From positions 1 through 64,000 of the forward strand of contig NZ_JANZYP010000041.1 of the NCBI RefSeq assembly GCF_025506355.1: a stretch of 64,000 nucleotides of DNA. Direction: 5' to 3'. The notes below the pieces were generated by a model. It saw only the letters and a program-made list of their open reading frames with translations. It had not been told where the DNA came from and searched no databases. Every line of letters begins with the position of its first letter. Positions within the stretch are counted from its first letter, which is position 1. A program made the translations under genes and the position numbers. The DNA comes from Sphaerisporangium corydalis (lineage in GTDB: Bacteria > Actinomycetota > Actinomycetes > Streptosporangiales > Streptosporangiaceae). This document shows positions 1 to 64,000 of the stretch, in pieces.

Positions 1-60
1 CGCCTCCGGCACCCCGCGCCCACGTACCGCACCCGCGCACCGCGGCCCCGGGAACGCGTG

Positions 61-102
61 CGCCCCCGGCCGGGGTCCGTGGTGGGACCTTGGCCGGGGG
101 CG
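61..102 (-). terminator. hairpin terminator downstream of the first DGPF gene
   Basis: An 11-bp perfect stem (61-71 pairing with 92-102, CGCCCCCGGCC/GGCCGGGGGCG) with an inner GGTCC/GGACC pairing lies 23 bp past the stop of the minus-strand gene at 125. There is no clear T tract, which is common for terminators in GC-rich actinomycetes. Confidence 0.6.
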
Positions 103-124
103 GTGGCTCGTGGTTCGGGGCGGG

Positions 125-493
125 TCAGGCGGCGAAGTCCTCGGGGCCGTAGAGGCGGAGGATGTCGGCCTGGCCCTCCCAGCCCTCCCAGTGGTCGCGG
201 TGGACCTTCAGGAAGCGGGAGGCCCACTCGATGGCCTCCTCCTTGGACCGCACGTCGTACAGCGCGTAACTGATCAGCTCCTTCGCCTCGGCGAACGGGC
301 CGTCGGTGACGCTCAGCCGGCCGCCGGTGAGCTCGATCCGCGAGCCCTGCGCGCTCGGCGCCAGCCCGGCGTTGTCGAGCAGCACACCGGCCTTGGTGGC
401 CTCCTCGCCGAGCTTGGTGATGGCCTCCATCAGCTCGGCGGTCGGCGGGGTGGCCGGCTGCCGGTTCACCGTCAGTGTGATCATGTATCGCAT
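125..493 (-). CDS. YCII/DGPF-domain protein
   Basis: A 122-residue soluble protein of the YCII-related (DGPF) family. It begins MRYMITL and carries the family signature VTDGPF near residue 83, followed by the amphipathic helix of the ferredoxin-like fold (KEEAIEWASRFLKVH). DGPF proteins have no established reaction; many are encoded next to ECF42 sigma factors, and a second DGPF gene in this window (59516) is. This copy has no sigma factor beside it. It is the second gene of a short minus-strand unit after the DUF998 membrane protein, separated by 78 bp that are mostly tandem repeat. I see no ECF42-type TGTCGA motif just upstream. Confidence 0.85.
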   Translation of the reverse strand: MRYMITLTVNRQPATPPTAELMEAITKLGEEATKAGVLLDNAGLAPSAQGSRIELTGGRLSVTDGPFAEAKELISYALYDVRSKEEAIEWASRFLKVHRDHWEGWEGQADILRLYGPEDFAA

Positions 494-508
494 GGTCGTC
501 TCCGTGTT

Positions 509-584
509 CGCTCAGGTGGTCGGTCGGATGGTCGGCCGGATGGTCGGCCGGAGGGACGCTCAGATGGTCGGTCAGGTGGTCGGA
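509..584. repeat. 12-bp GC-rich tandem repeat
   Basis: Repeats of GGTCGGYCGGAT and variants fill almost the whole gap between two minus-strand genes. The block cgctcag...ggtcgg occurs twice, about 48 bp apart. The 3' end of the upstream gene (stop at 572) lies inside the repeat, so length changes here would alter the spacing to the next start codon. Confidence 0.6.
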
Positions 585-1267
585 CGGGACGTTACGCGCC
601 GGTAGAGGTGGACGGACAGGGCCGAGAGCCAGGCCCAGATGATCACGATCCCCGCGACGAAGGCCAGGTTGGCCCACGCGGCGCCCCCGCCGGACGCGAC
701 GGCGGCGAACGAGACGAGGAACAGCGCGCCGGTGATCCGGGAGTAGACGGCCCACCCGCGACGGCCTTCGGCGGCGAGCCGGCGGCCGACGACGAAGCAG
801 GCCACGATGACACAGAGGAAGCCGATCGCGCCGCTGACGAAGTGCAGTGTCCCGTGCCAGCTCACTACTCCAGGCCCTTCTGGGGTCCCGGCGGGGAAGC
901 CCATCGCCGGGTCCGCTCGGAAGATCCCCGCGCCGATCATGCTCACGCCGAACGCCGCTACGAGCCGGGGGGCCCAGACCGCCCCGATCCCCGGGCGGAG
1001 CGCCCGGCGCAGGCCGACGGCGCACGCCAGGGTCATCAGCGCCGTGACCACGAAGTTGGTGATCTGGATCCAGCCGAGGTCACCGTTGGCGAGCATGCTC
1101 CACGGGTGCCGTGCGAGGTCGAACCCCTCCCGGGTCAGCGCCTGGTTGAGCGCCACCGTCACGTACACCGGCCCGGCGATGACGCCGTAGCCCAGCAGCG
1201 ACCTGGTGACGTTCGCCTGCCTGTCGCACACCGCCGGGGTGGTGTTCCTCGTCGTCTGCTGGGTCAT
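572..1267 (-). CDS. DUF998-family integral membrane protein
   Basis: About 231 residues from ATG 1267, which is preceded by a strong AGGAGAAGG ribosome-binding site at 1270-1280. An upstream in-frame GTG overlaps that site and is unlikely to be the start. The protein has about six hydrophobic segments (for example YGVIAGPVYVTVALN, NFVVTALMTLACAVGL, VSGAIGFLCVIVACFVV, NLAFVAGIVIIWAW). A conserved loop contains FRADPAMGFPAGTPEG, typical of DUF998. Function is unknown for the family. It probably shares a transcript with the DGPF gene downstream. Confidence 0.8.
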   Translation of the reverse strand: MTQQTTRNTTPAVCDRQANVTRSLLGYGVIAGPVYVTVALNQALTREGFDLARHPWSMLANGDLGWIQITNFVVTALMTLACAVGLRRALRPGIGAVWAPRLVAAFGVSMIGAGIFRADPAMGFPAGTPEGPGVVSWHGTLHFVSGAIGFLCVIVACFVVGRRLAAEGRRGWAVYSRITGALFLVSFAAVASGGGAAWANLAFVAGIVIIWAWLSALSVHLYRRVTSRPTT

Positions 1268-1405
1268 GGCCCTTCTCCTCACGAGTCCCGGGCCGGCTCT
1301 CGGGTGCTTCCCGGCCCTCTGACTACGCTTCGAACGGGACCACCCCGATTCGACACAAGGCCCCCATCTTTTTCTGATTTCTTGTGGACCTTGCGTTGTC
1401 GCAGC

Positions 1406-2251
1406 TCAGTGCCGTGAAGTAGGGCCGTCCAGCGGTCGGGATCCGTCGTCGAGTACTCCGTGAAGCGCCTCGGCGAACTCCGCCGGACGCATCACGAAGC
1501 CGGCGTGGTCGCCGGGGAACTCCACGACCGGGGTGCCGAGACGCTCGGCCAGCGCGGTGGCGGCGCGGTGGGGGAGCGCCTCGCGGGAGTCGGCACCGCC
1601 CGCCACGACGACCCGGCCGCCGCGCAGGGCGGGCAGGTCCGGGACGAAACGGGTGAAGGACCGCAGCTCGTACTCGTAACACGTTTCCAGATTGGCGGCG
1701 ACGCGGGCCAGCAACTCCAGCACCGGCGCGGGCAACCCGGGGGACGGCTCCGGTGGCGCGGCCACGCCGATCTCCGTGACGAATCTGCGCGTGGCCGCGC
1801 CCGCCCCGTCGCGCCGGTGGATCTCGTACACCTCCTGGAACACGGCGTGCCACCGGGCGGCGTCGGGCAGCATCTCGATGACGAACGGCTCGTGCGCCAC
1901 CAGGGCGCGCACCCGCTCCGGGTGGCGGGCGAGGAGGTCCATTCCGATCATGCCGCCGTAACTGCTGCCGAAGACGTACGCGGGCTCGTCGCCGATCGAG
2001 CCGAGCAGCCGGTGGGCGTCGTCGGCGTGCTCGGCGATGTGCTGTTCGTACGGTGGGACGGTGAGGCGGCTGCGGGAGTTGCCGCGAAGGTCGTAGGTGA
2101 CGACCGTGTAGCGGTCGGCCAGCAGCGCGGCCAGCTGTCCGTACATCGCGGCGTCGCCTTCGCCGCCGTTGACGAGCAGCAGGACGGGTCCCGCACCACG
2201 CACCTCGTAGTGGATGCGGGCGCCGGGCACGGTCAGCGTGCCGATCTCCAT
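1406..2251 (-). CDS. alpha/beta-hydrolase
   Basis: 281 residues with an alpha/beta-hydrolase fold. The oxyanion segment is LLVNGGEGD, the nucleophile elbow GSSYGG lies near residue 95, a candidate acid Asp is in VVAGGADS, and the general-base His is in FPGDHAGFV near residue 250. The overall pattern matches small esterases, epoxide hydrolases and proline-iminopeptidase-like enzymes; the substrate cannot be told. HGGG is replaced by NGGE after the first strand, which is usual in this branch. It is transcribed alone; a 138-bp gap separates it from the DUF998 start. Confidence 0.85.
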   Translation of the reverse strand: MEIGTLTVPGARIHYEVRGAGPVLLLVNGGEGDAAMYGQLAALLADRYTVVTYDLRGNSRSRLTVPPYEQHIAEHADDAHRLLGSIGDEPAYVFGSSYGGMIGMDLLARHPERVRALVAHEPFVIEMLPDAARWHAVFQEVYEIHRRDGAGAATRRFVTEIGVAAPPEPSPGLPAPVLELLARVAANLETCYEYELRSFTRFVPDLPALRGGRVVVAGGADSREALPHRAATALAERLGTPVVEFPGDHAGFVMRPAEFAEALHGVLDDGSRPLDGPTSRH

Positions 2252-2391
2252 GATTGGCCTTCCCGGGGATAGCGGAATGAGCGGCCAATTGAAGGGGATC
2301 TAGTCGGATTCGTCCACTCGGACGGGCCGGCGCCACTCTGCGGGGTCGCGACGGCCCCTGAGTGCGTCATTCGGGGCGGCGGCCGGGTGGG

Positions 2392-3336
2392 TCATTCGGC
2401 GCGGCGGGCGCGGGCGCGGCGTTTGCCCTCGTGCATGGCCTGGACCCGGGCGATCGGGATCGTGTGCCCCTCCTCCACGAGGTCGGCGGGCAGCCGCTGC
2501 GGCTCGGGCATCAGCTCCGCCCAGGGGTCGCGGTCGCCGAGAAGGGCCGCCGCCGTATGGATGGTGAAGTCGCCCGGTGTGACCCGGTCGAGCTCCTCCC
2601 AGGTCACCGGGAAGGAGACAGGCGCGTCTTCCCGGATGCGCGGGCTGTAGGCGGCCACCACCGTCGCCCCGCCGGCCCGGGTGGAGTCGAGGAACACCTT
2701 GCCCTCGCGGTCGTCGCGGATGAACGCCGTCGTGGCGAGCGCCGGGTCGACGCGCTCGGCGCGTGCGGCCAGCGCGCGGGTCGCCGCGGCCAGGTCCTCC
2801 GGCGTGCTCCCCGCCTCCACGGGCACGAAGACGTGCAGGCCCTTGGCCCCGCTGGTCTTCACCGCCCCCGCGAGCCCGGCGTCGTCCAGCGCCCGGCGGA
2901 CCAGGTGGGCGGCCTGGACGGCCAGCGGGAAGGCGTTCTCCTCCGGCGGGTCGAGGTCGAGCACGAGATGGGTGAACCGGTCGCCCTGGACCAGCGCCGG
3001 GTGGTACTCCACCGCGCGCTGGTTGGCGAACCACAGCAAGGTCCTGCGGTCGTCGCACAGCGCGTAAGAGATCTGCCGGTGGGAGGCCTCCGCCCAGACC
3101 GAGACCGTCCGCACCCACGAAGGGGTGTACTTGGGGACGTTCTTCTGCACGAACGGCGCCTGGCCGGGTCGTACGCGGATCACCGACAGCGCACGGTCGC
3201 GCAGCACGGGGATGATGCGGTCGCGGACCGCGTCCAGGTAGTCGACCAGGTCCCGCTTGGTCGCGTTGGACCCGTCGAACAGCGGCTGGCCGAGATTCGT
3301 CAGCGGCACTCCGTCACGTGTCTCGTCGCTGGTCAC
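2392..3336 (-). CDS. LigD-type polymerase domain protein (NHEJ primase-polymerase)
   Basis: 314 residues from GTG 3336. It matches the stand-alone polymerase/primase module of bacterial LigD, which fills gaps and adds nucleotides at broken ends together with Ku. Visible signatures are NVPKYTPSWVRTV near residue 70, the metal-binding DLDPPEE near residue 120, the nucleotide-binding SGAKGLHVFVP near residue 157, and the C-terminal PVSW-like segment PVSFPVTWEELD. No Ku or ligase gene lies beside it. The reading frame stays open upstream through the next gene in another phase, but homology starts at TSDETRDG. Confidence 0.9.
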   Translation of the reverse strand: MTSDETRDGVPLTNLGQPLFDGSNATKRDLVDYLDAVRDRIIPVLRDRALSVIRVRPGQAPFVQKNVPKYTPSWVRTVSVWAEASHRQISYALCDDRRTLLWFANQRAVEYHPALVQGDRFTHLVLDLDPPEENAFPLAVQAAHLVRRALDDAGLAGAVKTSGAKGLHVFVPVEAGSTPEDLAAATRALAARAERVDPALATTAFIRDDREGKVFLDSTRAGGATVVAAYSPRIREDAPVSFPVTWEELDRVTPGDFTIHTAAALLGDRDPWAELMPEPQRLPADLVEEGHTIPIARVQAMHEGKRRARARRAE

Positions 3337-3345
3337 CTGCCCCAC

Positions 3346-3449
3346 GATACTGAGCGCGCATGCGCCGCGCGCGTTCGGCGGCACGGGGAAGGGCCCTGGA
3401 TACTGAGCGGACATGCGCCGCGTGCTCGGCGGTACGGGGAAAGGCCCTC
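3346..3449. repeat. imperfect ~52-bp tandem duplication
   Basis: Two adjacent copies (3346-3398 and 3399-3449) both begin GATACTGAGCG and continue through CATGCGCCGCG to CGGGGAAGGCCCT. They lie between the NRPS operon end and the LigD-type gene. The second copy runs into the terminator hairpin. Function unknown. Confidence 0.7.
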
Positions 3450-3480
3450 GCCGGCCGGTCGACCGGCCGGCGAGGGTTCC
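3437..3480. terminator. very strong palindromic terminator after the NRPS operon
   Basis: Positions 3445-3476 form a perfect 32-bp palindrome centred between 3460 and 3461; each arm is CCCTCGCCGGCCGGTC and its complement. GGAA and TTCC flanks extend the pairing with a small bulge. It sits 102 bp beyond the NRPS stop and would end transcription from that operon before the LigD-type gene. Confidence 0.75.
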
Positions 3481-3581
3481 TGCACGTCCGGCGGGGGCCA
3501 GGCGTCGTGCAGGGGTTCTGGGTGCCGGGAGGGCGGCACGCGTTGGGGGCGTGGGCTCAGGAGCCGGGCAGGGCGGGAGGC

Positions 3582-6500
3582 CTAGGCGTCGAGCAGCCGG
3601 TCGGTCTCGGGAGGATGCCGGGCGGGGGTGAGGGGTTTGGCGTCGAGCAGGCGATCGGCTTCCTGTTGCAGGGCGTCGCGGTCCCAGGTGACGACGGCGC
3701 CGGGGATCGCGTCCGGCAGCACGTCCTCCATGTACCGCAGCGTCCGCCACCGCAGGCCGTACGTGGCCAGCAGGATCTGCGCCACGCCCAGGATCACGAT
3801 CATGAGTGCCATGCCGCGCCCCGGCCCGGTGCCCAGCACGCCGCCGGCGGACCCGCTCAGCCACCCGCCGTCCCGCATCGCCGGCTCGAAGACCGCGTCG
3901 GCGAGCTGCCCGGCGAGCAGGTAGCCCAGCGGTTCGGTCAGATTGGCGATCATCCGGTTGCTCGCGAGGATCCGTCCCTGCAGCTCCATCCCGACCTTCG
4001 TCTGGATCATGGTCTGCCAGTGGCCGTTGAGCAGCGCGAGCGAGGCCGCGATGGCGGCCAGCCCGACGGCCAGGAACAGCGCCGAGGGGATCAGGCCCAC
4101 CACGACCATCCCGGCGCCGGTGAGCAGCGTGAACCCCACCATGCCGGTGGCGCGCCGCGCGAACCCGCCCCAGAGCGCCATGGCCACGCCGCCGATGATC
4201 CCGCCGACGGCGCCGATGGTCGACGCCACGCTCAGGGCGGCGGGTGATGCGAAGGCCAGCACCATCGGCGGGGTGAGCGCGATGGCGAAGCCCAGGATGA
4301 GGTTGAACGCGAGGAAGTACACGATCATCGCGACGAAGCTTGGCCGCCGCGCGATGTACCGCACGCCGTTGCTGATCTCCTTCCAGATCGACTCCTCGCG
4401 CCTGCGGAACAGCGTGTTCGGGAACCGCACCGCGAGCAGGGTGAGCAGCGAGACGACGACCGTCACCAGGTCGACGACCAGCAGGCCGCTGAGGTCGATC
4501 AGCAGGATCAGCGCGCCGCCGAGCAGCGGGCCGCCGGCCTGGCTGAGCGCGACCAGCGCCTGGGTGATGCCGTTGGTCCTGCCGAGGTACCGCTTGGGCA
4601 CCAGTTGCGCGGTGGCGGCGAGGTAGGCGGGTTGCTGGAAGGCGGCGGCGATCGAGGTGAGGCCCGTGGCGATGTACAGGTGCCATACCTCCAGCGATCC
4701 GGCGGCGTACAGCACCAGGCACAGGCCCGAGCCCAGCACGGCCACCAGGTCCCCGACGATCATGACCAGCCGCCGGTTCCAGCGGTCCGCCGCCGCCCCC
4801 GCGAACGGGAGCACCAGCAGGGCGGGCAGCAGGCCGCAGACCAGGATGACCGAGAACTGCGTGGCGCTGCCGGTCTTGAGGTAGACCCAGACGCCGAGGC
4901 CGAACGCCAGCGCCCGGGTGCCCAGCATGGACACCAGCTGTCCCAGGGTGACGAGCAGGAACCCCCACAGCCCGGTGGCGGGCGCCGGCGCCGGCGTGAC
5001 CCGGCTCCTCGCCGGACGTCCGTACACGCCCCCGGAACCGCCGTACGCGCCTGTCTCGGTGGACGCGCCACCGGCCTCGGTGGACGTGACACCCGCCTCG
5101 CCGGAGGTGGCATCTGCCTCGGCGGAGGTGCCTTGGCTCTCGGCGGGCGGGTCGCCGGTCTCGGCCAGCGTGCCGCCGGTCCTGGCGGGCGGGTCGCCGG
5201 TGTCGGTGGACGGTCGGCGGCGGTCGTACCAGCGGGTCAGGATGGTCGCCAGCTCGCCGGCCTGGTGCTTGAGGAAGAAGTGGCCCGCGTCCGGGATCAC
5301 CTCGATCTCGGTCTCCGCGCACAGCATGTCCCACTCGCGGTACCGCTCCTCGTGGAACTCGGTGAGCCGGTCGCGCTCGCCCACCACGCTCAGCGCGTGC
5401 AGCGTGCGCTCGCGGCCGGGCGCGTGGCAGTGGTCGGAGTAGAACTGCTCGGCCTGCCGGGAGTCGTGCCGCAGCGCGCGCAGGACGAACGCCTGCTCCG
5501 CCGGATCCAGCTCCTCGGTGAGGCCGCCGATCCCCCGGAGGGTGTCCCGGTAGAGACGGTCGGACCGCCAGCGGTCGCTCGGCAGGAACCGCGCCCACAG
5601 CTCGAAGATCCGTCCCGGCAGCCGGGGGGCCGGGAACGCGCCGCCGAACACCACCCCGACGACGTCGCCGCCCTCGGCCGAGAGCCGCCGGGCGATGTCG
5701 AAGGCCATCGCCGCGCCGAGGCAGTGCCCGTACACGATCACGGGGCCCTCGACGGACGCGCGGATCTCGGCCACGCAGCGCTCCGCCAGCACGCCGGACG
5801 GCTCCAGCGGCACGTCGGCGTTGCCGAAGTCGTGCCCGGGCAGCTCGACGGCGAACAGCGGGAAGTCGGCGGGCAGCGCCTTGGCGAGCGTCCCGTACGC
5901 CGCGGCGCTCCCACCGCCGAAGGGCACCGCGACCACCGTCGCCGTGACCGTCGCGCCCGGTGCCCGGCCGGGCAGCCGGCACAGCAGCCCGCCCGCCCCC
6001 GCCGCGCCGTCCGCGCCGTCCGCGCCGAGCAGGTCGGCGAGCTCGCGGATCGTCGGGTGCTGGAACACCGCGGCGACCCGCAGGCCGTCGCCGATCCGCC
6101 GGGCCAGCCGCATGGCGGTGAACGAGTCGCCGCCGAGGGCGAAGAAGTCGTCGTCGATGCCGACCTCGGGCAGCCCGAGCACCTCCCGCCAGATCGCGGC
6201 GAGGCGCTCGTCAGCGGCGTCGCGCGGCGGCGTGACCGGCCGGTCGCCCGCGGGGCGCGGGCCGGGTTCCGGCAGCGCCCGCCAGTCGAGCTTGCCGTTC
6301 GGGGTGATCGGGAGCCGGTCCAGCTCGACGAACGCGGCGGGCACCATGTACGGCGGCAGCTTCTCCCGGGCGTAGTCATGCGGCGTCCGCACCTCCGCTG
6401 GTACGTCCGTCGGCACATCAGCCAGTCCGGCCTCGTTCGGCCCGGTCCCGTCCGGCCCGGTCCCATTCGAACCAGCCTCGTTCGGGCCGGCCTCGTTCGG

Positions 6501-9383
6501 CCTGACCGCGTTCGGGCCGGGAACGCAGTACGCCACCAGGCGGGCCCGGCCGTCGCCGTCGTGGCGGACCGCGACGGCGACGTCGGCGATGGCCGGGTGG
6601 CCGCGCAGCACCGCCTCGATGTAACCGGGTTCGACCCGGTACCCCCGGATCTTCGCCTGGCGGTCCAGCCGCCCCAGGAACTCGAAGACCCCGCTGGGCA
6701 GCAGCCGGCCCCGGTCGCCCGAACGGTACGCGCGGGCGGCGGGGTCGTCGGAGAACGGATCGCGGACGAACCCCGTGCCGCGCGGCTCCCCGGCCGACAG
6801 GTAGCCGCGCGCCACGCTCGCCCCGGTGATCAGCAGTTCCCCGGCCGCCCCCACGGGCACCGGCCGCAGGTACCGGTCCACCACGCGCACCTGGACGTTG
6901 GCGATGGCCGAGCCGAGCGGCACGGCCGCGCCGCCGCGGTGCCCGCGCTCGGCGGGTACCGGGTGGGCGAGCACCGCGACGGTCGTCTCCGTCGGCCCGT
7001 AGTTATTCCAGACGGCACATTCCGGGCGGACCTGGTGGACGGCGTCCACCAGGTCCCACGGGCAGGCCTCCCCCGCGAGGATCAGGTGACGCGCGGGGAC
7101 GACCGCGGAGAGCAGGCCCGCGTCCCGGACGGCCTGCAGGTGGCTGGGTACGAGCTTCAGGAAGTCGATCGGGTGCCGGGTGAAGTAGCCGGCGAGCTGG
7201 TCGGGGTCGACCGCCCACTCGTAGGGCAGCACGTGGACGGTGCCGCCGGTGGCCAGCGCCCCGTAGAGGTTGGTCAGCCCGAGGTCGGCGGCGAGTGTGG
7301 AGACCAGCGCGAACGAAAGCCCGTCCGGCACCTCCAGCCGGTCCAGGATCCCGGTGATGTAGTTGGTGAAGTTGCCGTGCTCGACCACCACCCCCTTCGG
7401 GCGTCCCGTCGAGCCCGACGTGAACACCACGTACATGGCCTCGTCCCCGGCGGGCAGGCGGCCGAGGTCCGCCGGGGACCGGCCCGCGAGCTCGGCGCCG
7501 ATCTCGTCCACGTCCACGACGACGACCCCGTCCGGCGCGGGCAGGCCGGCGCGGTCGACCTCGGTGTGGGTCAGCAGCACCGTCGCGCCCGACTCCGCGA
7601 GGACCGCCGCGATGTGGCCCGCAGGTGCCGCCGGGTCGAGCGGGACGTAGGCCGCGCCCGCCTTCTGCGCGGCCAGCATCGCGACGACGTGGTCCACCGA
7701 GCGCTCGAACAGCAGCGCGACCAGGTCGCCGGGCACGGTCCCGCCGGCGACCAGGTGCCCGGCCAGCCGGTTCGCCCGCTCGTTCAGCTCGCCGTACCCG
7801 GCCACGTCGTCCCGGCACCGCACGGCGGGCCGCGCCGGGTTCCGCGCCGCGTGCGTCTCGAAGCGGGCGAGCAGGGACGCGGAGGCGTCGTACTCCGGGA
7901 CGTGCGCCGGTCCCGGCCGCACCGCTTCGGTGTCCGCCGACGGCACCGGGGGCAGCGAGGTCAGGGGGGCGTCGAGGTCGGCGAGCAGGGCTTCGAGCGC
8001 CTCGGTGAGATGCGCGCCGAGCCGTTCCACCATCCCCCTGGACAGCAGCTCGGCCGCGTACGTCAGCGTGCCGCGCAGCTCGTCCCCGGTCTCCACCAGG
8101 GCGCAGGAGAGGTCGAACCTCGCCCGTGCGCCGCCCACCTCCACGGGGGTGACCGACAGGCCGGGCACGCTCTCGGCCAGTTCGGTCGCCGCGTGGTAGT
8201 TGAACATCACCTGGACGAGCCGGTTCGCGCCGAGGTCCCGCTCGGGCGCCAGCTCGGCGACCAGCCGTTCGAACTGCAGGTCCTGATGCTCGTAGGCGTC
8301 CAGAGTGCACTCGCGGACGCGCTGGACCAGGTCGCGGCAGGTGGGCACCGGGCTGAGGTCCAGCCGGAGCACCAGGGTGTTGACGAAGCACCCGAGCAGC
8401 TCCTCCACCTCGGGACGGTCCCGCCCCGCGACCGGGGTGCCCACCACGACGTCCTCGGTGGCGCAGTGCCGGTGCAGCACGTGGCCGAAGGCGGTGAGCA
8501 GCAGTACGAACGGCGTCACCGAGGCCTCCCGCGCCACGGTGCGCAGCCGCCGGACCAGGGCGCCGTCCAGCGTGAAGCGGACCTCGGCCCCGGCGTCGGA
8601 GCGGGTCGCCGGACGCGGCCGGTCCAGCGGGAGCTCCAGGATTGGGGGCAGGTCGGCGAGCTGCTCGCGCCAGTAGCCGAGGTGCCCGCGCAGGTGGTCC
8701 TCGTCCAGGCGCTCCCGCTGCCAGGCGGCGTAGTCGCCGTACTGGACGGGCAGCGGCTCGAACGCCGGGGCGCCGCCGGCGGCCAGCGCGGTGTACGCGT
8801 GGAAGAACTCCCGGACGAGCCGCCGTGACGACCACGCGTCGGTCGCGATGTGGTGCGCGACGAACAGCAGCGCGTGGTCGTCGTCGCCCAGCCGGGCCAG
8901 CGTCACCCGCAGCGGGAACTCCTCGTCCAGCCGGAACGGGGTCTCCGCGAGACGGGCGAAGAGCTCGCTCACGGCCGCGTCCGGCCCGCCGCCGAGGTCC
9001 GCGTACCGGAGGGTCAGCTCGGCGTCGACCTCCGATCGGGTGGCGATGACGAGTTCGGGGTCGGGATCGCCGGCGGCGCATTTGGTGCGCAGCACCTCGT
9101 GGCGGTCCACCACGGCCGAAAGCGCCCCGCGCATGGCCGCGAGGTCCAGCGGCCCCCGCACCCGCAGGGCCTCCACCACGTTGTAGGCGGAGCCGTCCGG
9201 TTCGAGGTTCTGCAGGAAGTAGAGCCGGCGCTGCGCGAACGACATCGGCAGCCGGCCGGTGGACCGGTCGAGCAGCGGGATGGGCGCCGCGGCGACCGGC
9301 CGGGGCGTCGTGAGCCGGGTGAGCCGGGCCCGCTGTTCGGGGGACAGGCGCGACAGCCGGTCGGCCAGCATGGAGTCCATCAC
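3582..9383 (-). CDS. NRPS module C-A-T-TE with fused MFS exporter
   Basis: 1933 residues. Domains in order: condensation (~45-460, active site HHIATD near 177), adenylation (~490-1020, core FTSGSTGRPKG near 654 and the catalytic Lys in ITPNGKLD), thiolation (~1045-1110, GGDS serine near 1085), thioesterase (~1130-1375, GHCLGAA near 1219), a repetitive Thr/Glu/Gly/Pro linker (~1380-1465), and a complete MFS_3/EntS-like transporter (~1468-1890). The adenylation domain carries a repetitive Pro-Asn-Glu-Ala-Gly insertion before LPPYMVP. The start is GTG 9383 or ATG 9380; either overlaps the stop of the upstream A-T gene, so translation is coupled. It should condense two residues and release the product, and the fused MFS domain would export it (inference). 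The substrate amino acids are not assigned. Confidence 0.92.
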   Translation of the reverse strand: MMDSMLADRLSRLSPEQRARLTRLTTPRPVAAAPIPLLDRSTGRLPMSFAQRRLYFLQNLEPDGSAYNVVEALRVRGPLDLAAMRGALSAVVDRHEVLRTKCAAGDPDPELVIATRSEVDAELTLRYADLGGGPDAAVSELFARLAETPFRLDEEFPLRVTLARLGDDDHALLFVAHHIATDAWSSRRLVREFFHAYTALAAGGAPAFEPLPVQYGDYAAWQRERLDEDHLRGHLGYWREQLADLPPILELPLDRPRPATRSDAGAEVRFTLDGALVRRLRTVAREASVTPFVLLLTAFGHVLHRHCATEDVVVGTPVAGRDRPEVEELLGCFVNTLVLRLDLSPVPTCRDLVQRVRECTLDAYEHQDLQFERLVAELAPERDLGANRLVQVMFNYHAATELAESVPGLSVTPVEVGGARARFDLSCALVETGDELRGTLTYAAELLSRGMVERLGAHLTEALEALLADLDAPLTSLPPVPSADTEAVRPGPAHVPEYDASASLLARFETHAARNPARPAVRCRDDVAGYGELNERANRLAGHLVAGGTVPGDLVALLFERSVDHVVAMLAAQKAGAAYVPLDPAAPAGHIAAVLAESGATVLLTHTEVDRAGLPAPDGVVVVDVDEIGAELAGRSPADLGRLPAGDEAMYVVFTSGSTGRPKGVVVEHGNFTNYITGILDRLEVPDGLSFALVSTLAADLGLTNLYGALATGGTVHVLPYEWAVDPDQLAGYFTRHPIDFLKLVPSHLQAVRDAGLLSAVVPARHLILAGEACPWDLVDAVHQVRPECAVWNNYGPTETTVAVLAHPVPAERGHRGGAAVPLGSAIANVQVRVVDRYLRPVPVGAAGELLITGASVARGYLSAGEPRGTGFVRDPFSDDPAARAYRSGDRGRLLPSGVFEFLGRLDRQAKIRGYRVEPGYIEAVLRGHPAIADVAVAVRHDGDGRARLVAYCVPGPNAVRPNEAGPNEAGSNGTGPDGTGPNEAGLADVPTDVPAEVRTPHDYAREKLPPYMVPAAFVELDRLPITPNGKLDWRALPEPGPRPAGDRPVTPPRDAADERLAAIWREVLGLPEVGIDDDFFALGGDSFTAMRLARRIGDGLRVAAVFQHPTIRELADLLGADGADGAAGAGGLLCRLPGRAPGATVTATVVAVPFGGGSAAAYGTLAKALPADFPLFAVELPGHDFGNADVPLEPSGVLAERCVAEIRASVEGPVIVYGHCLGAAMAFDIARRLSAEGGDVVGVVFGGAFPAPRLPGRIFELWARFLPSDRWRSDRLYRDTLRGIGGLTEELDPAEQAFVLRALRHDSRQAEQFYSDHCHAPGRERTLHALSVVGERDRLTEFHEERYREWDMLCAETEIEVIPDAGHFFLKHQAGELATILTRWYDRRRPSTDTGDPPARTGGTLAETGDPPAESQGTSAEADATSGEAGVTSTEAGGASTETGAYGGSGGVYGRPARSRVTPAPAPATGLWGFLLVTLGQLVSMLGTRALAFGLGVWVYLKTGSATQFSVILVCGLLPALLVLPFAGAAADRWNRRLVMIVGDLVAVLGSGLCLVLYAAGSLEVWHLYIATGLTSIAAAFQQPAYLAATAQLVPKRYLGRTNGITQALVALSQAGGPLLGGALILLIDLSGLLVVDLVTVVVSLLTLLAVRFPNTLFRRREESIWKEISNGVRYIARRPSFVAMIVYFLAFNLILGFAIALTPPMVLAFASPAALSVASTIGAVGGIIGGVAMALWGGFARRATGMVGFTLLTGAGMVVVGLIPSALFLAVGLAAIAASLALLNGHWQTMIQTKVGMELQGRILASNRMIANLTEPLGYLLAGQLADAVFEPAMRDGGWLSGSAGGVLGTGPGRGMALMIVILGVAQILLATYGLRWRTLRYMEDVLPDAIPGAVVTWDRDALQQEADRLLDAKPLTPARHPPETDRLLDA

Positions 9384-11254
9384 GCGGGCCCTTCGCCGTA
9401 GCCGTCAGAGGCGGCGCCGAAGCCCGCCTCCACGCGGTCCAGCATGGCCAGCAGCTCCTCGGCGTCCATGGCCAGGAACCGCTGGTCGGCGATCTCCCGC
9501 GCGATGGCGGCGACGCTCGCCCCCGCGAAGATGTCACGCACCGACAGCGCGACACCGAGGTCGCGGCGGATCCGGGAGGCGAGCCGCATCGCCGAGATCG
9601 AGTCGCCGCCGAGCGCGAAGAAGTCGTCGTTCGCCGAGACCGTCCGGATCCCGAACAGCTCGGTGTACCTGTCGGCCAGCCAGCACTCGATCTCGCCGGC
9701 CGGGGCGGAGAACGGCCTCCCGAGGACCCTTTCCCGGCCGATGACGCTCAGCGCGACCCGGTCGACCTTCCCGTTGGGCAGCGATGGAAGGGCCTCCAGC
9801 TCGACGAACGCCGTGGGGATCATGGCGGGCGGCATCGTCGCCGTCAGCCGGCCCCGCAGGTCGACGAGATCGAGCGCGGACCCCTCGGCCGGCACCACGT
9901 ACGCCGTCAGCCGGGGGCCGTTCACCTGCTCGGCGGTCACGAAGACGTCCGCGACGAAGCCCACGGCGCGGATCGCGGCGGCGACCTCCGCCGGGTGGAT
10001 CCGCACGCCGTTGACCTTCAGCTCGTCGTCGGCCCGGCCGGAGACGACGAGCTCCCCGCCCCGGTCCACCCGTCCGAGGTCGCCGGTGCGGTAGGCGGTC
10101 ACGCCGTCGCCGAGGTCGGCGAACCGCGCCGCCGTCTCCTCGGGCATGCCCACGTAGCCGTGCCCGGAGTACCGGCTCACCAGGACCACCTCGCCCTCGA
10201 CCGGCGGCAGGCACAACGCCGCCCTGACGAGGTCGGCGTCGAACGGCTCGCCCGGCTCGACCAGGCAGTACCGGGTGTCGGGCAGCGGGCGGCCCGCCGG
10301 GAGGATCCCGGCGTGGCTCTCCACGCGCTCCAGCCGCTTGTAGATCTTGGGCAGCGCGGTCTCGGTCGTCCCGTAGAAGTTGGCCCGCACCCGCGTCCCC
10401 GGGAACGTGGCGTGCCACTCGTCCAGCAGGCCGGCGGTCAGCGGCTCACCGGCGAAGAACACCTTGCGCATCGACTCGCACCGGTTCAGCCCGTGCCGCG
10501 ACCAGCTCCGCGCCACCGACGGCACCACGTTGACGACGCTGACGCGGGCACGGTCGAGCCAGGCCACGGTGGCCTCGGGCGAGTCGGCCTCGTGCTCGTC
10601 CGGGATCACCAGGGTGGCCCCCGCCCACAACGGCAGGAACACGTCACGGACCACCACGTCGAAGCTCAGCGCGGTCAGGAAAGCGACCCGGTCGCCGGCG
10701 TCGACGCCGAACTCGGCGCACTGCCATTCGAGGAAGGACCGCAGCGCGGCGGCGGAGCCGAGCACCGGCTTCGGCATCCCGGTGGACCCGGACGTGAAGA
10801 ACACATACGCCCCGTCCCCGCCGTCATCCCCGTCGCCGGAACCGGCCGTGGCCCCGGCCTCCTCGGCGCCCGGGGCGGCGGGCGCGCCGGGTCCCCGTCC
10901 CGGTGCTCCCTCCCCGATCAGGCCGAGCAGGGTCTCCCTGCGCCGGGCGGGCAGGCCGGGGTCGACGGGGACGGGCGTGCCGCCGAGCGCCAGCAGCGCC
11001 AGGAAGTCCACGACGAACTCCACCGACCTGCGGTGCTCCACGGGCACGAGCGCGCCGGGCGCCACCGAGGAGGACAGCGCCTCCGACCGCTCGTCCAGCA
11101 TCCGGCCGAGGGCCGCGTAGTCGATCGACCGCGTCCCCTGTTCGATGGCGATCCGCGATGGCGTGGTCACGGCGTGCAGGTGGACCCGTTCGATGATCCG
11201 TCGCTTCTCGGCCGAGGCCGGAAGCCGCCTCTGGACAACGTTGTGCTCCGTCAC
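9380..11254 (-). CDS. NRPS loading module A-T
   Basis: 624 residues starting at GTG 11254, four bases after an AGGAG site. The adenylation domain (~20-510) shows YVFFTSGSTGMPKP near 145, the FDVVVRDVF specificity region, NFYGTTET, YRTGDLGR and the catalytic Lys in LPNGKVD. The thiolation domain (~535-600) has FFALGGDS. There is no condensation domain, so this is a loading/initiation module for the C-A-T-TE-MFS protein immediately downstream, with which it overlaps by 1-4 bp. No MbtH-like gene is seen nearby. The A3 motif has PKP where PKG is usual. The expected product is a dipeptide or a compound derived from one (inference). Confidence 0.9.
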   Translation of the reverse strand: MTEHNVVQRRLPASAEKRRIIERVHLHAVTTPSRIAIEQGTRSIDYAALGRMLDERSEALSSSVAPGALVPVEHRRSVEFVVDFLALLALGGTPVPVDPGLPARRRETLLGLIGEGAPGRGPGAPAAPGAEEAGATAGSGDGDDGGDGAYVFFTSGSTGMPKPVLGSAAALRSFLEWQCAEFGVDAGDRVAFLTALSFDVVVRDVFLPLWAGATLVIPDEHEADSPEATVAWLDRARVSVVNVVPSVARSWSRHGLNRCESMRKVFFAGEPLTAGLLDEWHATFPGTRVRANFYGTTETALPKIYKRLERVESHAGILPAGRPLPDTRYCLVEPGEPFDADLVRAALCLPPVEGEVVLVSRYSGHGYVGMPEETAARFADLGDGVTAYRTGDLGRVDRGGELVVSGRADDELKVNGVRIHPAEVAAAIRAVGFVADVFVTAEQVNGPRLTAYVVPAEGSALDLVDLRGRLTATMPPAMIPTAFVELEALPSLPNGKVDRVALSVIGRERVLGRPFSAPAGEIECWLADRYTELFGIRTVSANDDFFALGGDSISAMRLASRIRRDLGVALSVRDIFAGASVAAIAREIADQRFLAMDAEELLAMLDRVEAGFGAASDGYGEGPA

Positions 11255-11429
11255 CGTTCTCCTCAGATGTCACGCGCGCCGAGACCCCCCCGGCACCGGC
11301 GAATGACACGACCGCCCGAGGGCGACCTCATTCCCAAGGCGTGCCATCCCGTTCCGCCGCGTGACATCGATCCACCGGCGAGCGGTCCGAAGGAGACGGA
11401 GACGTGCTGATGAGACGGTGGACCGGCGG

Positions 11430-11918
11430 TCAGCCGAGCACGCGCTCGTAGTCCGCCGGCAGCGACTCCCAGGCGTGCCGGTCCGCGTCGCGGCCGTCCA
11501 GTGACGCCGCGAGGAGGTCCAGCCCGATGTGCCAGCCGGAGCCCAGCGCCGGCCCGGACTCGCGCTCGCCGAAGATGGTCGTGAACACCATGCGGCAGCT
11601 GTCGCCCTCGGGCGTGAGCTCCCATCGGAGCGTTTCGGAGTCCCAGGTGTACTCCAGGAGGTCCGGCGGGTCGAACCGGGTGACGGTGCCGTGGCCGGTG
11701 CCCATCGCCGCGTGCTCCGCCTTGGGGACGAAGGTGAGCTCGGCCCCTGGCGCGAGGTCGAACTCGAGCCTGTCGTAGTCGAGGATCTGGACGAACCACT
11801 CGCGTAGCCGCTCGGTCTCGGTGATCGCGCGCCAGACCTTCGCCTGCGGGTGCCGGAACCGGCGCTCGAACCTCAGGGAGTAACGGCCGTCCTCGGTCAC
11901 CGTCATCGTCGCGAGCAC
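11430..11918 (-). CDS. SRPBCC/AHSA1-domain protein
   Basis: 162 residues from GTG 11918 with AAAGGA seven bases upstream; ATG 11906 is an alternative start. It is an AHSA1-type START-like fold: VWRAITETERLREWF near residue 28 is the hallmark, with GTVTRFDPPDLLEYTW and a C-terminal WHIGLDLLAASLDG helix. These proteins bind hydrophobic ligands or act in stress responses, often regulated by ArsR proteins; none is adjacent here. A consensus-like promoter lies about 80-110 bp upstream. Confidence 0.85.
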   Translation of the reverse strand: MLATMTVTEDGRYSLRFERRFRHPQAKVWRAITETERLREWFVQILDYDRLEFDLAPGAELTFVPKAEHAAMGTGHGTVTRFDPPDLLEYTWDSETLRWELTPEGDSCRMVFTTIFGERESGPALGSGWHIGLDLLAASLDGRDADRHAWESLPADYERVLG

Positions 11919-11999
11919 GTGGAGATCCTTTCGTCGGGGGAGGACCCGGCGGCCGGGCCGGAGCCGCCGCCGCTGATCCCGGGTAAATGCCGCATCAGA

Positions 12000-12030
12000 A
12001 ATATATCCAGACAGGCATATTAGCTGTCAA
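12000..12030 (-). promoter_or_regulatory. promoter for the SRPBCC gene with 19-bp spacer and internal dyad
   Basis: On the minus strand TTGACA (12030-12025) is followed after 19 bp by TATATT (12005-12000). This is an unusually AT-rich pocket in otherwise GC-rich DNA. The spacer holds an inverted repeat, GACAG (12010-12014) and CTGTC (12024-12028), so a regulator may bind there. No regulator gene for it is identified. Confidence 0.55.
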
Positions 12031-12084
12031 GTGCCGGACGGACCGGCCCTGCGGCGGGCGTGCCGCCCCCGGCCTTCGCCTGGT

Positions 12085-13230
12085 TCAGCGGTAGACCAGG
12101 CCGGAGAGGCGCCAGGCGAGGGCGCGGCGGAAGGGCGGGAGGGCGGCGAGCGCGCGGAGGACGAGGTCGCGGATCGGGCGCAGGGCGCGGCGGGTGGTGG
12201 CGAGGCGGGTGAGCCGGTCGGCCAGGGCCACGACCTGCCGGGCCGCGGGCCTGCGGGTCGCCTCGTAGGCGTCGAGCAGGGCGGGGGCGCCGCCGCCGAG
12301 CACGGCGTCCAGGACCTCGGCCAGCGCGGCCCCGTCGACGATTCCGGCGTTCATCCCCTGCCCGCCCGCCGGGCTGTGCACGTGCGCGGCGTCTCCGGCG
12401 AGCAGGATCCGGCCGGCCCGGTAGGTGTCGGCCACCCTGTGCTGGACGCGGAACCGCGACCCCCACAGCACCTCGTCCACCACCGCCCGCCGCGCCAGCG
12501 GCCCCCGCGTGTCGAGCAGCCGCTGGACGAAGTCGGGGCCGGGGTCCTTGGGCGCCTCCGCCACCGTCGCGACGATCCGGTGGACGCCACCGGGCAGCGG
12601 CGCGACGACGAGCACCCCGTCGGGCGAGAAGTACAGGATCACCTCGTTCTCCGGCACGCCGCCGGAGAGCCGCACGTCGGCGAGGCTGAACGACTCATCG
12701 TACGCGCCGCCGCTGAAGCCGATGCCGGCCTGGTCGCGCACCGTGCTGTGCATGCCGTCGGCGCCGACCACGTAGCCCGCGACCAGGGTGTCGCCGCTCG
12801 CGAACGTCACGGTCACGCCCGCGTCGTCCTGCTTGAGCGCGGTCACGGTGTGCGGGCGGAGCACCTCGCCGCCCAGCTCGGTGAGCCGGTCCAGCAGCAC
12901 GCGCTCGGTGACCTCCTGGGAGACCATCAGCGTGTACGGGTAGGCGGTCGGCAGGCCGCCGAAGGGGACGGGCACGAGCACCCGGTCGCGGTCGCGGATC
13001 GTGAACCGGGGCACGCGGACGCCCCGCGCGACGAGCGGCCCGGCCACGCCGTACGGCTCCAGCACCTCAAGGGTGCGGGCGTGCACGACGGCGGCGCGGG
13101 TGGTGGTGTCGCCCTCGGCCCGGCCGTCGACCACGGTGACGCGGCGGCCCCGCCGGGCCAGGCCGACCGCGACGGTGAGACCGGCGGGGCCCGCGCCGAC
13201 GACCAGGACGTCGGTGGTGGTGGGGAGCAT
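12085..13230 (-). CDS. FAD-dependent aromatic-ring-type monooxygenase
   Basis: 381 residues from ATG 13230, preceded by GGAGGT. It is a class A flavoprotein monooxygenase (PHBH fold): the Rossmann motif VVGAGPAGLT is near residue 10, the second FAD/NADPH motif VVGADGMHS near 158, and the ribityl-binding GDAAHVHSPAGGQG near 285. It lacks the extra C-terminal domain of the 500-residue phenol hydroxylase types. It is divergent from a TetR gene, with three copies of a 12-bp operator between them, so induction by the enzyme's substrate is likely. The substrate is unknown; detoxification of an aromatic drug is plausible. Confidence 0.88.
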   Translation of the reverse strand: MLPTTTDVLVVGAGPAGLTVAVGLARRGRRVTVVDGRAEGDTTTRAAVVHARTLEVLEPYGVAGPLVARGVRVPRFTIRDRDRVLVPVPFGGLPTAYPYTLMVSQEVTERVLLDRLTELGGEVLRPHTVTALKQDDAGVTVTFASGDTLVAGYVVGADGMHSTVRDQAGIGFSGGAYDESFSLADVRLSGGVPENEVILYFSPDGVLVVAPLPGGVHRIVATVAEAPKDPGPDFVQRLLDTRGPLARRAVVDEVLWGSRFRVQHRVADTYRAGRILLAGDAAHVHSPAGGQGMNAGIVDGAALAEVLDAVLGGGAPALLDAYEATRRPAARQVVALADRLTRLATTRRALRPIRDLVLRALAALPPFRRALAWRLSGLVYR

Positions 13231-13246
13231 GGTGACCTCCGAAAGT

Positions 13247-13315
13247 CAACGCTTGTTGGTCAACGTCTGTTGGCACAACTATGCGCCGCTCTCCTGGTCA
13301 TGTCAACACCTGTTG
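13247..13315. promoter_or_regulatory. three TetR operator copies CAAC-N4-GTTG
   Basis: Three 12-bp inverted repeats lie in the 101-bp divergent region: CAACGCTTGTTG (13247-13258), CAACGTCTGTTG (13261-13272) and CAACACCTGTTG (13304-13315). All are preceded by GT, giving the shared frame GTCAAC-N4-GTTGG. The first two have a 14-bp period. They flank the promoters of the monooxygenase (minus) and the TetR gene (plus), as expected for autoregulation plus control of the enzyme. Confidence 0.8.
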
Positions 13316-13331
13316 GCCTACACTCGTTGAC

Positions 13332-13883
13332 GTGAGAAGATCCGCTGAGGACACCAAGGCGACGATCCTGGCCGCCGCCCGCGAACGCTTCGCCGCCGAG
13401 GGCTACGACCGCGCGACCATCCGGGCCATCGCCACCGACGCCGCGATCGACCCCGCCATGGTGATGCGCTACTTCGGCAACAAGGAGAAGCTGTTCGCCG
13501 CGGCGGCCGACTTCGACCTGCGGCTCCCCGACCTGGCCGGCGTTCCCCGCGACCAGGTCGGGACGACGCTGGCCGCCCACTTCGCGGAGCGCTGGGAGGC
13601 CGACGAGGCGCTGATGGTGCTGCTGCGCACCGCCGTCACCAACGAGGACGTCGCCGGGCGGATGCGGGAGATCTTCTCCGGGCAGCTCGCCCCCATGGCG
13701 GCCGAGCTGTCGGGCGACCCGGCGAGCGCCGCCCGGCGGGCCGGGCTGGTGGCCACCCAGGCGCTCGGCATGGCCCTGTGCCGCTACGTCCTGCGCCTGC
13801 CGCCCGTCGTCGCGATGACCCGCGCGGAGATCGCCGAGTGGCTCGGGCCCACCCTGCAGCGCTACCTGCTCGGCCCGCCGTAG
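13332..13883 (+). CDS. TetR-family repressor of the divergent monooxygenase
   Basis: 183 residues from GTG 13332. The N-terminal HTH reads TILAAARERFAAEGYDRATIRAIA and then MVMRYFGNKEKLF (~residues 10-55), the standard TetR DNA-binding domain; the C-terminal part resembles the TetR_C subgroup with RAGLVATQALGMALCRYVLRL. An upstream ATG at 13281 would place 17 residues of non-family sequence before the HTH and would run through the third operator, so the GTG is preferred. There is no Shine-Dalgarno sequence, so the mRNA may be leaderless. It is convergent, three bases apart, with the Tat-exported amine oxidase. Confidence 0.9.
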   Translation: MRRSAEDTKATILAAARERFAAEGYDRATIRAIATDAAIDPAMVMRYFGNKEKLFAAAADFDLRLPDLAGVPRDQVGTTLAAHFAERWEADEALMVLLRTAVTNEDVAGRMREIFSGQLAPMAAELSGDPASAARRAGLVATQALGMALCRYVLRLPPVVAMTRAEIAEWLGPTLQRYLLGPP

Positions 13884-13886
13884 GCG

Positions 13887-15707
13887 CTAGTGGCCCGGCC
13901 AGTACGGGCTGAGCAGGTCGAACTGGTTGGGCAGGCCCAGCAGGTACCGGGCGTCGTCGGTGGCGTAGAGGCCGTTGAACTCGGCGGGCAGGTAGAGGGT
14001 GAACAGCCTCGCCCGGGTGGCCGGCGAGCCGGCCGCGTCCATGATCGCGTTCGCGGCCATCCGCCCGCCCTCGCAGGCGCCCTCCATCGTGGCGAGGTTG
14101 ATGCTGTTGCGCACGTAGTCGGCGGCCAGGTACAGGTTCGGGATCCGGGTCGTGGCGGTGGGCCGGTCGGCCCACGAGCCGGTGGTGTTGATGAACAGCG
14201 GCTCGTCGGTGGCCACCGCCGGCGTCCCCTCGCCGGTGATCGCCGGGTCGACGAACCAGGAGCGCACGATCGAGTCGGGCAGCACCGCCGCACCGTTGGG
14301 CAGGGCGGCGCGCACCTGCGCGAGGACCTCCTGCACGATCTGCGGCCGGGTGCACTGCTTGGCGGTCTTCCCGAACAGGATGCCGGGGGAATTCCAGTCC
14401 GACAGGTCCAGGGACAGGCAGTCGGTGACCGTGCCGTCCCCGTAGGTCGCGGCGAAGCCGTTCCGCCAGAACTGCGCCTGGCTGATCGAGGTGAGCGCCC
14501 ACGGCGTGCCCGCGTAGATGAGGTGCCCGGCCGCGATCGGGCGGGGCTCCCTCAGATAGATCATTACGCCGTTCATCCAGTCGGTGGTGAGGTTGGAGAG
14601 CCGGGCGAGCGCGGGGTCGGCGGCCTTCAGCGCGGACGTCAGCAGGGGCTGGACCCGCTCAAGGGGCATGGCCAGCACGTAGTGGTCGGCGGTGACGGCC
14701 CCGGTGGCGCCGGTGGGGTCGCTGACCTGCGCGCCGGTCAGCCTGCCCCCGGCGTAGGTGAGCGCGGTGGCGGTCCAGCCGACCTTGAACTCGACGCCGA
14801 GCCCGGTCAGGTAGGCGATCCACGGGTCGACGAACGCCTCGTTCGTCGGGCCGTTCAGCACCTGGTCGGGCGGCCCGTACGGGCCGAGGCCGAGCCCGCT
14901 GTAGACGAGCGCCTCGAACATCAGGCCCATGGTGCGGGTGTTGGCCTTCTCTGGCTGGGCGGCGACCAGGGAGGCGGTGAACATCTTCACCAGCAGCTCG
15001 CGGTAGACCTGCGACATCGAGCCCGCCTTGATGAAGTCGGCGAACCCCATGTTCTCCCACTGGCCGAGGCGGCGGCGCGGCCCGCTGGTGACGAAGGCGA
15101 CGAGCTTGGAGAGGAAGAACTCGATCTCCAGCGGCGGGACCGTGGTGGTGAGCGTTATGAAGGCCCGCAGGTAGTCCTTGATCGCGTCGGGGGTGAGGGC
15201 GCCGGCGATGTCGCCGGGCACCGGGAGCAGGATCTGGGCGCCCTTGTAGGCGATCATCTCCAGGTTCGCGGCGACGAGGTTGTCCTTCACGCTGCCGCCG
15301 CCGGCGCGGGGGATGCGGCTCATCGTGTCGGGGAGGTTCTGGTAGAAGCCGGGGAAGAAGCGGAAGCCGTGCTCGCCGGGCAGGTCGCGGCGCCCGCCGG
15401 TCCCGGTGCCCGGCACCGGGATGCTCCTGGCTTTCCCGCCGAGGGCCTTGCGCTCGTAGACGGTGACCTGGAAACCGCGCTCGGCCAGTTCTTGCGCGGC
15501 GCTGAGCCCGCCCATCCCGCCGCCCATGATCGCGACGCGCCTGCCGGCGGCCGAGGCGGTCAGCAGGGAGGGGGCCGCCGCCCGTGCTCCCGGCGCGCCG
15601 GCCAGCGGCCCGATCGCCGCCCCGGCCGCGGCGGCCATGGCACCCGTGACGAACCGGCGCCGGCCGATCGTGCCACGAGCGTCGTTACGGATCTCTCGCT
15701 CTTCCAT
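13887..15707 (-). CDS. Tat-exported FAD-dependent amine oxidase/desaturase-like protein
   Basis: 606 residues from ATG 15707 with GGGAGG just upstream. A twin-arginine signal (IGRRRFVTGAMAAAAG, residues 14-30) and an Ala-rich cleavage region precede the FAD-binding MGGGMGGLSAAQELAERG near residue 60. The C-terminal FAD motif is PNLYLAADYVRNSINLATMEGACEGG near residue 535. The architecture resembles the phytoene-desaturase/hydroxysqualene-dehydroxylase (HpnE) branch of the amino-oxidase family; the substrate is not known. Export through Tat is unusual for that branch. A TetR half-site pair at 15722-15741 lies right upstream and matches the operator beside the TetR at 15813. Confidence 0.85.
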   Translation of the reverse strand: MEEREIRNDARGTIGRRRFVTGAMAAAAGAAIGPLAGAPGARAAAPSLLTASAAGRRVAIMGGGMGGLSAAQELAERGFQVTVYERKALGGKARSIPVPGTGTGGRRDLPGEHGFRFFPGFYQNLPDTMSRIPRAGGGSVKDNLVAANLEMIAYKGAQILLPVPGDIAGALTPDAIKDYLRAFITLTTTVPPLEIEFFLSKLVAFVTSGPRRRLGQWENMGFADFIKAGSMSQVYRELLVKMFTASLVAAQPEKANTRTMGLMFEALVYSGLGLGPYGPPDQVLNGPTNEAFVDPWIAYLTGLGVEFKVGWTATALTYAGGRLTGAQVSDPTGATGAVTADHYVLAMPLERVQPLLTSALKAADPALARLSNLTTDWMNGVMIYLREPRPIAAGHLIYAGTPWALTSISQAQFWRNGFAATYGDGTVTDCLSLDLSDWNSPGILFGKTAKQCTRPQIVQEVLAQVRAALPNGAAVLPDSIVRSWFVDPAITGEGTPAVATDEPLFINTTGSWADRPTATTRIPNLYLAADYVRNSINLATMEGACEGGRMAANAIMDAAGSPATRARLFTLYLPAEFNGLYATDDARYLLGLPNQFDLLSPYWPGH

Positions 15708-15721
15708 CGATCCTCCCAGCT

Positions 15722-15741
15722 AACCGACACCACTGTTGGTT
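15722..15741. promoter_or_regulatory. TetR operator upstream of the Tat flavoenzyme
   Basis: AACCGAC-N6-GTTGGTT (15722-15728 and 15735-15741). It differs by one base from the perfect AACCGAC-N6-GTCGGTT at 16502-16521 upstream of the other flavoenzyme. The same TetR (15813-16412) therefore probably regulates both. Confidence 0.7.
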
Positions 15742-15812
15742 CAGCTAGGCGGAACGATGAACGCGCGCATCACGTCTGTCAATAGCGCGCTGTGCGGAAA
15801 TGGAAGGAAGTT

Positions 15813-16412
15813 CTAGCGGGGGCCGGCGTCCGGAAGCTGCGACAGCCCGCTCCAGAGGACGCGCATCGCCGCGGTGACCAGGTCGTCGCGCGACACCGCG
15901 GGATGCCGCGCCCACCACTGGGCCAGGCCGTCGGTGCCGGAGATCAGCAGTTCCACCACGGCCTGGGCGATCTCGGTCTCCGGGTCCAGCCCGAGCCGGC
16001 CGAGATCCCGCGCGAGCATCGCGGCGACCGCGCGCGTACGGGCCTCACGGATGCCCCAGCGGACCGCCTTGATCTCGGGGTCATCCTCGTCGGTGTGGTC
16101 GAACAGCAGGCGGCGGGCGGCGGGCCGGTCCTCGGCGAAGCTGAAGTACGCGTCCAGGGTGGCGCGCAGGCGGTGGCCGGGGGAGCCCGAGCCGGAGATG
16201 CGGGCGCCGACGTGCTCCACCAGCAGCGCGTTCTGTTCCTGCAGGACCGTGATCAGCAGCACCCGCTTGGACGGGAAGTGGTCGTACAGCACCGAACGGG
16301 TCACCCCCGCCGCCGTCGCGATCTCCTCCATGGCGGTGGCGTGGTACCCCCGGGCGGCGAAGACGGTCAGGGCGCCCTCGGTGATGCGGGCGCGCCGAGC
16401 CGACCCACGCAT
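15813..16412 (-). CDS. TetR-family regulator
   Basis: 199 residues from ATG 16412, which has GAGAAGG three bases upstream and AAGGAG twelve upstream; an in-frame GTG at 16439 is an alternative start. HTH: RITEGALTVFAARGYHATAMEEIATAAG and then RSVLYDHFPSKRVLL (~10-55). The C-terminal ligand domain includes LVEHVGARISG and the conserved WWARHP near residue 165. The gene lies between two flavoenzyme genes, divergent from one and downstream of the other; near-identical operators precede both. Confidence 0.88.
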   Translation of the reverse strand: MRGSARRARITEGALTVFAARGYHATAMEEIATAAGVTRSVLYDHFPSKRVLLITVLQEQNALLVEHVGARISGSGSPGHRLRATLDAYFSFAEDRPAARRLLFDHTDEDDPEIKAVRWGIREARTRAVAAMLARDLGRLGLDPETEIAQAVVELLISGTDGLAQWWARHPAVSRDDLVTAAMRVLWSGLSQLPDAGPR

Positions 16413-16491
16413 GCGCCTTCTCGGCTCCTTGGTCTCCACGTTCCGCACACTACCGCCGGGGGGCGTTGACGCGCCGGGCCGCGCGGGCTTA

Positions 16492-16530
16492 CCGTCCGAA
16501 CAACCGACAGACAAGTCGGTTAGCGGACGG
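16492..16530. promoter_or_regulatory. nested 39-bp dyad, TetR operator
   Basis: The inner arms AACCGAC (16502-16508) and GTCGGTT (16515-16521) are a perfect 7-6-7 inverted repeat. The outer arms CCGTCCG (16492-16498) and CGGACGG (16524-16530) are also perfect. The site lies in the divergent region between the TetR gene and the flavoprotein gene at 16546; a possible -35 TTGACG is at 16466-16471. Confidence 0.75.
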
Positions 16531-16545
16531 CACGCGGGAGGTCCG

Positions 16546-17880
16546 ATGGTCGAGCACGCCGACGTCGTCGTCGCGGGCGCGCGGTGCGCGGGATCGGTCG
16601 CGGCGGCCGCGATGGCCCGGCAGGGGCGCCGCGTGATCGCCGTGGATCCCGCGCGCTTCCCGTCCACCACCGTGTCCACCCACCTGCTGTTCGCCGGCGG
16701 CGTCGCCGAGCTGGCCCGCGCCGGTGCCCTGGAGCGCGTCGAGAAGATCGGCGCGCCCCGCCTCTCCCTCGCCCACGTCGGCGGCCGGTCGCCCGCCGGC
16801 GGCCCTGAGCTCGCGGCCGGCGGCGGGTACGCCCCCGTCGACGGGATCGACTACGGCCTGTGCGTACGGCGCGACGCCCTCGACACGGCGCTGGTGGAGA
16901 CCGCGCGCGAGAGCGGGGCCGAGGTCCGCGAGGGGCACCGCGTGGTCGGCCTGCTCTGGGAGGACGGCCGGGCCGCCGGCGCGCGGGTGCGCGACCACGG
17001 CGGCCGGGAGTACGAGATCCGCGCCCACCTGGTCGTCGGCGCGGACGGCCGCCGGTCGACCGTCGCGCGCCTGACGGGCTCCGAGCGCCCGCGTCTCGCG
17101 CACGCCAACGGCCGGGCCTGCTACTACGCCTACTACGAGGACCCCCGCGAGGAGTGGCGCGCTACCGCCGCGATGTGGCTGAGCGGGCGCGAGCTGGGCA
17201 ACGCGTTCCCGTGCGACGGCGGGCTGGCGATGGTGCTGCTGATGCCGCCGGTGGAGCGGGCGGCGGACTTCCGCGGCGACCTCGCGGCCGAGTTCGACCG
17301 GACCGTCGCGCTGGTGCCGGGCCTGGCCGCGCGCCTCGCGGGCTGCACCCGGGTCACCAAGATCTTCAGTTCCGTGACGCACCCCTCCTACTTCCGCCGC
17401 TCGTCCGGCCCCGGCTGGGTCCTGGCCGGCGACGCGGGCCACTTCAAGGACCCGGTCACCGCGCAGGGCATCCGCGACGCCGTGCGGTTCGCGCGGCTGC
17501 TCGGCGAGACCGCCGCCGTCCTGGACGACCCGGCCGCCCTGGACCGGGCGACCCGGGCGTGGGAACGCGACCGCGACGAGCAGTGCGTGCACACCTACCA
17601 CTGGACGAACCTGCTCGGGCGGGGCGACGGCCTGGCGCACGTCCAGTTCGAGCTGCTGCGGACGCTCACCAAGGGACCGCACGGCGTGCGCGATCTTCTC
17701 CAGGTCTACTCCCGCGTCCGCGACCCGCGCGAGACCCTGGCCCTGACCGCCCTGGCCGGGGCGACCACGCGCGCCGTCCGGCACAACCCCGCCGAGCGCG
17801 CGGCCATCCTCACCGCCGCCTGCGGCGCGACCCTCTCCCTTGCCGGGAACCACCGGAGCACCCGGCGCCTCCTGACCTGA
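16546..17880 (+). CDS. FAD-dependent oxidoreductase (geranylgeranyl-reductase/halogenase-like fold)
   Basis: 444 residues from ATG 16546 with GGGAGG five bases upstream. N-terminal FAD motif VVVAGARCAGSVAAAAMARQG (residues 6-26, with RCAG in place of GPAG as in geranylgeranyl-reductase-type enzymes), FAD-binding VVGADGRRSTVARL near 165, and GWVLAGDAGHFKDPVTAQGI near 290. The electron partner and substrate are unknown. It is divergent from the TetR gene and faces the nested operator. GGxGCAG-type enzymes of this class often act on isoprenoid or polyketide intermediates; this is family knowledge, not shown here. Confidence 0.85.
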   Translation: MVEHADVVVAGARCAGSVAAAAMARQGRRVIAVDPARFPSTTVSTHLLFAGGVAELARAGALERVEKIGAPRLSLAHVGGRSPAGGPELAAGGGYAPVDGIDYGLCVRRDALDTALVETARESGAEVREGHRVVGLLWEDGRAAGARVRDHGGREYEIRAHLVVGADGRRSTVARLTGSERPRLAHANGRACYYAYYEDPREEWRATAAMWLSGRELGNAFPCDGGLAMVLLMPPVERAADFRGDLAAEFDRTVALVPGLAARLAGCTRVTKIFSSVTHPSYFRRSSGPGWVLAGDAGHFKDPVTAQGIRDAVRFARLLGETAAVLDDPAALDRATRAWERDRDEQCVHTYHWTNLLGRGDGLAHVQFELLRTLTKGPHGVRDLLQVYSRVRDPRETLALTALAGATTRAVRHNPAERAAILTAACGATLSLAGNHRSTRRLLT

Positions 17881-17998
17881 CCGGCCCCGCCCCACGACCG
17901 ACCGGCCCCGCCGTACAACCGACCGGCCCGCGCCTCACGACCGACCGGCCCCGCCGTACGACCGACCGGCCCGCGCCTCACGATCGACCGGCCCCGCG
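17878..17998. repeat. 43-bp tandem repeat made of ~21-bp half-units
   Basis: CGACCGACCGGCCCCGCCGTAC alternates with ACCGACCGGCCCGCGCCTCAC for about five half-units, filling the whole 118-bp gap between two convergent genes. It may also serve as terminator DNA, because the GACCGGCC cores can pair with each other. Confidence 0.75.
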
Positions 17999-19081
17999 TC
18001 ATGACGGGGCGGTCGTCGTCGGTTCCAGCAGGGACCAGCTCCGGTCGTCGCCCCAGATCGAGGAGGGGTTCACATAGGGACGCAGCAGGGCGGTGAGGTC
18101 CGGGTCGCCCCGGGCGTTGAGCTCCTCCGACGCGATCTTCCTGGCCACCCCGGCGAGGAAGTCGGCAAGCTGGACGCGCGGGTCGTAGCGTGAGTCGACG
18201 AGCCGGAGGCCGGCCAGCCTGCCCGGGGGCGCGCGGTGGAGCGCGGCGGCGGGCGGGCCGCCGAGTATCTCCCTGAGCTGGGCGACGCGCTCGCCGGTCA
18301 GCGAGTTCTGCTCGTCATGGACGATCGACACCGGCCTCTCGTCCGCGCTCCAGTGCAGGACGGTCTGCACGATGGCCGGGATCAGCGGGTCCAGGGCCGG
18401 GATCATCGCCGGGTCGGCCAGCAGCCGCACCCGGAAGGAGTCCGCGCGCGGCCGGGTCCGCTGGAACAGCTCAAGGACCTCGTCGACCGGGTTCCCCGGG
18501 CCGTCGAGGCGCAGGACGCCGACCATGTGGAAGAACGCGTCCACCGGCGCCCGCAGCCCCCAGCGGTTCCTGGTGCGCATCAGGTTGTTGGCCGCCTCCA
18601 GGAAGGCCTGCCACCGCTCACGCCCGAACGTCTCCGGCCCCTCGCGGTACAGGGTCAGGGCCATGGCCCCGGCCCGGGGGTCCTGGCCAGGTCCGGCGCC
18701 GACGGCGGGGGCGGTCTCGCCCACGAGCAGGTCGGCGACCCGGCCGACCGCGAAGAACGTCTTGTCGATCAGTTGCACGCGGGCGTGCCCGTAGATCGGT
18801 CCCGACGGCCCGAGCAGCCATTCCAGTACCGGCCGGTGCTTCTCGCGGAGCAGGTGGTTCGCCTTGTACTCCGTCGCCGGAGAACGGATCCTGTTCCGGA
18901 TCTCCTGGACGCTGTCCGCCGCCCACGCGGTGTCCAGGTGCACGCTGGCGTGCGCGAACACGTCGGTGTTCCCGCCGACGAGATTCTCCCCCTCGGAACC
19001 GGACTCGTCGCAGGCGATCTCGATGGGCTGACCGGCCGCTACGAATCCTGGTGGCGCGAGGCCTTCCTGATCACCTGTCAC
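17999..19081 (-). CDS. DUF3800-like protein
   Basis: 360 residues from GTG 19081. The N-terminal IACDESGSEGEN (near residue 23) and the C-terminal VQLADFLAGVARK (near residue 320), with SIVHDEQN between them, match the DUF3800 pattern: acidic residues on strands of an RNase-H-like fold. DUF3800 proteins are unassigned and are often found with mobile elements or defence genes; here both neighbours look chromosomal. It is longer than the usual 220-300 residues, the extra part being the middle region (130-260). No partner gene is evident. Confidence 0.6.
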   Translation of the reverse strand: MTGDQEGLAPPGFVAAGQPIEIACDESGSEGENLVGGNTDVFAHASVHLDTAWAADSVQEIRNRIRSPATEYKANHLLREKHRPVLEWLLGPSGPIYGHARVQLIDKTFFAVGRVADLLVGETAPAVGAGPGQDPRAGAMALTLYREGPETFGRERWQAFLEAANNLMRTRNRWGLRAPVDAFFHMVGVLRLDGPGNPVDEVLELFQRTRPRADSFRVRLLADPAMIPALDPLIPAIVQTVLHWSADERPVSIVHDEQNSLTGERVAQLREILGGPPAAALHRAPPGRLAGLRLVDSRYDPRVQLADFLAGVARKIASEELNARGDPDLTALLRPYVNPSSIWGDDRSWSLLEPTTTAPS

Positions 19082-19203
19082 TGCCCGGTTCTCTCACCGA
19101 TGGACGCTGCCGTGGATGTCACTCCAGCGCGAGGCCCAGGAGATCCCCCGACGTGGCCCTGCCCTCACAGTACCTCCGGGGCAGATCTTGCCGCGAGGTG
19201 GTT

Positions 19204-20151
19204 TCAGGCGTACGGGCGGTGGGTGATCCGGCGCCACTGGCGCCTGAGCTTGAGGCTCAGGTCGACGAGCGAGGTGATGACGATCAGCGTGATCGCGGTC
19301 TTCGTGAGCTGGTCGGTCGGGCGCGCCTCGAAGATGTCGCCGGCCAGCAGGACCCATGTGAGGATCGCGCAGACCGTGAGGCCGAGAGCGATGTCGATCT
19401 GCCGCGTCAGCGGGTTCCACCGGCCCCGCACGATCATGACCCCGTAGAACGCCAGGTGCAGGACCATGAAGGCCAGCAGCCAGGGTGCCCGGTGGCGGAA
19501 GAAGTCGTCGTCGTAGACGAACGCCTGGTACGCCGCGGGTGCCGCGCGGCCGCCGGTCACGTATTCGAGCATCCGTCCCGGGTCGATCAGCACGAGGGTC
19601 CCGCTGACGAAGAAGGCACCGGCGGCGAGGTAGCCGACGCGGTTGATCCGGTCGCGGTCGCCCCGGCGGGGTTTCCAGGCGCCGCTCTCCGGGCGGCGGC
19701 GACGGACGAAGGCGGCCGTGGCGTAGCACACGACGAGAAGGCCCGGCCACCACAGGACCTGCGGCCCGACGCTGAGCCACCAGTCCCGCAGGACGGCGAG
19801 GACGTCCCCGGCCGAACCCACGGGCCGCCGCTGGAAGGCGGCCAGCAGGCCGAGCAGCCAGATGACCGCGATCCCGCCCCCGGCGACCCGCAGGAACCCA
19901 CGCGAGTCCGCCGGGTCGATGATGGTCAGGTGCGGCCGGTAGCGCGCGGCGGCCTCGCGCGGCGGGCCGAAGCCGGTGAGCAGCTCGCGCGCCATCTCCT
20001 CGTCGGCGGGGCGGCCCGCCGTGGCGGCCTTGGCCTCCAGCTCGTCCCGCAACAGGGTGCGCAGCTCCAGCGCCACGTCGTCGCGCTGCTTTCGCGGCAG
20101 CAGCCGGGCCACGTCGGACACGTAACTCTCGACGAGATCGTCAGCGTTCAT
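19204..20151 (-). CDS. HAAS-domain membrane protein paired with a PadR regulator
   Basis: 315 residues. The N-terminal soluble part (1-65: ESYVSDVARLLPRKQRDDVALEL, then ELLTGFGPPREAAARY) is the HAAS/permease-prefix helical domain found beside PadR regulators. About six membrane segments follow (GGGIAVIWLLGLLAAF, WWPGLLVVCYATAAFV, VGYLAAGAFFVSGTLVLI and later ones). The start codon lies within the last codons of the PadR gene (11-bp overlap), so the pair is translationally coupled. The HAAS domain is thought to signal membrane or drug stress in such pairs; the output is unknown. Confidence 0.8.
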   Translation of the reverse strand: MNADDLVESYVSDVARLLPRKQRDDVALELRTLLRDELEAKAATAGRPADEEMARELLTGFGPPREAAARYRPHLTIIDPADSRGFLRVAGGGIAVIWLLGLLAAFQRRPVGSAGDVLAVLRDWWLSVGPQVLWWPGLLVVCYATAAFVRRRRPESGAWKPRRGDRDRINRVGYLAAGAFFVSGTLVLIDPGRMLEYVTGGRAAPAAYQAFVYDDDFFRHRAPWLLAFMVLHLAFYGVMIVRGRWNPLTRQIDIALGLTVCAILTWVLLAGDIFEARPTDQLTKTAITLIVITSLVDLSLKLRRQWRRITHRPYA

Positions 20152-20491
20152 GACGCCCTCCGCCTTCCAGGAGACGATCCATGGTGTCGTTCAGGCCGCG
20201 CCAGCTCTCCGTCAGCCTCTCGTACAGCAGGCGGCCGTCGGCGCTGAGCACGTAGTAGCGCCGGGGCGGACCGCCGTCGGTCCGCCATTCGCTGGTCAGG
20301 ACGCCCTGCGATTCGAGGCGCCGCAGCAGGGGGTAGAGCGTCCCCTCCTCGATGGGCATGCCCTTTTCCGCCAGCGACTGGCGCAGCTCGTAGCCGTAGC
20401 GAAGCGAGTGCAACTGGGAGAGCGCGGCGAGCACGACGGTCCCCCGGCGCAGCTCCAGTTCGAGCTTCGCGAAAGCGTCGCCATCAGCCAT
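20141..20491 (-). CDS. PadR-family regulator
   Basis: 116 residues from ATG 20491. The winged helix of the PadR family shows LAALSQLHSLRYGYELRQSL, then the signature EEGTLYPLLRRLESQGVLTSEW (residues ~48-70) and GPPRRYYVLSADGRLL. An upstream in-frame start at 20515 would add eight residues inside the likely operator and is not preferred. It is first in an operon with the HAAS membrane protein. Autoregulation through the palindrome at 20498-20509 is likely. Confidence 0.9.
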   Translation of the reverse strand: MADGDAFAKLELELRRGTVVLAALSQLHSLRYGYELRQSLAEKGMPIEEGTLYPLLRRLESQGVLTSEWRTDGGPPRRYYVLSADGRLLYERLTESWRGLNDTMDRLLEGGGRHER

Positions 20492-20497
20492 GTGCCA

Positions 20498-20509
20498 CAC
20501 AGTACTGTG
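20498..20509. promoter_or_regulatory. perfect palindrome upstream of the PadR gene
   Basis: CACAGTACTGTG sits 7 bp upstream of the PadR start codon. It is flanked by two direct copies of the TGTG(CG)CCACACAG type (20491-20502 and 20506-20519). This is a probable PadR operator covering the start region. Confidence 0.6.
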
Positions 20510-20731
20510 CGCCACACAGGTAGGTCAAATTTTGCGTAAGTCCGCAATGATTCATGACAGTTGGCGCAAGAATTTAAGCGACGCTCGCAGCTAGAGAACA
20601 AGATTACGAAACTATTTCGCAGGAGCCTTGTGGAACGGGGTTCGGGCGACCTAATGTCACCTCACCCTTCATGGTGTCCGGCCCCCTCCAGCGTCTTCAG
20701 GTGTTCACCCCCCGAGAGAAACGAGCATTCG

Positions 20732-22801
20732 ATGTCACGCAGCATCACAGGAGCCGTAGCGAGGTGGGCCGGCGGTCGCCCGCGCCCGGCCGCGGTGGCG
20801 GTCGCGGCGATGACCGCGGCCACCGTCGGCCTCGGCGTCGTGCTCGGCGGCCCGGTCGTCGCCGACGCGGCCGCGACCGCCGCCTCGACCCCCGTCGTGA
20901 CGCGCGCCGCTCTGACGCCATCGCTCGTCGCGGGACGGGGCGCCGCCGTCGGCTTCGCCGAGCAGGAGGCGGAGAACGCGGCCACCAACGGCACGACCAT
21001 CGGCCCGGACCGCACCGCGTACACGCTGCCCGCCGAGGCGTCCGGCCGCAAGGCGGTCAAGCTGGCGCCGGGGCAGTACGTCGAGTTCACGCTGCCGGCC
21101 GCGGCCAACGCGATCAACGTGCGCTACAGCATCCCGGACGCGCCGAACGGCGGCGGCATCACCGCGCCGCTGAACGTGACGGTGAACGGCGCGAACCGGT
21201 CCACCATGACCCTCACGTCGCAGTACTCGTGGCTGTACAACCAGTATCCGTTCTCCAACGACCCGAACGCCGGCCTGCTGCACCCCGACTGGTGGATCAC
21301 GGAGTGCGCGTGCGTGCCCGCCGCCACGACGCCCGCCCCGGCGATCACCAAGCCGTTCCGCCCGAACCACTTCTACGACGAGCAGCGCCTCCTGCTCGGC
21401 AGGACCTACCGCGCCGGTGACAAGGTGCGGCTCACGGTCCCGGCCGGCAGCAACGCCGCCTGGACGGCCATCGACCTGCTCGACTCGCAGCTCGTCGGCG
21501 CGCCGCACGTCCGGCTCGTCGCGGCGAACGTGCTGGCGTTCGGCGCCGACCCGCTGGGCCGGCGTGACTCCGCCGGCGCGTTCGACAAGGCGATCGCCTT
21601 CGCCAAGCGCGGCCACCTCAAGGTGTACGTCCCGCCGGGCGTCTACCAGGTGAACCGGCACATCATCGTCGACGACGTGACGATCGAGGGCGCCGGCGAC
21701 TGGTACACGATCATCAAGGGCCACGAGGTCGCCCTCGGCACCCCGGCCCCTGACGGCTCGGTGCACACCGGCGTCGGGTTCTACGGCAAGGACGCCTCGG
21801 CGGGCGGCAGCACCAACGTGCACCTGTCCGGCTTCGCGATCGAGGGCGACGTCCGCGAGCGCATCGACACCGACCAGGTGAACGGCGTCGGCGGCGCGAT
21901 GAGCGACTCGACCATCGACGGCCTCTACATCCGCCACACCAAGGTGGGCCTGTGGTTCGACGGGCCGATGAGGAACGTGAAGGTCACCGGCAACGTCATC
22001 GTCGACCAGATCGCCGACGGCCTGAACTTCCACACCGGCGTCACCGACTCGGTCGTGTCCGGCAACTTCGTCCGCAACTCCGGCGACGACGCCCTCGCCA
22101 TGTGGTCGGAGAAGACCGCCGACGGCCGCAACACCTTCGACCACAACACCGTGCAGACGCCGGTCCTCGCGAACGGCATCGCCATCTACGGCGGCACCGA
22201 CAACACCGTCTCGAACAACCTGATCGCCGACCCGATCCGCGAGGGCAGCGCCATCCAGGTCGGGTCCCGCTTCGGCGCCGAGGCGTTCACCGGGCACCTG
22301 TGGATCACGAACAACACCACCGTCCGGGCCGGCACGTACGAGCTGAACTGGAACATCGGCCTCGGGGCCATCTGGTTCTACGCGCTGGAGAAGAACATCG
22401 ACGCCGACGTCCAGGTGGTCGGGGACACCTTCCTCGACAACACCTACAACGCGATCATGCTGGTCAGCGACTTCCCGGTGAAGGACCTGTACTCGATCAC
22501 GAACGTCCACTTCAAGGACATCAAGGTCGACGGCACCGGCACCTCGGTGGTCAGCGCCCGCGTCGCGGGATCGGCGTCCTTCCAGAACGTGGACGCGCGC
22601 AACGTCGGCGCGGTCGGCGTCAACAACTGCGGGTCGTTCCACTTCACGCCCGCAGGCTCGGAGTTCTCGCTGACCGACCTCGGCGGCAACGACGGGGGCG
22701 GCACCACCGGGCCCTGGCTCGCCCCGTGGGAGCTGCCGAACACCATCACCTGCGACGACCGCCCGCCGGTCGTCGCGCCCCCGGCGCCGTCCCCGTGGTG
22801 A
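20732..22801 (+). CDS. secreted GH87-type alpha-1,3-glucanase (mycodextranase-like)
   Basis: 689 residues from ATG 20732. A long Sec signal peptide (hydrophobic AAVAVAAMTAATVGLGVVLGG, processed near AVADAAA) precedes a CBM35-like beta-sandwich (~70-260) and a right-handed parallel beta-helix (~270-650). In the helix, Asp429 followed by Asp452-Asp453 (ADGLNFH ... NSGDDALAMW) reproduces the 23- and 24-residue spacing of the three catalytic Asp reported for GH87 alpha-1,3-glucanases. The expected substrate is alpha-1,3-glucan, as in fungal walls or mutan. The gene is single, ends in a strong hairpin, and has a long, less GC-rich leader region. Confidence 0.75.
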   Translation: MSRSITGAVARWAGGRPRPAAVAVAAMTAATVGLGVVLGGPVVADAAATAASTPVVTRAALTPSLVAGRGAAVGFAEQEAENAATNGTTIGPDRTAYTLPAEASGRKAVKLAPGQYVEFTLPAAANAINVRYSIPDAPNGGGITAPLNVTVNGANRSTMTLTSQYSWLYNQYPFSNDPNAGLLHPDWWITECACVPAATTPAPAITKPFRPNHFYDEQRLLLGRTYRAGDKVRLTVPAGSNAAWTAIDLLDSQLVGAPHVRLVAANVLAFGADPLGRRDSAGAFDKAIAFAKRGHLKVYVPPGVYQVNRHIIVDDVTIEGAGDWYTIIKGHEVALGTPAPDGSVHTGVGFYGKDASAGGSTNVHLSGFAIEGDVRERIDTDQVNGVGGAMSDSTIDGLYIRHTKVGLWFDGPMRNVKVTGNVIVDQIADGLNFHTGVTDSVVSGNFVRNSGDDALAMWSEKTADGRNTFDHNTVQTPVLANGIAIYGGTDNTVSNNLIADPIREGSAIQVGSRFGAEAFTGHLWITNNTTVRAGTYELNWNIGLGAIWFYALEKNIDADVQVVGDTFLDNTYNAIMLVSDFPVKDLYSITNVHFKDIKVDGTGTSVVSARVAGSASFQNVDARNVGAVGVNNCGSFHFTPAGSEFSLTDLGGNDGGGTTGPWLAPWELPNTITCDDRPPVVAPPAPSPW

Positions 22802-22839
22802 CACCCCGCAGGGCGCGTCCTGAGCGTCACTGATCACAT

Positions 22840-22875
22840 CGGCCGGCCGTCCGGGAGTTCCCGGGCGGCCGGCCG
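22840..22875 (+). terminator. terminator after the GH87 gene
   Basis: A 17-bp stem (22840-22856 with 22859-22875) reads CGGCCGGCCGTCCGGGA against its complement with a single mismatch and a minimal loop. It starts 38 bp past the stop codon. Confidence 0.75.
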
Positions 22876-22901
22876 TCGGCATGAGCGCTGGTTATTGCTG
22901 T

Positions 22902-22913
22902 CTAACCGGTTAG
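22902..22913. promoter_or_regulatory. palindromic operator CTAACCGGTTAG
   Basis: This perfect 12-bp palindrome is 39 bp upstream of the TetR start at 22953, in the usual place for autoregulation. TTATTG and TTAGTC sequences around it could be promoter elements. Confidence 0.65.
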
Positions 22914-22952
22914 TCAACGGGTAAGGTGGGCCCGGACAGGAAGGACGGTGCG

Positions 22953-23564
22953 ATGCGGAACGCCGAAGCGACGCGGGAGCGGATCCTGGTGGCGGCCATG
23001 GCGGAGTTCTCCGCCTACGGGGTCGCGGGCGCGCGGGTCGACCGCATCGCCAAATCGGCGGGCTGCAACAAGAACCTGATCTACATCTACTTCGAGAACA
23101 AGGAGAGGCTCTTCACGACCGTCCTGGAGAAGCACCTCCTGCGCGTCTACGAGGAACTGGTCTTCACGCCCGACGATCTCCCCGGTTACGCGGCCCGGGT
23201 GTTCGACTTCACGATGGCGCAGCCCGACCTGATGCGGCTGATGGCGTGGTTCACCCTGGAACAGCGGACCGAGGTCCCCGCCGCGCGCGACACCATCCAT
23301 GACGCGAAGGTCACGCAGCTGATGCGGGCGCAGAACGCCGGCCAGGTGGGCACGGCCTTCTCTCCGAGCTTCCTCCTGACCATCGTCATGACGCTCGCCA
23401 CGACGTGGACGGCGGGCAACCCCTTCGGTCCCGCCCTCGACCCCGACGCCGTCGCCAGTCCGGAGACACTCCGCCAGAACATCGTCGAAGCGGTCAAACT
23501 AATCGCCAACGCCAACGCCAACGCGGACGCCGACCGACCCGGCCAGGACGAAGATCCCCTCTAG
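22953..23564 (+). CDS. TetR-family regulator
   Basis: 203 residues from ATG 22953 with AGGAAGG eight bases upstream. HTH: TRERILVAAMAEFSAYGVAGARVDRIAKSAG and then KNLIYIYFENKERLF. The C-terminal domain resembles the TetR_C_17-type (FDFTMAQPDLMRLMAWFTLEQR). The tail is low-complexity (IANANANADADRP). It probably represses itself through the palindrome upstream; the SDR gene downstream on the same strand, after a 231-bp gap, is a possible target. Confidence 0.88.
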   Translation: MRNAEATRERILVAAMAEFSAYGVAGARVDRIAKSAGCNKNLIYIYFENKERLFTTVLEKHLLRVYEELVFTPDDLPGYAARVFDFTMAQPDLMRLMAWFTLEQRTEVPAARDTIHDAKVTQLMRAQNAGQVGTAFSPSFLLTIVMTLATTWTAGNPFGPALDPDAVASPETLRQNIVEAVKLIANANANADADRPGQDEDPL

Positions 23565-23795
23565 GAGATCAAGCCCGGACCACGCGCCGAGCGCCGCTCC
23601 CCTGCAGGGGTGGTTCACCCACGGAGCGCGCACGGCGCTCACCTGGGGATTCACAAGGGATCACCGAGGACTCGTACGGCGATGCGCGGTGTGCGGGCGC
23701 GGCGGATGTACGAGGATCGGGCAGGTGGACGGACCACGGCCGCACATCGCCGTGCTCGGCGACGACGCCCGTGATGACGAGCAGGAGGTGGGCCC

Positions 23796-24551
23796 GTGAC
23801 CAAGGCGACCGGCAGGGTGGCACTGGTGACAGGGGCCGGCAGCGGGATCGGAGCGGCCACCGCGCGCCTGCTGGCCGCGCGAGGGATGCGGGTCGTGGTC
23901 AACTACCTCCGCAACGACGCGACGGCAGGCGAGGTCATGGCCGGCATCGAGGCGGCGGGCGGTCAGGCCATGACCGTGCGGGCCGACGTGCGCGAGGCTG
24001 CGGCGGTCGAGAGCATGATCGCGCGGGTCCAGGAGGCGTGGGGCGGCGTCGACGTGCTCGTGCACAACGCGCTCACCCCGTATGTGATCAAGCCGTTCCA
24101 GGACATGACGTGGGACGAACTGGGCGGCAAGCTCGACGACGAGATGCGCGCGGCGTTCGTGGTCACCAGAGCCGTCCTGCCCGCCATGACCGAACAGGGC
24201 TGGGGACGCGTCATCTACCTCGGCACCGGCCTCAGCCGCCGGCCCCGGGAAGGCATGATCGCGCTCGGCACGGCCAAGGCCGCGCTGGCGCAGTTCGCCC
24301 GCTACCTCGCCCAGGAGCTGGGCCCCCGGGGCATCACGGTCAACGTCGTCGAGCCCGGCCCGGTGGAGGACACCCGCATGGCGGACGTGATCGGCGAGGA
24401 GTACAAACTGCGGCAGGTGGCCGCCACCCCCCTGGGCCGCCTCGCCCGCCCGGCCGATGTCGCACAGGTGGTCGCCTTCTACGCAGGCGAGGAGAACGCC
24501 TTCATGACCGGCACCACGGCCGCGGTCAACGGCGGGATGTCCATGTACTGA
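23796..24551 (+). CDS. SDR-family oxidoreductase lacking the catalytic Tyr
   Basis: 251 residues from GTG 23796, preceded by a near-perfect AGGAGGTG. It is a classical short-chain dehydrogenase: TGAGSGIG cofactor motif at residues 12-19, HNALT in the NNAG position, GITVNVVEPGPVEDT after the active site, and a C-terminal TAAVNGGMSMY. The YxxxK motif reads LGTAK, so the Tyr position is Leu while the Lys is kept; the Ser position also looks changed (YLGTGLS). NAD(P)H binding is expected, but normal carbonyl reduction is doubtful. The same GTAK variant is, as I recall, found in a subgroup of actinobacterial SDRs. Confidence 0.88.
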   Translation: MTKATGRVALVTGAGSGIGAATARLLAARGMRVVVNYLRNDATAGEVMAGIEAAGGQAMTVRADVREAAAVESMIARVQEAWGGVDVLVHNALTPYVIKPFQDMTWDELGGKLDDEMRAAFVVTRAVLPAMTEQGWGRVIYLGTGLSRRPREGMIALGTAKAALAQFARYLAQELGPRGITVNVVEPGPVEDTRMADVIGEEYKLRQVAATPLGRLARPADVAQVVAFYAGEENAFMTGTTAAVNGGMSMY

Positions 24552-24579
24552 CGCCCCCGAGCCGACACCGGGGCGTTCC
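24551..24579 (+). terminator. terminator after the SDR gene
   Basis: ACGCCCC (24551-24557) pairs with GGGGCGT (24570-24576), followed by TCCT. The stem begins at the last base of the stop codon. Confidence 0.55.
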
Positions 24580-24649
24580 TGGTCGATCCCCACGCGGCGC
24601 CCGCAGGTCCGCACGCACGGAGATGCGCGCCTGTGCGGGGAGGACCACG

Positions 24650-24775
24650 ATGAGCGGCATGTCCGCACTCAGAAAGGTGCCCGGCGAACCGGACCCCGCC
24701 GAGAATGAGGCGATGCGCCTGTTCGATCCGGCACGCGTAGGCCACGCCGGGCCGGTGTCGTGCGGTCCTTCGTGA
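24650..24775 (+). other. possible small ORF (41 residues)
   Basis: ATG 24650 follows GGGGAGGA at good spacing and opens a 41-residue frame beginning MSGMSALRKVPGE, ending TGA 24773-24775. About three quarters of its third positions are G or C, weaker than real genes here. It lies in the otherwise gene-free 400-bp leader region of the SAT/ATP-grasp operon (24552-24955). It could be a leader peptide or chance. I see no other gene in that stretch. Confidence 0.25.
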
Positions 24776-24955
24776 ACAGCCCGGCCTGGGGACGCCGGAT
24801 GCCATGGGTTCGCCGGCGGTTCTCCGGACGAGCCGCCGATCACTCCGCCGAGGGGCCGACCGTGTTCCGGCGTCCCGGTGAACCGCGGTGGGGACCACCG
24901 CCCGCGCTCCATGAGCGGCGGGACCCGCCCCGTGCCGTCCGAACGAGGGGGCCAT

Positions 24956-25078
24956 ATGAGCCTTGACCATACACATCAGGTGAAAACAAAGCGCTTGTTC
25001 GCGGCGCCCGGCGCGCACGGCGACGTGCGCCCGACCGGCCGCCGGCTCGCGGAGCCCGTCGTGACGGCGAAGCGCTGA
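24956..25078 (+). CDS. small ORF (40 residues) heading the SAT/ATP-grasp operon
   Basis: Begins MSLDHTHQVKTKRLF and ends PVVTAKR. A GAGGGGG ribosome-binding site lies five bases before ATG 24956. The last 29 codons before the stop (24989-25075) all end in G or C, a strong coding signal, while the first ten codons are much more AT-ending. The stop overlaps the next start as TGATG at 25076-25080, coupling it to the acetyltransferase/ATP-grasp gene. I recognise no family. It is basic (several Lys, Arg and His), without Cys. It could be a precursor or scaffold peptide for the ligases, a small subunit, or a regulatory leader ORF; the data do not decide. Confidence 0.55.
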   Translation: MSLDHTHQVKTKRLFAAPGAHGDVRPTGRRLAEPVVTAKR

Positions 25079-27294
25079 TGCCGGGCGGAGAACGGCAGCC
25101 GGGGCTGCTGCCCATCCTGGCCGAGGACCTGCGGACGATCGTCGAGCGGGATCCGTCCGTGCGCACCCGGTCGGAGGCGTTGCTGCACCCGGCGCTCCCC
25201 GCGGTGTGGATGCACCGCGTCGCCCACCCGCTGTACCGGCGCGGCCGCCGGCTCCTGGCCAAGGCGCTGATGCTCCTCGCGCGCGGGGTCACCGGGGTGG
25301 AGATCCACCCAGGCGCGGTGCTCGGGCGCAGGGTGTTCGTCGACCACGGCGCGGCCGTGGTGGTCGGGGAGACCGCCGTCGTCGGCGACGACGTGACCAT
25401 CTACCACCAGGTGACCCTCGGCGCGGTCGGCTGGTGGCGCGACAACCGGCGCGCCGACGGGGAACGGCGGCACCCGGTGATCGGCGCCCGCGTGGTGCTG
25501 GGCGTCGGCGCGTCCGTCCTCGGGCCGGTGCACGTGGGGGACGACGCCATCGTCGGGGCCGGGACGCTCATTCTCGGGGACGTGCCCGCCGGGGCGCGCG
25601 CCCTCGCGCCGCTGGGCGCCGTGTCACCACGCAAGACCACCCTGTCCGACACCGACCCGGTGCCCGGCGCGGAGTCGCCCTCCGGCGCCGACCCGGTCCG
25701 CGGCGCCGATCTTGTTTCGAGCGCCGAGCCGCTTCCCATCGCCGACCCGGTCCGCGGCGCCGACCAGGTCCCGGGCGCCGAGCCGCCGGCCGTCGTGCCG
25801 GAGCCGGCAGGTCGTGGTGGCACCGCCGGGCCACGGATACCCCTGGGCCCGCTGGCCCCCCTCGCCATCCCCGCTCCGTGGGAGGCGCCCCTGGCCGGTC
25901 TGACGCGGTCCCGGCCGCAGGGGCCGGAGAGCGGCGGTGATCGGCCGCCCGCCCGATCCTCCCAGTCCCGACCAACCGACGAAAGGAATGGATCGATGAA
26001 TCCGGACAGCACGGTCCTGATAGTCGGTGCCACCGATGAGACCGTACGCAAGGCCAAGGAACTCGGCCTGACCATCCTTCTCCTCCAGCACCCCTCCAAG
26101 GTCAACGCCGAGCAGGAGGAGCTCGCCGACATCCTCCACGTCGTGGACTACACCGACTGGGCGGCCGTCGAGCCCATCGCCAGGCAACTGCGGGTGGAGC
26201 CGGGGTTCCGTGTCGCGGTCTCCATCACCGAGCCCGGCCTGGAGAACGCGGGGCGGATCAACGACCTGTTCGGGCTGGAGGGCACCGGCTACCAGGTCAC
26301 CCGGCTGCTCCGCGACAAGCTGGCCATGCGCCGGTACCTGGCCGAGCGCGACCCGTCGGCGGTGGCCGCCGCGCCGCTGCTGCTGCGCGAGGACCTGGAC
26401 TCCTTCGGAGCCCTCCACGGCTACCCGTTCATCGTCAAGCCCACCGACGCGACCGCCAGCATCGGCGTCTTCCGTGTCGACGGGCCCGAGGACGCCGCCG
26501 AGGTCTGGGCCACGGTCGAGGGCCTGCGCGGCACAAGGACCGACCGGATCTCCACGATGTACCTCCTGCAGGACTTCCTCATCGAGGAGTACGTCGAGGG
26601 GCCGGAGTACAGCGTCGAGGCGTTCAGCTTCGCCGGCCGCCACGTCGTCGTGGCGGTCACCGAGAAGTTCGTGCACGCCGACCGCTTCGCCGAGCTGGGT
26701 CACGCCCTGCCCGCCCGCCTGGAGGAAGGGGTGCGGGACCAGATCCGCGCGCGCGTGGCCAGTTTCCTGGACCTGATCGGGCTCAGGGACGGCGTCACCC
26801 ACACCGAGCTGCGCATCGGCCCGCGCGGCCCGATGATCATCGAGAGCCACAACCGCATCGCCGGCGACGCGATCCCGGAGCTGGTGCGGGGCGCGTACGG
26901 CATCGACATGACCGAGTACGCGCTGGGCTGGCCGTTCGGGCTGGTCCCCGAGCTGCCCGACCGGCCCAAGGCGCACGCAGGGGCCAGCGTGCGGTTCCTG
27001 GTCAGCGAGGCCGGCCGGGTCGAGTCGGTCGAGGGCGGACCCGACGCCGCGGCGCAGGACGGCGTGCTGGACGTGCGCATCACCGCCAAACCAGGGGATC
27101 GCGTGCACTCGTTACGCGACAACTGGGACCGCCTCGGCCTGGTGGCGGTGACCGGCGCGGACACGACCGCGGCGATCCGCCGCGGCGCGGAGGTCATCGA
27201 GGACAACATCCGGATCCGGGTGACGGGCGCCGACGGGCGCACCTGGCTCGCCCGCGTCGCCGAGACCGGAACGCCGGCGGGGGTGCGGGCATGA
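25078..27294 (+). CDS. serine O-acetyltransferase fused to ATP-grasp ligase
   Basis: 738 residues. Residues 1-190 are a short CysE/EpsC-like acyltransferase: a left-handed beta-helix with GVEIHPGAVLG, FVDHGAAVVVGETAVVGDDVTIYH (active-site His) and VIGARVVLGVGASVLG. Residues 190-305 are a repetitive linker (GADPVRGAD, AEPLPIADPVRGADQ). Residues 307-730 are an ATP-grasp carboxylate-amine ligase: KPTDATASIGVFRV, IEEYVEGPEYSVEAFSF, HTELRIGPRGPMIIESHNRI. No stop separates the parts, but ATG 25996 has AAAGGA eight bases upstream and would yield a free ATP-grasp. The enzyme would make O-acetylserine and activate a carboxylate for amide bond formation (inference). The C-terminal Ile tail that free SATs use to dock cysteine synthase is absent. 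Confidence 0.85.
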   Translation: MPGGERQPGLLPILAEDLRTIVERDPSVRTRSEALLHPALPAVWMHRVAHPLYRRGRRLLAKALMLLARGVTGVEIHPGAVLGRRVFVDHGAAVVVGETAVVGDDVTIYHQVTLGAVGWWRDNRRADGERRHPVIGARVVLGVGASVLGPVHVGDDAIVGAGTLILGDVPAGARALAPLGAVSPRKTTLSDTDPVPGAESPSGADPVRGADLVSSAEPLPIADPVRGADQVPGAEPPAVVPEPAGRGGTAGPRIPLGPLAPLAIPAPWEAPLAGLTRSRPQGPESGGDRPPARSSQSRPTDERNGSMNPDSTVLIVGATDETVRKAKELGLTILLLQHPSKVNAEQEELADILHVVDYTDWAAVEPIARQLRVEPGFRVAVSITEPGLENAGRINDLFGLEGTGYQVTRLLRDKLAMRRYLAERDPSAVAAAPLLLREDLDSFGALHGYPFIVKPTDATASIGVFRVDGPEDAAEVWATVEGLRGTRTDRISTMYLLQDFLIEEYVEGPEYSVEAFSFAGRHVVVAVTEKFVHADRFAELGHALPARLEEGVRDQIRARVASFLDLIGLRDGVTHTELRIGPRGPMIIESHNRIAGDAIPELVRGAYGIDMTEYALGWPFGLVPELPDRPKAHAGASVRFLVSEAGRVESVEGGPDAAAQDGVLDVRITAKPGDRVHSLRDNWDRLGLVAVTGADTTAAIRRGAEVIEDNIRIRVTGADGRTWLARVAETGTPAGVRA

Positions 27295-28553
27295 GCGTCC
27301 TGATCGTGCACCGGAGCCCGCTGGAGCCGTTCCCCTACCACCGCTGGCTGCGCGACTACGAGGGCCCGGTGGTGATCCTCGCCGCCCGCGACAGGTTCGA
27401 GCCGTTCGGCGAGCGGATCCCGGTCGGCAACATGGGTTACACCCACCTGGAGACCTTCGACGACGACGACCGGATCGACGAGCGGGTCGTCCAGCTCGCC
27501 GCCGAGTACGGCACCACGCACCTGATCGGGGAGCACGAGGCCGACGTGCTGCGCGTGGCCACCCTGCGCGAGCGGCTCGGGCTGCCCGGCCCCCGGGCCG
27601 ACGACGTGCTGCCGTTCAGGGACAAGGCCCTGATGAAGGAGCACGCCGAGCGGGTCGGCGTGGAGGTCGCGCCGCACACCGTGCCGCAGACCGAGGCGGA
27701 CGTGCTGGCCTTCGCCGGGACCCACGGATTCCCGCTGGTCTTCAAGAACAGGACCAGCTTCAACTCCATCGGCCTGCGCATCCTGCGCGACCAGGACGCG
27801 CTGACGGAGTTCCTCGCCGAGGAGTTCGGCGCGGTCAGGGACGACCTGCTGCTGGAGGCGTACATCCCCGGCCGCATGTGCCACGTCGACGGACTGATGG
27901 TGAACGGGGAGATCGCGCTGGCCTGGCCCTCCCAGTACCAGTACGAGCTCGCGTCGTTCGGCAGCGACCCCGGTTCCCGGGTCGACCTGGCGCTCGACTC
28001 CGACGACCCGCTCACCGACCGCCTGCTGGAGCTGACCGAGAAGACGCTCGCGGGGCTGCGGCTGCCCGGCGGGCACCTGCGCGACCACGCCTTCCACGCG
28101 GAGATCTTCCACACCCCCGACGACCGGCTGGTGCTGTGCGAGATCGCCTGCCGGTCCGGCGGCGGGAAGATCCGCGAGGTGTTCCACACCCTGTTCGGCG
28201 TCAACCTCGCCGAGTCCTCCATCCGGGCCCAGCTCGGCCTGCCGTTGCCCGACGTGGAGCGGGTCGCGCGGTCCGGTGGGCGGCCGAAGCCGGCGCGGAT
28301 GGCCGGTCAGGTGCTGATGATGAAGCGGCCTGGGCTGATCCACTCGCTGCCCGAGGCCCCGCAGGAGCCCTGGGTGGAGCACTTCTGGCTCTTCGCCCAC
28401 ACGGGCCAGGTGGTCCCGCCCGCCTCGGGGTCCGCCGACTTCCTGACCGTCGTCGTCGCCTCCGCGCCCACGCGCGTGGAGTGCGAGCGCCGGCTTCGTT
28501 CCCTCGGCGCGCGGCTGGAGGAGCAGGTCCAGGTCGTGGCGGTCCCGTCGTGA
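27291..28553 (+). CDS. ATP-grasp ligase
   Basis: 420 residues, start overlapping the previous stop as ATGA. An N-terminal preATP-grasp region (MSVLIVHRSPLEP; HLIGEHEADVLRVATLRERLGL) is followed by the ATP-binding lobe with LVFKNRTSFNSIGLRIL (Lys near residue 150), LLEAYIPGRMCHVDGLMV and the metal-binding HAEIFHTPDDRLVLCEIACRSGGGKI near residue 285. It is of the ATP-grasp_4/amino-acid ligase type. It probably joins the product of the first ligase, or a substituted alanine, to another amine (inference). The downstream MFS gene overlaps its stop. Confidence 0.85.
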   Translation: MSVLIVHRSPLEPFPYHRWLRDYEGPVVILAARDRFEPFGERIPVGNMGYTHLETFDDDDRIDERVVQLAAEYGTTHLIGEHEADVLRVATLRERLGLPGPRADDVLPFRDKALMKEHAERVGVEVAPHTVPQTEADVLAFAGTHGFPLVFKNRTSFNSIGLRILRDQDALTEFLAEEFGAVRDDLLLEAYIPGRMCHVDGLMVNGEIALAWPSQYQYELASFGSDPGSRVDLALDSDDPLTDRLLELTEKTLAGLRLPGGHLRDHAFHAEIFHTPDDRLVLCEIACRSGGGKIREVFHTLFGVNLAESSIRAQLGLPLPDVERVARSGGRPKPARMAGQVLMMKRPGLIHSLPEAPQEPWVEHFWLFAHTGQVVPPASGSADFLTVVVASAPTRVECERRLRSLGARLEEQVQVVAVPS

Positions 28554-29968
28554 GACGCCTGTCGACACAGACGCGCTACATGGCCGGCATGGTGGTGGAC
28601 GCCACCGGCAGCGGCATGTACCTGCCGTTGTCCCTGCTCTTCTTCCACCACGCCACCGGGCTGCCGCTGGACCGGGTCGGCGTCATCATGAGCGCGGCGG
28701 CGCTGCTCAGCCTGGTCGGCAACCCGATCGCGGGCGTGCTCGTCGACCGCTTCGGCGCGCGGGCCGTCGTCGTGGGCGGCTACCTGGTGCGCGCCGTGGG
28801 CTTCGCGACGTACCCGCTGGTGGACTCGCCGGTCACGATGTTCCTTGCGGTCGCGCTGGTGGCGCTCGGCGACGGGTCCTACCCGCCGTCGATCCAGTCG
28901 TTCGTGGCCGCCATCGCCCAGGGCGCCGACCGGGACAAGCTCCTGGCCGCGCAACGCAGCCTGCGCAACGCCGGCCTCGGCGTGGGCGGCCTGCTCGCGG
29001 GCGCCGCGCTCGGCCTGGGCAGCGACGCCGCCTACACGGGGATCGTCCTGGTCAGCGCGGCGGCGTTCGTCGGCGCCGCGCTGATCCTGCGCAAGATCCC
29101 GGTTCCCCGCGTGGGCGCGCGGGCCGCGACGGCCGCCCCCCGGACGGCCTCGGCCGCCCCGAAGAAGGGGGGGTACCGGCTCGTCCTGCGCGACCGCACG
29201 TTCCTCGTGCTGACCCTGCAGAACGTGCCGAGCGCCTTCGGCTACATGGTGCTGTCGGTGGCGCTGCCCATCTACGTCACCCAGGAGCTGGGCGCCTCCG
29301 CGTCGCTGGTCGGCGTGCTGTACGCGGTCAACACCGTGGGCATCGCGCTGTTGCAGATCCCGGTGACGCGGCGGCTGATCCGGTACCGGCGCACCCGCAC
29401 CGCCGCGTTCGGCGCCTCCATGTTCTCGCTGTCGTTCGTGGCGTTCGCCGTGCTGGCCGGGGTGCCGGTCGAGTCGGTGCAGCTCGTCGGGGTCTTCGCC
29501 GCGACGGGGCTGTTCACGCTGGGGGAGATGCTGCACGGCGCGCCGCTGTCCGCCCTGGTGTCGAGCGCGGCCCCCGAGGAGACGCGCGGCAGGTACATGT
29601 CGGTGTACCAGTTCTCCTGGGCCATTCCGACCGCGCTGGCCCCGGCGGTGCTGACCGCGCTGCTGAGCTGGTCGGTGACCTCGATGTGGCTCCTGCTCGC
29701 GGCGGGTGTCGTCGTCTCGGCCTTCACCCTGCTCCGCCTGGAGCCCCACCTGCCCGTCCAGGCCGTCCACCCGCACGTCCCGGTCACGCCGCCGGTCCGC
29801 GACGAGCAGGTCCGCGACGAGCAGGTCCGCGACGAGCAGGTCCGCGACGAGCAGGTCCGCGACGAGCGGGCCCGTGACGAGCGGGCCCGCGAAGAGGTGG
29901 CCAGGGAAGAGCAGGTCCGCGAGGAGGCGGCCCTGGAGACCGTCGCCTCACGAAGCCGGGAGGGCTGA
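28550..29968 (+). CDS. MFS exporter
   Basis: 472 residues from GTG 28550, overlapping the previous stop as GTGA. Twelve membrane helices are arranged as two halves separated by a charged loop (RVGARAATAAPRTASAAPKKGG, about residues 185-207). The motif-A region reads NPIAGVLVDRFGARAVVVGG near residue 62. The C-terminal tail (~410-472) is hydrophilic, with VRDEQ repeated several times and ending in ARE/VRE variants. As last gene of the ligase operon it most likely exports the product and gives self-resistance. Confidence 0.88.
   Translation: MRRLSTQTRYMAGMVVDATGSGMYLPLSLLFFHHATGLPLDRVGVIMSAAALLSLVGNPIAGVLVDRFGARAVVVGGYLVRAVGFATYPLVDSPVTMFLAVALVALGDGSYPPSIQSFVAAIAQGADRDKLLAAQRSLRNAGLGVGGLLAGAALGLGSDAAYTGIVLVSAAAFVGAALILRKIPVPRVGARAATAAPRTASAAPKKGGYRLVLRDRTFLVLTLQNVPSAFGYMVLSVALPIYVTQELGASASLVGVLYAVNTVGIALLQIPVTRRLIRYRRTRTAAFGASMFSLSFVAFAVLAGVPVESVQLVGVFAATGLFTLGEMLHGAPLSALVSSAAPEETRGRYMSVYQFSWAIPTALAPAVLTALLSWSVTSMWLLLAAGVVVSAFTLLRLEPHLPVQAVHPHVPVTPPVRDEQVRDEQVRDEQVRDEQVRDERARDERAREEVAREEQVREEAALETVASRSREG
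29795..29899 (+). repeat. 15-bp coding repeat in the MFS tail
   Basis: GTCCGCGACGAGCAG is repeated four times exactly (29795-29854), then two or three degenerate copies follow. It encodes VRDEQ units. Copy number changes keep the frame. Confidence 0.8.
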
Positions 29969-29991
29969 ACCCGGACGCGCGCACGGCGCCG

Positions 29992-30028
29992 CGTGGCCCC
30001 CGCGACCTGACCGGTCGTGGGGGCCACG
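29992..30028. terminator. bidirectional terminator between convergent operons
   Basis: CGTGGCCCCC (29992-30001) pairs with GGGGGCCACG (30019-30028); the stem continues with GCGACC/GGTCGT including one G-U, leaving a 5-base loop. It serves both the MFS gene and the PLP gene. Confidence 0.85.
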
Positions 30029-30045
30029 TGGTTCCCGCGCCCGGG

Positions 30046-30984
30046 TCAGGTGGCCGGCCACCAGCTCAGGTAGCGCTCGCCGGTGTCGGGGAAGATCGTC
30101 GCGACCGTCAGCCCCGACAGGTCGTGGCGGCGGCCGAGCTCGACGCAGCCGTACGCGGCCGCTCCCGAGGAGACCCCGACCAGCAGCCCGGTGGTGGCCG
30201 CGATCGTCCGGGTCATGTCGGCCGCGTCGGCGTCGGAGACGGTGACGACGTCGTCGATGATGGTGACGTCGGTGACCGGGCTGATGAAGCCGCCGTTGAG
30301 GCCGGGGATCCGGTGCGGTCCGGGAGGCCCGCCGGACAGCAGGGGGGACCCCTCGGGCTCCACCGCGACGATGCGCAGCCCCGGGTTGCGTTCGCGCAGG
30401 TAGCGGCCCGTCCCGGTCAGGGTGCCGCCGGTCCCGACCCCGCACACCAGCACGTCGACGGCGCCGCCGGTGGCCTCCCAGATCTCCGGCCCGGTGGTCG
30501 AGTAGTGAGCCATGATGTTGGCGGTGTTCTCGTGCTGGCAGGCGTACCAGGATCCGGGGGCGGCGGCGTGCAGCTCCAGGGCCCGGTCGACGCACCCCTG
30601 GAACCCGAGGACGCTCTCGGTGAACTCCACCTGCGCCCCCAGCATGCGCAGGGTCAGCAGGCGTTCCCGCGACGCGTTGTCCGGCATGACGACGACACAC
30701 GGGTAACCCCGGCTGACCGCCAGCGCGGCCAGGGCGATGCCGGTGTTGCCCGAGGTCGACTCGATCACGGTCGCGCCGGGGGTCAGCGCGCCGGACGCCT
30801 CGGCCTCCTCGATCATCCGCAGCGCCACCCGGTCCTTGATGCTCGACAACGGATTCGCCGCCTCCAGCTTGGCGAGCAAATTCGTGGTCGGCGGCAGACC
30901 GTCAAGGACAAGGCGGAGCAATGGGGTGTTGCCGATGAGGTCGTCAATCTTGGTCGCGATGTCGCTGCCGATCAGGGGTAACAT
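30046..30984 (-). CDS. cysteine-synthase-like PLP enzyme (beta-substituted alanine synthase)
   Basis: 312 residues from ATG 30984 with AGAGGAG five bases upstream; an ATG at 31020 lacks a site. Fold-type II PLP family: the PLP lysine is in NPLSSIKDRVA near residue 44, the substrate loop in ESTSGNTGIALAAL near 72, the phosphate loop in GVGTGGTLTGTGRYLRE near 180, and SSGAAAYG near 270. It should replace the acetyl group of O-acetylserine with a nucleophile. Convergent with the acetyltransferase/ATP-grasp operon, it plausibly supplies the modified alanine that the ligases use. It could instead be an ordinary cysteine synthase; the location argues for a specialised role. Confidence 0.85.
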   Translation of the reverse strand: MLPLIGSDIATKIDDLIGNTPLLRLVLDGLPPTTNLLAKLEAANPLSSIKDRVALRMIEEAEASGALTPGATVIESTSGNTGIALAALAVSRGYPCVVVMPDNASRERLLTLRMLGAQVEFTESVLGFQGCVDRALELHAAAPGSWYACQHENTANIMAHYSTTGPEIWEATGGAVDVLVCGVGTGGTLTGTGRYLRERNPGLRIVAVEPEGSPLLSGGPPGPHRIPGLNGGFISPVTDVTIIDDVVTVSDADAADMTRTIAATTGLLVGVSSGAAAYGCVELGRRHDLSGLTVATIFPDTGERYLSWWPAT

Positions 30985-31214
30985 CCAGGCTCCTCTGTAC
31001 TGGCCGTCTTGCGATGCCATACCGGATCCGGCGCCGACCGCGATCGAATGCCGCCGCGGATCACGGGGGCTCTATTAGAGAGATCGAACAACGGTACGAC
31101 GCCGGTCCCGACGGAACACCCGCTGGCGTGCTCACTTGCGGGCCGCCACATTCGGGACGGCCGCCATAGGATGGCGTCACTTGCCCGAAGCCCCCGGCGG
31201 TGCGGGAGAACGTC

Positions 31215-32219
31215 ATGAAGGCGGTCGTCCAGAGCTCCTACGGCTCACCCGACGTCCTCGCGGTCCGGGAGATCGGCAGGCCGGCCGTCAAGGACGACGA
31301 GGTGCTGGTACGCGTGCACGCGGCCTCCGTCCACCCCGATGTCTGGCACGTCGTGAGCGGCCGGCCGTACGTCCTGCGCCTCATGGGGGCCGGTCTGCGC
31401 GGGCCGAAGAACCCTGTCCCGGGAACGGACATGGCGGGTCGCGTGGAATCGGCGGGCCGGAACGTGACGCGGTTCCGGCCGGGGGACGAGGTGTTCGGCG
31501 AGACCGTACGCGGCAACCAGTGGAGGAACGGCGGCGCCTTCGCCGAGTACGTGTCCGTCCCCGAGGACGCCCTGGCGCCCAAGCCCGGCAACGTCACCTT
31601 CGAACAGGCCGCGGCCGTGCCCACCGCCGGGCTCATCGCCCTGCGCAACCTCCCGGCGGGCCTGCGACCAGGACAAAGCGTGCTGGTCAACGGGGCCGGC
31701 GGCGGCGTGGGGTCCATGGCCGTGCAGCTCGCCAAGGCGTACGGGGCGACGGTGACCGGCGTCGACCACCACCGGAAACTGGACATGGTGCGCGCGCTCG
31801 GCGCCGACCGCGTCATCGACCACACCCAGGAGGACTTCACCCGGAACGGCGAGCGCCACGACCTGATCTTCGACGTTCCCGGGAACCACTCCTTCCCGGA
31901 ATGCCGGCGCGCCCTGCTGCCCGGGGGGACCTACGTGCTCATCGGGCACGACCGCTTCGGCGCCGCGGGCGGCCGCCTGCTGGGCAGCCTGCCGCATTTC
32001 TTCAAGCTGATGGCGATGTCCCCGTTCCGGAGCCAGTTGCCGAAGCTGAACCTGTCGCCGCCGAGCAACAAGGACCTGATGGCCGTGCTCGCGGAGTTCC
32101 TGGAAACGGGGAGGCTCACGCCGGTCATCGGCAGGACGTACTCGCTGAGCGAGGTCCCCGACGCCATCCGCGACCTGACCGAGGGCACCGTCCAGGGAAG
32201 ACTCGTCATCACCATGTGA
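31215..32219 (+). CDS. MDR-family NAD(P)-dependent oxidoreductase (quinone-reductase-like)
   Basis: 334 residues from ATG 31215 with GGGAGAAC upstream. GroES-like N-terminal half with PGTDMAGRVESAGRNVTRFRPGDEVFG near residue 68; the Rossmann half has VNGAGGGVGSMAVQLAKAYG near 160; C-terminal LTEGTVQGRLVITM. No zinc-binding Cys cluster is present, which fits zinc-independent quinone or enone reductases. Substrate unknown. It ends just before a strong bidirectional terminator. Confidence 0.88.
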   Translation: MKAVVQSSYGSPDVLAVREIGRPAVKDDEVLVRVHAASVHPDVWHVVSGRPYVLRLMGAGLRGPKNPVPGTDMAGRVESAGRNVTRFRPGDEVFGETVRGNQWRNGGAFAEYVSVPEDALAPKPGNVTFEQAAAVPTAGLIALRNLPAGLRPGQSVLVNGAGGGVGSMAVQLAKAYGATVTGVDHHRKLDMVRALGADRVIDHTQEDFTRNGERHDLIFDVPGNHSFPECRRALLPGGTYVLIGHDRFGAAGGRLLGSLPHFFKLMAMSPFRSQLPKLNLSPPSNKDLMAVLAEFLETGRLTPVIGRTYSLSEVPDAIRDLTEGTVQGRLVITM

Positions 32220-32240
32220 ACGCCCGCCCAGGCCCCCGGT

Positions 32241-32277
32241 GGGACCCCGCCGCGACCAGGAGGCGCGGCGGGGTCCC
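32241..32277. terminator. bidirectional terminator
   Basis: Perfect 14-bp stem GGGACCCCGCCGCG (32241-32254) with its complement (32264-32277) and a 9-base loop, between the convergent MDR and subtilase genes. Confidence 0.88.
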
Positions 32278-32283
32278 GGGGAA

Positions 32284-35200
32284 TCACTTGATCTCGTAGG
32301 CCCTGGTGACGGTCTCGGCGAAGGTGTTACCGCCGGTGTCGGCGACCTTGACGCGCAGCGAGGCGAACCTGCCGCGGGTGAGGACCGGGTGCCAGGTCTC
32401 GGCGGACCAGGTGCCCTTGCCCGACGGGAGCACCAGCGTGGGCAGCCAGGTGCGTCCGTCGTCGTAGGAGATGTCCACGGTGACCGCGCTCACCCTCAGG
32501 TCGGGCGAGCCGTCCTGGCGCTGGACCCGCAGCGGGATGCGCATGTGGCCGGTGCCGGCGCGGTTGCGGTCGTCCAGCTCCGGGGTGATCCTGACGGCCA
32601 GCAGGGGCAGCACCTGCCGCTTGCCCGGTGCGGGGGTCTTCGACCTGAACCGCCACTCCGCGGCGACCCGCGTGGACACCTTGGTCATGGCCGGGTCGCG
32701 GTCGGCGGTCATGGTGAGCCGGTAGTCGCCCTCCTTCCTGTCGGCCGGCACCTCGACGTTGCCGACCAGGTAGTCGGAGGTGAACACCTCCTTGCCGTCG
32801 CGGTAGAGCCTGGCCCGAGGGGCGAGGTACTCGCCGTAGGAGAGGCGCTCGGGCACCCCGTCCTCGAACAGCCCGGTGGCGAACTGCAGCAGGTTCTCCT
32901 CACGCCAGGACAGGTCGCCGCCGGGGGTGAGGCCGGCCGCGAAGACGCCGTTGTTCCAGCGGTCGGAGGTCTTCTGGCCGGCGCGGTAGAGGGTGGTCCT
33001 GCCGAAGAAGAACTGGTCGACGTTGTCCCAGCCCTCCGACGCCTTGTACTGGATGAAGGACGGGTACCAGCCGGTGTCGCCGGGCGTGTAGTACTCGGTC
33101 CGGTGGAAGGGGAGCGGGAACCTGGACACCTCGCCGTACGGCATCCAGGCCATCTCCTTCCCGTACAGCACGGGCAGGGCGAAGTGCTCGCCGAGCTTGG
33201 CGTCCTGCTGGGTGGCGTACGTGGAGGTGACCTCGGCGAGGTCGCGGCGGCGCGGGCGGTAGCCGGGGTCGGCGGGGATGCGCGGCTCGGCCTTCATCAG
33301 GTGGTAGAAGTACGGGCTGTCGTCGTAGGTGCCGTCGCCCTTCGGCTTGGCCCACTGGGTCCAGCGGTAGTACGCGAAGTTCTTGCTCGCCGCGCGGGCC
33401 GTGGGGATGGCCTTGATGCCCTGAATGCGGTCGGTCCCCCACATGCCGCCCAGGTCGACGTCCACGCCCATGGGCTGGACGCCGTCGGCGAGCTGGAGCA
33501 TGCCGAGCAGGCCGATGGCCAGCCGCGCGGTCGGCTCCTCGGTGCGCACGTCCACCGGCTTGGCCTGGCGGGCGTCGGCGGCGACGGTGCGGTCGGCCTT
33601 GAGCGTGAACTCCGGGTCGGCGGCCATCACCAGGGTGCCGTCCTGGTCGGCCATGAGGGTGACGACCGTGTAGCGGTGTCCCTTCTCCAGCCGCAGGTCC
33701 AGCGCGCCACCGGAGACGTCGTAGTTGGTCTGCTCCTTGAGGTCGAGGTCGATCACCCCGGCGAAGGCGGCCGCGGGGGGTTGTCCGTCGGTGCCGGTGA
33801 AGGCCAGCTTGAGCGCGCGCTTCTCAGGTTCGACCCGGACGCCGATGCCGGTGCGCACGGAGACCCCGGCGCCGGCGGCGATGACCGTGCCGCTGTACAT
33901 GCCGATCGCGGTCGGCTCCGCGGTCACCCCGACCCGGGCGGTGCCGTGGGCGGGCACCTCCACCGTGGTGGCGCTGAGCTTGAACGGCATCACCGTCTCA
34001 CCGTGGCCGTCCTTGGCGATCACGCTCAGGTCCAGCTTGACGGCGGTGTCGCCGTCGTTGCGGTAGGTGAGCGTGTGCTCGACCGGTGCGGGGGCGGGCA
34101 GCTCGAACTCTCCCATGCTCAGCGAGGCCGGTTCGGTCGTGACCTGCTGGGCGACGGCGCGGGCGACGTCCACGCGGCCCGAGCCCTGGACGTAGGCGCC
34201 CAGCTCGTCGCCGGGCGCGGTGGAGGCCATCAGCGCCGCCTTGATCTGGGCGGCCTTCCAGTCGGGGTGCCGGCCGGCGACGATCGCCGCCGACCCCGTC
34301 ACGTGCGGGGTGGCCATGGAGGTCCCGCTCATCTCGGTGTAGGAGTCGTCCACCGGGGAGCCCGCGGCGGTGTCCGCGGCCCTGGCGGCGACGATGCCCA
34401 CGCCCGGGGCGATCAGGTCGGGCTTGACCGCGCCGTCGCCGGCGCGCGGGCCGGTGCTGCTGAACTCGGCGACCGTGTCGTCGTCGCGGAAGGAGGCGCC
34501 GACCGACAGTGCGCTGTCGGCACTGCTCGGCGAGCCGAGCGTCTGCGGGCCGTCGTTGCCGGACGCGACGACGAACAGCGTGCCGTACTGCTCCGACAGG
34601 GTGTTGAGGGCCTGCTCCACCGGGTCGAGGCCGGGCACGTCGGGGCTGCCGAGGCTGAGGTTGGCGACGCGGGCACCGTTCTCCGCCGCCCAGGTCATGG
34701 CCTCGATGATGCCCGAGTCCGGGCAGTTGCCGCTCTGCTCGCAGATCTTGCCGATCAGGAGCTTCGCGCCGGGGGCGACGCCCTTGTACCGGCCGCCCGA
34801 CGCGGCGCCGGATCCGGCGATCGTGGCGGCGACGTGCGTGCCGTGGCCGTTGAGGTCGCGGACGTCCGGCTCGGAGGTGAAGTTCTCGGACTTCACGACC
34901 AGGCCTTGCAGGTCGGGGTGACCGGGGTCGTAGCCGCTGTCGAGCACGGCGACGGGGACGTCCTGGCCGGTGTAGCCGGCCTGCCAGGCCAGGGGCGCGC
35001 CGATGTGCGGGACGCTGACGTCCAGGGACAGCTTGGCCTTGCCGTCCAGCCAGATCTTCTCGGGCGCGGCCGCCGTTCTGGCCTGCCCGGACAGCGACTT
35101 CCACAGCGTGCCGGCGGCGGCGTGGGGCTCGCTCCGGGCGACGCCGTTGATCGCGGGCAGCGGGCGCCCGCCGGCGGTGCGCAGCGTGGCCGCGCCGGCC

Positions 35201-35610
35201 TGGCCGGAGTAGGTCACGATCAGGGGGAGCGCCTGGCTGGCGGCGTCGTCGTAGCCGAACGCGGCGAGCTGGGTGACGTTGAACAGCCGGGGGTCGAGCC
35301 TGCCCGAGGCCAGGAGGGGCATCGCGTCCACCGGGACGATGCTGAGCCCGTCCTTGGCCCGGCGGTGGACGAAGGTGACCTTCTCCCTGCCGGGGCCGGC
35401 CTTGACGTCGAGCTGGGTCTGCTCGCCGGGCAGCGGGCGGAGGGTGACCTTGTCCCCGGTGATGAGGGTGATCGTCTTGGCGGGCCCGGCCGTGCCGGTG
35501 GGCGTGGGGGCCGGGGCCGTCGGGGTGGGGGTGGGGGTCGCCTGGGCTGGCGGAGCGGCCGCTACCAGGGCCACTATCACAGCGCCGATAAGGGCGGTTC
35601 TCTGAAGCAC
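32284..35610 (-). CDS. large secreted S8 subtilisin-like serine peptidase
   Basis: 1108 residues from GTG 35610, giving a clean Sec signal peptide (LQRTALIGAVIVALVAAAPPAQA). A Pro/Thr spacer and an N-terminal prodomain (TITLITGDKVTL) follow. The peptidase domain has Asp in VAVLDSGYDPGHPDL near 221, His in LNGHGTHVAATI near 254, the oxyanion Asn in VVASGNDGP and Ser in SGTSMATPHVTG near 428. About 600 C-terminal residues form beta-rich domains. It is extracellular. A frame extending upstream to 35760 has no signal peptide and overlaps the divergent regulator, so it is rejected. The divergent TrmB/LuxR-like regulator 55 bp away probably controls it. Confidence 0.92.
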   Translation of the reverse strand: MLQRTALIGAVIVALVAAAPPAQATPTPTPTAPAPTPTGTAGPAKTITLITGDKVTLRPLPGEQTQLDVKAGPGREKVTFVHRRAKDGLSIVPVDAMPLLASGRLDPRLFNVTQLAAFGYDDAASQALPLIVTYSGQAGAATLRTAGGRPLPAINGVARSEPHAAAGTLWKSLSGQARTAAAPEKIWLDGKAKLSLDVSVPHIGAPLAWQAGYTGQDVPVAVLDSGYDPGHPDLQGLVVKSENFTSEPDVRDLNGHGTHVAATIAGSGAASGGRYKGVAPGAKLLIGKICEQSGNCPDSGIIEAMTWAAENGARVANLSLGSPDVPGLDPVEQALNTLSEQYGTLFVVASGNDGPQTLGSPSSADSALSVGASFRDDDTVAEFSSTGPRAGDGAVKPDLIAPGVGIVAARAADTAAGSPVDDSYTEMSGTSMATPHVTGSAAIVAGRHPDWKAAQIKAALMASTAPGDELGAYVQGSGRVDVARAVAQQVTTEPASLSMGEFELPAPAPVEHTLTYRNDGDTAVKLDLSVIAKDGHGETVMPFKLSATTVEVPAHGTARVGVTAEPTAIGMYSGTVIAAGAGVSVRTGIGVRVEPEKRALKLAFTGTDGQPPAAAFAGVIDLDLKEQTNYDVSGGALDLRLEKGHRYTVVTLMADQDGTLVMAADPEFTLKADRTVAADARQAKPVDVRTEEPTARLAIGLLGMLQLADGVQPMGVDVDLGGMWGTDRIQGIKAIPTARAASKNFAYYRWTQWAKPKGDGTYDDSPYFYHLMKAEPRIPADPGYRPRRRDLAEVTSTYATQQDAKLGEHFALPVLYGKEMAWMPYGEVSRFPLPFHRTEYYTPGDTGWYPSFIQYKASEGWDNVDQFFFGRTTLYRAGQKTSDRWNNGVFAAGLTPGGDLSWREENLLQFATGLFEDGVPERLSYGEYLAPRARLYRDGKEVFTSDYLVGNVEVPADRKEGDYRLTMTADRDPAMTKVSTRVAAEWRFRSKTPAPGKRQVLPLLAVRITPELDDRNRAGTGHMRIPLRVQRQDGSPDLRVSAVTVDISYDDGRTWLPTLVLPSGKGTWSAETWHPVLTRGRFASLRVKVADTGGNTFAETVTRAYEIK

Positions 35611-35665
35611 AATCCGATTTCTAACGGTATGCGAATTTTGGTGACAAGGTGGTTCGTGTGGCCTA

Positions 35666-36712
35666 TTGCGGCAGTCGCCGGAAGTGGCCAAGATCTTAGG
35701 CGTGCTTGATGACGGCCCGGCGCTGGAAGTGGTGGGGATCAGCGAATTCGACGAGCGCATCTACCGAGAGGTGCTCGCCTGCCCCGGCATCACGGTGCAG
35801 GAGCTCGTCATGCGGAGCGGCGAGAGCTCGGGGCGCATCCAGACCTCCCTGAGCAGGATCCGCGCCAAAGGCCTGGTCAGCCGCCTGTGGGGCCGGTCGC
35901 CCCGCTGGACGGCGACCAACCCGGGGACCGCCATCCGCTCGCTGGTGCGCGGCCTGCAGAGCGACCTCGACCGGCTCACCGACACCGCCGACCAGCTTGA
36001 GGCGGCCTTCCGCACCGTCGGCCAGGACCCGGAGGAGGGCGGCCAGTTCGAGGTGCTGGCGGCGCCCGAGGAGCAGGCCCGGTGGTACGTCCGGCTGCAG
36101 CAGGAGGCCAAGGAGGAGGTACTGACCTTCGACCGGCCCCCGTACGTGCTGGACTACCACAACCCGCTGCAGACCGGCCTGCTCCGCAAGGGCGTCCGCT
36201 ACCGGACCATCTACGTGCCGGAGGCGTTCGACCACTCGGGGGCGCTCGACGAGCTGGGCAGTCTGGTCAAGGCGGGCGAGGAGGCGCGGGTCCTGCCCGA
36301 GCTGCCGTTCAAGATGGCGATCGTCGACCGGTGGCGCGCGGTCATGCCACTGCACATGGACACGCCGCTGACGCGCGGCGTGCTGATCAAGGGGTCCACC
36401 ATGGTGGTGGCCCTGGTCGAGCTGTTCGAGCGCCTGTGGCAGGAGGCGCTTCCGATGAGCCCGCAGCCCGCGCCGCGCGGCGGCGTGCCGGAGCCGGCCG
36501 GGGGCGGGGAACAGGAGTGGGCCGAGCTCGACCCGGAGGACCAGCGGCTGCTGACGCTGCTCTCGGCCGGGCTCAAGGACGACGCCATCGCCCGGCAGCT
36601 CGGCACCAGCCCGCGCAGCCTCCGCCGCCGGCTGCGCCACCTGCTGGACGAGCTGAACGCCGAGACCCGCTTCCAGGCGGGCGCCCAGGCCAGCCGCCGC
36701 GGCCTCGTGTGA
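35666..36712 (+). CDS. TrmB-like/LuxR-like two-HTH regulator
   Basis: 348 residues if started at TTG 35666; GTG 35684 and GTG 35702 are alternatives, and none has a clear ribosome-binding site. The N-terminal winged helix is ISEFDERIYREVLACPGITVQELVMRSG with a following recognition helix (~25-85). The central ligand-like region has EVLTFDRPPYVLDY near 150. The C-terminal LuxR-type HTH reads LLTLLSAGLKDDAIARQLGTSPRSLRRRLRHLLDEL (~295-330). Such regulators commonly lie beside actinomycete S8 peptidases, as here. The stop codon is inside a 15-bp tandem repeat. Confidence 0.8.
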   Translation: MRQSPEVAKILGVLDDGPALEVVGISEFDERIYREVLACPGITVQELVMRSGESSGRIQTSLSRIRAKGLVSRLWGRSPRWTATNPGTAIRSLVRGLQSDLDRLTDTADQLEAAFRTVGQDPEEGGQFEVLAAPEEQARWYVRLQQEAKEEVLTFDRPPYVLDYHNPLQTGLLRKGVRYRTIYVPEAFDHSGALDELGSLVKAGEEARVLPELPFKMAIVDRWRAVMPLHMDTPLTRGVLIKGSTMVVALVELFERLWQEALPMSPQPAPRGGVPEPAGGGEQEWAELDPEDQRLLTLLSAGLKDDAIARQLGTSPRSLRRRLRHLLDELNAETRFQAGAQASRRGLV

Positions 36713-36850
36713 CACGGCCTCGTGTGACACGGCCTCGTGTGACACGGCCTCGTGTGACGCTGCGTCGTGTGACGCTGCGTCGTGTGACGCTGCGTCGTGT
36801 GACGCTGCGTCGTGTGACGCTGCGTCGTGTGACGCGGCCTCTTTGACGTG
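36701..36850. repeat. 15-bp tandem repeat spanning a stop codon
   Basis: Nine full 15-bp units (36701-36835): four of the GGCCTCGTGTGACAC type, then units of the TGCGTCGTGTGACGC type, followed by degenerate copies to 36850. The first unit encodes the final Gly-Leu-Val-stop of the regulator, so every later unit is a copy of the gene's 3' end. Confidence 0.92.
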
Positions 36851-36873
36851 GCCTTTGACGCGGTCGGCCGCCG

Positions 36874-36911
36874 CCGGGAGGTCGCGGGGAGCCGGGAGGG
36901 GGACCTCCCGG
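36874..36911 (-). terminator. terminator after the quinoprotein gene
   Basis: CCGGGAGGTC (36874-36883) pairs perfectly with GACCTCCCGG (36902-36911). It begins about 10 bp past the minus-strand stop at 36921. Confidence 0.65.
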
Positions 36912-36920
36912 CCGCCCGTT

Positions 36921-38834
36921 CTAGGGACCGGTGCAGGTGACCGAGGCCGGCACGGCGTTCGTGCTGCCGTTCCAGCTACCGAGGAAGCCGAACACCGTGG
37001 TGCCGTTCGCGGGCACGGACCCGTTGTAGGAGACGTTCCTGACCGTGATGTTGGCGCCGCTCGCGGTCGCGGTGCCGCTCCAGATCTGCGTGATCGTCTG
37101 ACCATTGGCGAAGGCCCACCGCACGGTCCATCCGCTGATCGGCGCGGTGCCGGCGCGGACCGTCACCTCGGCCTGGAAGCCGCCCTGCCACTGGGAGATG
37201 ACGCGGTAGGTGGCGGCGCATGCCCCGACCGTCGGTGTCGGTGTCGGCGTGGGGGTCGGTGTCGGTGTAGGACCGGGGAGCCTGAACGAGTAGAACCTCG
37301 TGCTCGCCGTACCCCCGCGCGAGTAGCCGTTGCCCCAGTAGAGCCGCCCTCCGACGATCGCCGGGCCGGCGTTGGACGAGCCCGCGCCCTGGTACTCCCA
37401 CAGCACGCGGCCGGTGGCGGCGTCCAGCGCGTACATGTAGTTGTTCATCGAACCCGCGAACATCACCCCGTTGGCGTACGTGACCGGGCCGATCGACCGT
37501 CCGCCGTGCGGCTCGGGCACCTGCCAGAGGAGCCGCCCGGTCGCCGCGTCCAGCGCCCCGAACGAGCTGTAGGTGATCGTCTGCCCGTTGGGGAGCTGGT
37601 GCGAGAGGTTGCCGGCGTTGCTCGACGTGAAGAACACGCGCTGCCCGTCGGTGGCGGTGCCCCACTGGATGCCGCCCTGCGTCGAGCCGGGGCCGACCGA
37701 GGCGCTCCAGATGATCGCGCCGGTGGCCGCGTCGAGCATCCAGAACTCGCCGCTCTTCTGGCCCGCGCCCACGGCGCGGCGGGTCGTCCCGTTCGGGCCG
37801 GGGATCGTGTACAGGTGGGTGCCGTCGCCGGTGTCGTGGTCCGGGCCCGGGTTCGGGCAGTTGTTCGGCGGGGACCCCGGCAGGCAGGCGAAGTTCCACT
37901 CGTCGAAGCGGGGCGGCCCGGTGTTCCACTTGATCGCGCCCGTGGTGAGGTCCATCGCGATGATGGAGTCCTTGGCGTTCCAGGTCGGCAGGCACTGTTG
38001 CGGCGTGCCGCCGTTGCTCTGGCACGTGGTCGCGCTCTGCGGGATCGAGTAGTTCTGCCCGGTGCCGATGAAGATCGTGTTGCTGGCGGGGTCGATGCTC
38101 GGCGTGGTGCCCCACACCGACCCGCCGCTGAAGATGTCGCCGCCCGGCCCCTGGTCCGGCAGGGTGTACGACTTCCACCGCCGCGCCCCGGTGGCCGCGT
38201 CGATCGCCACCAGGCTGCCGCGGAACGTGCAGCAGTCGTACGAGGTGTCGGTGGCCAGGGAGAACTCGTCGGAGGAGACGCCCTGGTACAGGACGCCCTC
38301 GTGGTACACCGCCCCGCCGGTCAGCACGGCCCGAGGGTGCGTGTCGGTCGCCACGTTCCACCGGAGGTCGCCGTTGGCGACGTCGATCGCCAGCAGCCGG
38401 GCGCCGGACTGGGTGCCGATATAGACGGTGTCGCCGGCCACGACCGGGCTGGTGCGGGACACCACGGTGCCGCTCGCGCCCACGTAGGAGGCGACCGAAC
38501 GGGACCAGATCACCTGGCCGGTGTTCGCGTCCACCTTGTGGAAGTATCCGCCCCAGTCCGGGAAGTAGACCGCGCCGTTCACCACGGCGGGCGTCGCCGA
38601 GACGTCGCCCCGCGTGGTGTAGGTCCAGTTGAGCGCCAGCCCGCCCACCGTCGTCGTGCTGAGCAGGTTCTCGGTCGGGTTGGACCGGCTGTTGCCGATG
38701 TTCTGCCCGCCCATGGACCATTGCGGATCGTCCGCGGCACCCGCGGGCGCGGTGGTGGCCACCATGAAAGCAGCCGCCGCGCACGCCATGGCGACCGCGG
38801 ACACGGTCACCGCTCTCCTAATAATTGATGCCAC
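36921..38834 (-). CDS. secreted PQQ-type beta-propeller dehydrogenase with C-terminal CBM2
   Basis: 637 residues from GTG 38834 with GGGAGGC upstream. A Sec signal (TVSAVAMACAAAAFMVATTAPAGA) precedes a quinoprotein propeller (~35-500) with repeated AIDAATGARRWK, ALDAATGRLLWQ and ALDAATGRVLWEY blades. A vicinal Cys pair sits in SYDCCTFRGSL, similar to the disulfide of quinoprotein alcohol dehydrogenases. A Pro-Thr linker leads to a CBM2 (~540-637) with conserved WQGGFQAEVTV, ISGWTVRWAF and FGFLGSWNG. The body resembles polyvinyl-alcohol-dehydrogenase-like enzymes. The CBM2 points to cellulose or a similar polymer as anchor; the substrate itself is unknown. Confidence 0.85.
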   Translation of the reverse strand: MASIIRRAVTVSAVAMACAAAAFMVATTAPAGAADDPQWSMGGQNIGNSRSNPTENLLSTTTVGGLALNWTYTTRGDVSATPAVVNGAVYFPDWGGYFHKVDANTGQVIWSRSVASYVGASGTVVSRTSPVVAGDTVYIGTQSGARLLAIDVANGDLRWNVATDTHPRAVLTGGAVYHEGVLYQGVSSDEFSLATDTSYDCCTFRGSLVAIDAATGARRWKSYTLPDQGPGGDIFSGGSVWGTTPSIDPASNTIFIGTGQNYSIPQSATTCQSNGGTPQQCLPTWNAKDSIIAMDLTTGAIKWNTGPPRFDEWNFACLPGSPPNNCPNPGPDHDTGDGTHLYTIPGPNGTTRRAVGAGQKSGEFWMLDAATGAIIWSASVGPGSTQGGIQWGTATDGQRVFFTSSNAGNLSHQLPNGQTITYSSFGALDAATGRLLWQVPEPHGGRSIGPVTYANGVMFAGSMNNYMYALDAATGRVLWEYQGAGSSNAGPAIVGGRLYWGNGYSRGGTASTRFYSFRLPGPTPTPTPTPTPTPTVGACAATYRVISQWQGGFQAEVTVRAGTAPISGWTVRWAFANGQTITQIWSGTATASGANITVRNVSYNGSVPANGTTVFGFLGSWNGSTNAVPASVTCTGP

Positions 38835-39163
38835 ATCGCCTCCCTAATCGATTGCAGCAGACGAAACGCAATATAACTCTCGGCGGAATGGCTTCCTTGA
38901 AACGTTCACCCTGGCCGGGTTATTCGAAACATTTCTTCGATATCCGCAGGTCACTGGAGGACTCCGGTTTCGTCCACGGCATGAGCCCTGGTCAGAGGCC
39001 TGAATAAACCATTCCGGTTCGAGAACTCCCACCCATGAAGTCCACGCCCGGCCGCCGCCTTCGAAAGCGAAATCCCCCCGTCGGTCGCAACCCGCCCAGC
39101 GGAAAAGCCGTCTTCTCCTGCACGGCGCCGCGGGCGACCTGGAGAAGGTCACAGGGCGGCCTG
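38835..39163. other. gene-free divergent region
   Basis: About 330 bp upstream of the quinoprotein gene, noticeably less GC-rich than its surroundings (for example around 38855-39010). It should hold that gene's promoter, but I see no convincing -35/-10 pair, operator or small gene. Confidence 0.5.
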
Positions 39164-39194
39164 TTGACTCTGACACCGTGTCAGGGGCCAGCAT
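39164..39194 (+). promoter_or_regulatory. MerR-type promoter with 19-bp spacer and operator dyad
   Basis: TTGACT (39164-39169) and CAGCAT (39189-39194) are separated by 19 bp. Inside the spacer CTGACAC-C-GTGTCAG (39170-39184) is a perfect 7-1-7 dyad. Overlong spacing with a dyad between the elements is the classic MerR arrangement. The predicted start site falls at about 39201, the GTG start codon itself. Confidence 0.75.
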
Positions 39195-39200
39195 GGAGCC

Positions 39201-40034
39201 GTGTTCAGCATCGGAGAGTTCGCCGCGCTCGGTCGTGTGTCCGTGCGCATGCTGCGTCACTACGACGCGATCGGGCTGCTCAGGCCGGCGGAGATCCACC
39301 CGGTCAGCGGCTACCGCTACTACCAGGCCGACCAGCTGCGCCGGCTCAACCGGGTCATCGCCCTGAAGGACCTCGGCCTGACCCTCGAGAAGGTCGCCGA
39401 CATCCTCGACGACAAGGTCGGCATCGCCGAACTGCACGGCATGCTCCGGCTGCGCAGAGCACAACTGGAGGCGCAGCTGTCCTCGGACGCCGCCCGGCTG
39501 ACCCGGGTCGAGGCACGGCTGCGCATGATCGAAGAGGAGGGTCACATGGACACCGAGGACGTCGTGCTGAAGGGGGTCGCGCCCGCTCGCGTCGCCGAAC
39601 TGTCGGCGCGGGCCGCCAGTTACGAGGGCGAGGACATCGGCCCGGTGATCGGGCCGCTGTACCAGGAGATCTGCCGGCGCATGGATGTCGCCGGCGTGTG
39701 TCCGTCCGGGCCGTCGATCGCGTACTACACGGCCGCCCCCGGGGAGACGGGGGACGGGCAGGCGGTGCTGGTCCACGCGGCCGTGGAAGTGGCCCGCGAC
39801 ACCGGCCCCGGCCGGGAGTTCGACGTCCTGGACCTCCCGGGCATCGAGTCCGCCGCGACGATCGTGCACCGTGGCCCCATGGACGAAGCGGACCGGAGCA
39901 TGCAGATCCTGGCCCGCTGGATCGACGACAACGGCTACAAACCCCTGGGCTACGCCCGAGAGGTATGCCTGCAAATGAACGAGAACCCCGCCAACTGGGT
40001 CCACGAGTTCCAGCTCGCCGTCTCCAAGGCCTAG
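39201..40034 (+). CDS. MerR-family regulator with GyrI-like ligand domain (BmrR/TipAL-like)
   Basis: 277 residues from GTG 39201. The N-terminal MerR helix-turn-helix reads FSIGEFAALGRVSVRMLRHYDAIGLLRP, then SGYRYYQADQLRRLNRV, followed by a dimerisation coiled coil (~80-115). The C-terminal GyrI-like effector domain (~130-277) ends GYAREVCLQMNENPANWVHEFQLAV. Such proteins bind cationic drugs and activate promoters by untwisting. The likely target includes its own promoter; no efflux gene is adjacent. Translation is probably leaderless. Confidence 0.9.
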   Translation: MFSIGEFAALGRVSVRMLRHYDAIGLLRPAEIHPVSGYRYYQADQLRRLNRVIALKDLGLTLEKVADILDDKVGIAELHGMLRLRRAQLEAQLSSDAARLTRVEARLRMIEEEGHMDTEDVVLKGVAPARVAELSARAASYEGEDIGPVIGPLYQEICRRMDVAGVCPSGPSIAYYTAAPGETGDGQAVLVHAAVEVARDTGPGREFDVLDLPGIESAATIVHRGPMDEADRSMQILARWIDDNGYKPLGYAREVCLQMNENPANWVHEFQLAVSKA

Positions 40035-40047
40035 GCGAACCGATCGG

Positions 40048-40593
40048 CTAGCCGGCGGCCGGGACGTAGGTCAGGTTGAGGACGCCGGTTCGGAAGGTCT
40101 CCGATTCGACCAGCTTCAGCGGGTGGGCCGGGGTGCCGTCGAACAGGCGCCGGCCCTGGCCGAGGGCGATCGGGTGGAGGAGGAGGCGCAGCTCGTCGAG
40201 GAGGCCGTTGGCGAGCAGCCACCGTACGGTCGTCGCGGAGCCGGACATCTGGATGTCGCCGTCGGTCCGCTCCTTGATCTCGCGCACCTGGGCCGCGACG
40301 TCACCGGAGATGACGGTGGTGTTGTTCCAGTCCGCCTTCTCCAGGGTGTCCGACACGACGTACTTGCGGGCGTTGTTGATGAACTTGGCGAAGTCCTGGT
40401 CGGTGTCCGTCGTCGTCCAGTAGGCCGACCACTCCTCGTACAGCGTGCGGCCCATGAGGAACGCCGCCGCGGTCTGCATGCCCGCCTCGACCGCGGCGCC
40501 CATCTCGTCGTTGAAGTACGGGAAGTGCCACTGGTCCGGCGCCTCGACCACACCGTCAAGGGAGATGAAGAAGTTCGAGATGATCTTGCCCAT
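40048..40593 (-). CDS. dihydrofolate-reductase-like (RibD C-terminal domain) protein
   Basis: 181 residues from ATG 40593. The N-terminal MGKIISNFFISLDGVVEAPDQW, MGRTLYEEWSAYW near 48, VISGDVAAQVREIKE and the C-terminal LLLHPIALGQGRRLFDG are typical of the YyaP/RibD_C family of small NADPH-dependent reductases. The physiological substrate is unknown. It is convergent with the MerR regulator, with only 13 bp between stops. Confidence 0.88.
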   Translation of the reverse strand: MGKIISNFFISLDGVVEAPDQWHFPYFNDEMGAAVEAGMQTAAAFLMGRTLYEEWSAYWTTTDTDQDFAKFINNARKYVVSDTLEKADWNNTTVISGDVAAQVREIKERTDGDIQMSGSATTVRWLLANGLLDELRLLLHPIALGQGRRLFDGTPAHPLKLVESETFRTGVLNLTYVPAAG

Positions 40594-40735
40594 TGTGCTA
40601 GCTCCGTTCGGCGGGTCCGGGGCCGTCCTGCTCGGCCCGGCACGAACGAAGCTAGCGGCTCGCCACGACATTTCCTAAGCCAAGACCGTGTGGCGGGCCG
40701 GGGGCGGGGACGGCGCTGGGCCGTCCCCGCCCAGG

Positions 40736-41497
40736 TCAGCCTCCGAGCGCCATGTACAGGCGGGTGCCCTGGGGGCGGTAGCCGACGCGTTCGTAGACGC
40801 GGCGTGATCCCTCACCCCCGTACTCCAGCCACACCGACCGCGCCCCCTGGGCGAACATGACCTCGGTCAGCGCGGCGGTGACGGAGGCGGCGATGCCACG
40901 TCCGCGGAAGGCGGGGCGCGTGCCCACGCCCGCCAGCTCCGAGGTGCCCACGGCCGGTGCGGAGCAGGAGGCCCCGCCGGCGCAGCGGCCGTCGGGCGCC
41001 CGGACGAACCGCACGGCCCCGCCGCTCTCCTGGATGCGGCGCAACCGGGCCACGCCCTCCGGCGAGGAGGCGAACTCCCCGTTGAACGCCTCGGCCAAGG
41101 CGGCGTCGATCGACGCGTAGTCCTCGTCCGTCGACGGGGTCTCCACAAGGAGCACGGCCGGTTCGAGGACCGGTGGCATCGTCAGCGTGGCAGGAGTGCA
41201 GACCAGGTACTCGTGTACCTCCTCCGTGGTGAATCCCGCCTCGCGCAACGCGGGCTCGACGGCGGGCGCGGCGTCCGGCGCGAACTCCAGCCGGGGCTTG
41301 AGGCCGCGCTCGCGGAACGCCTCGATCAGCGCGGCGACGTCCTGGCCGGTCGGCCGGGCGCCGGGTTCGGGGGTCGCGTAGTTGATGTGCGGGCTGGTGG
41401 TGCCGGGGTCGAACCCCGCGACGAAGCCACCGGTCTGGACGACCACGGGGCGGCGGCGGAGGTTGGCTACGGCGAAGCTCTGGACGTTGGTGTCCAC
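40736..41497 (-). CDS. GNAT-family N-acetyltransferase
   Basis: 253 residues from GTG 41497 with GAGGT upstream; longer frames to 41548 lack support. The C-terminal GNAT domain (~130-253) has the acetyl-CoA loop VGTRPAFRGRGIAASVTAAL and then ARSVWLEYGGEGSRRVYERVGYRPQG. The N-terminal half (PRLEFAPDAAPAVEPALREAGFTTEE) is a degenerate GNAT-like repeat. Substrate unknown. Confidence 0.85.
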   Translation of the reverse strand: MDTNVQSFAVANLRRRPVVVQTGGFVAGFDPGTTSPHINYATPEPGARPTGQDVAALIEAFRERGLKPRLEFAPDAAPAVEPALREAGFTTEEVHEYLVCTPATLTMPPVLEPAVLLVETPSTDEDYASIDAALAEAFNGEFASSPEGVARLRRIQESGGAVRFVRAPDGRCAGGASCSAPAVGTSELAGVGTRPAFRGRGIAASVTAALTEVMFAQGARSVWLEYGGEGSRRVYERVGYRPQGTRLYMALGG

Positions 41498-41792
41498 GGT
41501 GATGGTGACCTCACGTTGATGACATGGTGGCGCGCGGTCCCGACGCACGAGGTGGATCGGGTGAGCCGCGCATGCTCGTCAGACCCGGCGCGGGGCCGGG
41601 CGCGTTGGGCCGCCGTGAGGGACGGACGTGGCACTGATGGTGCCGATGCTGCCGGGTGGGCAGACCGGTCAGTGCCGACGGCGGCCGCTGAGGGACGCCG
41701 AGACCATGGACTTCATTCCCTTGCCGTGTGTGTACGCGTGCTGAAGCGCGATCAACGTTCCCACGACGCCCGCGAGCGCGCAACAGGAAAAG

Positions 41793-41823
41793 GGAGCCGT
41801 CCCCGGCGACCGGGGACGGCTCC
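41793..41823 (-). terminator. intrinsic terminator of the GH54 gene
   Basis: Perfect 14-bp stem GGAGCCGTCCCCGG (41793-41806) with its complement (41810-41823) and a 3-base loop. In the minus-strand reading it is followed by TTTTCCTGTT, a U-rich tract unusual in this window. It lies 20 bp past the stop. Confidence 0.92.
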
Positions 41824-41842
41824 GTTCGGGTGTGTCAGAAGG

Positions 41843-43405
41843 TCAGGACCAGGCCGGACCGACGACCCAGCTCACGTCGTCGGCCCACGAGCCCGTGGCG
41901 TCGAAGGTGTTCGAGCCGCCGTTGCTCGCGATGTAGACGGTGTTGGCGTAGTGGCGCAGGAACCTCGTCGGGAAGTTGTAGGAGGCGAACGAGGTGCCCT
42001 GGCCGTTCATGCCGCCCTGGGGGCAGAAGGTGGCGTCGGCGGCGAACAGCGTGCTTCCGTCGTTGGCCTGCCTGTGCAACTGGTAGTTGGAGTGCCGCAG
42101 GTAGTCCCCCGGGTAGTTCCTCGACTCGAACGACACGCAGGAACTGCTGGCCAGACCCTGGCGCACGGTCCACGAGGCGTCGCCCTTGTCCGTCGAGGAG
42201 CTCGACGAGGTGATCACCGAGGTGATCGCGTTGTCGTTCTGGTGGCGGATGTAGCGGTCCGTGCAGCAGGCCGTCGTCGCCCGCAGTGAGATCGTCGAGC
42301 CGGGGGTCAGGGTGCCCGAGCCGCCGCCCGACGTGGTGGCGTAGCCGGCGGCGTTGATGTTGGCCTGCACCGCGTTCTCGGTGGCGTCCGAGGGGTAGCC
42401 GGACGTCATCACGCCCTCGTAGAAGGTGCCGGCGGCGCCGATGCTGTTGTCGCCGCCGATGCCGAGGATGATGGCGCCTTCCTTCTTCATCGGGTTGTAG
42501 CCCGCGACATTGGGTCGCACCCCGTTGTAGAAGGTCGACAGGCCGCCCGACTGCGCGTTGCCGCCCCGGATGGCCCAGTGGTTCGGCTCACCCTTGACGA
42601 CGGCGGTCAGGAACCGGTGGGTCACGGTCGGGTCGTTCGCGTTGTAGCGCTGGTTCACCCCGGAGAACAGGCCGTTCTCCAGGTCGGCCATGATCCAGGG
42701 GCCGTTCCCCGAGCCGTAGCCCCAGACCTTGATGTTCCCGAAGTAGATGGCCTCCATGGTGCCGTTGCCGTTGTCACGGCTGTTGGTCTCGGCGTTGCCG
42801 TAGTCGAAACAGCAGCCGCCGTTGTAGTGGGTGCCGTCGAAGATCGCGTACATCCCCTCCGGCTGGTCCCCCCGCGCGACGCCCGAGGTCGCGTTGTTGC
42901 GGTAACCGGTGCCGGGAGCCACGAAGACGCCGTACGCCTTCTGACCGCCGACCATGATCGGCGCCGCGGTCGCGACCGCGAGGTTGTCGTATCCGCCCGC
43001 GGCCGGGCCGGAGAACCCGCCGGGAGGCGCCTGGGTGAGGCGGTTGTTCCGGCCGGACTGGTCGTAGATGACGGTGATCAGGCAGGTCGTGCCGGCACAG
43101 AACGCGTCCTGCGTCGCGGCGTTGGCGACCCCGCCCGCGCTCAGGACGCCGATGTCCCGGGTGGTGTTGTCCGAGGAGCGGCGCACCTGGTACAGCGACC
43201 CGCTGTAGGAGCCGTAGAGGGCACGGGTGGTGCTGTGCGCCGCCACACAGGGTGTGCCGCCCGAGGCGTAGATGTCACAAGGGAGCGTCCCCGCGGCCTG
43301 CGACGTGCCCGCCGTGCCGGTGACGAGGCCGGCGACGAGGGCGAGCGTCGCGCCCGCGGATAATGATGCCCTTTTGAGGTTCCTGAGTATCGACCGGGAG
43401 AACAT
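41843..43405 (-). CDS. secreted GH54 alpha-L-arabinofuranosidase with CBM42
   Basis: 520 residues. A Sec signal (KRASLSAGATLALVAGLVTGTAGTSQA) precedes an AbfB-type catalytic domain (~37-355): PCDIYASGGTPCVAAHSTTRALY, the vicinal-cysteine loop YNGGCCFDYGNAETNSRD, WIMADLENGLFSG and GIGGDNSIGAAGTFYEGVMT. Family knowledge places the nucleophile Glu and acid/base Asp in the last two segments. The C-terminal CBM42 (~370-520) binds arabinose side chains (SFESRNYPGDYLRHSNYQLHR; FLRHYANTVYIAS). It releases arabinose from arabinan or arabinoxylan outside the cell. Two LacI-type operators upstream suggest sugar-dependent repression; a T-tailed terminator follows. Confidence 0.92.
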   Translation of the reverse strand: MFSRSILRNLKRASLSAGATLALVAGLVTGTAGTSQAAGTLPCDIYASGGTPCVAAHSTTRALYGSYSGSLYQVRRSSDNTTRDIGVLSAGGVANAATQDAFCAGTTCLITVIYDQSGRNNRLTQAPPGGFSGPAAGGYDNLAVATAAPIMVGGQKAYGVFVAPGTGYRNNATSGVARGDQPEGMYAIFDGTHYNGGCCFDYGNAETNSRDNGNGTMEAIYFGNIKVWGYGSGNGPWIMADLENGLFSGVNQRYNANDPTVTHRFLTAVVKGEPNHWAIRGGNAQSGGLSTFYNGVRPNVAGYNPMKKEGAIILGIGGDNSIGAAGTFYEGVMTSGYPSDATENAVQANINAAGYATTSGGGSGTLTPGSTISLRATTACCTDRYIRHQNDNAITSVITSSSSSTDKGDASWTVRQGLASSSCVSFESRNYPGDYLRHSNYQLHRQANDGSTLFAADATFCPQGGMNGQGTSFASYNFPTRFLRHYANTVYIASNGGSNTFDATGSWADDVSWVVGPAWS

Positions 43406-43454
43406 CGAATCCTGTGCCTTTCTACGATTGGACCGCTCCGGCGGCGAATGAGGC

Positions 43455-43470
43455 TGTGAGCGCTAACACA
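43455..43470. promoter_or_regulatory. LacI-family operator O1 of the GH54 gene
   Basis: TGTGAGCGCTAACACA, a near-perfect dyad with the central CG of LacI/GalR operators, 50 bp upstream of the start codon. Confidence 0.8.
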
Positions 43471-43529
43471 CAGCCGCTGTCAGCTGACCGGCCGTTGGCG
43501 GCGGTGCGTCGGAAGCGGACAGGGGGTTT

Positions 43530-43543
43530 TGTTAGCGCTAACA
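43530..43543. promoter_or_regulatory. LacI-family operator O2 of the GH54 gene
   Basis: TGTTAGCGCTAACA, a perfect 14-bp palindrome. Its centre is 74 bp from that of the first site, close to seven helical turns, which suits repression by looping. Confidence 0.85.
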
Positions 43544-43907
43544 TCTCTACTTGAGCTCCGACCTTCGTCGCTGGACGTTTTTGCGGTGGTGCGGCGGAGC
43601 AAATACGACGGACGCCTTCCCGTCAACCCTCGCCCCCGGCCCGCCACCCCCGGCACCGCCCTTTTCCTGGACAGGTCGCGTCACGCGGGGCCGGCCGATG
43701 ATGAACGTTTCACCCGGGGGCGGCTCCGGGCACCCGGACGCCTGGGCCGACCGGACGGGCGCGGCGGAGGTGATCGAGAACGCCATGACGAGGCTCGGTT
43801 CTACGGCATGCGCGGGACCAGCGGCGGGGTGTGGTCACCGGCGGCTGGAACGGCAGGCCCTGCGCGCATGGCGAAGCCTGGAAGATCGAACGTGCGTCAG
43901 GACAATC

Positions 43908-43944
43908 AAAGCCCGGGTCGGAAAGTACTTCCTGACCTGGGCTT
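43908..43944. terminator. tRNA-type trailer hairpin
   Basis: AAGCCC pairs with GGGCTT, GGTC with GACC and GGAA with TTCC, with two small bulges. On the minus strand it directly follows the tRNA-like remnant, the place where actinomycete tRNA genes carry this kind of terminator. Confidence 0.6.
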
Positions 43945-43948
43945 CGGG

Positions 43949-43996
43949 TGGGAGCGGGCGACGGGGGACCGATGTGGTGCTGTCAGCTTGGGGCGG
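43949..43996 (-). pseudogene. degenerate 3' half of a tRNA-Gly (anticodon CCC)
   Basis: Read on the minus strand the sequence runs from an anticodon-loop-like CCCCAAGCTGACA through a damaged T-arm to CGTCGCCCGCTCCCACC. It lines up with the 3' half of bacterial tRNA-Gly. The T-loop GTTCGATTC is corrupted to ACATCGGTC, and no 5' half or D-arm is found beyond about 43996, so it cannot be functional. It is probably a leftover of integration or excision at a tRNA gene. Confidence 0.45.
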
Positions 43997-44115
43997 CCGC
44001 GACGAGGTCGACACAACGCCGAACAGAGGTCCCCACGGGGTCCACGCCGGTCAGACCGAACTGACCGCCGGGGTGGGTTCCCTGGCGCTGTGTGCTCTCT
44101 CGCGGTGCGGCGGTG

Positions 44116-44343
44116 TCAGAGTTTGTACAGCTTGTTGAACGGCGTAGTGATTCGTTCCTGCCGTGAGCCGAAATCGACGATCACGGCGATCTCGTCCTCG
44201 ACGCTGATGACGAGACCAAGACCATGCCGGTCGTGGGTCACCTGGTCGTTGACGCTGAACCGCTCCGCGGGCCGCGCGGGGGGCGGGGGCTTGAAGGGAC
44301 TGGTGGACAGGTGACGACGAGGGTCGCCGCTGGCTGGCTTCAT
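44116..44343 (-). CDS. small Tudor/UvrD-C-terminal-like protein
   Basis: 75 residues from ATG 44343, which has GGAGG only two bases upstream; ATG 44400 is an alternative. After a Pro-rich lead the conserved part reads RFSVNDQVTHDRHGLGLVISVEDEIAVIVDFGSRQ, the small beta-barrel seen at the C-terminus of UvrD/PcrA helicases and in many stand-alone actinomycete proteins. Function unknown; RNA polymerase or nucleic-acid contact is plausible by analogy. Confidence 0.7.
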   Translation of the reverse strand: MKPASGDPRRHLSTSPFKPPPPARPAERFSVNDQVTHDRHGLGLVISVEDEIAVIVDFGSRQERITTPFNKLYKL

Positions 44344-44510
44344 TACCTCCAGTATGCGCCGCCTGTGAGAACGCTCGCAACGGAGGATCGGCAAGCTCAT
44401 TCGAAATGATCAGGACCGGGTGGGGATTCGACGCCCGGCACGGGCCGTCGGAGGCGCTGTCAGCGGGGATCGGGCGACGCCGGCCTTCGTCCTGGGCGTG
44501 GAAGAGGGCC

Positions 44511-44906
44511 ATGCTAACGTCGCGGCTCGTGCTGGAGAACGTGTACGTGGGCAGCGCCGACATCGACGCCGCCGGTGACCGCGGCTGGCTGCTCGGCCAC
44601 TTCAAGCCGGATGACGACGTCCGCCACAGCGACCGTGTCGAGGTCAAGTGGGGCGTGCACCCCCGTGGCGACGAGCGGGCGCAATGGGTCGTCGGGGAGA
44701 AGCGTACGGCGCTGCTCATGCTGATCAGCGGGCGATTCCGGGTGGAGCTGCCCGGCCGCAGCGTGCTGCTGGCCAAGCAGGGCGACTACGTCGTATGGGG
44801 CCAGGGCGTCGATCACTCCTGGTACGCCGAGGAGGAGTCGGTGGTGCTCACCGTCCGCTGGCCGTCGGTCCCGGGTTACGCGGTTCCGCACCCGGGCCTC
44901 GAATAG
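44511..44906 (+). CDS. cupin-fold protein
   Basis: 131 residues from ATG 44511. Beta-rich, with a cupin-like core: RVEVKWGVHPRGDERAQWVVGEKRTALLMLISGRFRVEL, then AKQGDYVVWGQGVDHSWYAEEESVVLTVRWPS. Only one of the usual metal-binding His clusters is obvious (H in VDHSW). Probably a small sugar- or metal-binding sensor-type cupin. The upstream frame from 44406 has no family character. Confidence 0.7.
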   Translation: MLTSRLVLENVYVGSADIDAAGDRGWLLGHFKPDDDVRHSDRVEVKWGVHPRGDERAQWVVGEKRTALLMLISGRFRVELPGRSVLLAKQGDYVVWGQGVDHSWYAEEESVVLTVRWPSVPGYAVPHPGLE

Positions 44907-44939
44907 CCGTGCACGCGCGTCGCGCACAAGGACCACTGA

Positions 44940-45218
44940 TCAAGGACCGGGTCGCTGCCAGGTGTCGAATCGAGGGGCGGGCTCCAGGGACTCTCCGAGC
45001 CGCCTCGTCCGGTCCACGCAGTCGGAGCAGATGGGTTCCTCTACCGATCGGGCGGTGGCTTCCGGTGTCGGTTCACGGAAAGCACCCGACACCGTCATGC
45101 CCAGCGGAAGATTCGACTCGGGGTCCATCATGACCGTCATGACGCTCGCGGGGATGAAGCCGAAGGTTCGCTTGCACAGATAACATCTGCCGATTGTCGT
45201 GATCTGCTCGTCTGCCAT
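44940..45218 (-). CDS. small zinc-ribbon protein
   Basis: 92 residues from ATG 45218, preceded by GGAGGAGGG. Two Cys pairs, CYLC near residue 12 and CSDC near residue 65, would form one zinc ribbon around a loop containing FGFIPASVMTVMMDPESNLPLG. No known function; similar short CxxC...CxxC proteins are common in actinomycete accessory regions. Confidence 0.7.
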   Translation of the reverse strand: MADEQITTIGRCYLCKRTFGFIPASVMTVMMDPESNLPLGMTVSGAFREPTPEATARSVEEPICSDCVDRTRRLGESLEPAPRFDTWQRPGP

Positions 45219-45308
45219 AAGCGTCCGCCCTCCTCCATCGCACCGTACAACTCGTGGCCGGAAAGTGGGCCACCTCGCGCACGACTTCGCCGAGCCCGAT
45301 GGCAGGCC

Positions 45309-45359
45309 CTCGATATCGAGAGGCGCACAGGCCGGGATATTGAGAGGCGCACAGGCCGG
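45309..45359. repeat. 24-bp tandem duplication with a palindrome
   Basis: Two adjacent 24-bp copies (45312-45335 and 45336-45359) read GATAT(C/T)GAGAGGCGCACAGG plus CCGG and differ at one base. The first copy overlaps the perfect palindrome CTCGATATCGAG (45309-45320). They end about 20 bp before the acetyltransferase start, so they probably lie in its promoter. Confidence 0.75.
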
Positions 45360-45379
45360 ACCGTCAATATGGTGATCGA

Positions 45380-45940
45380 GTGCTGAAGCCTCCCTATCCT
45401 CTTGAGACTCCCCGGCTACTGCTCCGCCCCTTCACCATGGACGACCTCGACGAGCTGCACGCTTTCCACTCGCGCCCCGACGTCGCCCGATACCTCTACT
45501 GGGACGCGCGCACGCGGGACGAGACCGAGGAGGCCCTGGGGACGAAGATCGGCCGGGCGGAGTTGCTCGAGGACGGTGACGTCCTCAGCGTCGCCGTCGA
45601 ACTACGCGAGACCGGTGCGCTGATCGGCGACCTGTCCCTGTTCTGGCGGGACGCCGAGCACGGCCAGGGTGAGATCGGCTTCGTCTTCCACCCTGCCTAC
45701 CAGGGGCGTGGCCTCGCCACCGAGGCATCCCGCGAGATCCTGCGCCTCGGCTTCGACGTTCTCGGCCTGCACCGTGTCTACGGCCGCTGCGACGCCCGGA
45801 ACACCCCCTCGGCCAGGCTGATGGAGCGGCTCGGCATGCGCCGCGAAGCCCATTTCGTGGAGAACGAGATGTTCAAGGGCGAGTGGAGCGACGAATTCGT
45901 CTACGCGATACTCCAGAAGGAGTGGAAACCCGCGGCATAG
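45380..45940 (+). CDS. RimJ/RimL-like GNAT acetyltransferase
   Basis: 186 residues from GTG 45380. The N-terminal TPRLLLRPFTMDDLDELHAFHSRPDVARYL is the RimJ/RimL signature; acetyl-CoA loop QGRGLATEASREILRLGFDVLGLHRV near residue 110; ARNTPSARLMERLGMRREA near 137. It probably acetylates an N-terminal or side-chain amine of a protein or small molecule. CAATAT at about 45365-45370 may be its -10 box, leaving almost no leader. Confidence 0.88.
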   Translation: MLKPPYPLETPRLLLRPFTMDDLDELHAFHSRPDVARYLYWDARTRDETEEALGTKIGRAELLEDGDVLSVAVELRETGALIGDLSLFWRDAEHGQGEIGFVFHPAYQGRGLATEASREILRLGFDVLGLHRVYGRCDARNTPSARLMERLGMRREAHFVENEMFKGEWSDEFVYAILQKEWKPAA

Positions 45941-46006
45941 CGGCGAGTGGCTCGGGCCCCATGTCGGTGACCGTCCTGTCGGCCAGGGTCACGAGGTCGC
46001 GTACCC

Positions 46007-46303
46007 ATGGTTTCTGACGACAGGACGAAATACATCAGGCCTGCCATACTTCTGAGTGTGCTTCCCCTCTTGTTCGTCAACTGGTTCGTCGCCGTCTCGA
46101 TCATGGGACGCGACTGTGGATCGGTGTACGAGGGAGGCAACATAACGGAATGCGCCGGCGGGCTTTCCGAGGAAGAGACGCTCGCCGCGTCGGCACTGGT
46201 CGCACTGCTGGTACTCGTCGTCCAGATGGCCCTGGTCGTCCTGGCGAGCCGGAGCATCCGCTCCCGCTCCCGCTCCCGCTCTCGCTCCCGCTCTCGCTCC
46301 TAG
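46007..46303 (+). CDS. small two-helix membrane protein with RS-repeat tail
   Basis: 98 residues. Two membrane segments, AILLSVLPLLFVNWFVAVSI (~13-32) and LVALLVLVVQMALVVL (~64-79), surround a short loop with two Cys (DCGSV, ECAGG). The C-terminus is (RS)n, encoded by a CGCTCC/CGCTCT repeat ending at the stop. No family recognised. The repeat runs directly into the truncated methyltransferase frame, suggesting a deletion joined the two. Confidence 0.5.
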   Translation: MVSDDRTKYIRPAILLSVLPLLFVNWFVAVSIMGRDCGSVYEGGNITECAGGLSEEETLAASALVALLVLVVQMALVVLASRSIRSRSRSRSRSRSRS

Positions 46304-46304
46304 A

Positions 46305-46757
46305 GACGCCTCGTGGCGTGACCGTGCCGCGCCGCTGTGGCCGCTGCACGGGGCCAATCTCGGCACTCTGCTCCGCACGTGTGACGCCGTGGGGGCCTGC
46401 CTGGCCGTACCGCGCCTGCCGTGGGTGCCGGAGGCGATCCGCCGGGGGAACACGTTGCGCCAGGCGGCGTGCGTGCACTGGGCGGGCGACCCGCTGAAGT
46501 GGCTCACCGAGCAGCGGTCGGCCGGGATCCGGGTTCTGGGCGTCGAGCTGGCCGAAGACGCGATACGGCTGGCGGACCTTCCGATGACCCGTCAGCCGAC
46601 CATCGCGGTCCTCGGCCATGAGAGCGACGGCATCCCGCCCGAGGCGCTCGACCTCCTCGACCAGGTGGTGGAGATCCCGATGATCGGCACGGGGGCCAGC
46701 CTCAACGTGGCGGTCGCCGGCTCCCTCGTGCTCTACAAACTGGCCGGCTTCGCCTGA
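46305..46757 (+). pseudogene. 5'-truncated TrmH/SpoU-type RNA methyltransferase
   Basis: The readable frame from about 46305 gives DASWRDRAAPLWPLHGANLG, then TLLRTCDAVGA, LPWVPEAIRRGNTLRQAACVHWAGDP, and the SPOUT knot VLGHESDGIPPEALDLLD with IPMIGTGASLNVAVAGSL. This is a complete C-terminal SAM-binding knot, but no ATG or GTG precedes the conserved WPLHGANLG in frame. GTG 46389 would cut off conserved residues. I read it as having lost its 5' end next to the RS repeat. Confidence 0.65.
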
Positions 46758-46946
46758 CACCAGGAAGCGGGGACGCCGAGGCTCGGCGAGATCTTCATGG
46801 ATACGCATGGTCTTGATCTCCGCTCCGTCCGGGTGGGGCAATCAGCGGCCACGTCACGGTTGGTTCTCGCCGCCGTCCGGGAGATTGATCCCGGCGAGCC
46901 GACCGGCTCGCTCCGTCTTGACCGCCGCGAGCCGCAAGGAGCATGT

Positions 46947-48134
46947 ATGGGCCCCAGACATTCGGGAACCGGCCGGAGGTTGTGCACCCTCTTCCTGGCC
47001 GGCGCCCTCGTGCTCGCCGTTTCCGGCACGGCGCTGCCAGGCTCCCGGGCGGCGGCGCAGATAGCGGCCGATTGCATTTCCACACCGATCGAGTACAGAA
47101 CCGCGTGGGAACAGCGGGAGGTGCGCTGCGTCTCGCCCAATCTGTTCGGGACCACGCACACCCGCGGCACTACTTCGCTGTATCCCAGCGGCTTCTGGTA
47201 CGCGTGGGCGGGCTCCAGCACCAACCTGGAGCGCTACCTGGCACTGCGCAGGATCTACGGCGACAGCCCGCCGAAAGCCGGTATCGGAATCCTGTCGTAC
47301 GCCGGGTTTCCCGGCCTCAACGACTTTTCCGACCCGACGAACCTCGCCGTCTACACCCTCCCGACCGGCGTCCAAGCCCGGGTACCGAGTTTCGAGACGT
47401 GGTTCCGCCTGCTGGACGAGGAGTTCGGCATGCCTGGGACGTACCCGCTCTCGGCCCAGACCGACCTGGTCGTCGCCTACTCCCGGCTCCGCCCGCACGA
47501 GGATGTCGTCGGAGCATTCCAGACCGTGACCGGCTGCAGCCGGACCGCGCTGCTCAAAGGAAAAGAACCGTCGGCGGCCATCGGCTGCAACGTCTCCTTC
47601 CTCAAAGCGCTGGCGGCCGCCGGGCCCTCTCCCTATTCCACCGGTGAGTCGAAGTCGTGCTTCAGGAACTTCGCCGCCCGATACACGGGCCACAGCGACG
47701 CCGCCGCGATGCGCGCCGTGCTGTTCCAGTGCCAGGACGTGGGCTTCCTCAACACCGGCGTCGGGCTCGGCTACAACACCTACGCGAACCCCTTCGTCTG
47801 CAAGCCCGCCTTCAAACAGTCGGTACTGCAGAAGTACACGGGCAGAGAATTCATCGTCCCGAACGCGAACCTCGACGCCCTCCCCAGCTTCGTCGACCTC
47901 GAACTGAACCTCGGCATCCCCGCAGAACGAGAATTCCTACAAACCGGCTACTGCTCCACGAACTGCCGACACCACACCAAGGCCCGGCATCGCGCCAGGA
48001 GCTCGAAGAGGCCGGTGACCCGGCTTCCACTGCGGACCTCCAGCAGCAGCGGGGAGACGATCAGCGCCGCCACCGAACTCGGTATGGACCGATCGTCGGT
48101 ACCTGCCGCTTGTGGTCTCATCGCAAGGCGCTGA
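46947..48134 (+). CDS. secreted cysteine-containing protein of unknown function
   Basis: 395 residues from ATG 46947 with AAGGAG five bases upstream. Signal peptide LCTLFLAGALVLAVSGTALPGSRAAA, then a mature domain with about nine Cys (for example ADCIST, VRCVSP, TGCSRT, IGCNVS, KSCFRN, FQCQDV, FVCKPA, GYCSTNC), consistent with several disulfides. Stretches such as SLYPSGFWYAWAGSS and GLGYNTYANPFVCKP are not from a family I know. The last ~55 residues after CSTNC are basic and low-complexity and overlap a permease remnant on the other strand, so the original C-terminus may have been lost. Confidence 0.7.
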   Translation: MGPRHSGTGRRLCTLFLAGALVLAVSGTALPGSRAAAQIAADCISTPIEYRTAWEQREVRCVSPNLFGTTHTRGTTSLYPSGFWYAWAGSSTNLERYLALRRIYGDSPPKAGIGILSYAGFPGLNDFSDPTNLAVYTLPTGVQARVPSFETWFRLLDEEFGMPGTYPLSAQTDLVVAYSRLRPHEDVVGAFQTVTGCSRTALLKGKEPSAAIGCNVSFLKALAAAGPSPYSTGESKSCFRNFAARYTGHSDAAAMRAVLFQCQDVGFLNTGVGLGYNTYANPFVCKPAFKQSVLQKYTGREFIVPNANLDALPSFVDLELNLGIPAEREFLQTGYCSTNCRHHTKARHRARSSKRPVTRLPLRTSSSSGETISAATELGMDRSSVPAACGLIARR

Positions 48135-48410
48135 TGGTCATGCCCAGCGCGGCCGTGACGAGTACGAGGTCGATGAGCACTTCATAGCGCTGCGTTGTGA
48201 CGTCGCGCAGGATTCGCCGTGCGAGGAATGACCCGGCCATGACGGCTGATCCGATGACGAGGCCGCGAGTGACGACCTCCGTGCTGAGGACTCCGGCGTC
48301 CTGGAATGTCGCCAGTTTGCCGGCATAGAGCAGGAGGGCGCTGGCGGCCTCGCGCGAGTCGTACGGAATCTGGACGGACGGGACCCTCGTCGCGCCAGCA
48401 CTGAAAAGTC
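48118..48410 (-). pseudogene. 3' fragment of a TSUP (TauE/SafE) permease
   Basis: The minus-strand frame ending at TGA 48118 encodes about 97 residues: VPSVQIPYDSREAASALLLY, then VTRGLVIGSAVMAGSFLARR and VLIDLVLVTAALGMTISALR. This is the last two to three membrane segments of a TauE/SafE-type exporter. A stop (TGA) just upstream of 48410 and the absence of the other five or six helices show a 5' truncation. The 3' end overlaps the preceding plus-strand gene. Confidence 0.65.
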
Positions 48411-48500
48411 AGACCGCTCTCTGCCACTGGATGGCCGCCTCTCGGACCGGTGCGGACGGTCGTCGCCACCCGACCAAGGCTGCCTGAGGGCGTGGGCTTC

Positions 48501-48531
48501 TTGCCAACACATCCCAATATCTGACTATCAT
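48501..48531 (+). promoter_or_regulatory. promoter of the CmtR-like/CDF operon
   Basis: TTGCCA (48501-48506), 19-bp spacer, TATCAT (48526-48531). The predicted start of transcription falls at the ATG (48538), so the mRNA is likely leaderless. The AT-rich ATAT...ATAT sequence around the -10 box would suit an ArsR/CmtR operator. Confidence 0.6.
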
Positions 48532-48537
48532 CGTCAT

Positions 48538-48999
48538 ATGGCGATTGATGGTGGGGGTCGGTGTGTGAGCGCCGGTATCGCGGCGGGGATCCCGCCGGCG
48601 GCGGCGTTGTTCCATTCCCTGGCCGACGAGACCCGGTTGCGCATCGTGGCCCGGCTGGCGCGCGGCGAGGCGCGGGTGGTGGATCTGACCGGTGAGCTGG
48701 GGCTGGCCCAGTCCACGGTGTCCAAGCACCTGGCCTGCCTGCGCGGCTGCGGCCTCGTCGACTACCGGGCCGAGGGCCGCCAGTCGTTCTACGCGCTGAC
48801 CCGTCCCGAGCTGATGGACCTGCTGCGCTCCGCCGAGCAACTGCTGTCCGCCACCGGCCACACCGTCGTCCTGTGCGCCCAGCCCGACCCCGAGGCTCCC
48901 GAGGTTCCCGAGGTCTCGGAGGTCTCGGAGGTCCTCGAAGTCCCCGAGGGTCCCGGCCGCGACCCTCTGCGGCTCGCCGAAGGAGGCCGGTTCGCGTGA
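48538..48999 (+). CDS. CmtR-like ArsR/SmtB metal sensor
   Basis: 153 residues. Winged helix: ALFHSLADETRLRIVARLARGEARVVDLTGELGLAQSTVSKHLACLRGCGLV. Cys67 and Cys71 in the recognition helix (HLACLRGC) plus Cys113 (HTVVLC) reproduce the C57/C61/C102 arrangement by which mycobacterial CmtR binds Cd(II) and Pb(II). The C-terminus has a repetitive Glu-Val-Pro/Ser tail (EVPEVSEVSEV). It overlaps the CDF transporter gene as GTGA, so the pair is one operon: sensor plus exporter. Confidence 0.88.
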   Translation: MAIDGGGRCVSAGIAAGIPPAAALFHSLADETRLRIVARLARGEARVVDLTGELGLAQSTVSKHLACLRGCGLVDYRAEGRQSFYALTRPELMDLLRSAEQLLSATGHTVVLCAQPDPEAPEVPEVSEVSEVLEVPEGPGRDPLRLAEGGRFA

Positions 49000-49745
49000 G
49001 AACGCACACCCCACCCGCCGCCGGTCCCGTACAAAACCCGCCCCTCACCGGCCTCGCCCCGGACCGGTATGCGGTGCTGCGGCGGCGGGTTCGGGTGTTG
49101 GTGGCCGCCACCATCACCTACAACGTGGCCGAGGCGGTGGTGGCCGTCACCGCCGGTACCGCGGCCTCCTCCGCCGCGCTGGTCGGGTTCGGTCTGGACT
49201 CGGTGGTCGAGGTCGCCTCCGCCGCCGCGGTGGCCTGGCAGTTCTCCGCCGTCGACCACCGACGCCGCGAGAAGGCCGCGCTGCGTGTCATCGCGCTGTC
49301 GTTCTTCGCGCTGGCCGCCTACGTCACCCTCGACGCCGTACGCTCCCTGGCGGGCGCGAACGAGGTCGGCCACTCCACGCCCGGCCTGGTCCTGGCGGCG
49401 GTCTCCCTGGTGGTCATGCCGTCCCTGTCGGCGGCCCAGCGGCGCGCCGGCCGCGAGCTGGGCTCGGCCTCGGCGGTGGCCGACTCCAAGCAGACCATGC
49501 TGTGCGCGTACCTGTCGGCCGTGCTGCTGGGCGGGCTGGCGCTCAACAGCGCGTTCGGATGGTGGTGGGCCGACCCGGCCGCCGCCCTGGTCATCGCCGT
49601 CCTGGCGGTCATCGAAGGCCGCAGGGCCTGGCACGGGGACACCTGCTGCGCCGCACCGGTCATCCCGCCCCCGATCCCATCCGAGGCCGCCACCGACCAG
49701 GGCGGATGCTCCGACGACTGCTGCGCTCACCGACCCACTCAGTGA
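48996..49745 (+). CDS. CDF-like cation efflux transporter with Cys-rich tail
   Basis: 249 residues from GTG 48996 with AAGGAGG eight bases upstream. About six membrane segments; metal-site-like Asp in GFGLDSVVEVASAAAVAWQF (TM2) and ADSKQTMLCAYLSAVLLGGL plus WADPAAALVIAVLAV (TM5-6), as in the CDF/TMEM163-like branch. The tail carries TCCAAP and GGCSDDCCAH, a likely soft-metal-binding end. It presumably exports Cd or a related divalent metal under the CmtR-like sensor. Confidence 0.85.
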   Translation: MRTHTPPAAGPVQNPPLTGLAPDRYAVLRRRVRVLVAATITYNVAEAVVAVTAGTAASSAALVGFGLDSVVEVASAAAVAWQFSAVDHRRREKAALRVIALSFFALAAYVTLDAVRSLAGANEVGHSTPGLVLAAVSLVVMPSLSAAQRRAGRELGSASAVADSKQTMLCAYLSAVLLGGLALNSAFGWWWADPAAALVIAVLAVIEGRRAWHGDTCCAAPVIPPPIPSEAATDQGGCSDDCCAHRPTQ

Positions 49746-49883
49746 TCGGCCTCCCGATGCCCACCCCCGTGGGGGGCGTCCACCAGGCCGAGATGCGCGG
49801 CATCCGGGCCGGTACCGGCCCTCGGAGCACGGTGGCGGCGGGCGCCGCCGCCGGTCTTTCACTCACCTGAGCCGGAGGTTCTC

Positions 49884-50399
49884 ATGCCATGGGGTTCGCT
49901 TGCCGGTCACGGCCTGGCGTACGGGTCGGGCCTGGGTCTGCTGCTGGCGGCCGTCCTGATCATCGGCACACTGGTCGCACCCGACTTCATGGTGGGCGAC
50001 TACCCGCCGGCCATCGCCGAGCGGTACGGCCCCAAAAGCCCGCGCGGGCGCAGCGTCACCCGCGTCGCCGGCGTCTTGCTGGCGGCCGGGGTCCTGGCCC
50101 TGCTCACCGCCGCGATGGCCGGCCTGCCCACCATCGCCCCTGGCGCGGGGTTCGGCACCGCCCTGGTCTACGCGACGATCATCTGGCAGAGCTTCAACCT
50201 GTTCGACCTGGTCGTGCTGGACTGGCTGATCGTGGTGCGCTGGCGGCCCGCTTTCGTCGTCCTGCCCGGTACCGAGGGCATGGACGCCTACGACGACATG
50301 GGCCACCACCTGCGCGGTTACGTCAAAGGTGTGGTCATCTGCCAGGCCGCGGCCCTGCTCAGCGCCGTCGCCTTCGCCGTTCTTGCCCTGCTGCTGTGA
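49884..50399 (+). CDS. four-helix membrane protein
   Basis: 171 residues from ATG 49884 with CGGAGG upstream. Membrane segments at ~11-32 (YGSGLGLLLAAVLIIGTLVA), ~60-82, ~90-115 (ALVYATIIWQSFNLFDLVVLDWLIVV) and ~147-170. No family assigned; it lies between the CDF transporter and the ars genes on the same strand as the former and may belong with the metal block. Confidence 0.75.
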   Translation: MPWGSLAGHGLAYGSGLGLLLAAVLIIGTLVAPDFMVGDYPPAIAERYGPKSPRGRSVTRVAGVLLAAGVLALLTAAMAGLPTIAPGAGFGTALVYATIIWQSFNLFDLVVLDWLIVVRWRPAFVVLPGTEGMDAYDDMGHHLRGYVKGVVICQAAALLSAVAFAVLALLL

Positions 50400-50411
50400 G
50401 TGTCCGCCGTG

Positions 50412-50930
50412 TCAGGTGACGACCGGACTGCGGCGTTCGATCAGGACCACGTCGCGCCAGACGTCGTGGTGGCGGCCGATCCGCTCCCGGGTGCCGATGA
50501 CGCGGAATCCGGCGCGCTCGTGCAGGGTGAGGCTGGCGGTGTTCTCGGGGAAGACGCCGGACTGGATCGTCCAGATCCCGGCGGCCTCGGTGGAGGCGAT
50601 CAGCGCGGTGAGCAGGGCCGCTCCGGCGCCGCGGCGGCGGGCGGCGGGGTGGACGTACACCGAGTGCTCCACCACCCCGGCGTAGGCGCACCGGTCGGAG
50701 ACCGCGACCGCGGCGACCCAGCCGAGGACGCGGCCGGCGTCGTCGAGGGCGACATACCGGTGGCCGGGCAGTTTGTGCGTGTCGAAGTGCTCCCAGTGCG
50801 GTGCGGTGGTCTCGAAGGTGGCTTGGCCTTCGTCGATGCCGAGCTGGTAGATGGCCAGCACCTGGGCCGCGTGCCGGACCGTCATGGCCGTGACGTGCGG
50901 CCCCGCTGTGGCGCCGGGGGTCGTGTTCAC
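50412..50930 (-). CDS. arsN: ArsN1-like/phosphinothricin-type N-acetyltransferase
   Basis: 172 residues from GTG 50930, overlapping the arsC stop as GTGA. PAT-type GNAT: AAQVLAIYQLGIDEGQATFET (substrate pocket), HSVYVHPAARRRGAGAALLTALI (acetyl-CoA loop), GIWTIQSGVFPENTASLTLHERAGFRVIG. In an ars operon this family acetylates the arsenical antibiotic arsinothricin (ArsN1); relatives act on phosphinothricin. The assignment to arsenic rests on operon context. Confidence 0.8.
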   Translation of the reverse strand: MNTTPGATAGPHVTAMTVRHAAQVLAIYQLGIDEGQATFETTAPHWEHFDTHKLPGHRYVALDDAGRVLGWVAAVAVSDRCAYAGVVEHSVYVHPAARRRGAGAALLTALIASTEAAGIWTIQSGVFPENTASLTLHERAGFRVIGTRERIGRHHDVWRDVVLIERRSPVVT

Positions 50931-51346
50931 CTGCGGTCCGCCGGTGTGGGCAGGAGCTCGGCGAGCAGCGCCTGGACGCGGGCGTCGATCTCGTCCCGGA
51001 TGCTGCGCACCTGGTCGGTGCCCTGGCCGGCCGGGTCGGCCAGGTGCCAGTCCTCGTAGCGTTTGCCGGGGAAGATCGGGCAGACGTCGCCGCAGCCCAT
51101 GGTGATGACCACATCGGCGGTGTGGACGGCTTCGGTGGTGAGCGGCTTGGGGAACTCCTTGGTGAGGTCCAGGCCGAGTTCGTCCATCACGGTGACGACG
51201 GCCGGGTTGATCGTCTCGGCGGGCGCGGATCCGGCCGAGCGGACGGTGAGTCGCCCGGCGGCGTGGTGGTCGAGCAGGGCGGCGGCCATCTGGGAGCGCC
51301 CCGCGTTGTGGACGCAGACGAACAGCACCTCAGGGACCTCGGACAC
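50927..51346 (-). CDS. arsC: arsenate reductase (LMW-phosphatase type)
   Basis: 139 residues from GTG 51346 with GGAGT five bases upstream. P-loop VCVHNAGRSQMAAALL (C-x5-R near residue 11), Asp in WHLADPAGQG near residue 104, and MGCGDVCPIFPGKRYEDW with the two Cys that relay the disulfide in thioredoxin- or mycothiol-linked enzymes. It reduces As(V) to As(III). It is coupled to the arsN-like gene downstream. The As(III) exporter normally paired with it is not found in this window. Confidence 0.92.
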   Translation of the reverse strand: MSEVPEVLFVCVHNAGRSQMAAALLDHHAAGRLTVRSAGSAPAETINPAVVTVMDELGLDLTKEFPKPLTTEAVHTADVVITMGCGDVCPIFPGKRYEDWHLADPAGQGTDQVRSIRDEIDARVQALLAELLPTPADRR

Positions 51347-51362
51347 GATGACTCCTTGAACG

Positions 51363-51490
51363 GGGACGGCGGCTCGCGGCCGGTCGGCGGCGGAACGGGG
51401 GGCGAGGCGGTGGCGTGAGGTCAAGGAGGGGTGGACGGCGGGGTGTGGTCGGTCGGTGGCGGAATGGGGGGTGAGGTGGTGGCAAGGCGA
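51363..51490. repeat. diverged ~65-bp direct repeat between arsR and arsC
   Basis: GGACGGCGG...GTCGG(C/T)GGCGGAA(C/T)GGGGGG(C/T)GAGG occurs twice in the 203-bp gap. This is where acr3/arsB would often be, but nothing recognisable of it remains. Confidence 0.55.
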
Positions 51491-51549
51491 GGGATTCGCC
51501 GGTGTCTCTCCGGCCGTCGCTGGTGCGGACGGGCCCCGCGCGGTTCCGC

Positions 51550-52065
51550 TCACGCCAGCGCCGGCAGGGGTGGTCCAAGGATCGCCGACAGGCGTTCCAG
51601 GACGCCGGGGTTCACCCAGTAGTAGACCCAGGTGCCGCGGCGTTCGCAGTCGATCAGCCCGGCGGTGCGCAGCACCTTCAGGTGGTGGCTGATCGTCGGG
51701 CCGGTCAGCTCGAAGGCGCCGGTCAGGTCGCACACGCATGCCTCACCGCCCTCGTGGCAGGCGATCAGCGAGAGCAACCGCAGCCGCACCGGGTCGGCGA
51801 TCGCCTTGAACAACGGCGCCAGTTCTTCGGCCTCGGCGGCGTTCAGCGGCTCGCACGCCAGCGGCGCACAGCACACCTGCTCGCCGGTCCCGGTCCCAGT
51901 CCCAGTTCCGGCTCCAGTCCCAGCTCCGATCCCAGCTCCGGTCCTGATCCCAGTTCCGGCTCCGGTCCCAGCTCCGGTCCCGGCTCCGGTCCTGATCCCG
52001 GCTCCGGCTCCGGCTCCGGTCCCGGTTCGGGGGAGCTCGATGACCGGCAGCAGTTGTTTCGACAT
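51550..52065 (-). CDS. arsR: ArsR arsenite repressor with a repetitive N-terminal insertion
   Basis: 171 residues from ATG 52065. The core winged helix (~78-165) reads LAPLFKAIADPVRLRLLSLIACHEGGEACVCDLTG, TGPTISHHLKVLRTAGLIDCERRGTWVYYWV. As(III)-binding cysteines are plausibly ACVCDLT and the N-terminal VCCAPLAC. Between the usual N-terminus (MSKQLLPVIELP) and VCCAPLA lies an extra ~48-residue Gly/Ala/Thr/Ile/Arg repeat. It is divergent from cadI, and a dyad between them is the likely operator. An upstream frame to 52131 would run through that operator and is not preferred. Confidence 0.88.
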   Translation of the reverse strand: MSKQLLPVIELPRTGTGAGAGAGIRTGAGTGAGTGAGTGIRTGAGIGAGTGAGTGTGTGTGEQVCCAPLACEPLNAAEAEELAPLFKAIADPVRLRLLSLIACHEGGEACVCDLTGAFELTGPTISHHLKVLRTAGLIDCERRGTWVYYWVNPGVLERLSAILGPPLPALA

Positions 52066-52120
52066 ACCTCTAAGTTGACAGATCTCGAAGCAGTATCGCA
52101 AGCTGACGACACCGGCTGAA

Positions 52121-52134
52121 TAGATGTCCATCTA
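52121..52134. promoter_or_regulatory. ArsR-type operator
   Basis: TAGATG-TC-CATCTA, a perfect 6-2-6 dyad in the divergent region between arsR and the cadI-like gene. It is the only symmetric AT-rich site there and sits where both promoters would be blocked. Confidence 0.75.
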
Positions 52135-52192
52135 AACAGCGGCGCCCGAGTGGTGACCGCCACCACCCGGCCTCGACCCATGGAGGATCGCC

Positions 52193-52699
52193 ATGTCCCG
52201 CGTCCAGCTCGCGCTTCGCGTCGCCGACCTGGAAGGTTCGATCGCCTTCTACTCCAAGCTGTTCGGCGCCGAGCCGGCCAAGCGCCGCCCCGGGTACGCC
52301 AACTTCGCCATCGCCGAGCCCCCGCTCAAGCTGGTCCTGCTGGAGGGCGAGGCCGGCCACGACACCCGCCTGGACCACCTCGGCGTCGAAGTGGCCGACA
52401 CCGCCGACGTCACCGCCGCCACCCAGCGGCTCAAGGACGCCGGCCTGGCCACCTTCGAGGAGAACGACACCTCCTGCTGCTACGCCCTGCAGGACAAGGT
52501 GTGGGTCACCGGACCCGGCGCCGAACCGTGGGAGGTGTACGTGGTCAAGGCCGACGCCGACGTCCTGGGCACCTCCGACGTCCTGGGCATGTCCGCCACC
52601 TCCTCGCAGGCCCCGGCGGCCGCGTGTGTCTGCGGCCCGAGCGCGGAGAGGACCGATGAGCAGGCCGTCGGCGCCACGGCGCGCACCGGCTGCTGCTGA
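52193..52699 (+). CDS. cadI: CadI/ArsI-family metalloenzyme
   Basis: 168 residues from ATG 52193 with GGAGG six bases upstream. Vicinal-oxygen-chelate fold: MSRVQLALRVADLEGSIAFYSKLFG. His62 (LDHLGVEV), Glu114 (WEVYVVK) and the vicinal Cys95-Cys96 (DTSCCYALQDKVWVTGP) match the Fe(II) ligands and arsenical-binding Cys pair of the C-As lyase ArsI. Position 5, His in ArsI, is Gln here, as I recall for actinobacterial CadI proteins. The tail is Cys-rich (ACVCGPS, TGCC). It either breaks C-As bonds or, with an incomplete iron triad, binds Cd/As. Expression is probably under ArsR. Confidence 0.85.
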   Translation: MSRVQLALRVADLEGSIAFYSKLFGAEPAKRRPGYANFAIAEPPLKLVLLEGEAGHDTRLDHLGVEVADTADVTAATQRLKDAGLATFEENDTSCCYALQDKVWVTGPGAEPWEVYVVKADADVLGTSDVLGMSATSSQAPAAACVCGPSAERTDEQAVGATARTGCC

Positions 52700-52849
52700 G
52701 AAACCGGCCGCGGACCACCTTCGTCCCGCTGCGGGGTGCGCCTCGCTGCGCCGCGGCGGGCGGAGGACTGCTTTTGTGATCACCCCGTAGCCGGAGAGGA
52801 TCACCCCGGAGCCGGAGAGCCTTCGCCGGAGGCGTCTTCCGCAAGACCG

Positions 52850-53494
52850 TTATCCAGCGGGTCCGTCAGGTTCGGCAGGTCTGCCGCCGTCCTCCCGCGC
52901 GAGCCAGCCCGGCCAGATCCGGGCGGCGACCGGGCGCGGTAGCCGTCCGCCCAGGTGCATGGACCGCCAGACCCCCCGGTAACCGGGCAGCAGCCCGCTG
53001 GCCACCACGACGTGGCCGGCGAGGACCGGGGTGAGCAGGAAGGTGGCCCAGCGGTGCAGGTCGGCCAGCAGCAGGAGAGAGGGCAGGTACAGCATGCCCA
53101 GCCCGGTCAGGGCCATGACGGCGAAGGTGGTCAGCATGACCAGGTTGGCCAGGCGCTGGCCGGGATCGTAGTGGCCCTCGTGAGGGCGGAAGCGGCCGGT
53201 GAGCGCGGCCCTGGGCCAGGCGGCCAGCCAGCGGCCGTCGCCAGGCTCGCGTTCCAGTGACTCCCGGACGAAGTCGCGGGCGGCGCGAACGCGCCCTACG
53301 GCGTAGCCGAGCGTCGCGAGCACGAACAGCAGGCCGGTCCATTCGTGGATGTCGCCGTCGGGCAGGCCCAGCAGCTGACCCTGGTAATCGTCGAGGACGA
53401 ACCACCAGCCGGTCGACAGCAGCACCAGCATGACCAGGTAGACGAAGGCATGGAACCAGCGTGCGGCCCTGCCGTAGCGCTGAACGTAGTCCAT
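52850..53494 (-). CDS. di-heme cytochrome b561-type membrane protein
   Basis: 214 residues from ATG 53494. Four membrane segments with candidate haem His: ARWFHAFVYLVMLVLLSTGWWFV, DIHEWTGLLFVLATLGYAVG, LANLVMLTTFAVMALTGLGMLYLP, then DLHRWATFLLTPVLAGHVVVASG. The pattern matches the cytochrome b subunit of formate dehydrogenase or hydrogenase, or the YdhU-like family. No partner oxidoreductase lies beside it. Probably an orphan electron-transfer subunit. Confidence 0.85.
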   Translation of the reverse strand: MDYVQRYGRAARWFHAFVYLVMLVLLSTGWWFVLDDYQGQLLGLPDGDIHEWTGLLFVLATLGYAVGRVRAARDFVRESLEREPGDGRWLAAWPRAALTGRFRPHEGHYDPGQRLANLVMLTTFAVMALTGLGMLYLPSLLLLADLHRWATFLLTPVLAGHVVVASGLLPGYRGVWRSMHLGGRLPRPVAARIWPGWLAREDGGRPAEPDGPAG

Positions 53495-53682
53495 GCCCCT
53501 TATACCGGGACGAGCGGTCCGGGGTTCTGCCGGAAGAGGCGTGAAAGTTCCGTCAGAGGTACGGAGGGGGTCACGAAGACCGCCTGAACGCCCCGCGCCA
53601 CGACCGCCATCCTGCCGGATGCCCGAGAGGCGGCTCGTATCCTTGATCGGGTCGCCGGTGGGGCGGCCGTGAAGGGAACGGG

Positions 53683-54423
53683 ATGGGTCGTTACTCACGT
53701 GTAGTGGTCAAACTGAGCGGCGAGGCGCTTGCGGGGAATGCCGGTTGGGGGACCGATCCGGCGAGTCTTTCCCAGCTGGCGGACGAGATCCTCTCCGTCC
53801 GCGAGCTGGGTGTCGAGGTCGCGGTGGTCATCGGAGGCGGCAACTACTTCCGCGGCAGGATGGCCGAGGGCTGGGGGATAGGCCGGGCCGAAGCCGACAA
53901 CATCGGCATGCTCGGCACGGTGATGAACGCGTTGATGCTGCGTGGAGTGCTCACCGCGCGTTCGCAGACGGATGTCCGGGTGATGACCGCCGTGCCGATG
54001 CAGAGCGTGGCGGAGCCCTTCATCCGGCTTCGCGCCGATCGGCACCTCCGTCGCGGGCTGATCGTCCTGCTGGCCGGCGGCATCGGCCAGCCGTACGTCA
54101 CGACGGACTATCCGGCCGTCCAACGGGCTCTGGAGCTGGAAGCGGACGCGCTGCTGGTCGCCAAGCGCGGTGTCGACGGCGTGTACGACAGCGACCCGAA
54201 CGTGAACTCGGACGCCAAGCGGTACACCTACCTCACCTACCGAGAGGCCCTGGCGGGCGGGGTGCGGGTCATGGACGAGAGCGCCTTCGTGCTCGCCAAC
54301 GAGCAGGGGCTCCTCATGCACGTGTTCGACGTGGCGGCGAAGGGCGTCATGAGGGCGATCTGCCAGGGGGAGGACATCGGGACGAAAATCTCCCGCGACC
54401 CGGTGAAAACTCCCGGTGCATGA
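53683..54423 (+). CDS. pyrH: UMP kinase, probable second copy
   Basis: 246 residues from ATG 53683 with AAGGGA upstream. Amino-acid-kinase fold: VVVKLSGEALAG (residues 7-18), VIGGGNYFRGR, the UMP site TADNIGMLGTVMN-like ADNIGMLGTVMNALML, GGIGQPYVTTDYPAVQRALELEADALLVAKRGVDGVYDSDP. It converts UMP to UDP. The housekeeping pyrH of actinomycetes sits between tsf and frr; this one does not, so it is likely an extra copy with a special role, for example resistance or nucleoside metabolism (inference). Confidence 0.9.
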   Translation: MGRYSRVVVKLSGEALAGNAGWGTDPASLSQLADEILSVRELGVEVAVVIGGGNYFRGRMAEGWGIGRAEADNIGMLGTVMNALMLRGVLTARSQTDVRVMTAVPMQSVAEPFIRLRADRHLRRGLIVLLAGGIGQPYVTTDYPAVQRALELEADALLVAKRGVDGVYDSDPNVNSDAKRYTYLTYREALAGGVRVMDESAFVLANEQGLLMHVFDVAAKGVMRAICQGEDIGTKISRDPVKTPGA

Positions 54424-54475
54424 CGATTGAGCGTGACCTGAGGAGCGGATGACGAAAATCGAACCCGCGCCGTCA

Positions 54476-54568
54476 GATCGGCCGGGCGGCGAGGTCGGGC
54501 GGCGAGGTCGGGCGGTGAGATCGGGCGGTAAGGTCGGGCGGTGAGATCGGGCGGTAAGGTCGGGCAGC
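54476..54568. repeat. 13-bp tandem repeat
   Basis: About six and a half copies of GAGRTCGGGCGGY (for example 54491-54503, 54504-54516, 54517-54529) between the pyrH stop and the AfsR-type stop, which converge here. Confidence 0.85.
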
Positions 54569-54580
54569 TAAGGCGGGGGA

Positions 54581-57500
54581 TCAGCCACCTGCCGACGGAG
54601 CCGTACGTCCCGGGGCGGCTACCGCCACGGCCGCCTTCGCGTCCAGCTCCCAGCCCTTCGCGTACGCCGCGGCGAACTCCTCCCCGCCCAGCGCGGCCTG
54701 ACCCAGGCGGGTGAGATGACGGACCCGCAGATCGGTGTGGTCATGTGCGCCGCGCAGCCGGGCGGCCGCTCCGAGCAGCATGGCCGACTCGTGCCACCGC
54801 CCGCGCGCCGCGGCGAGCGCGGCCGCGTTCACCGTCACCGGTGACAGGACGGGCAGTTCCCCGGTCGCCAGCGCGGCCGCGTACGCCCCCCGCAGCGCCT
54901 CGTCGGCGCCGGGCAGGTCGCCCAGCGCCAGGCAGAGCTCGGCCCGTGCGCTGCCGACCAGCGTCCGGGCGTGGTCCGCGGGGAACACGGTGCCGCCGAG
55001 CAGACCCCGCTCCGCGTCGTCGAGCAGGTCGCCCGCCCGGTCCAGGTCGCCGAGCCGCACCCGGAAGCCGGCCTCCCGCGTGTCGATCAGGACCAGCATC
55101 TCCGCCGAGCACGCGTGCAGCGCACGCTCCCGGGCGGCGTCGATCATGGCCAGCGCCCGGCCGGTGTCGCCGCGCCGCATGTGCACGTCGATCCAGCGCA
55201 GGTCGCTGTACAGCTGGTCGCCGAGGTTCAGCGGGCCGAACTCACCGGCCAGCGTCCGGGCCTCCCCCAGGTCGGCCAGCGCGCCGTCGAGGTCCTCGTA
55301 CCGCCGCAGCTGGGCGCGCATCGGCAGGAGGGCGGCCTGGCCCCAGCGGTCGCCGGCCTGGCGGAAGCGGGCCAGGGCCGCCTCCACGTGGACACGCATC
55401 CGGTCGAGCGCGCCCGCGTTCTCGGCGATCTCGGCCTGGAACATGTGGGCCAGCCCGGCCAGCCACACGTCGTCGCCGCTGGCCAGGCGCTGGAAGCTCG
55501 TGAGCGCGGCCTCCGGCTCCAGCAGGAAGAGCAGGACCGGGCCGAACACGCGGTGGTGGCCGGGCAACTCCGGATGCGCGAGCAGCCGGCCGGCCAGCTC
55601 ACGCATCTCCGCCCGGTCGTCCGCGGCCTGCCCGGCGGTGATCCCCGACAGGATGTCCGCCCGGTTGAGCAGATAGACGGCTCGGGCGCAGTCGCGTTCG
55701 GGCGTCGGCCCGCCGCCGGGCACCGCCAGGGCCTCGCCCAGCCAGTAGGCGCCGTCGGGCTGGCGGCCCGACATCTGCCAGTACCAGGTCAGGGTCAGGG
55801 CGAGCTCGATCGCGCCGCGGGACTCGTGGGTGGCGCACAGGTGGCGCAGGGTGGCGAGCGTGTTGTCGTACTCGGCGCCGATGGCCTTCATGGCCGTCAA
55901 CTGGCCGGGTCCACGCAGCCGCGGGTCCTCTCGGGCCATCCGCCCGGTGAAATGGGCGGCGGCCAGGTCGCGGGTCGCGCCCAGGTCGCCGGCGCCGGTC
56001 AGGCGGCCGGCGCCGTACTCGCGGATGGTCTCGAGCATGCGGTACCGGCCGGTGCCGGGCACGAGCTGCAGGAGTGACCGGTCGACGAGAGCGGCGAGCA
56101 GTTCGGGGACCTCGGCGGCGGGCACGGTGGTGCCCGCGCAGACGGCGACGGCCGAGGCGGGGGTGACACCGCCGGGCAGGATCGAGATCCGTTCCGCGAC
56201 GGTGCGTTCGTCCTCGGCGAGCAGCTCCCAGCTCCAGGCGATGACCGCGCGCAGGGTGCGGTGCCGGGGTGGTGCGGTGCGGCTGCCGGTGGCGAGCAGC
56301 CGGAACCGGTCGGAGAGCCCGTCGGCCAGCTCGGGCAGTGACAGCGTACGCAACCGGGCGGCCGCGAGCTCAAGGGCCAACGGCAGACCGTCCAGCCCCC
56401 GCACCACGCGCACGACGTCGGGCAGCGTGGTCCCGTCGACGTCGAAACCGGGTCGCACGGCGGCGGCACGCTCGGTGAACAGGCGCACCGAGGCGGCCTC
56501 ACGGACCTGTTCGACGCCGTCGTCCGGGCCGGGCAGCGCGAGCGGGGCCAGCGGTACGAGCGCCTCGCCGTCGACCGCGAGGGGTTCGCGGCTGGTGGCG
56601 AGCACGCGCAGGCCGGGACACCGGGGCAGCAGCGCCGCGACCAGGTGGGCCACGGCGTCGATCAGGTGCTCGCAGTTGTCGATCAGCAGCAGGCTTTCCC
56701 GGCCGCCCAGCTCGCCGACGAGGACGTCCAGCTCGTCACCGTCGACCCGCCTGCGGGCGTCGAGCATCGCGCCTCCTCGCAGCCCGATCCCGGTGAGCAC
56801 GGCCGTGGCGATCTTCGCCGGTTCGGTCACGGACGCGAGGTCGACGAGCCAGGCGCCGTCGCGGTATTCGTGGCGGTGGCGGCGGGCGGCCTCCAGCGCG
56901 AGCCGGGTCTTCCCGGCGCCGCCGGGCCCGAGGACGGTGACCAGACGCCCGGTGGTGAGCCAGGTGGCGATGCGGGTGAGGTCGTCGTCGCGGCCGATGA
57001 AGCTGGTCAGCGGCGCGGGAAGGGTGGTCGGCCGGTCGGGGTCGGTGGCCGTCTGCCGCCCGGTCACGAACTCGGCGCCGCTGCCCTCGACGTTCGCGCC
57101 CATCGGGCTCCTGGCCGGGGCGTCCGATGCCGGCATGGGCTCGCCGGGGCGCAGCATGCGCAGATGGCGTTCCCGCAGGGCGGTGCCCGGGTCGGTGCCG
57201 AGGGCATCGGCCAGGGCCTCGCGGACTCGCTCGTAGACGGCCAGCGCCTCGGCCTGACGCCCCTGCGCGGCGAGCGCGTCCATCAGCAGCGCGGCCGCCC
57301 GCTCGTGGACCGTCTGCTCGGCCAGCAACGCGGTCAGCCGGGCGGCGGCCACCTCGGCCCGCCCCAGCGACAGCTCGGCGTCGGCGAGGTCGGCGACCGC
57401 CTCGATCGACTCCTGTGCCAACCGTGTCGCGACCGTGGGAGCGACCGCGGCGATGGCCGCGGGTTCGGCGCCAGGATGGTCGCCCCACAACGCCACGGCC

Positions 57501-57904
57501 TCGGCGAGCGCGGTGCCCGCGGCCTCCGGGTCACCCGCCCGCAGCCTCTCCCGGCCGGCGGCGGTGAGCTGCTCGAAGCGCAGCGCGTCCACGTCGGCCG
57601 CGTCCACCGTCAGCCGGTAGCCGCCCGTCACCTGCACGATCACGCCAGGGGCCGCGCCGGTCGGGGTGAGGGCGCGGCGCAACCGGGACACGAGGGTGTG
57701 CAGGGCGTGGGCGGGGCCGGACGGCGGGTCGTCGGCCCAGATCGCGTCGACCAGCACGCCCGGCTCGACCGCGCGCCCGCCGGCGAGCGCCAGCCGGACG
57801 AGCAGGCCCCGCAACCGCGCGCCCGGAACGGGCAGGACGGCGTCACCGCGAGACACCTGGAACGCGCCGAGCAGAGTGAAGCGAAGCCGAGCACCCCCGT
57901 CCAT
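54581..57904 (-). CDS. AfsR/SARP-type regulator with NB-ARC and TPR
   Basis: 1107 residues. N-terminal OmpR-like winged helix (~5-90: RGLLVRLALAGGRAVEPGVLVDAIW), BTAD (~95-245: DVDALRFEQLTAAGRERL to VYERVREALADALGTDPGTALRERHLRML), linker, NB-ARC ATPase (~290-560) with Walker A VTVLGPGGAGKTRLALEA near 321 and Walker B SLLLIDNCEH, CPGLRVLATSREPL sensor, winged-helix arm, and a TPR-rich C-terminal half (~650-1090). STAND regulators of this type switch on secondary metabolism or morphological genes upon signal and ATP binding. It is divergent from an SGNH hydrolase and not beside a biosynthetic cluster. Confidence 0.92.
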   Translation of the reverse strand: MDGGARLRFTLLGAFQVSRGDAVLPVPGARLRGLLVRLALAGGRAVEPGVLVDAIWADDPPSGPAHALHTLVSRLRRALTPTGAAPGVIVQVTGGYRLTVDAADVDALRFEQLTAAGRERLRAGDPEAAGTALAEAVALWGDHPGAEPAAIAAVAPTVATRLAQESIEAVADLADAELSLGRAEVAAARLTALLAEQTVHERAAALLMDALAAQGRQAEALAVYERVREALADALGTDPGTALRERHLRMLRPGEPMPASDAPARSPMGANVEGSGAEFVTGRQTATDPDRPTTLPAPLTSFIGRDDDLTRIATWLTTGRLVTVLGPGGAGKTRLALEAARRHRHEYRDGAWLVDLASVTEPAKIATAVLTGIGLRGGAMLDARRRVDGDELDVLVGELGGRESLLLIDNCEHLIDAVAHLVAALLPRCPGLRVLATSREPLAVDGEALVPLAPLALPGPDDGVEQVREAASVRLFTERAAAVRPGFDVDGTTLPDVVRVVRGLDGLPLALELAAARLRTLSLPELADGLSDRFRLLATGSRTAPPRHRTLRAVIAWSWELLAEDERTVAERISILPGGVTPASAVAVCAGTTVPAAEVPELLAALVDRSLLQLVPGTGRYRMLETIREYGAGRLTGAGDLGATRDLAAAHFTGRMAREDPRLRGPGQLTAMKAIGAEYDNTLATLRHLCATHESRGAIELALTLTWYWQMSGRQPDGAYWLGEALAVPGGGPTPERDCARAVYLLNRADILSGITAGQAADDRAEMRELAGRLLAHPELPGHHRVFGPVLLFLLEPEAALTSFQRLASGDDVWLAGLAHMFQAEIAENAGALDRMRVHVEAALARFRQAGDRWGQAALLPMRAQLRRYEDLDGALADLGEARTLAGEFGPLNLGDQLYSDLRWIDVHMRRGDTGRALAMIDAARERALHACSAEMLVLIDTREAGFRVRLGDLDRAGDLLDDAERGLLGGTVFPADHARTLVGSARAELCLALGDLPGADEALRGAYAAALATGELPVLSPVTVNAAALAAARGRWHESAMLLGAAARLRGAHDHTDLRVRHLTRLGQAALGGEEFAAAYAKGWELDAKAAVAVAAPGRTAPSAGG

Positions 57905-58037
57905 CCCCCCATCTTCGCGCGCCCGCCCGCGAGACCCGAAATCAGCGCGGCCGTGTCAGCGCCGTGTGTGCCCCGTGTGAGCCACCCGCCTCAGTCTTCG
58001 CATGCGGCATTCCCACCACGATCGACGGAGACAACAG

Positions 58038-59234
58038 ATGACTGAGACCAACGACACCAGCGGCTGGGTACGGAGCTGGGGCGCGTCCCCCCAGGCGGCC
58101 CACGACGGGCTCGGCTCGCTCGACGGCCACCCGCCCCTCGCCGACGTGACCCTGCGCCAGGTGGTGCGGGTCAGCGGCGGCGGGCGCCGGGTGCGCGTCC
58201 GCTTCACCAACGAGTTCGGGACCGCACCCTTCGTCATCGGCGCGGCGCGGGTGGCCCTCGCGGCTCCGGACGGCGGGGTGCGGCCGGGCAGCGAGCGCGC
58301 GCTGACCTTCTCCGGCGCGCCGGCCGTCACCGTCCCGGCGGGTGCGCCGATCCTCAGCGACCCGGCCGACCTGCCCCTGCCCGCCCTGGCCAAGCTGTCC
58401 ATCAGCCTCTACCTGCCCGGGCGCGTGGAGACCTGCACCTGCCACGATCCCGCCCTGGAGACCGGCTGGACGATCCCGGGCGACGCCGTCGCCGCCCTCA
58501 CGCTGCCGGCGAGCGCCGAGGTCCTGCCGGTGCGGGCCCTGATCTCCGCCGTCGAGCTGCTCCCCGACGCCCCGGCCAGGGCCATCGTCGTGGTGGGTGA
58601 CTCTCGCACCGACGGCGTCGGCTCCACCCTGGACGCCAACCACAGCTGGCCTGAGCTGCTGGCCGAGCGTCTCGCCGAGCAAGGCGTGGCCGCCGGCTAC
58701 GTCTCCAACCAGGGCATCAGCGGCAACCGGCTGCTCAACGACGGCATCGGCGTCGCCGCCCTGGCCCGCTTCGACCGGGACGTGCTGGCGACGCCCGGCC
58801 TCGGCTACGTGGTGCTCTCCGTGGGGGCCAACGACATCGGCGTCTCCTTCGCCCCACGCGACGACGGCCCTCTGGCCGATTTCCTGAAGATGTTCCCCGG
58901 CGAACCGGTGGCGGCCGACGACGTCATCGCGGGCTACCGCCAGCTGGTCGCCCGGGCGCGCGAACGCGGCGTGCGGGTCTGTGCCACCACGATCGCGCCC
59001 TACGAGGGCGCGGAGATCTACACCCCCGAGGGGGAGAGCGCACGCCAGGCGGTCAATGAATGGATCCGTACCAGCGGCGCCTTCGACACCGTTCTGGACT
59101 TCGACGCCGTCTGGCGTGACCCGGACCGCCCCGGCCGGATCAGGGCGGACTTCCACGTGGGCGACCATCTGCACGGCAACGATGCGGGCTACCAGGCCCT
59201 GGCCGACTCCATAGACCTGTCGCTGTTCAGCTGA
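58038..59234 (+). CDS. SGNH/GDSL hydrolase
   Basis: 398 residues from ATG 58038 with CGGAG eight bases upstream. The N-terminal beta domain (~10-170: SWGASPQA, LRQVVRVSGGGRRVRVRFTNEFGTAPFVIGAARV) precedes the SGNH core: block I VVVGDSRTDGVGS near residue 195, Gly in ISGNRLL, Asn in VLSVGANDIG and the catalytic Asp/His in GDHLHGNDAGYQALADSI. No signal peptide, so it is probably cytoplasmic. It acts as an esterase or lipase-like deacylase; substrate unknown. Confidence 0.88.
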   Translation: MTETNDTSGWVRSWGASPQAAHDGLGSLDGHPPLADVTLRQVVRVSGGGRRVRVRFTNEFGTAPFVIGAARVALAAPDGGVRPGSERALTFSGAPAVTVPAGAPILSDPADLPLPALAKLSISLYLPGRVETCTCHDPALETGWTIPGDAVAALTLPASAEVLPVRALISAVELLPDAPARAIVVVGDSRTDGVGSTLDANHSWPELLAERLAEQGVAAGYVSNQGISGNRLLNDGIGVAALARFDRDVLATPGLGYVVLSVGANDIGVSFAPRDDGPLADFLKMFPGEPVAADDVIAGYRQLVARARERGVRVCATTIAPYEGAEIYTPEGESARQAVNEWIRTSGAFDTVLDFDAVWRDPDRPGRIRADFHVGDHLHGNDAGYQALADSIDLSLFS

Positions 59235-59369
59235 GATCAGCCCCGGCCGCGGCCGCCGGCCCACACCGCCGGTCCGTCCTCTCGGCGATACCCTGGCGAA
59301 ATGCGACCCCCGGCTTGTCGGGACCGAGCTCATCAGCGGGGGCGTCCGCGTCAGGCATCGCTCGGGGCC

Positions 59370-59411
59370 GGTCCGACGGGATCGGGTGTCAGGTCCGACG
59401 GGATCGGGTGT
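59370..59411. repeat. two 20-bp direct repeats, 22-bp period
   Basis: GGTCCGACGGGATCGGGTGT occurs at 59370-59389 and again at 59392-59411, identical, two helical turns apart. It lies just upstream of the ECF42 promoter and may bind an activator. Confidence 0.75.
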
Positions 59412-59439
59412 GCCGCGGCGAGAGATTTATCCGGGGCCG

Positions 59440-59466
59440 TGTCGATCGGCGGGCCGCTCGTTCGAC
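59440..59466 (+). promoter_or_regulatory. ECF42-type promoter
   Basis: TGTCGA (59440-59445), 17-bp spacer, CGAC (59463-59466). The published ECF42 recognition pattern, as I recall, is TGTCGA with CGA/TC at -10. Located 50 bp before the DGPF start codon, it implies autoregulation by the sigma factor encoded in the same operon. Confidence 0.7.
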
Positions 59467-59515
59467 ATGTGGGTGCGAGGGCCGAGAGGCGGCCCCGCCG
59501 GATGAGGAGGACACG

Positions 59516-59902
59516 ATGTCGAGGTACATGTTGATCATGCGGGGCACCGACGAGACGAACGCGGCCATGATGGCGTCGATCGACGAGTCGATGGCCGCGA
59601 CCGGCCGGTTCATCGAGGACATGATGAAGGCCGGTGTCCTCCTCGCGGCCGAAGGGCTGGACGATCCGGGCCGTGGCGTCGTGGTCGACTTCGGCGGCGA
59701 GGCGCCGGTGGTCACCGACGGGCCGTACGGCGAGACCAGGGAACTGTTCGGGGGTTACTTCCTGCTCGACGTCGCCACGAAGCAGGAGGCGGTCGAGTGG
59801 GCCACGCGGGTCCCGGCGGTCCGCGGGTCCAAGATCGAGGTCCGGCGGGTGGCCGAGGCCGACGAGGTCCCGCCGGGCAGCGAGGGCAACGGCCAGATCT
59901 GA
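59516..59902 (+). CDS. YCII/DGPF protein coupled to ECF42
   Basis: 128 residues from ATG 59516 with GAGGAGG upstream. DGPF signature VVTDGPYGETRELFGGYFLLDV (F to Y variant) and the usual KQEAVEWATRVPAVRGSKIEVRRV helix-strand end. Its TGA overlaps the sigma factor ATG (TGATG), so the two are translationally coupled. DGPF genes are the conserved partners of ECF42 sigma factors; how they act is unknown. Confidence 0.9.
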   Translation: MSRYMLIMRGTDETNAAMMASIDESMAATGRFIEDMMKAGVLLAAEGLDDPGRGVVVDFGGEAPVVTDGPYGETRELFGGYFLLDVATKQEAVEWATRVPAVRGSKIEVRRVAEADEVPPGSEGNGQI

Positions 59903-61161
59903 TGGGTACGGCGGACGTCGAGGCGGTCTGGCGGGTCGAGTCGGCCCGGATCGTCGCCGCGCTGACCCGGTTCACCGGAGACTTCGGGCTGGCCGAGGAC
60001 GCGGCCCAGGAGGCGGTGGCCGAGGCGCTGGTGTCGTGGCCGCGTGCCTCTCCGGCCAATCCGGCCGGCTGGCTGATGGCCACGGCCCGGCGGCGGGCGA
60101 TCGACGCGATCCGCCGCCGGGCCGCCCTCCAGGACCGATACGCCCTGCTAGCAGCCGACCCCGCCGCCGACCGCACCATTGACCCAGAGATCGACCCCGA
60201 CAGGATCGACGACGACGTCCTGGCGCTGATGTTCGTCAGCTGCCACCCGGTGCTCTCCCGGGAGGCCCGGGTGGCGCTGACCCTGCGCGTGGTCGGCGGC
60301 CTGTCCAGCGAGGAGATCGCCCGCGCGTTCCTGGTACCCGTGCCGACCGTGCAGGCCCGCATCACCCGGGGCAAGAAGACGATCGCGGCGGCCGGGGTGC
60401 CGTTCGAGCTGCCGCCGGCCGCCGAGCGCCGGGAACGGCTGGGCGGCGTGCTCAGCGTCCTCTACGTGATCTTCACCGAGGGGTCGACGGCCACGTCGGG
60501 CGACCGGCTGCTGCGCCCCGAGCTCGCCTACGAGGCGATCCGGCTGGCCCGCACGCTGGCCGCGCTACAGCCCGACGAGCCGGAAGTGCACGGCCTGCTC
60601 GCGTTGTGCGAGCTGACGGCCGCGCGCTTCCCCGCCCGGACCGGCCCGGACGGCACGCCGATCCTCCTGGAGGACCAGAACCGGCGCCTGTGGGACCTCC
60701 CGGCGATCCGCCGGGGCCTGACCGCGCTGGCCATGGCCTCGGCGCATCCGCGTCACACGTCGGCCGGGGAATCGACCCGCGGCCTCGGCCCCTACGGCCT
60801 GCAGGCCGCGATCGCCGCCGTCCACGCGTCGGCGCCCTCGGTCGAGGCGACCGACTGGGACCGGATCGTGCTGCTCTACGAGACGCTCGGCCGGGTCGCC
60901 CCCTCGCCGGTGGTCGACCTCAACCGGGCCGTCGCCGTGGCCATGGCCTCGGGCCCGGCGCAGGCCCTGGCCATAGTGGACGACCTGATCGCCTCCAACC
61001 GGCTCCCCGGTTCACACCTGGTCCCGACCGTACGCGGTGAACTGCTGGCCCGCCTCGACCGGCGACCAGAGGCACGCGCCGAACTGGAACTGGCCGCCCG
61101 CCTGTGCCCCAACCAGCCCGAACGCTCCGTGCTCCTACGCAAGGCGGCCGCGCTGGCCTGA
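59902..61161 (+). CDS. ECF42-group sigma factor
   Basis: 419 residues from ATG 59902. Sigma region 2 (VESARIVAALTRFTGDFGLAEDAAQEAVAEALVSWP) and region 4 (LTLRVVGGLSSEEIARAFLVPVPTVQARITRGKKTI) occupy the first ~165 residues. The remaining ~250 form the TPR-like C-terminal extension typical of ECF42 (LSVLYVIFTEG, YGLQAAIAAVHA, LLYETLGRVAPSPVVDLNRAVAVAMASGP). This extension replaces anti-sigma control in the group. It should recognise the TGTCGA promoter upstream of its own operon. Confidence 0.92.
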   Translation: MGTADVEAVWRVESARIVAALTRFTGDFGLAEDAAQEAVAEALVSWPRASPANPAGWLMATARRRAIDAIRRRAALQDRYALLAADPAADRTIDPEIDPDRIDDDVLALMFVSCHPVLSREARVALTLRVVGGLSSEEIARAFLVPVPTVQARITRGKKTIAAAGVPFELPPAAERRERLGGVLSVLYVIFTEGSTATSGDRLLRPELAYEAIRLARTLAALQPDEPEVHGLLALCELTAARFPARTGPDGTPILLEDQNRRLWDLPAIRRGLTALAMASAHPRHTSAGESTRGLGPYGLQAAIAAVHASAPSVEATDWDRIVLLYETLGRVAPSPVVDLNRAVAVAMASGPAQALAIVDDLIASNRLPGSHLVPTVRGELLARLDRRPEARAELELAARLCPNQPERSVLLRKAAALA

Positions 61162-61385
61162 CGTCCCGGCGCTGCCGTCCCGAATTCGAGCACGCCCCTA
61201 TGCTGCCGACGGCGAGGGAGCACGCAAGCGCCTGAGCCGAAGACCCCAAGAAGCCCGCCCGAGCCGGAGGCGAGGACCATGTGCTCCGCCACCGGATCAG
61301 TCACGCTGGCCGACCCTGGTGATGAGTTGTCGCGCTCGTACCCGTCACACCTATGACGGACACGACGAGGCGGAAGGATGACGTG

Positions 61386-62384
61386 ATGATGGCGGACACG
61401 CGGCTGGAGGAGCTGGGCCTGAGCGGGCTGGGCGAGGTCGACGAGCTGGCGTTCTCGGGGCTGGCGGAGCGGCACCGGCGGGAACTGCACGTGCACTGCT
61501 ACCGGATGCTCGGATCGTTCGAGGACGCCGAGGACACCGTGCAGGAGACGTTCCTCCGTGCCTGGCGGCGGCGGGAGACCTTCGAGGGACGGTCGACGTT
61601 CCGGGCCTGGCTGTACCGGATCGCCACCAATGCCTGCCTGGACCTGCTCGCCAAGTACCGCCCGGAGCCTGCGACCGGCGGCGAGGTGCTGTGGCTGCAG
61701 CCCTACCCGGACCGGCTGCTCGACGAGCTGCCCGCGGGCGATGCGGATGAGCCGGAGACCGTCGCCGTCGCGCGGGAGACGATCGAGCTGGCGTACCTGG
61801 TCGCGGTGCAGCACCTCGCGCCGCGCCCGCGGGCCGTACTGATCCTGCGGGACGTGCTGGGCTGGCCGGCGAAGGACGTCGCGGAGCTCCTCGGGGACTC
61901 CGTCAACTCCGTGAACAGCGCGCTGCAGCGGGCTCACGCCGGTATGCGGGAGCACCTGCCCGCCGAGCGGCAGGACTGGACCGGCGGCGAGGAGGACGCC
62001 GGGACGCGCGAGCTGGTGCGCCGCTATACCGACGCCAGCGTGGCCACGGACGTCGACGGGCTCGCCGCATTGCTGCGGGACGACGTCCGCAGCTCGATGC
62101 CACCGACGCCGGGCTTGTACGTCGGCCGCGACATGGTGGTGAACGACTGGGTCGAGAATGGCTTCGAGGGCATGAAGCACCTGCGCGCCGTCCTCACCTC
62201 CGTGAACCGGCAACCCGCCGTCGCCTTCTACCTCTGGCGGAAGCCGGAGGGCGCGTACCTGCCGCTGACGATCGACGTCCTGCGCGTCACCGGCGGAGCG
62301 ATCACCGAGATCGTCACGTTCCACAACGATCAGTTCCCGCGGCTCGGGCTGCCGGAGCGCCTGCCGGCGGACGGCACGGAGTAG
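61386..62384 (+). CDS. ECF sigma factor with SnoaL-like C-terminus (SigG-like)
   Basis: 332 residues from ATG 61386 with AAGGA seven bases upstream; ATG 61353 is an alternative. Region 2: LHVHCYRMLGSFEDAEDTVQETFLRAWRRRETFEGRSTFRAWLYRIATNACLDLL. Region 4: PRPRAVLILRDVLGWPAKDVAELLGDSVNSVNSALQRAHAGM. The C-terminal ~130 residues are SnoaL/NTF2-like (LVRRYTDASVATDVDGLAALLRDDVRSSMPP ... ITEIVTFHNDQFPRLGLP), as in SigG/SigJ-type ECFs, where the domain regulates activity. No anti-sigma gene nearby. Confidence 0.9.
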   Translation: MMADTRLEELGLSGLGEVDELAFSGLAERHRRELHVHCYRMLGSFEDAEDTVQETFLRAWRRRETFEGRSTFRAWLYRIATNACLDLLAKYRPEPATGGEVLWLQPYPDRLLDELPAGDADEPETVAVARETIELAYLVAVQHLAPRPRAVLILRDVLGWPAKDVAELLGDSVNSVNSALQRAHAGMREHLPAERQDWTGGEEDAGTRELVRRYTDASVATDVDGLAALLRDDVRSSMPPTPGLYVGRDMVVNDWVENGFEGMKHLRAVLTSVNRQPAVAFYLWRKPEGAYLPLTIDVLRVTGGAITEIVTFHNDQFPRLGLPERLPADGTE

Positions 62385-62857
62385 TCCCTTCATGGCCACG
62401 CTCGCAGCGATGGTGGTCACCACCCTCGCCGCTGCGCTCACCCAGGCGGTTGGCGTCGACTTCGAAGACAGCACAATGCCGGTGCCGGGCGGTTGATCAA
62501 CGGCTAATGGCCCCTGGAGAACAAATGGCTCAGGCAAGATCAAAGCTCGTTCTGACCAGGTACGACAGCTCGAGCAACATGTAATTAAGGCCTCCGCAGA
62601 GGCATAGAGGCATCCTGCAGGGCACAGGAACGATCTCTAGATTATTAGGGAGCCGGACAGTCTGTTGCAGGTACTAAGGCCGCACCTTGCGGCTTACAGG
62701 CGGTGGCACAAGTCATCCGGCAACGGACGATCGCCACATGTCGACGTGATCGTGATCCCAGCTCCGGGTGGGTGGAGATCCGTACCTGAACAGAGAATCT
62801 GGGGTAATCTCATCTCGCCGTTGTACTGGTTACGTCCGATCTGAACGGGTTCGTCGC
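62385..62857. other. gene-free junction with falling GC
   Basis: The first ~110 bp stay GC-rich and contain a 34-residue frame (ATG 62392 to TGA 62496, MATLAAMVVTTLAAALTQ...) with no family I know. From about 62500 the DNA is visibly less GC-rich with many TAA, TAG and TTA triplets; I see no gene there until the TIR-like gene, and no clear repeat or transposase. It looks like an island edge. Confidence 0.6.
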
Positions 62858-63565
62858 ATGGTGGAGCACGTCGATGACCGCCGGGGAGGTGACTCCCAGG
62901 CTGCCGAGTCGACAGTCTACTTCTTTATGAGCCATGCGCACGTCAAATATCATCGCCTAATAGATGACGATCCCGGTCGGTACGTCATGAACTTTTTTCG
63001 TGATCTCTGCTCACATATCATGCAAATGACGGACTGCCCGGCCGCATTGTTACCAGGCTATGTGGATCTGGGAATGCGTAGCGGAATCGAATGGGACCCA
63101 GAGATCAAGCATGCGTTGGGATCATGTCGCGTTTTCGTGCCGCTGTACGCTCCTCGTTATTTTCGCAGCGAATACTGTGGAATGGAGTGGGATGCGTTTT
63201 ACCGTCGGGAGTCCAGGCACCGTGCGGAGTCCATCGGGAACTCGACACAGCGAGCCATTGTGCCGGTCCTGTGGACGGCGTTAGATCTTGATGGAGCCCC
63301 CGAAGTCGCCAAGAGGATTCAGTTCGCGAGCTTCGACATGGATACGAATTATCGACGGCACGGTATTTATGGGCTGGTATCCACCAATAAATGGGACGAC
63401 TATGATTCCGTTACTTATCAAATTGCCCGGGAAATTGTGTTGACGGCCGAACTGACCCGCCTTCGGCCGTGCGACCCGTCGATATTCCTCGACATGCGAA
63501 ACGTATTTCTCGAGGATGCTCAGGGTGTGGGCCGCAATGAAGGACCTGGTGAGGTGGCACAGTGA
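62858..63565 (+). CDS. TIR-like protein, FxsC type (first copy)
   Basis: 235 residues from ATG 62858 (GTG 62861 also possible; no good ribosome-binding site). TIR-like fold of the FxsC family: VYFFMSHAHVKYHRLIDDDPGRYVMNFFRDLCSHIMQMTD, PGYVDLGMRSGIEWDPEIKHALGSCRVFVPLYAPRYFRSEYCGMEWDAFYRRE, then IVPVLWTALD. FxsC proteins accompany the FXSXX-COOH peptide/radical-SAM system of actinomycetes. Codon use is far more AT-ending than in all genes to the left. Its stop overlaps the next start as GTGA. Confidence 0.8.
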   Translation: MVEHVDDRRGGDSQAAESTVYFFMSHAHVKYHRLIDDDPGRYVMNFFRDLCSHIMQMTDCPAALLPGYVDLGMRSGIEWDPEIKHALGSCRVFVPLYAPRYFRSEYCGMEWDAFYRRESRHRAESIGNSTQRAIVPVLWTALDLDGAPEVAKRIQFASFDMDTNYRRHGIYGLVSTNKWDDYDSVTYQIAREIVLTAELTRLRPCDPSIFLDMRNVFLEDAQGVGRNEGPGEVAQ

Positions 63566-64000
63566 GCCTTGGCCATTCCTCCGAGCCTGTGGAATCGGGG
63601 CCGTACTTCTTCCTCAGCTATGCGCACACTCCGAGGAATGGACCGGATGACGACGTTGATCCAGATCGCTGGGTAACCAAGCTGTTCAGCGACCTCTCCT
63701 GGCACGTCATGCAGCTCACCGATTCTCCGATGGGGGCGGGATCCAGACCGGGATTCATGGCTACAGATTTGCGGGGCGGCGATCCCTGGCATCTCGGAAT
63801 AGGGACTGCGCTCGCCACTTGCCGGGTGTTTGTCCCTGTCCTCTCCCGACGCTATTTCAGCAGCGAGGAGTGCGGCCAGGAATGGGCGGCATTCCTGCGC
63901 CGCGAGTCACCATATGGTGAGCCGATTCAGGCGATCGTCCCTGCGCTCTGGGTGCCTGTTGCTCACTCCGAGTTGCCTCAACAGGCCAGAGGGGTCACGA
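63562..64000 (+). CDS. TIR-like protein, FxsC type (second copy, runs off the window)
   Basis: Starts GTG 63562, overlapping the previous stop; 146 residues are visible and the frame is open at the window end. YFFLSYAHTPRNGPDDDVDPDRW, KLFSDLSWHVMQLTD, RPGFMATDLRGGDPWHLGIGTALATCRVFVPVLSRRYFSSEECGQEWAAFLRRE, then AIVPALWVPV. It is a diverged paralogue of the first copy and a closer match to canonical FxsC. A TPR/NB-ARC (FxsT-like) or radical-SAM gene would be expected beyond the edge. Confidence 0.85.
   Translation, partial: MSLGHSSEPVESGPYFFLSYAHTPRNGPDDDVDPDRWVTKLFSDLSWHVMQLTDSPMGAGSRPGFMATDLRGGDPWHLGIGTALATCRVFVPVLSRRYFSSEECGQEWAAFLRRESPYGEPIQAIVPALWVPVAHSELPQQARGVT

Follow-up and report, generated by a model that had tools for sequence, protein, structure and literature searches.

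Organization of the locus

The soil bacterium Sphaerisporangium corydalis carries a compact gene set within the 64,000-nucleotide stretch of DNA analyzed here (the window). Four plus-strand ORFs of 40, 738, 420, and 472 residues (24956–25078, 25078–27294, 27291–28553, and 28550–29968) are open, and their junctions overlap through TGATG, ATGA, and GTGA in turn; a gene for a CysK-like PLP enzyme lies opposite. This order and its stop/start overlaps, first described in a sequence-only reading, were recovered when the coordinates were re-derived, and a frame check found all reading frames of the set intact. The features are as follows.

24790–25013, plus strand: relic of upstream DNA and of the start of a lost NRPS gene, including its ribosome-binding site
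24956–25078, plus strand: 40-residue ORF, a deletion scar that opens at the former NRPS start and closes in the DNA ahead of SAT, overlapping the SAT start with its stop codon
25078–25650 (end approximate), plus strand: SAT, the CysE-like serine O-acetyltransferase part (TIGR01172; 17-row alignment)
25683–25785, plus strand: 18-bp tandem repeat, 5.7 copies, in the SAT/AG1 linker
25996–27294, plus strand: AG1, an ATP-grasp ligase of the same kind as L-amino-acid ligases (ATP-grasp_4 and LAL_C2); counted from its internal ATG, which lies in the SAT frame, it has 432 residues
27291–28553, plus strand: AG2, a second ATP-grasp ligase (weak sequence matches; predicted fold)
28550–29968, plus strand: MFS transporter, probable exporter (MFS_1, 129 bits)
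30046–30984, minus strand: CysK-like PLP enzyme, 312 residues (PALP, TIGR01136)

The PLP gene may start earlier, at an alternative ATG at 31020 (324 residues). Separate NRPS genes lie at window positions 3.6–11.3 kb; a tie between them and the set was considered, of which gene order in relatives gave no sign.

SAT matched the CysE profile TIGR01172 at 166 bits over residues 15–173, below the equivalog cut-off of 210.65, and passed the cut-off of the EpsC profile NF041874 (150.3 bits; cut-off 150). A CysE-type acetyltransferase was found in only two of 11 genomes of the genus, exactly the two that bear the cluster, which supports the view that SAT is no housekeeping gene of the genus. The 738-residue ORF had been taken for a fusion of SAT with an ATP-grasp ligase. 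It reads open throughout and contains an internal ATG, and the SAT frame continues open into AG1 in 12 of the 14 loci read. In L044 SAT and AG1 occupy different frames, and in L055 SAT closes with a stop and the PLP gene sits between SAT and AG1. The in-frame ATG of AG1 at 25996 is preceded by GAAAGGAATGGATCG, this start is conserved in L043–L053, and the linker ahead of it in the window carries the tandem repeat. With an internal AG1 start and separate genes in two of 14 loci, the fusion was set aside as unproven.

AG1 exceeded the cut-offs for ATP-grasp_4 and LAL_C2 (PF18603, 69.1 bits), and AG2 scored 26.5 bits against LAL_C2 (cut-off 29.4). The predicted model of AG2 (pLDDT 90.5) has RizA, BL00235, and BacD as its best fold matches. 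By sequence, both proteins are nearest to the L-amino-acid ligases of the bacilysin, RizA, and BL00235 kind; the BacD equivalog cut-off was not reached. A relationship to L-amino-acid ligases is supported for AG1 by LAL_C2 and sequence and for AG2 by sequence and predicted fold. The present system differs from those ligases in the low identity over the AG2 fold matches (16–19%) and in having SAT and a PLP enzyme as partners. Dapdiamide and SbnA-type diaminopropionate systems follow the same logic of a β-substituted alanine joined by an ATP-grasp ligase. They are set apart by AG1, which reached 24 bits against the dapdiamide A synthase DdaF (NF041595; cut-off 840), and by the PLP enzyme, which reached 223.8 bits against the SbnA diaminopropionate enzyme (TIGR03945; cut-off 349.95). 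Another protein of the genome, located elsewhere at C83, exceeds the SbnA cut-off.

The PLP enzyme matches the PALP family and scored 343 bits against TIGR01136, just below the cut-off of 344.15, and 331.4 bits against cysteine synthase A (TIGR01139; cut-off 350.95). Its nearest solved relatives are cysteine synthases, with matches down to 3e-87. In D-cycloserine biosynthesis, a CysK-type enzyme (O-ureido-L-serine synthase) uses O-acetylserine; the solved enzyme 3x43 matched at 2e-60, and many cysteine synthases match better, which distinguishes the cluster from that system. Compared with cysteine synthase, three motifs differ (MPDNAS for MPASMS, QHEN for QFEN, and GLNGGF for GIGAGF), at positions that we take to line the nucleophile pocket. 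Scores so near the cysteine synthase cut-offs would also fit a role of SAT and the PLP enzyme in making cysteine for ordinary metabolism, with the ligases belonging to some other primary pathway. This is very unlikely: nine of the 11 genus genomes lack a CysE-type SAT, SAT and the PLP enzyme are linked to ligases and an exporter, and the genome encodes further cysteine-synthase-type and CBS enzymes, so that the PLP enzyme is not its only cysteine-synthase-type enzyme.

A deletion ahead of the SAT gene

The sequence-only reading had counted the 40-residue ORF as a cluster member, an assignment that alignment to locus L043 overturned. Window positions 24790–25013 align at 82% DNA identity to L043:6347–6570, spanning the start of the L043 NRPS gene (about 1,300 residues), and the window from 25063 onward aligns at 87% to L043 from 10766 onward, just ahead of SAT. 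Between the two aligned stretches lie 49 bp in the window and 4,195 bp in L043. The ORF begins with MSLDHTHQV, against MSLDRTHQV in the L043 NRPS, and the ribosome-binding site ahead of the ATG is GAGGGGG in the window and GAGGAGG in L043. Because both sides of the junction align to L043 around the lost genes, the ORF is, by alignment, a deletion scar and not a member of the gene set: its start is the NRPS start and its end is pre-SAT DNA. About 4.2 kb, holding genes for an NRPS and a 4-oxalocrotonate-type tautomerase, has been deleted from the window.

With its good ribosome-binding site and its place directly ahead of the operon, such a small ORF could be taken to encode a precursor peptide that the ATP-grasps modify. 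The alignment on both sides of the junction makes this extremely improbable; furthermore, no matching ORF was present in the 13 other loci read ahead of SAT, and no relative turned up in the loci searched with tblastn. The conserved precursor peptide of a RiPP system with an ATP-grasp-modified precursor was not found at the locus, the 40-residue ORF being the scar. The case is a caution that a small ORF upstream of ATP-grasp genes may be a deletion scar.

Distribution of the gene set and of the NRPS and tautomerase genes

The core, defined as PLP-AG1-AG2-MFS, was found together in 15 of 297 genomes sampled from the order; SAT was also present in 14 of the 15. Loci lacking SAT are those of G204, L039, L080, and L057. 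The arrangement is not due to chance, since the set is conserved in other genomes. With the genes linked in relatives and further cysteine-synthase-type enzymes in the genome, neither of the two findings named beforehand as refuting the sequence-only reading was made. These gene orders support the earlier proposal of a linked, conserved set fit for making and exporting a β-substituted alanine peptide. The core also occurs on Streptomyces plasmids, beside other precursor genes. No described cluster or product of such make-up was found in the literature covered, most subscription papers being outside that coverage.

In several relatives, the core adjoins genes for an indigoidine/minimycin-type NRPS and a 4-oxalocrotonate-type tautomerase, and the NRPS lost from the window is of that type. 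These in-cluster genes, and their intact homologues at C108, another site of the S. corydalis genome, had escaped the first reading. Seven of the 15 core genomes have both genes inside the cluster, and all 15 have them in some part of the genome; all eight core genomes lacking an in-cluster NRPS have a copy elsewhere. The tautomerase is present in 15 of 15 core genomes versus five of the 282 other genomes sampled from the order, although the genomes are related and the counts are not independent. Within the genus of the window, the figures are two of two core genomes versus none of eight others. Two loci, L081 and L083, have the core genes in genomes that lack the tautomerase altogether. Among 394 genomes sampled across the class, six had AG2 at E 1e-90 or better, five of them with the tautomerase. 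In G035 of that sample, AG2 occurs without the tautomerase, at a locus without SAT and PLP, and five other genomes have the tautomerase without AG2.

The nine adenylation code residues were identical in all 29 NRPS copies aligned (DAWQFGLIN, which we take to specify glutamine). The middle part of the protein is presumably an oxidase domain; it had no Pfam match. At the window locus, a glutamine-type NRPS (adenylation, oxidase, carrier, and thioesterase) is deleted and the scar remains. C108 encodes an NRPS, the tautomerase, Indigoidine_A (PF04227, 363 bits), HAD, UPRTase, and EamA proteins. These correspond to the NRPS, tautomerase, IndA, HAD phosphatase, phosphoribosyltransferase, and transporter that together mark an indigoidine/minimycin-type locus, with PMC3992020 as the reference description. 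In a 29-row NRPS tree, the C108 copy fell outside the grouping of in-cluster copies and was left unplaced.

The minimycin (oxazinomycin)/indigoidine pathway uses an NRPS, a tautomerase, and a C-glycosynthase. The lost NRPS and tautomerase are of the same kind, and this kind of NRPS shares its nine code residues with copies beside IndA-like genes. The cluster differs in having SAT, a CysK-like enzyme, two ligases, and an exporter in place of the IndA-like gene; no IndA-like C-glycosynthase was found among the window proteins scanned, and none is conserved in the clusters.

A predicted pathway to a ring-bearing peptide

The probable role of the cluster is to assemble a short peptide that contains an unusual amino acid with a ring, and to export it; the product, the type of bond, and activity in S. 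corydalis are predictions from sequence. Our working model, to which we give slightly less than an even chance, makes the cluster the central part of a pathway whose product, a small peptide containing a heteroaryl-alanine, is exported. In this model, the NRPS would oxidize and cyclize glutamine, and the tautomerase would convert the NRPS product to a nucleophile, as proposed for minimycin, for which the review PMC8724604 puts forward the tautomerized ring in this role. SAT would make O-acetylserine, the CysK-like enzyme would form an aminoacrylate, and the ring would add to the β-carbon through C or N to give a ring-bearing alanine. AG1 and AG2 would couple this alanine to one or two other amino acids, spending ATP, and the MFS protein would export the peptide. 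In S. corydalis, the ring would be supplied in trans by the C108 locus, so that a related gene at a second site may replace the deleted ring-maker.

A precedent for the use of O-acetylserine and a PLP enzyme with another nucleophile has been proposed in siderochelin biosynthesis (PMC11481915). In the siderochelin/proferrorosamine case, as given in that article, a dedicated SAT and a RosC-type PLP enzyme are likewise proposed to attach a unit derived from O-acetylserine to a different precursor, whereas the ring is picolinate-derived and PKS-extended, and that text makes no mention of an ATP-grasp. Counting against the pathway model are the lack of a ring-maker in the window set, its relaxed constraint, the loci lacking SAT, the absence of the tautomerase in L081 and L083, the placement of the C108 NRPS, and the NRPS oxidase domain unmatched by Pfam.

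A more specific reading is tentative: the CysK-type enzyme would have switched from cysteine to joining the alanyl unit of O-acetylserine to the glutamine-derived ring of indigoidine and minimycin, perhaps by a C–C bond, and two ATP-grasp ligases would build the ring-alanine into a peptide. Several lineages would then have dropped their own ring-maker because a pigment or C-nucleoside locus supplies the ring in trans. The joining step would perhaps be the amino-acid counterpart of C-nucleoside formation.

Alternatively, the nucleophile used by the PLP enzyme could be an N, O, or S compound, giving a different β-substituted alanine to which a ligase would later join the NRPS ring as a separate block; core and ring would then share one product with no bond between them at the β-carbon. 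The ATP-grasp ligases could form such a link, and the core does occur without the tautomerase (L081 and L083) and beside other precursor genes in Streptomyces plasmids. We consider this unlikely, since across the order the core has no conserved companion gene that would supply a different nucleophile, and the in-cluster order NRPS-tautomerase-SAT-PLP in L055 fits direct use of the ring.

It is also conceivable, if rather improbable, that the S. corydalis set is a decaying remnant in which the deletion of the NRPS and tautomerase genes ended the pathway and nothing is made. Constraint on the window branch is relaxed (dN/dS 0.38, range 0.29–0.48, versus 0.20, range 0.14–0.27, for L043), and repeats have expanded in the SAT/AG1 linker and the MFS tail. 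Against decay, all frames in the window are intact, and few invariant alignment columns are altered (SAT 2/66, AG1 1/148, AG2 1/132, MFS 1/157, and PLP 0/119). In addition, the PLP gene shows no relaxation by dN/dS, and Microbispora without an in-cluster NRPS have kept the core, for which three comparisons gave no hint of relaxed constraint.

If the heteroaryl-alanine model holds, one glutamine-derived ring would feed two products, a C-nucleoside or pigment via IndA and a ring-alanine peptide via the CysK-like enzyme. Heteroaryl-alanine peptides would form an additional class, together with a biocatalyst for making them, and the loci would give a clear example of a precursor common to two clusters whose redundant copy was lost repeatedly. 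In G172 and G083, the NRPS occurs in the cluster only, which makes the link between ring and cluster directly testable in these two genomes.

A deletion at the head of the cluster

The window lies on contig C99 of a 9.48-Mb genome in 162 contigs. The ORFs and overlaps described for its cluster in the sequence-only reading were borne out, with all frames open. Family searches placed a CysE-like serine acetyltransferase (SAT) and an L-amino-acid-ligase-type ATP-grasp (AG1) in one 738-aa frame; the set is completed by a second ATP-grasp (AG2), an MFS transporter and, facing them, a CysK-like PLP enzyme. A 15-bp tandem repeat (8.9 copies; 29794-29926) encodes a charged, repetitive tail on the MFS protein.

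The 40-aa ORF preceding SAT had been taken as an operon member, but it did not hold up as a genuine gene when compared with L043, the nearest cluster-bearing locus, which comes from the same genus. Upstream of its SAT, L043 encodes a 1,317-aa nonribosomal peptide synthetase (NRPS) and a 74-aa tautomerase (PF01361). The NRPS begins MSLDRTHQV and the 40-aa ORF MSLDHTHQV. The junction reads as follows:

24790-25013: matches L043:6347-6570 at 82% DNA identity, spanning the NRPS start
24956-25078: 40-aa ORF
25017-25055: 39-bp piece matching the NRPS interior at 79%
from 25063: matches L043 from 10766 at 87% DNA identity, just before SAT

Because the N-termini match and the flanking DNA aligns on both sides of a gap of 49 bp in the window versus 4,195 bp in L043, the 40-aa ORF is the scar of a ~4.2-kb deletion. 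The ribosome-binding site of the NRPS gene is still present, and a TGATG overlap joins the end of the scar to SAT, so translation may still be coupled.

Pfam assigns adenylation, carrier, and thioesterase domains to the L043 NRPS. The copy closest to it in the window genome, on contig C108, is intact (65% identity), and its C-terminal adenylation subdomain resumes ~400 residues downstream. The stretch inside the adenylation domain reads like what we take to be the oxidase domain of indigoidine synthetase; it had no Pfam match in either protein and none among the 25 NCBIfam matches listed of 104. Nine code residues, DAWQFGLIN, are common to 29/29 aligned NRPS copies, whether in the cluster or elsewhere. 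Two copies elsewhere in the order (G097:C10:28369-32214 and G134:C17:41746-44832) each contain one in-frame TGA. C108 also encodes a tautomerase (68% identity), and the NRPS and tautomerase are followed by genes matching Indigoidine_A (363 bits), HAD hydrolase, UPRTase, and EamA. This set agrees with the Streptomyces albus indigoidine cluster, described as containing IndA- and IndB-like genes, a transporter, a phosphoribosyl transferase, and a 4-oxalocrotonate tautomerase (PMC3992020). For minimycin, it has been proposed that the NRPS product is tautomerised and then C-C bonded to the sugar (PMC8724604).

All seven Microbispora loci without an in-place NRPS retain NRPS relics before SAT (111-292 aligned bp, 69-74%). 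In six of them, DNA from around the start of the tautomerase gene is also retained; the seventh, from M. corallina, keeps the tautomerase itself. Given these relics and the window deletion, the NRPS was lost at least twice, or three times if the M. corallina loss was separate. In an NRPS tree of 29 rows, two groups emerge, a supported one of the in-cluster copies of L043, L044, L045, L047, and L048 and another of twelve copies encoded in trans; the remaining in-cluster copies fall elsewhere, and the C108 copy is unplaced.

Conservation of the core and its partners

AG2 was searched in 297 genomes of the order. Matches at E 1e-20 or better occurred in 43, of which 15 reached at least 64% identity (including G134, whose single AG2 gene was reported as two pieces, 87% and 79%). 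With AG1 mapped in its correct frame, PLP, AG1, AG2, and MFS occur together at 15/15 loci (the window and L043-L056) and SAT at 14, G204 giving no SAT match. Streptomyces, Actinacidiphila, and Amorphoplanes have the core as well; no SAT was found at L039, L057, or L080, nor an MFS match directly after AG2 in L083-L085. A ~220-aa methyltransferase gene (N6_N4_Mtase, PF01555; e.g., L044:12635-13303) adjoins the core in 22 loci, duplicates included, is absent beside it in the window and L043, and may tailor the product.

The tautomerase is present in 20/297 genomes: 15/15 with the core and 5/282 others. In four of these five (from G085, G130, G202, and G282) it adjoins NRPS and IndA-like genes, and in G283 a PLP gene and two ATP-grasp genes lie near it. 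Within the window's genus, the counts are 2/2 core genomes and 0/8 others sampled. Naive Fisher P values (2e-21 for the order, 0.022 for the genus) overstate the association because the genomes are related. All 15 core genomes have the NRPS, seven of them inside the cluster; the other eight (G000, the window genome, with G009, G014, G070, G101, G134, G152, and G166) each have a copy elsewhere, adjoining UPRT and IndA-like genes in 8/8.

Three genomes (G035, G105, and G177) with an AG2 relative 48% identical have neither NRPS nor tautomerase, nor is SAT or PLP present at their loci. Some loci speak against the partnership being fixed. Seven named PLP-containing loci outside the order (L079-L085) belong to genomes of which five have the tautomerase; it is absent for L081 and L083. 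There, asparagine-synthase, PrpF, acyl-CoA-dehydrogenase, and amidohydrolase genes cluster with the core (L081:20-6228; L083:15789-20000), perhaps providing another route to a ring or another precursor module. The same four genes also adjoin AG2 relatives at L058-L060. On three Streptomyces plasmids (L040-L042), AG-AG-SAT-PLP-AG2 adjoins adenylation genes, with tyrosine 2,3-aminomutase on two (L040 and L042); L042 also carries a gene annotated as an enediyne chromoprotein. The window genome has a second AG2 relative (37%; L061, G000:C97:216377-217549), adjoining an adenylation-domain gene with an MFS gene nearby.

Enzymes, selection, and a possible pathway

A SAT-ATP-grasp fusion had been proposed. 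The single open frame stands in 12 of the 14 loci read at this junction, the window among them, but the two genes are in different frames in L044, and in L055 a stop ends SAT and the PLP gene intervenes. AG1 also has its own ATG at 25996 preceded by a purine-rich site, and the window linker contains an 18-bp repeat (5.7 copies). The data allow for a fusion protein but do not require one.

The SAT and PLP enzyme are dedicated to the cluster. A strong CysE match (E 2e-49) was obtained in only 2/11 genomes of the genus, both cluster-bearing; the other nine gave weak hexapeptide matches only (best 1.6e-9). The window genome has 19 PALP matches, among them a C104 protein above the cysteine-synthase subfamily cut-off, CBS at C80, and SbnA at C83. 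Cysteine synthases are the nearest relatives of solved structure to the cluster PLP enzyme, which differs from the Arabidopsis enzyme in having MPDNAS for MPASMS, QHEN for QFEN, and GLNGGF for GIGAGF. Across 11 aligned cluster enzymes, QHEN is found in 11, GLNGGF in 10 (GLTGGF in L081), and the Met in none; the changed positions presumably line the nucleophile pocket. The predicted AG2 model, of good quality (mean pLDDT 90.5, from 16 rows), best matches the folds of RizA, BL00235, and BacD (TMq 0.73-0.77, identity 16-19%), and BL00235 is the best relative of solved structure for AG1.

Over 1,757 codons with L046 as the outgroup, dN/dS was 0.38 (0.29-0.48) on the window branch versus 0.20 (0.14-0.27) on the L043 branch. 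Single genes differed clearly between branches in AG1 only, with no difference for PLP. Changes in the window at columns invariant elsewhere were few (SAT 2/66, AG1 1/148, AG2 1/132, MFS 1/157, PLP 0/119), and three comparisons of Microbispora loci without and with in-cluster NRPS revealed no relaxation (0.23-0.28 vs 0.26-0.29). Taken together, these values indicate that selection was somewhat relaxed but persisted along much of the window branch; function may have been lost recently.

A pathway can be proposed around the gene content, order, deletion, co-occurrence, and families observed for the cluster. SAT would supply O-acetylserine, from which the PLP enzyme would form an aminoacrylate open to attack by the tautomerised ring; AG1 and AG2 would then form one or two amide bonds and the MFS protein would export the product. 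A precedent for the O-acetylserine/PLP step has been proposed for siderochelin, in which O-acetylserine and a PLP enzyme would add to another precursor (PMC11481915).

Elsewhere in the window, the minus strand carries a separate NRPS locus (3582-11254). A single 1,932-aa chain encoded there combines condensation, adenylation, carrier, thioesterase, and MFS domains, and its gene adjoins one for an adenylation-carrier protein. Genes of the FAD-binding and amine-oxidase families are located at 12.1-17.9 kb, and a 1,107-aa BTAD-domain protein and two sigma-70-type factors are encoded near the window end (54581-62384).
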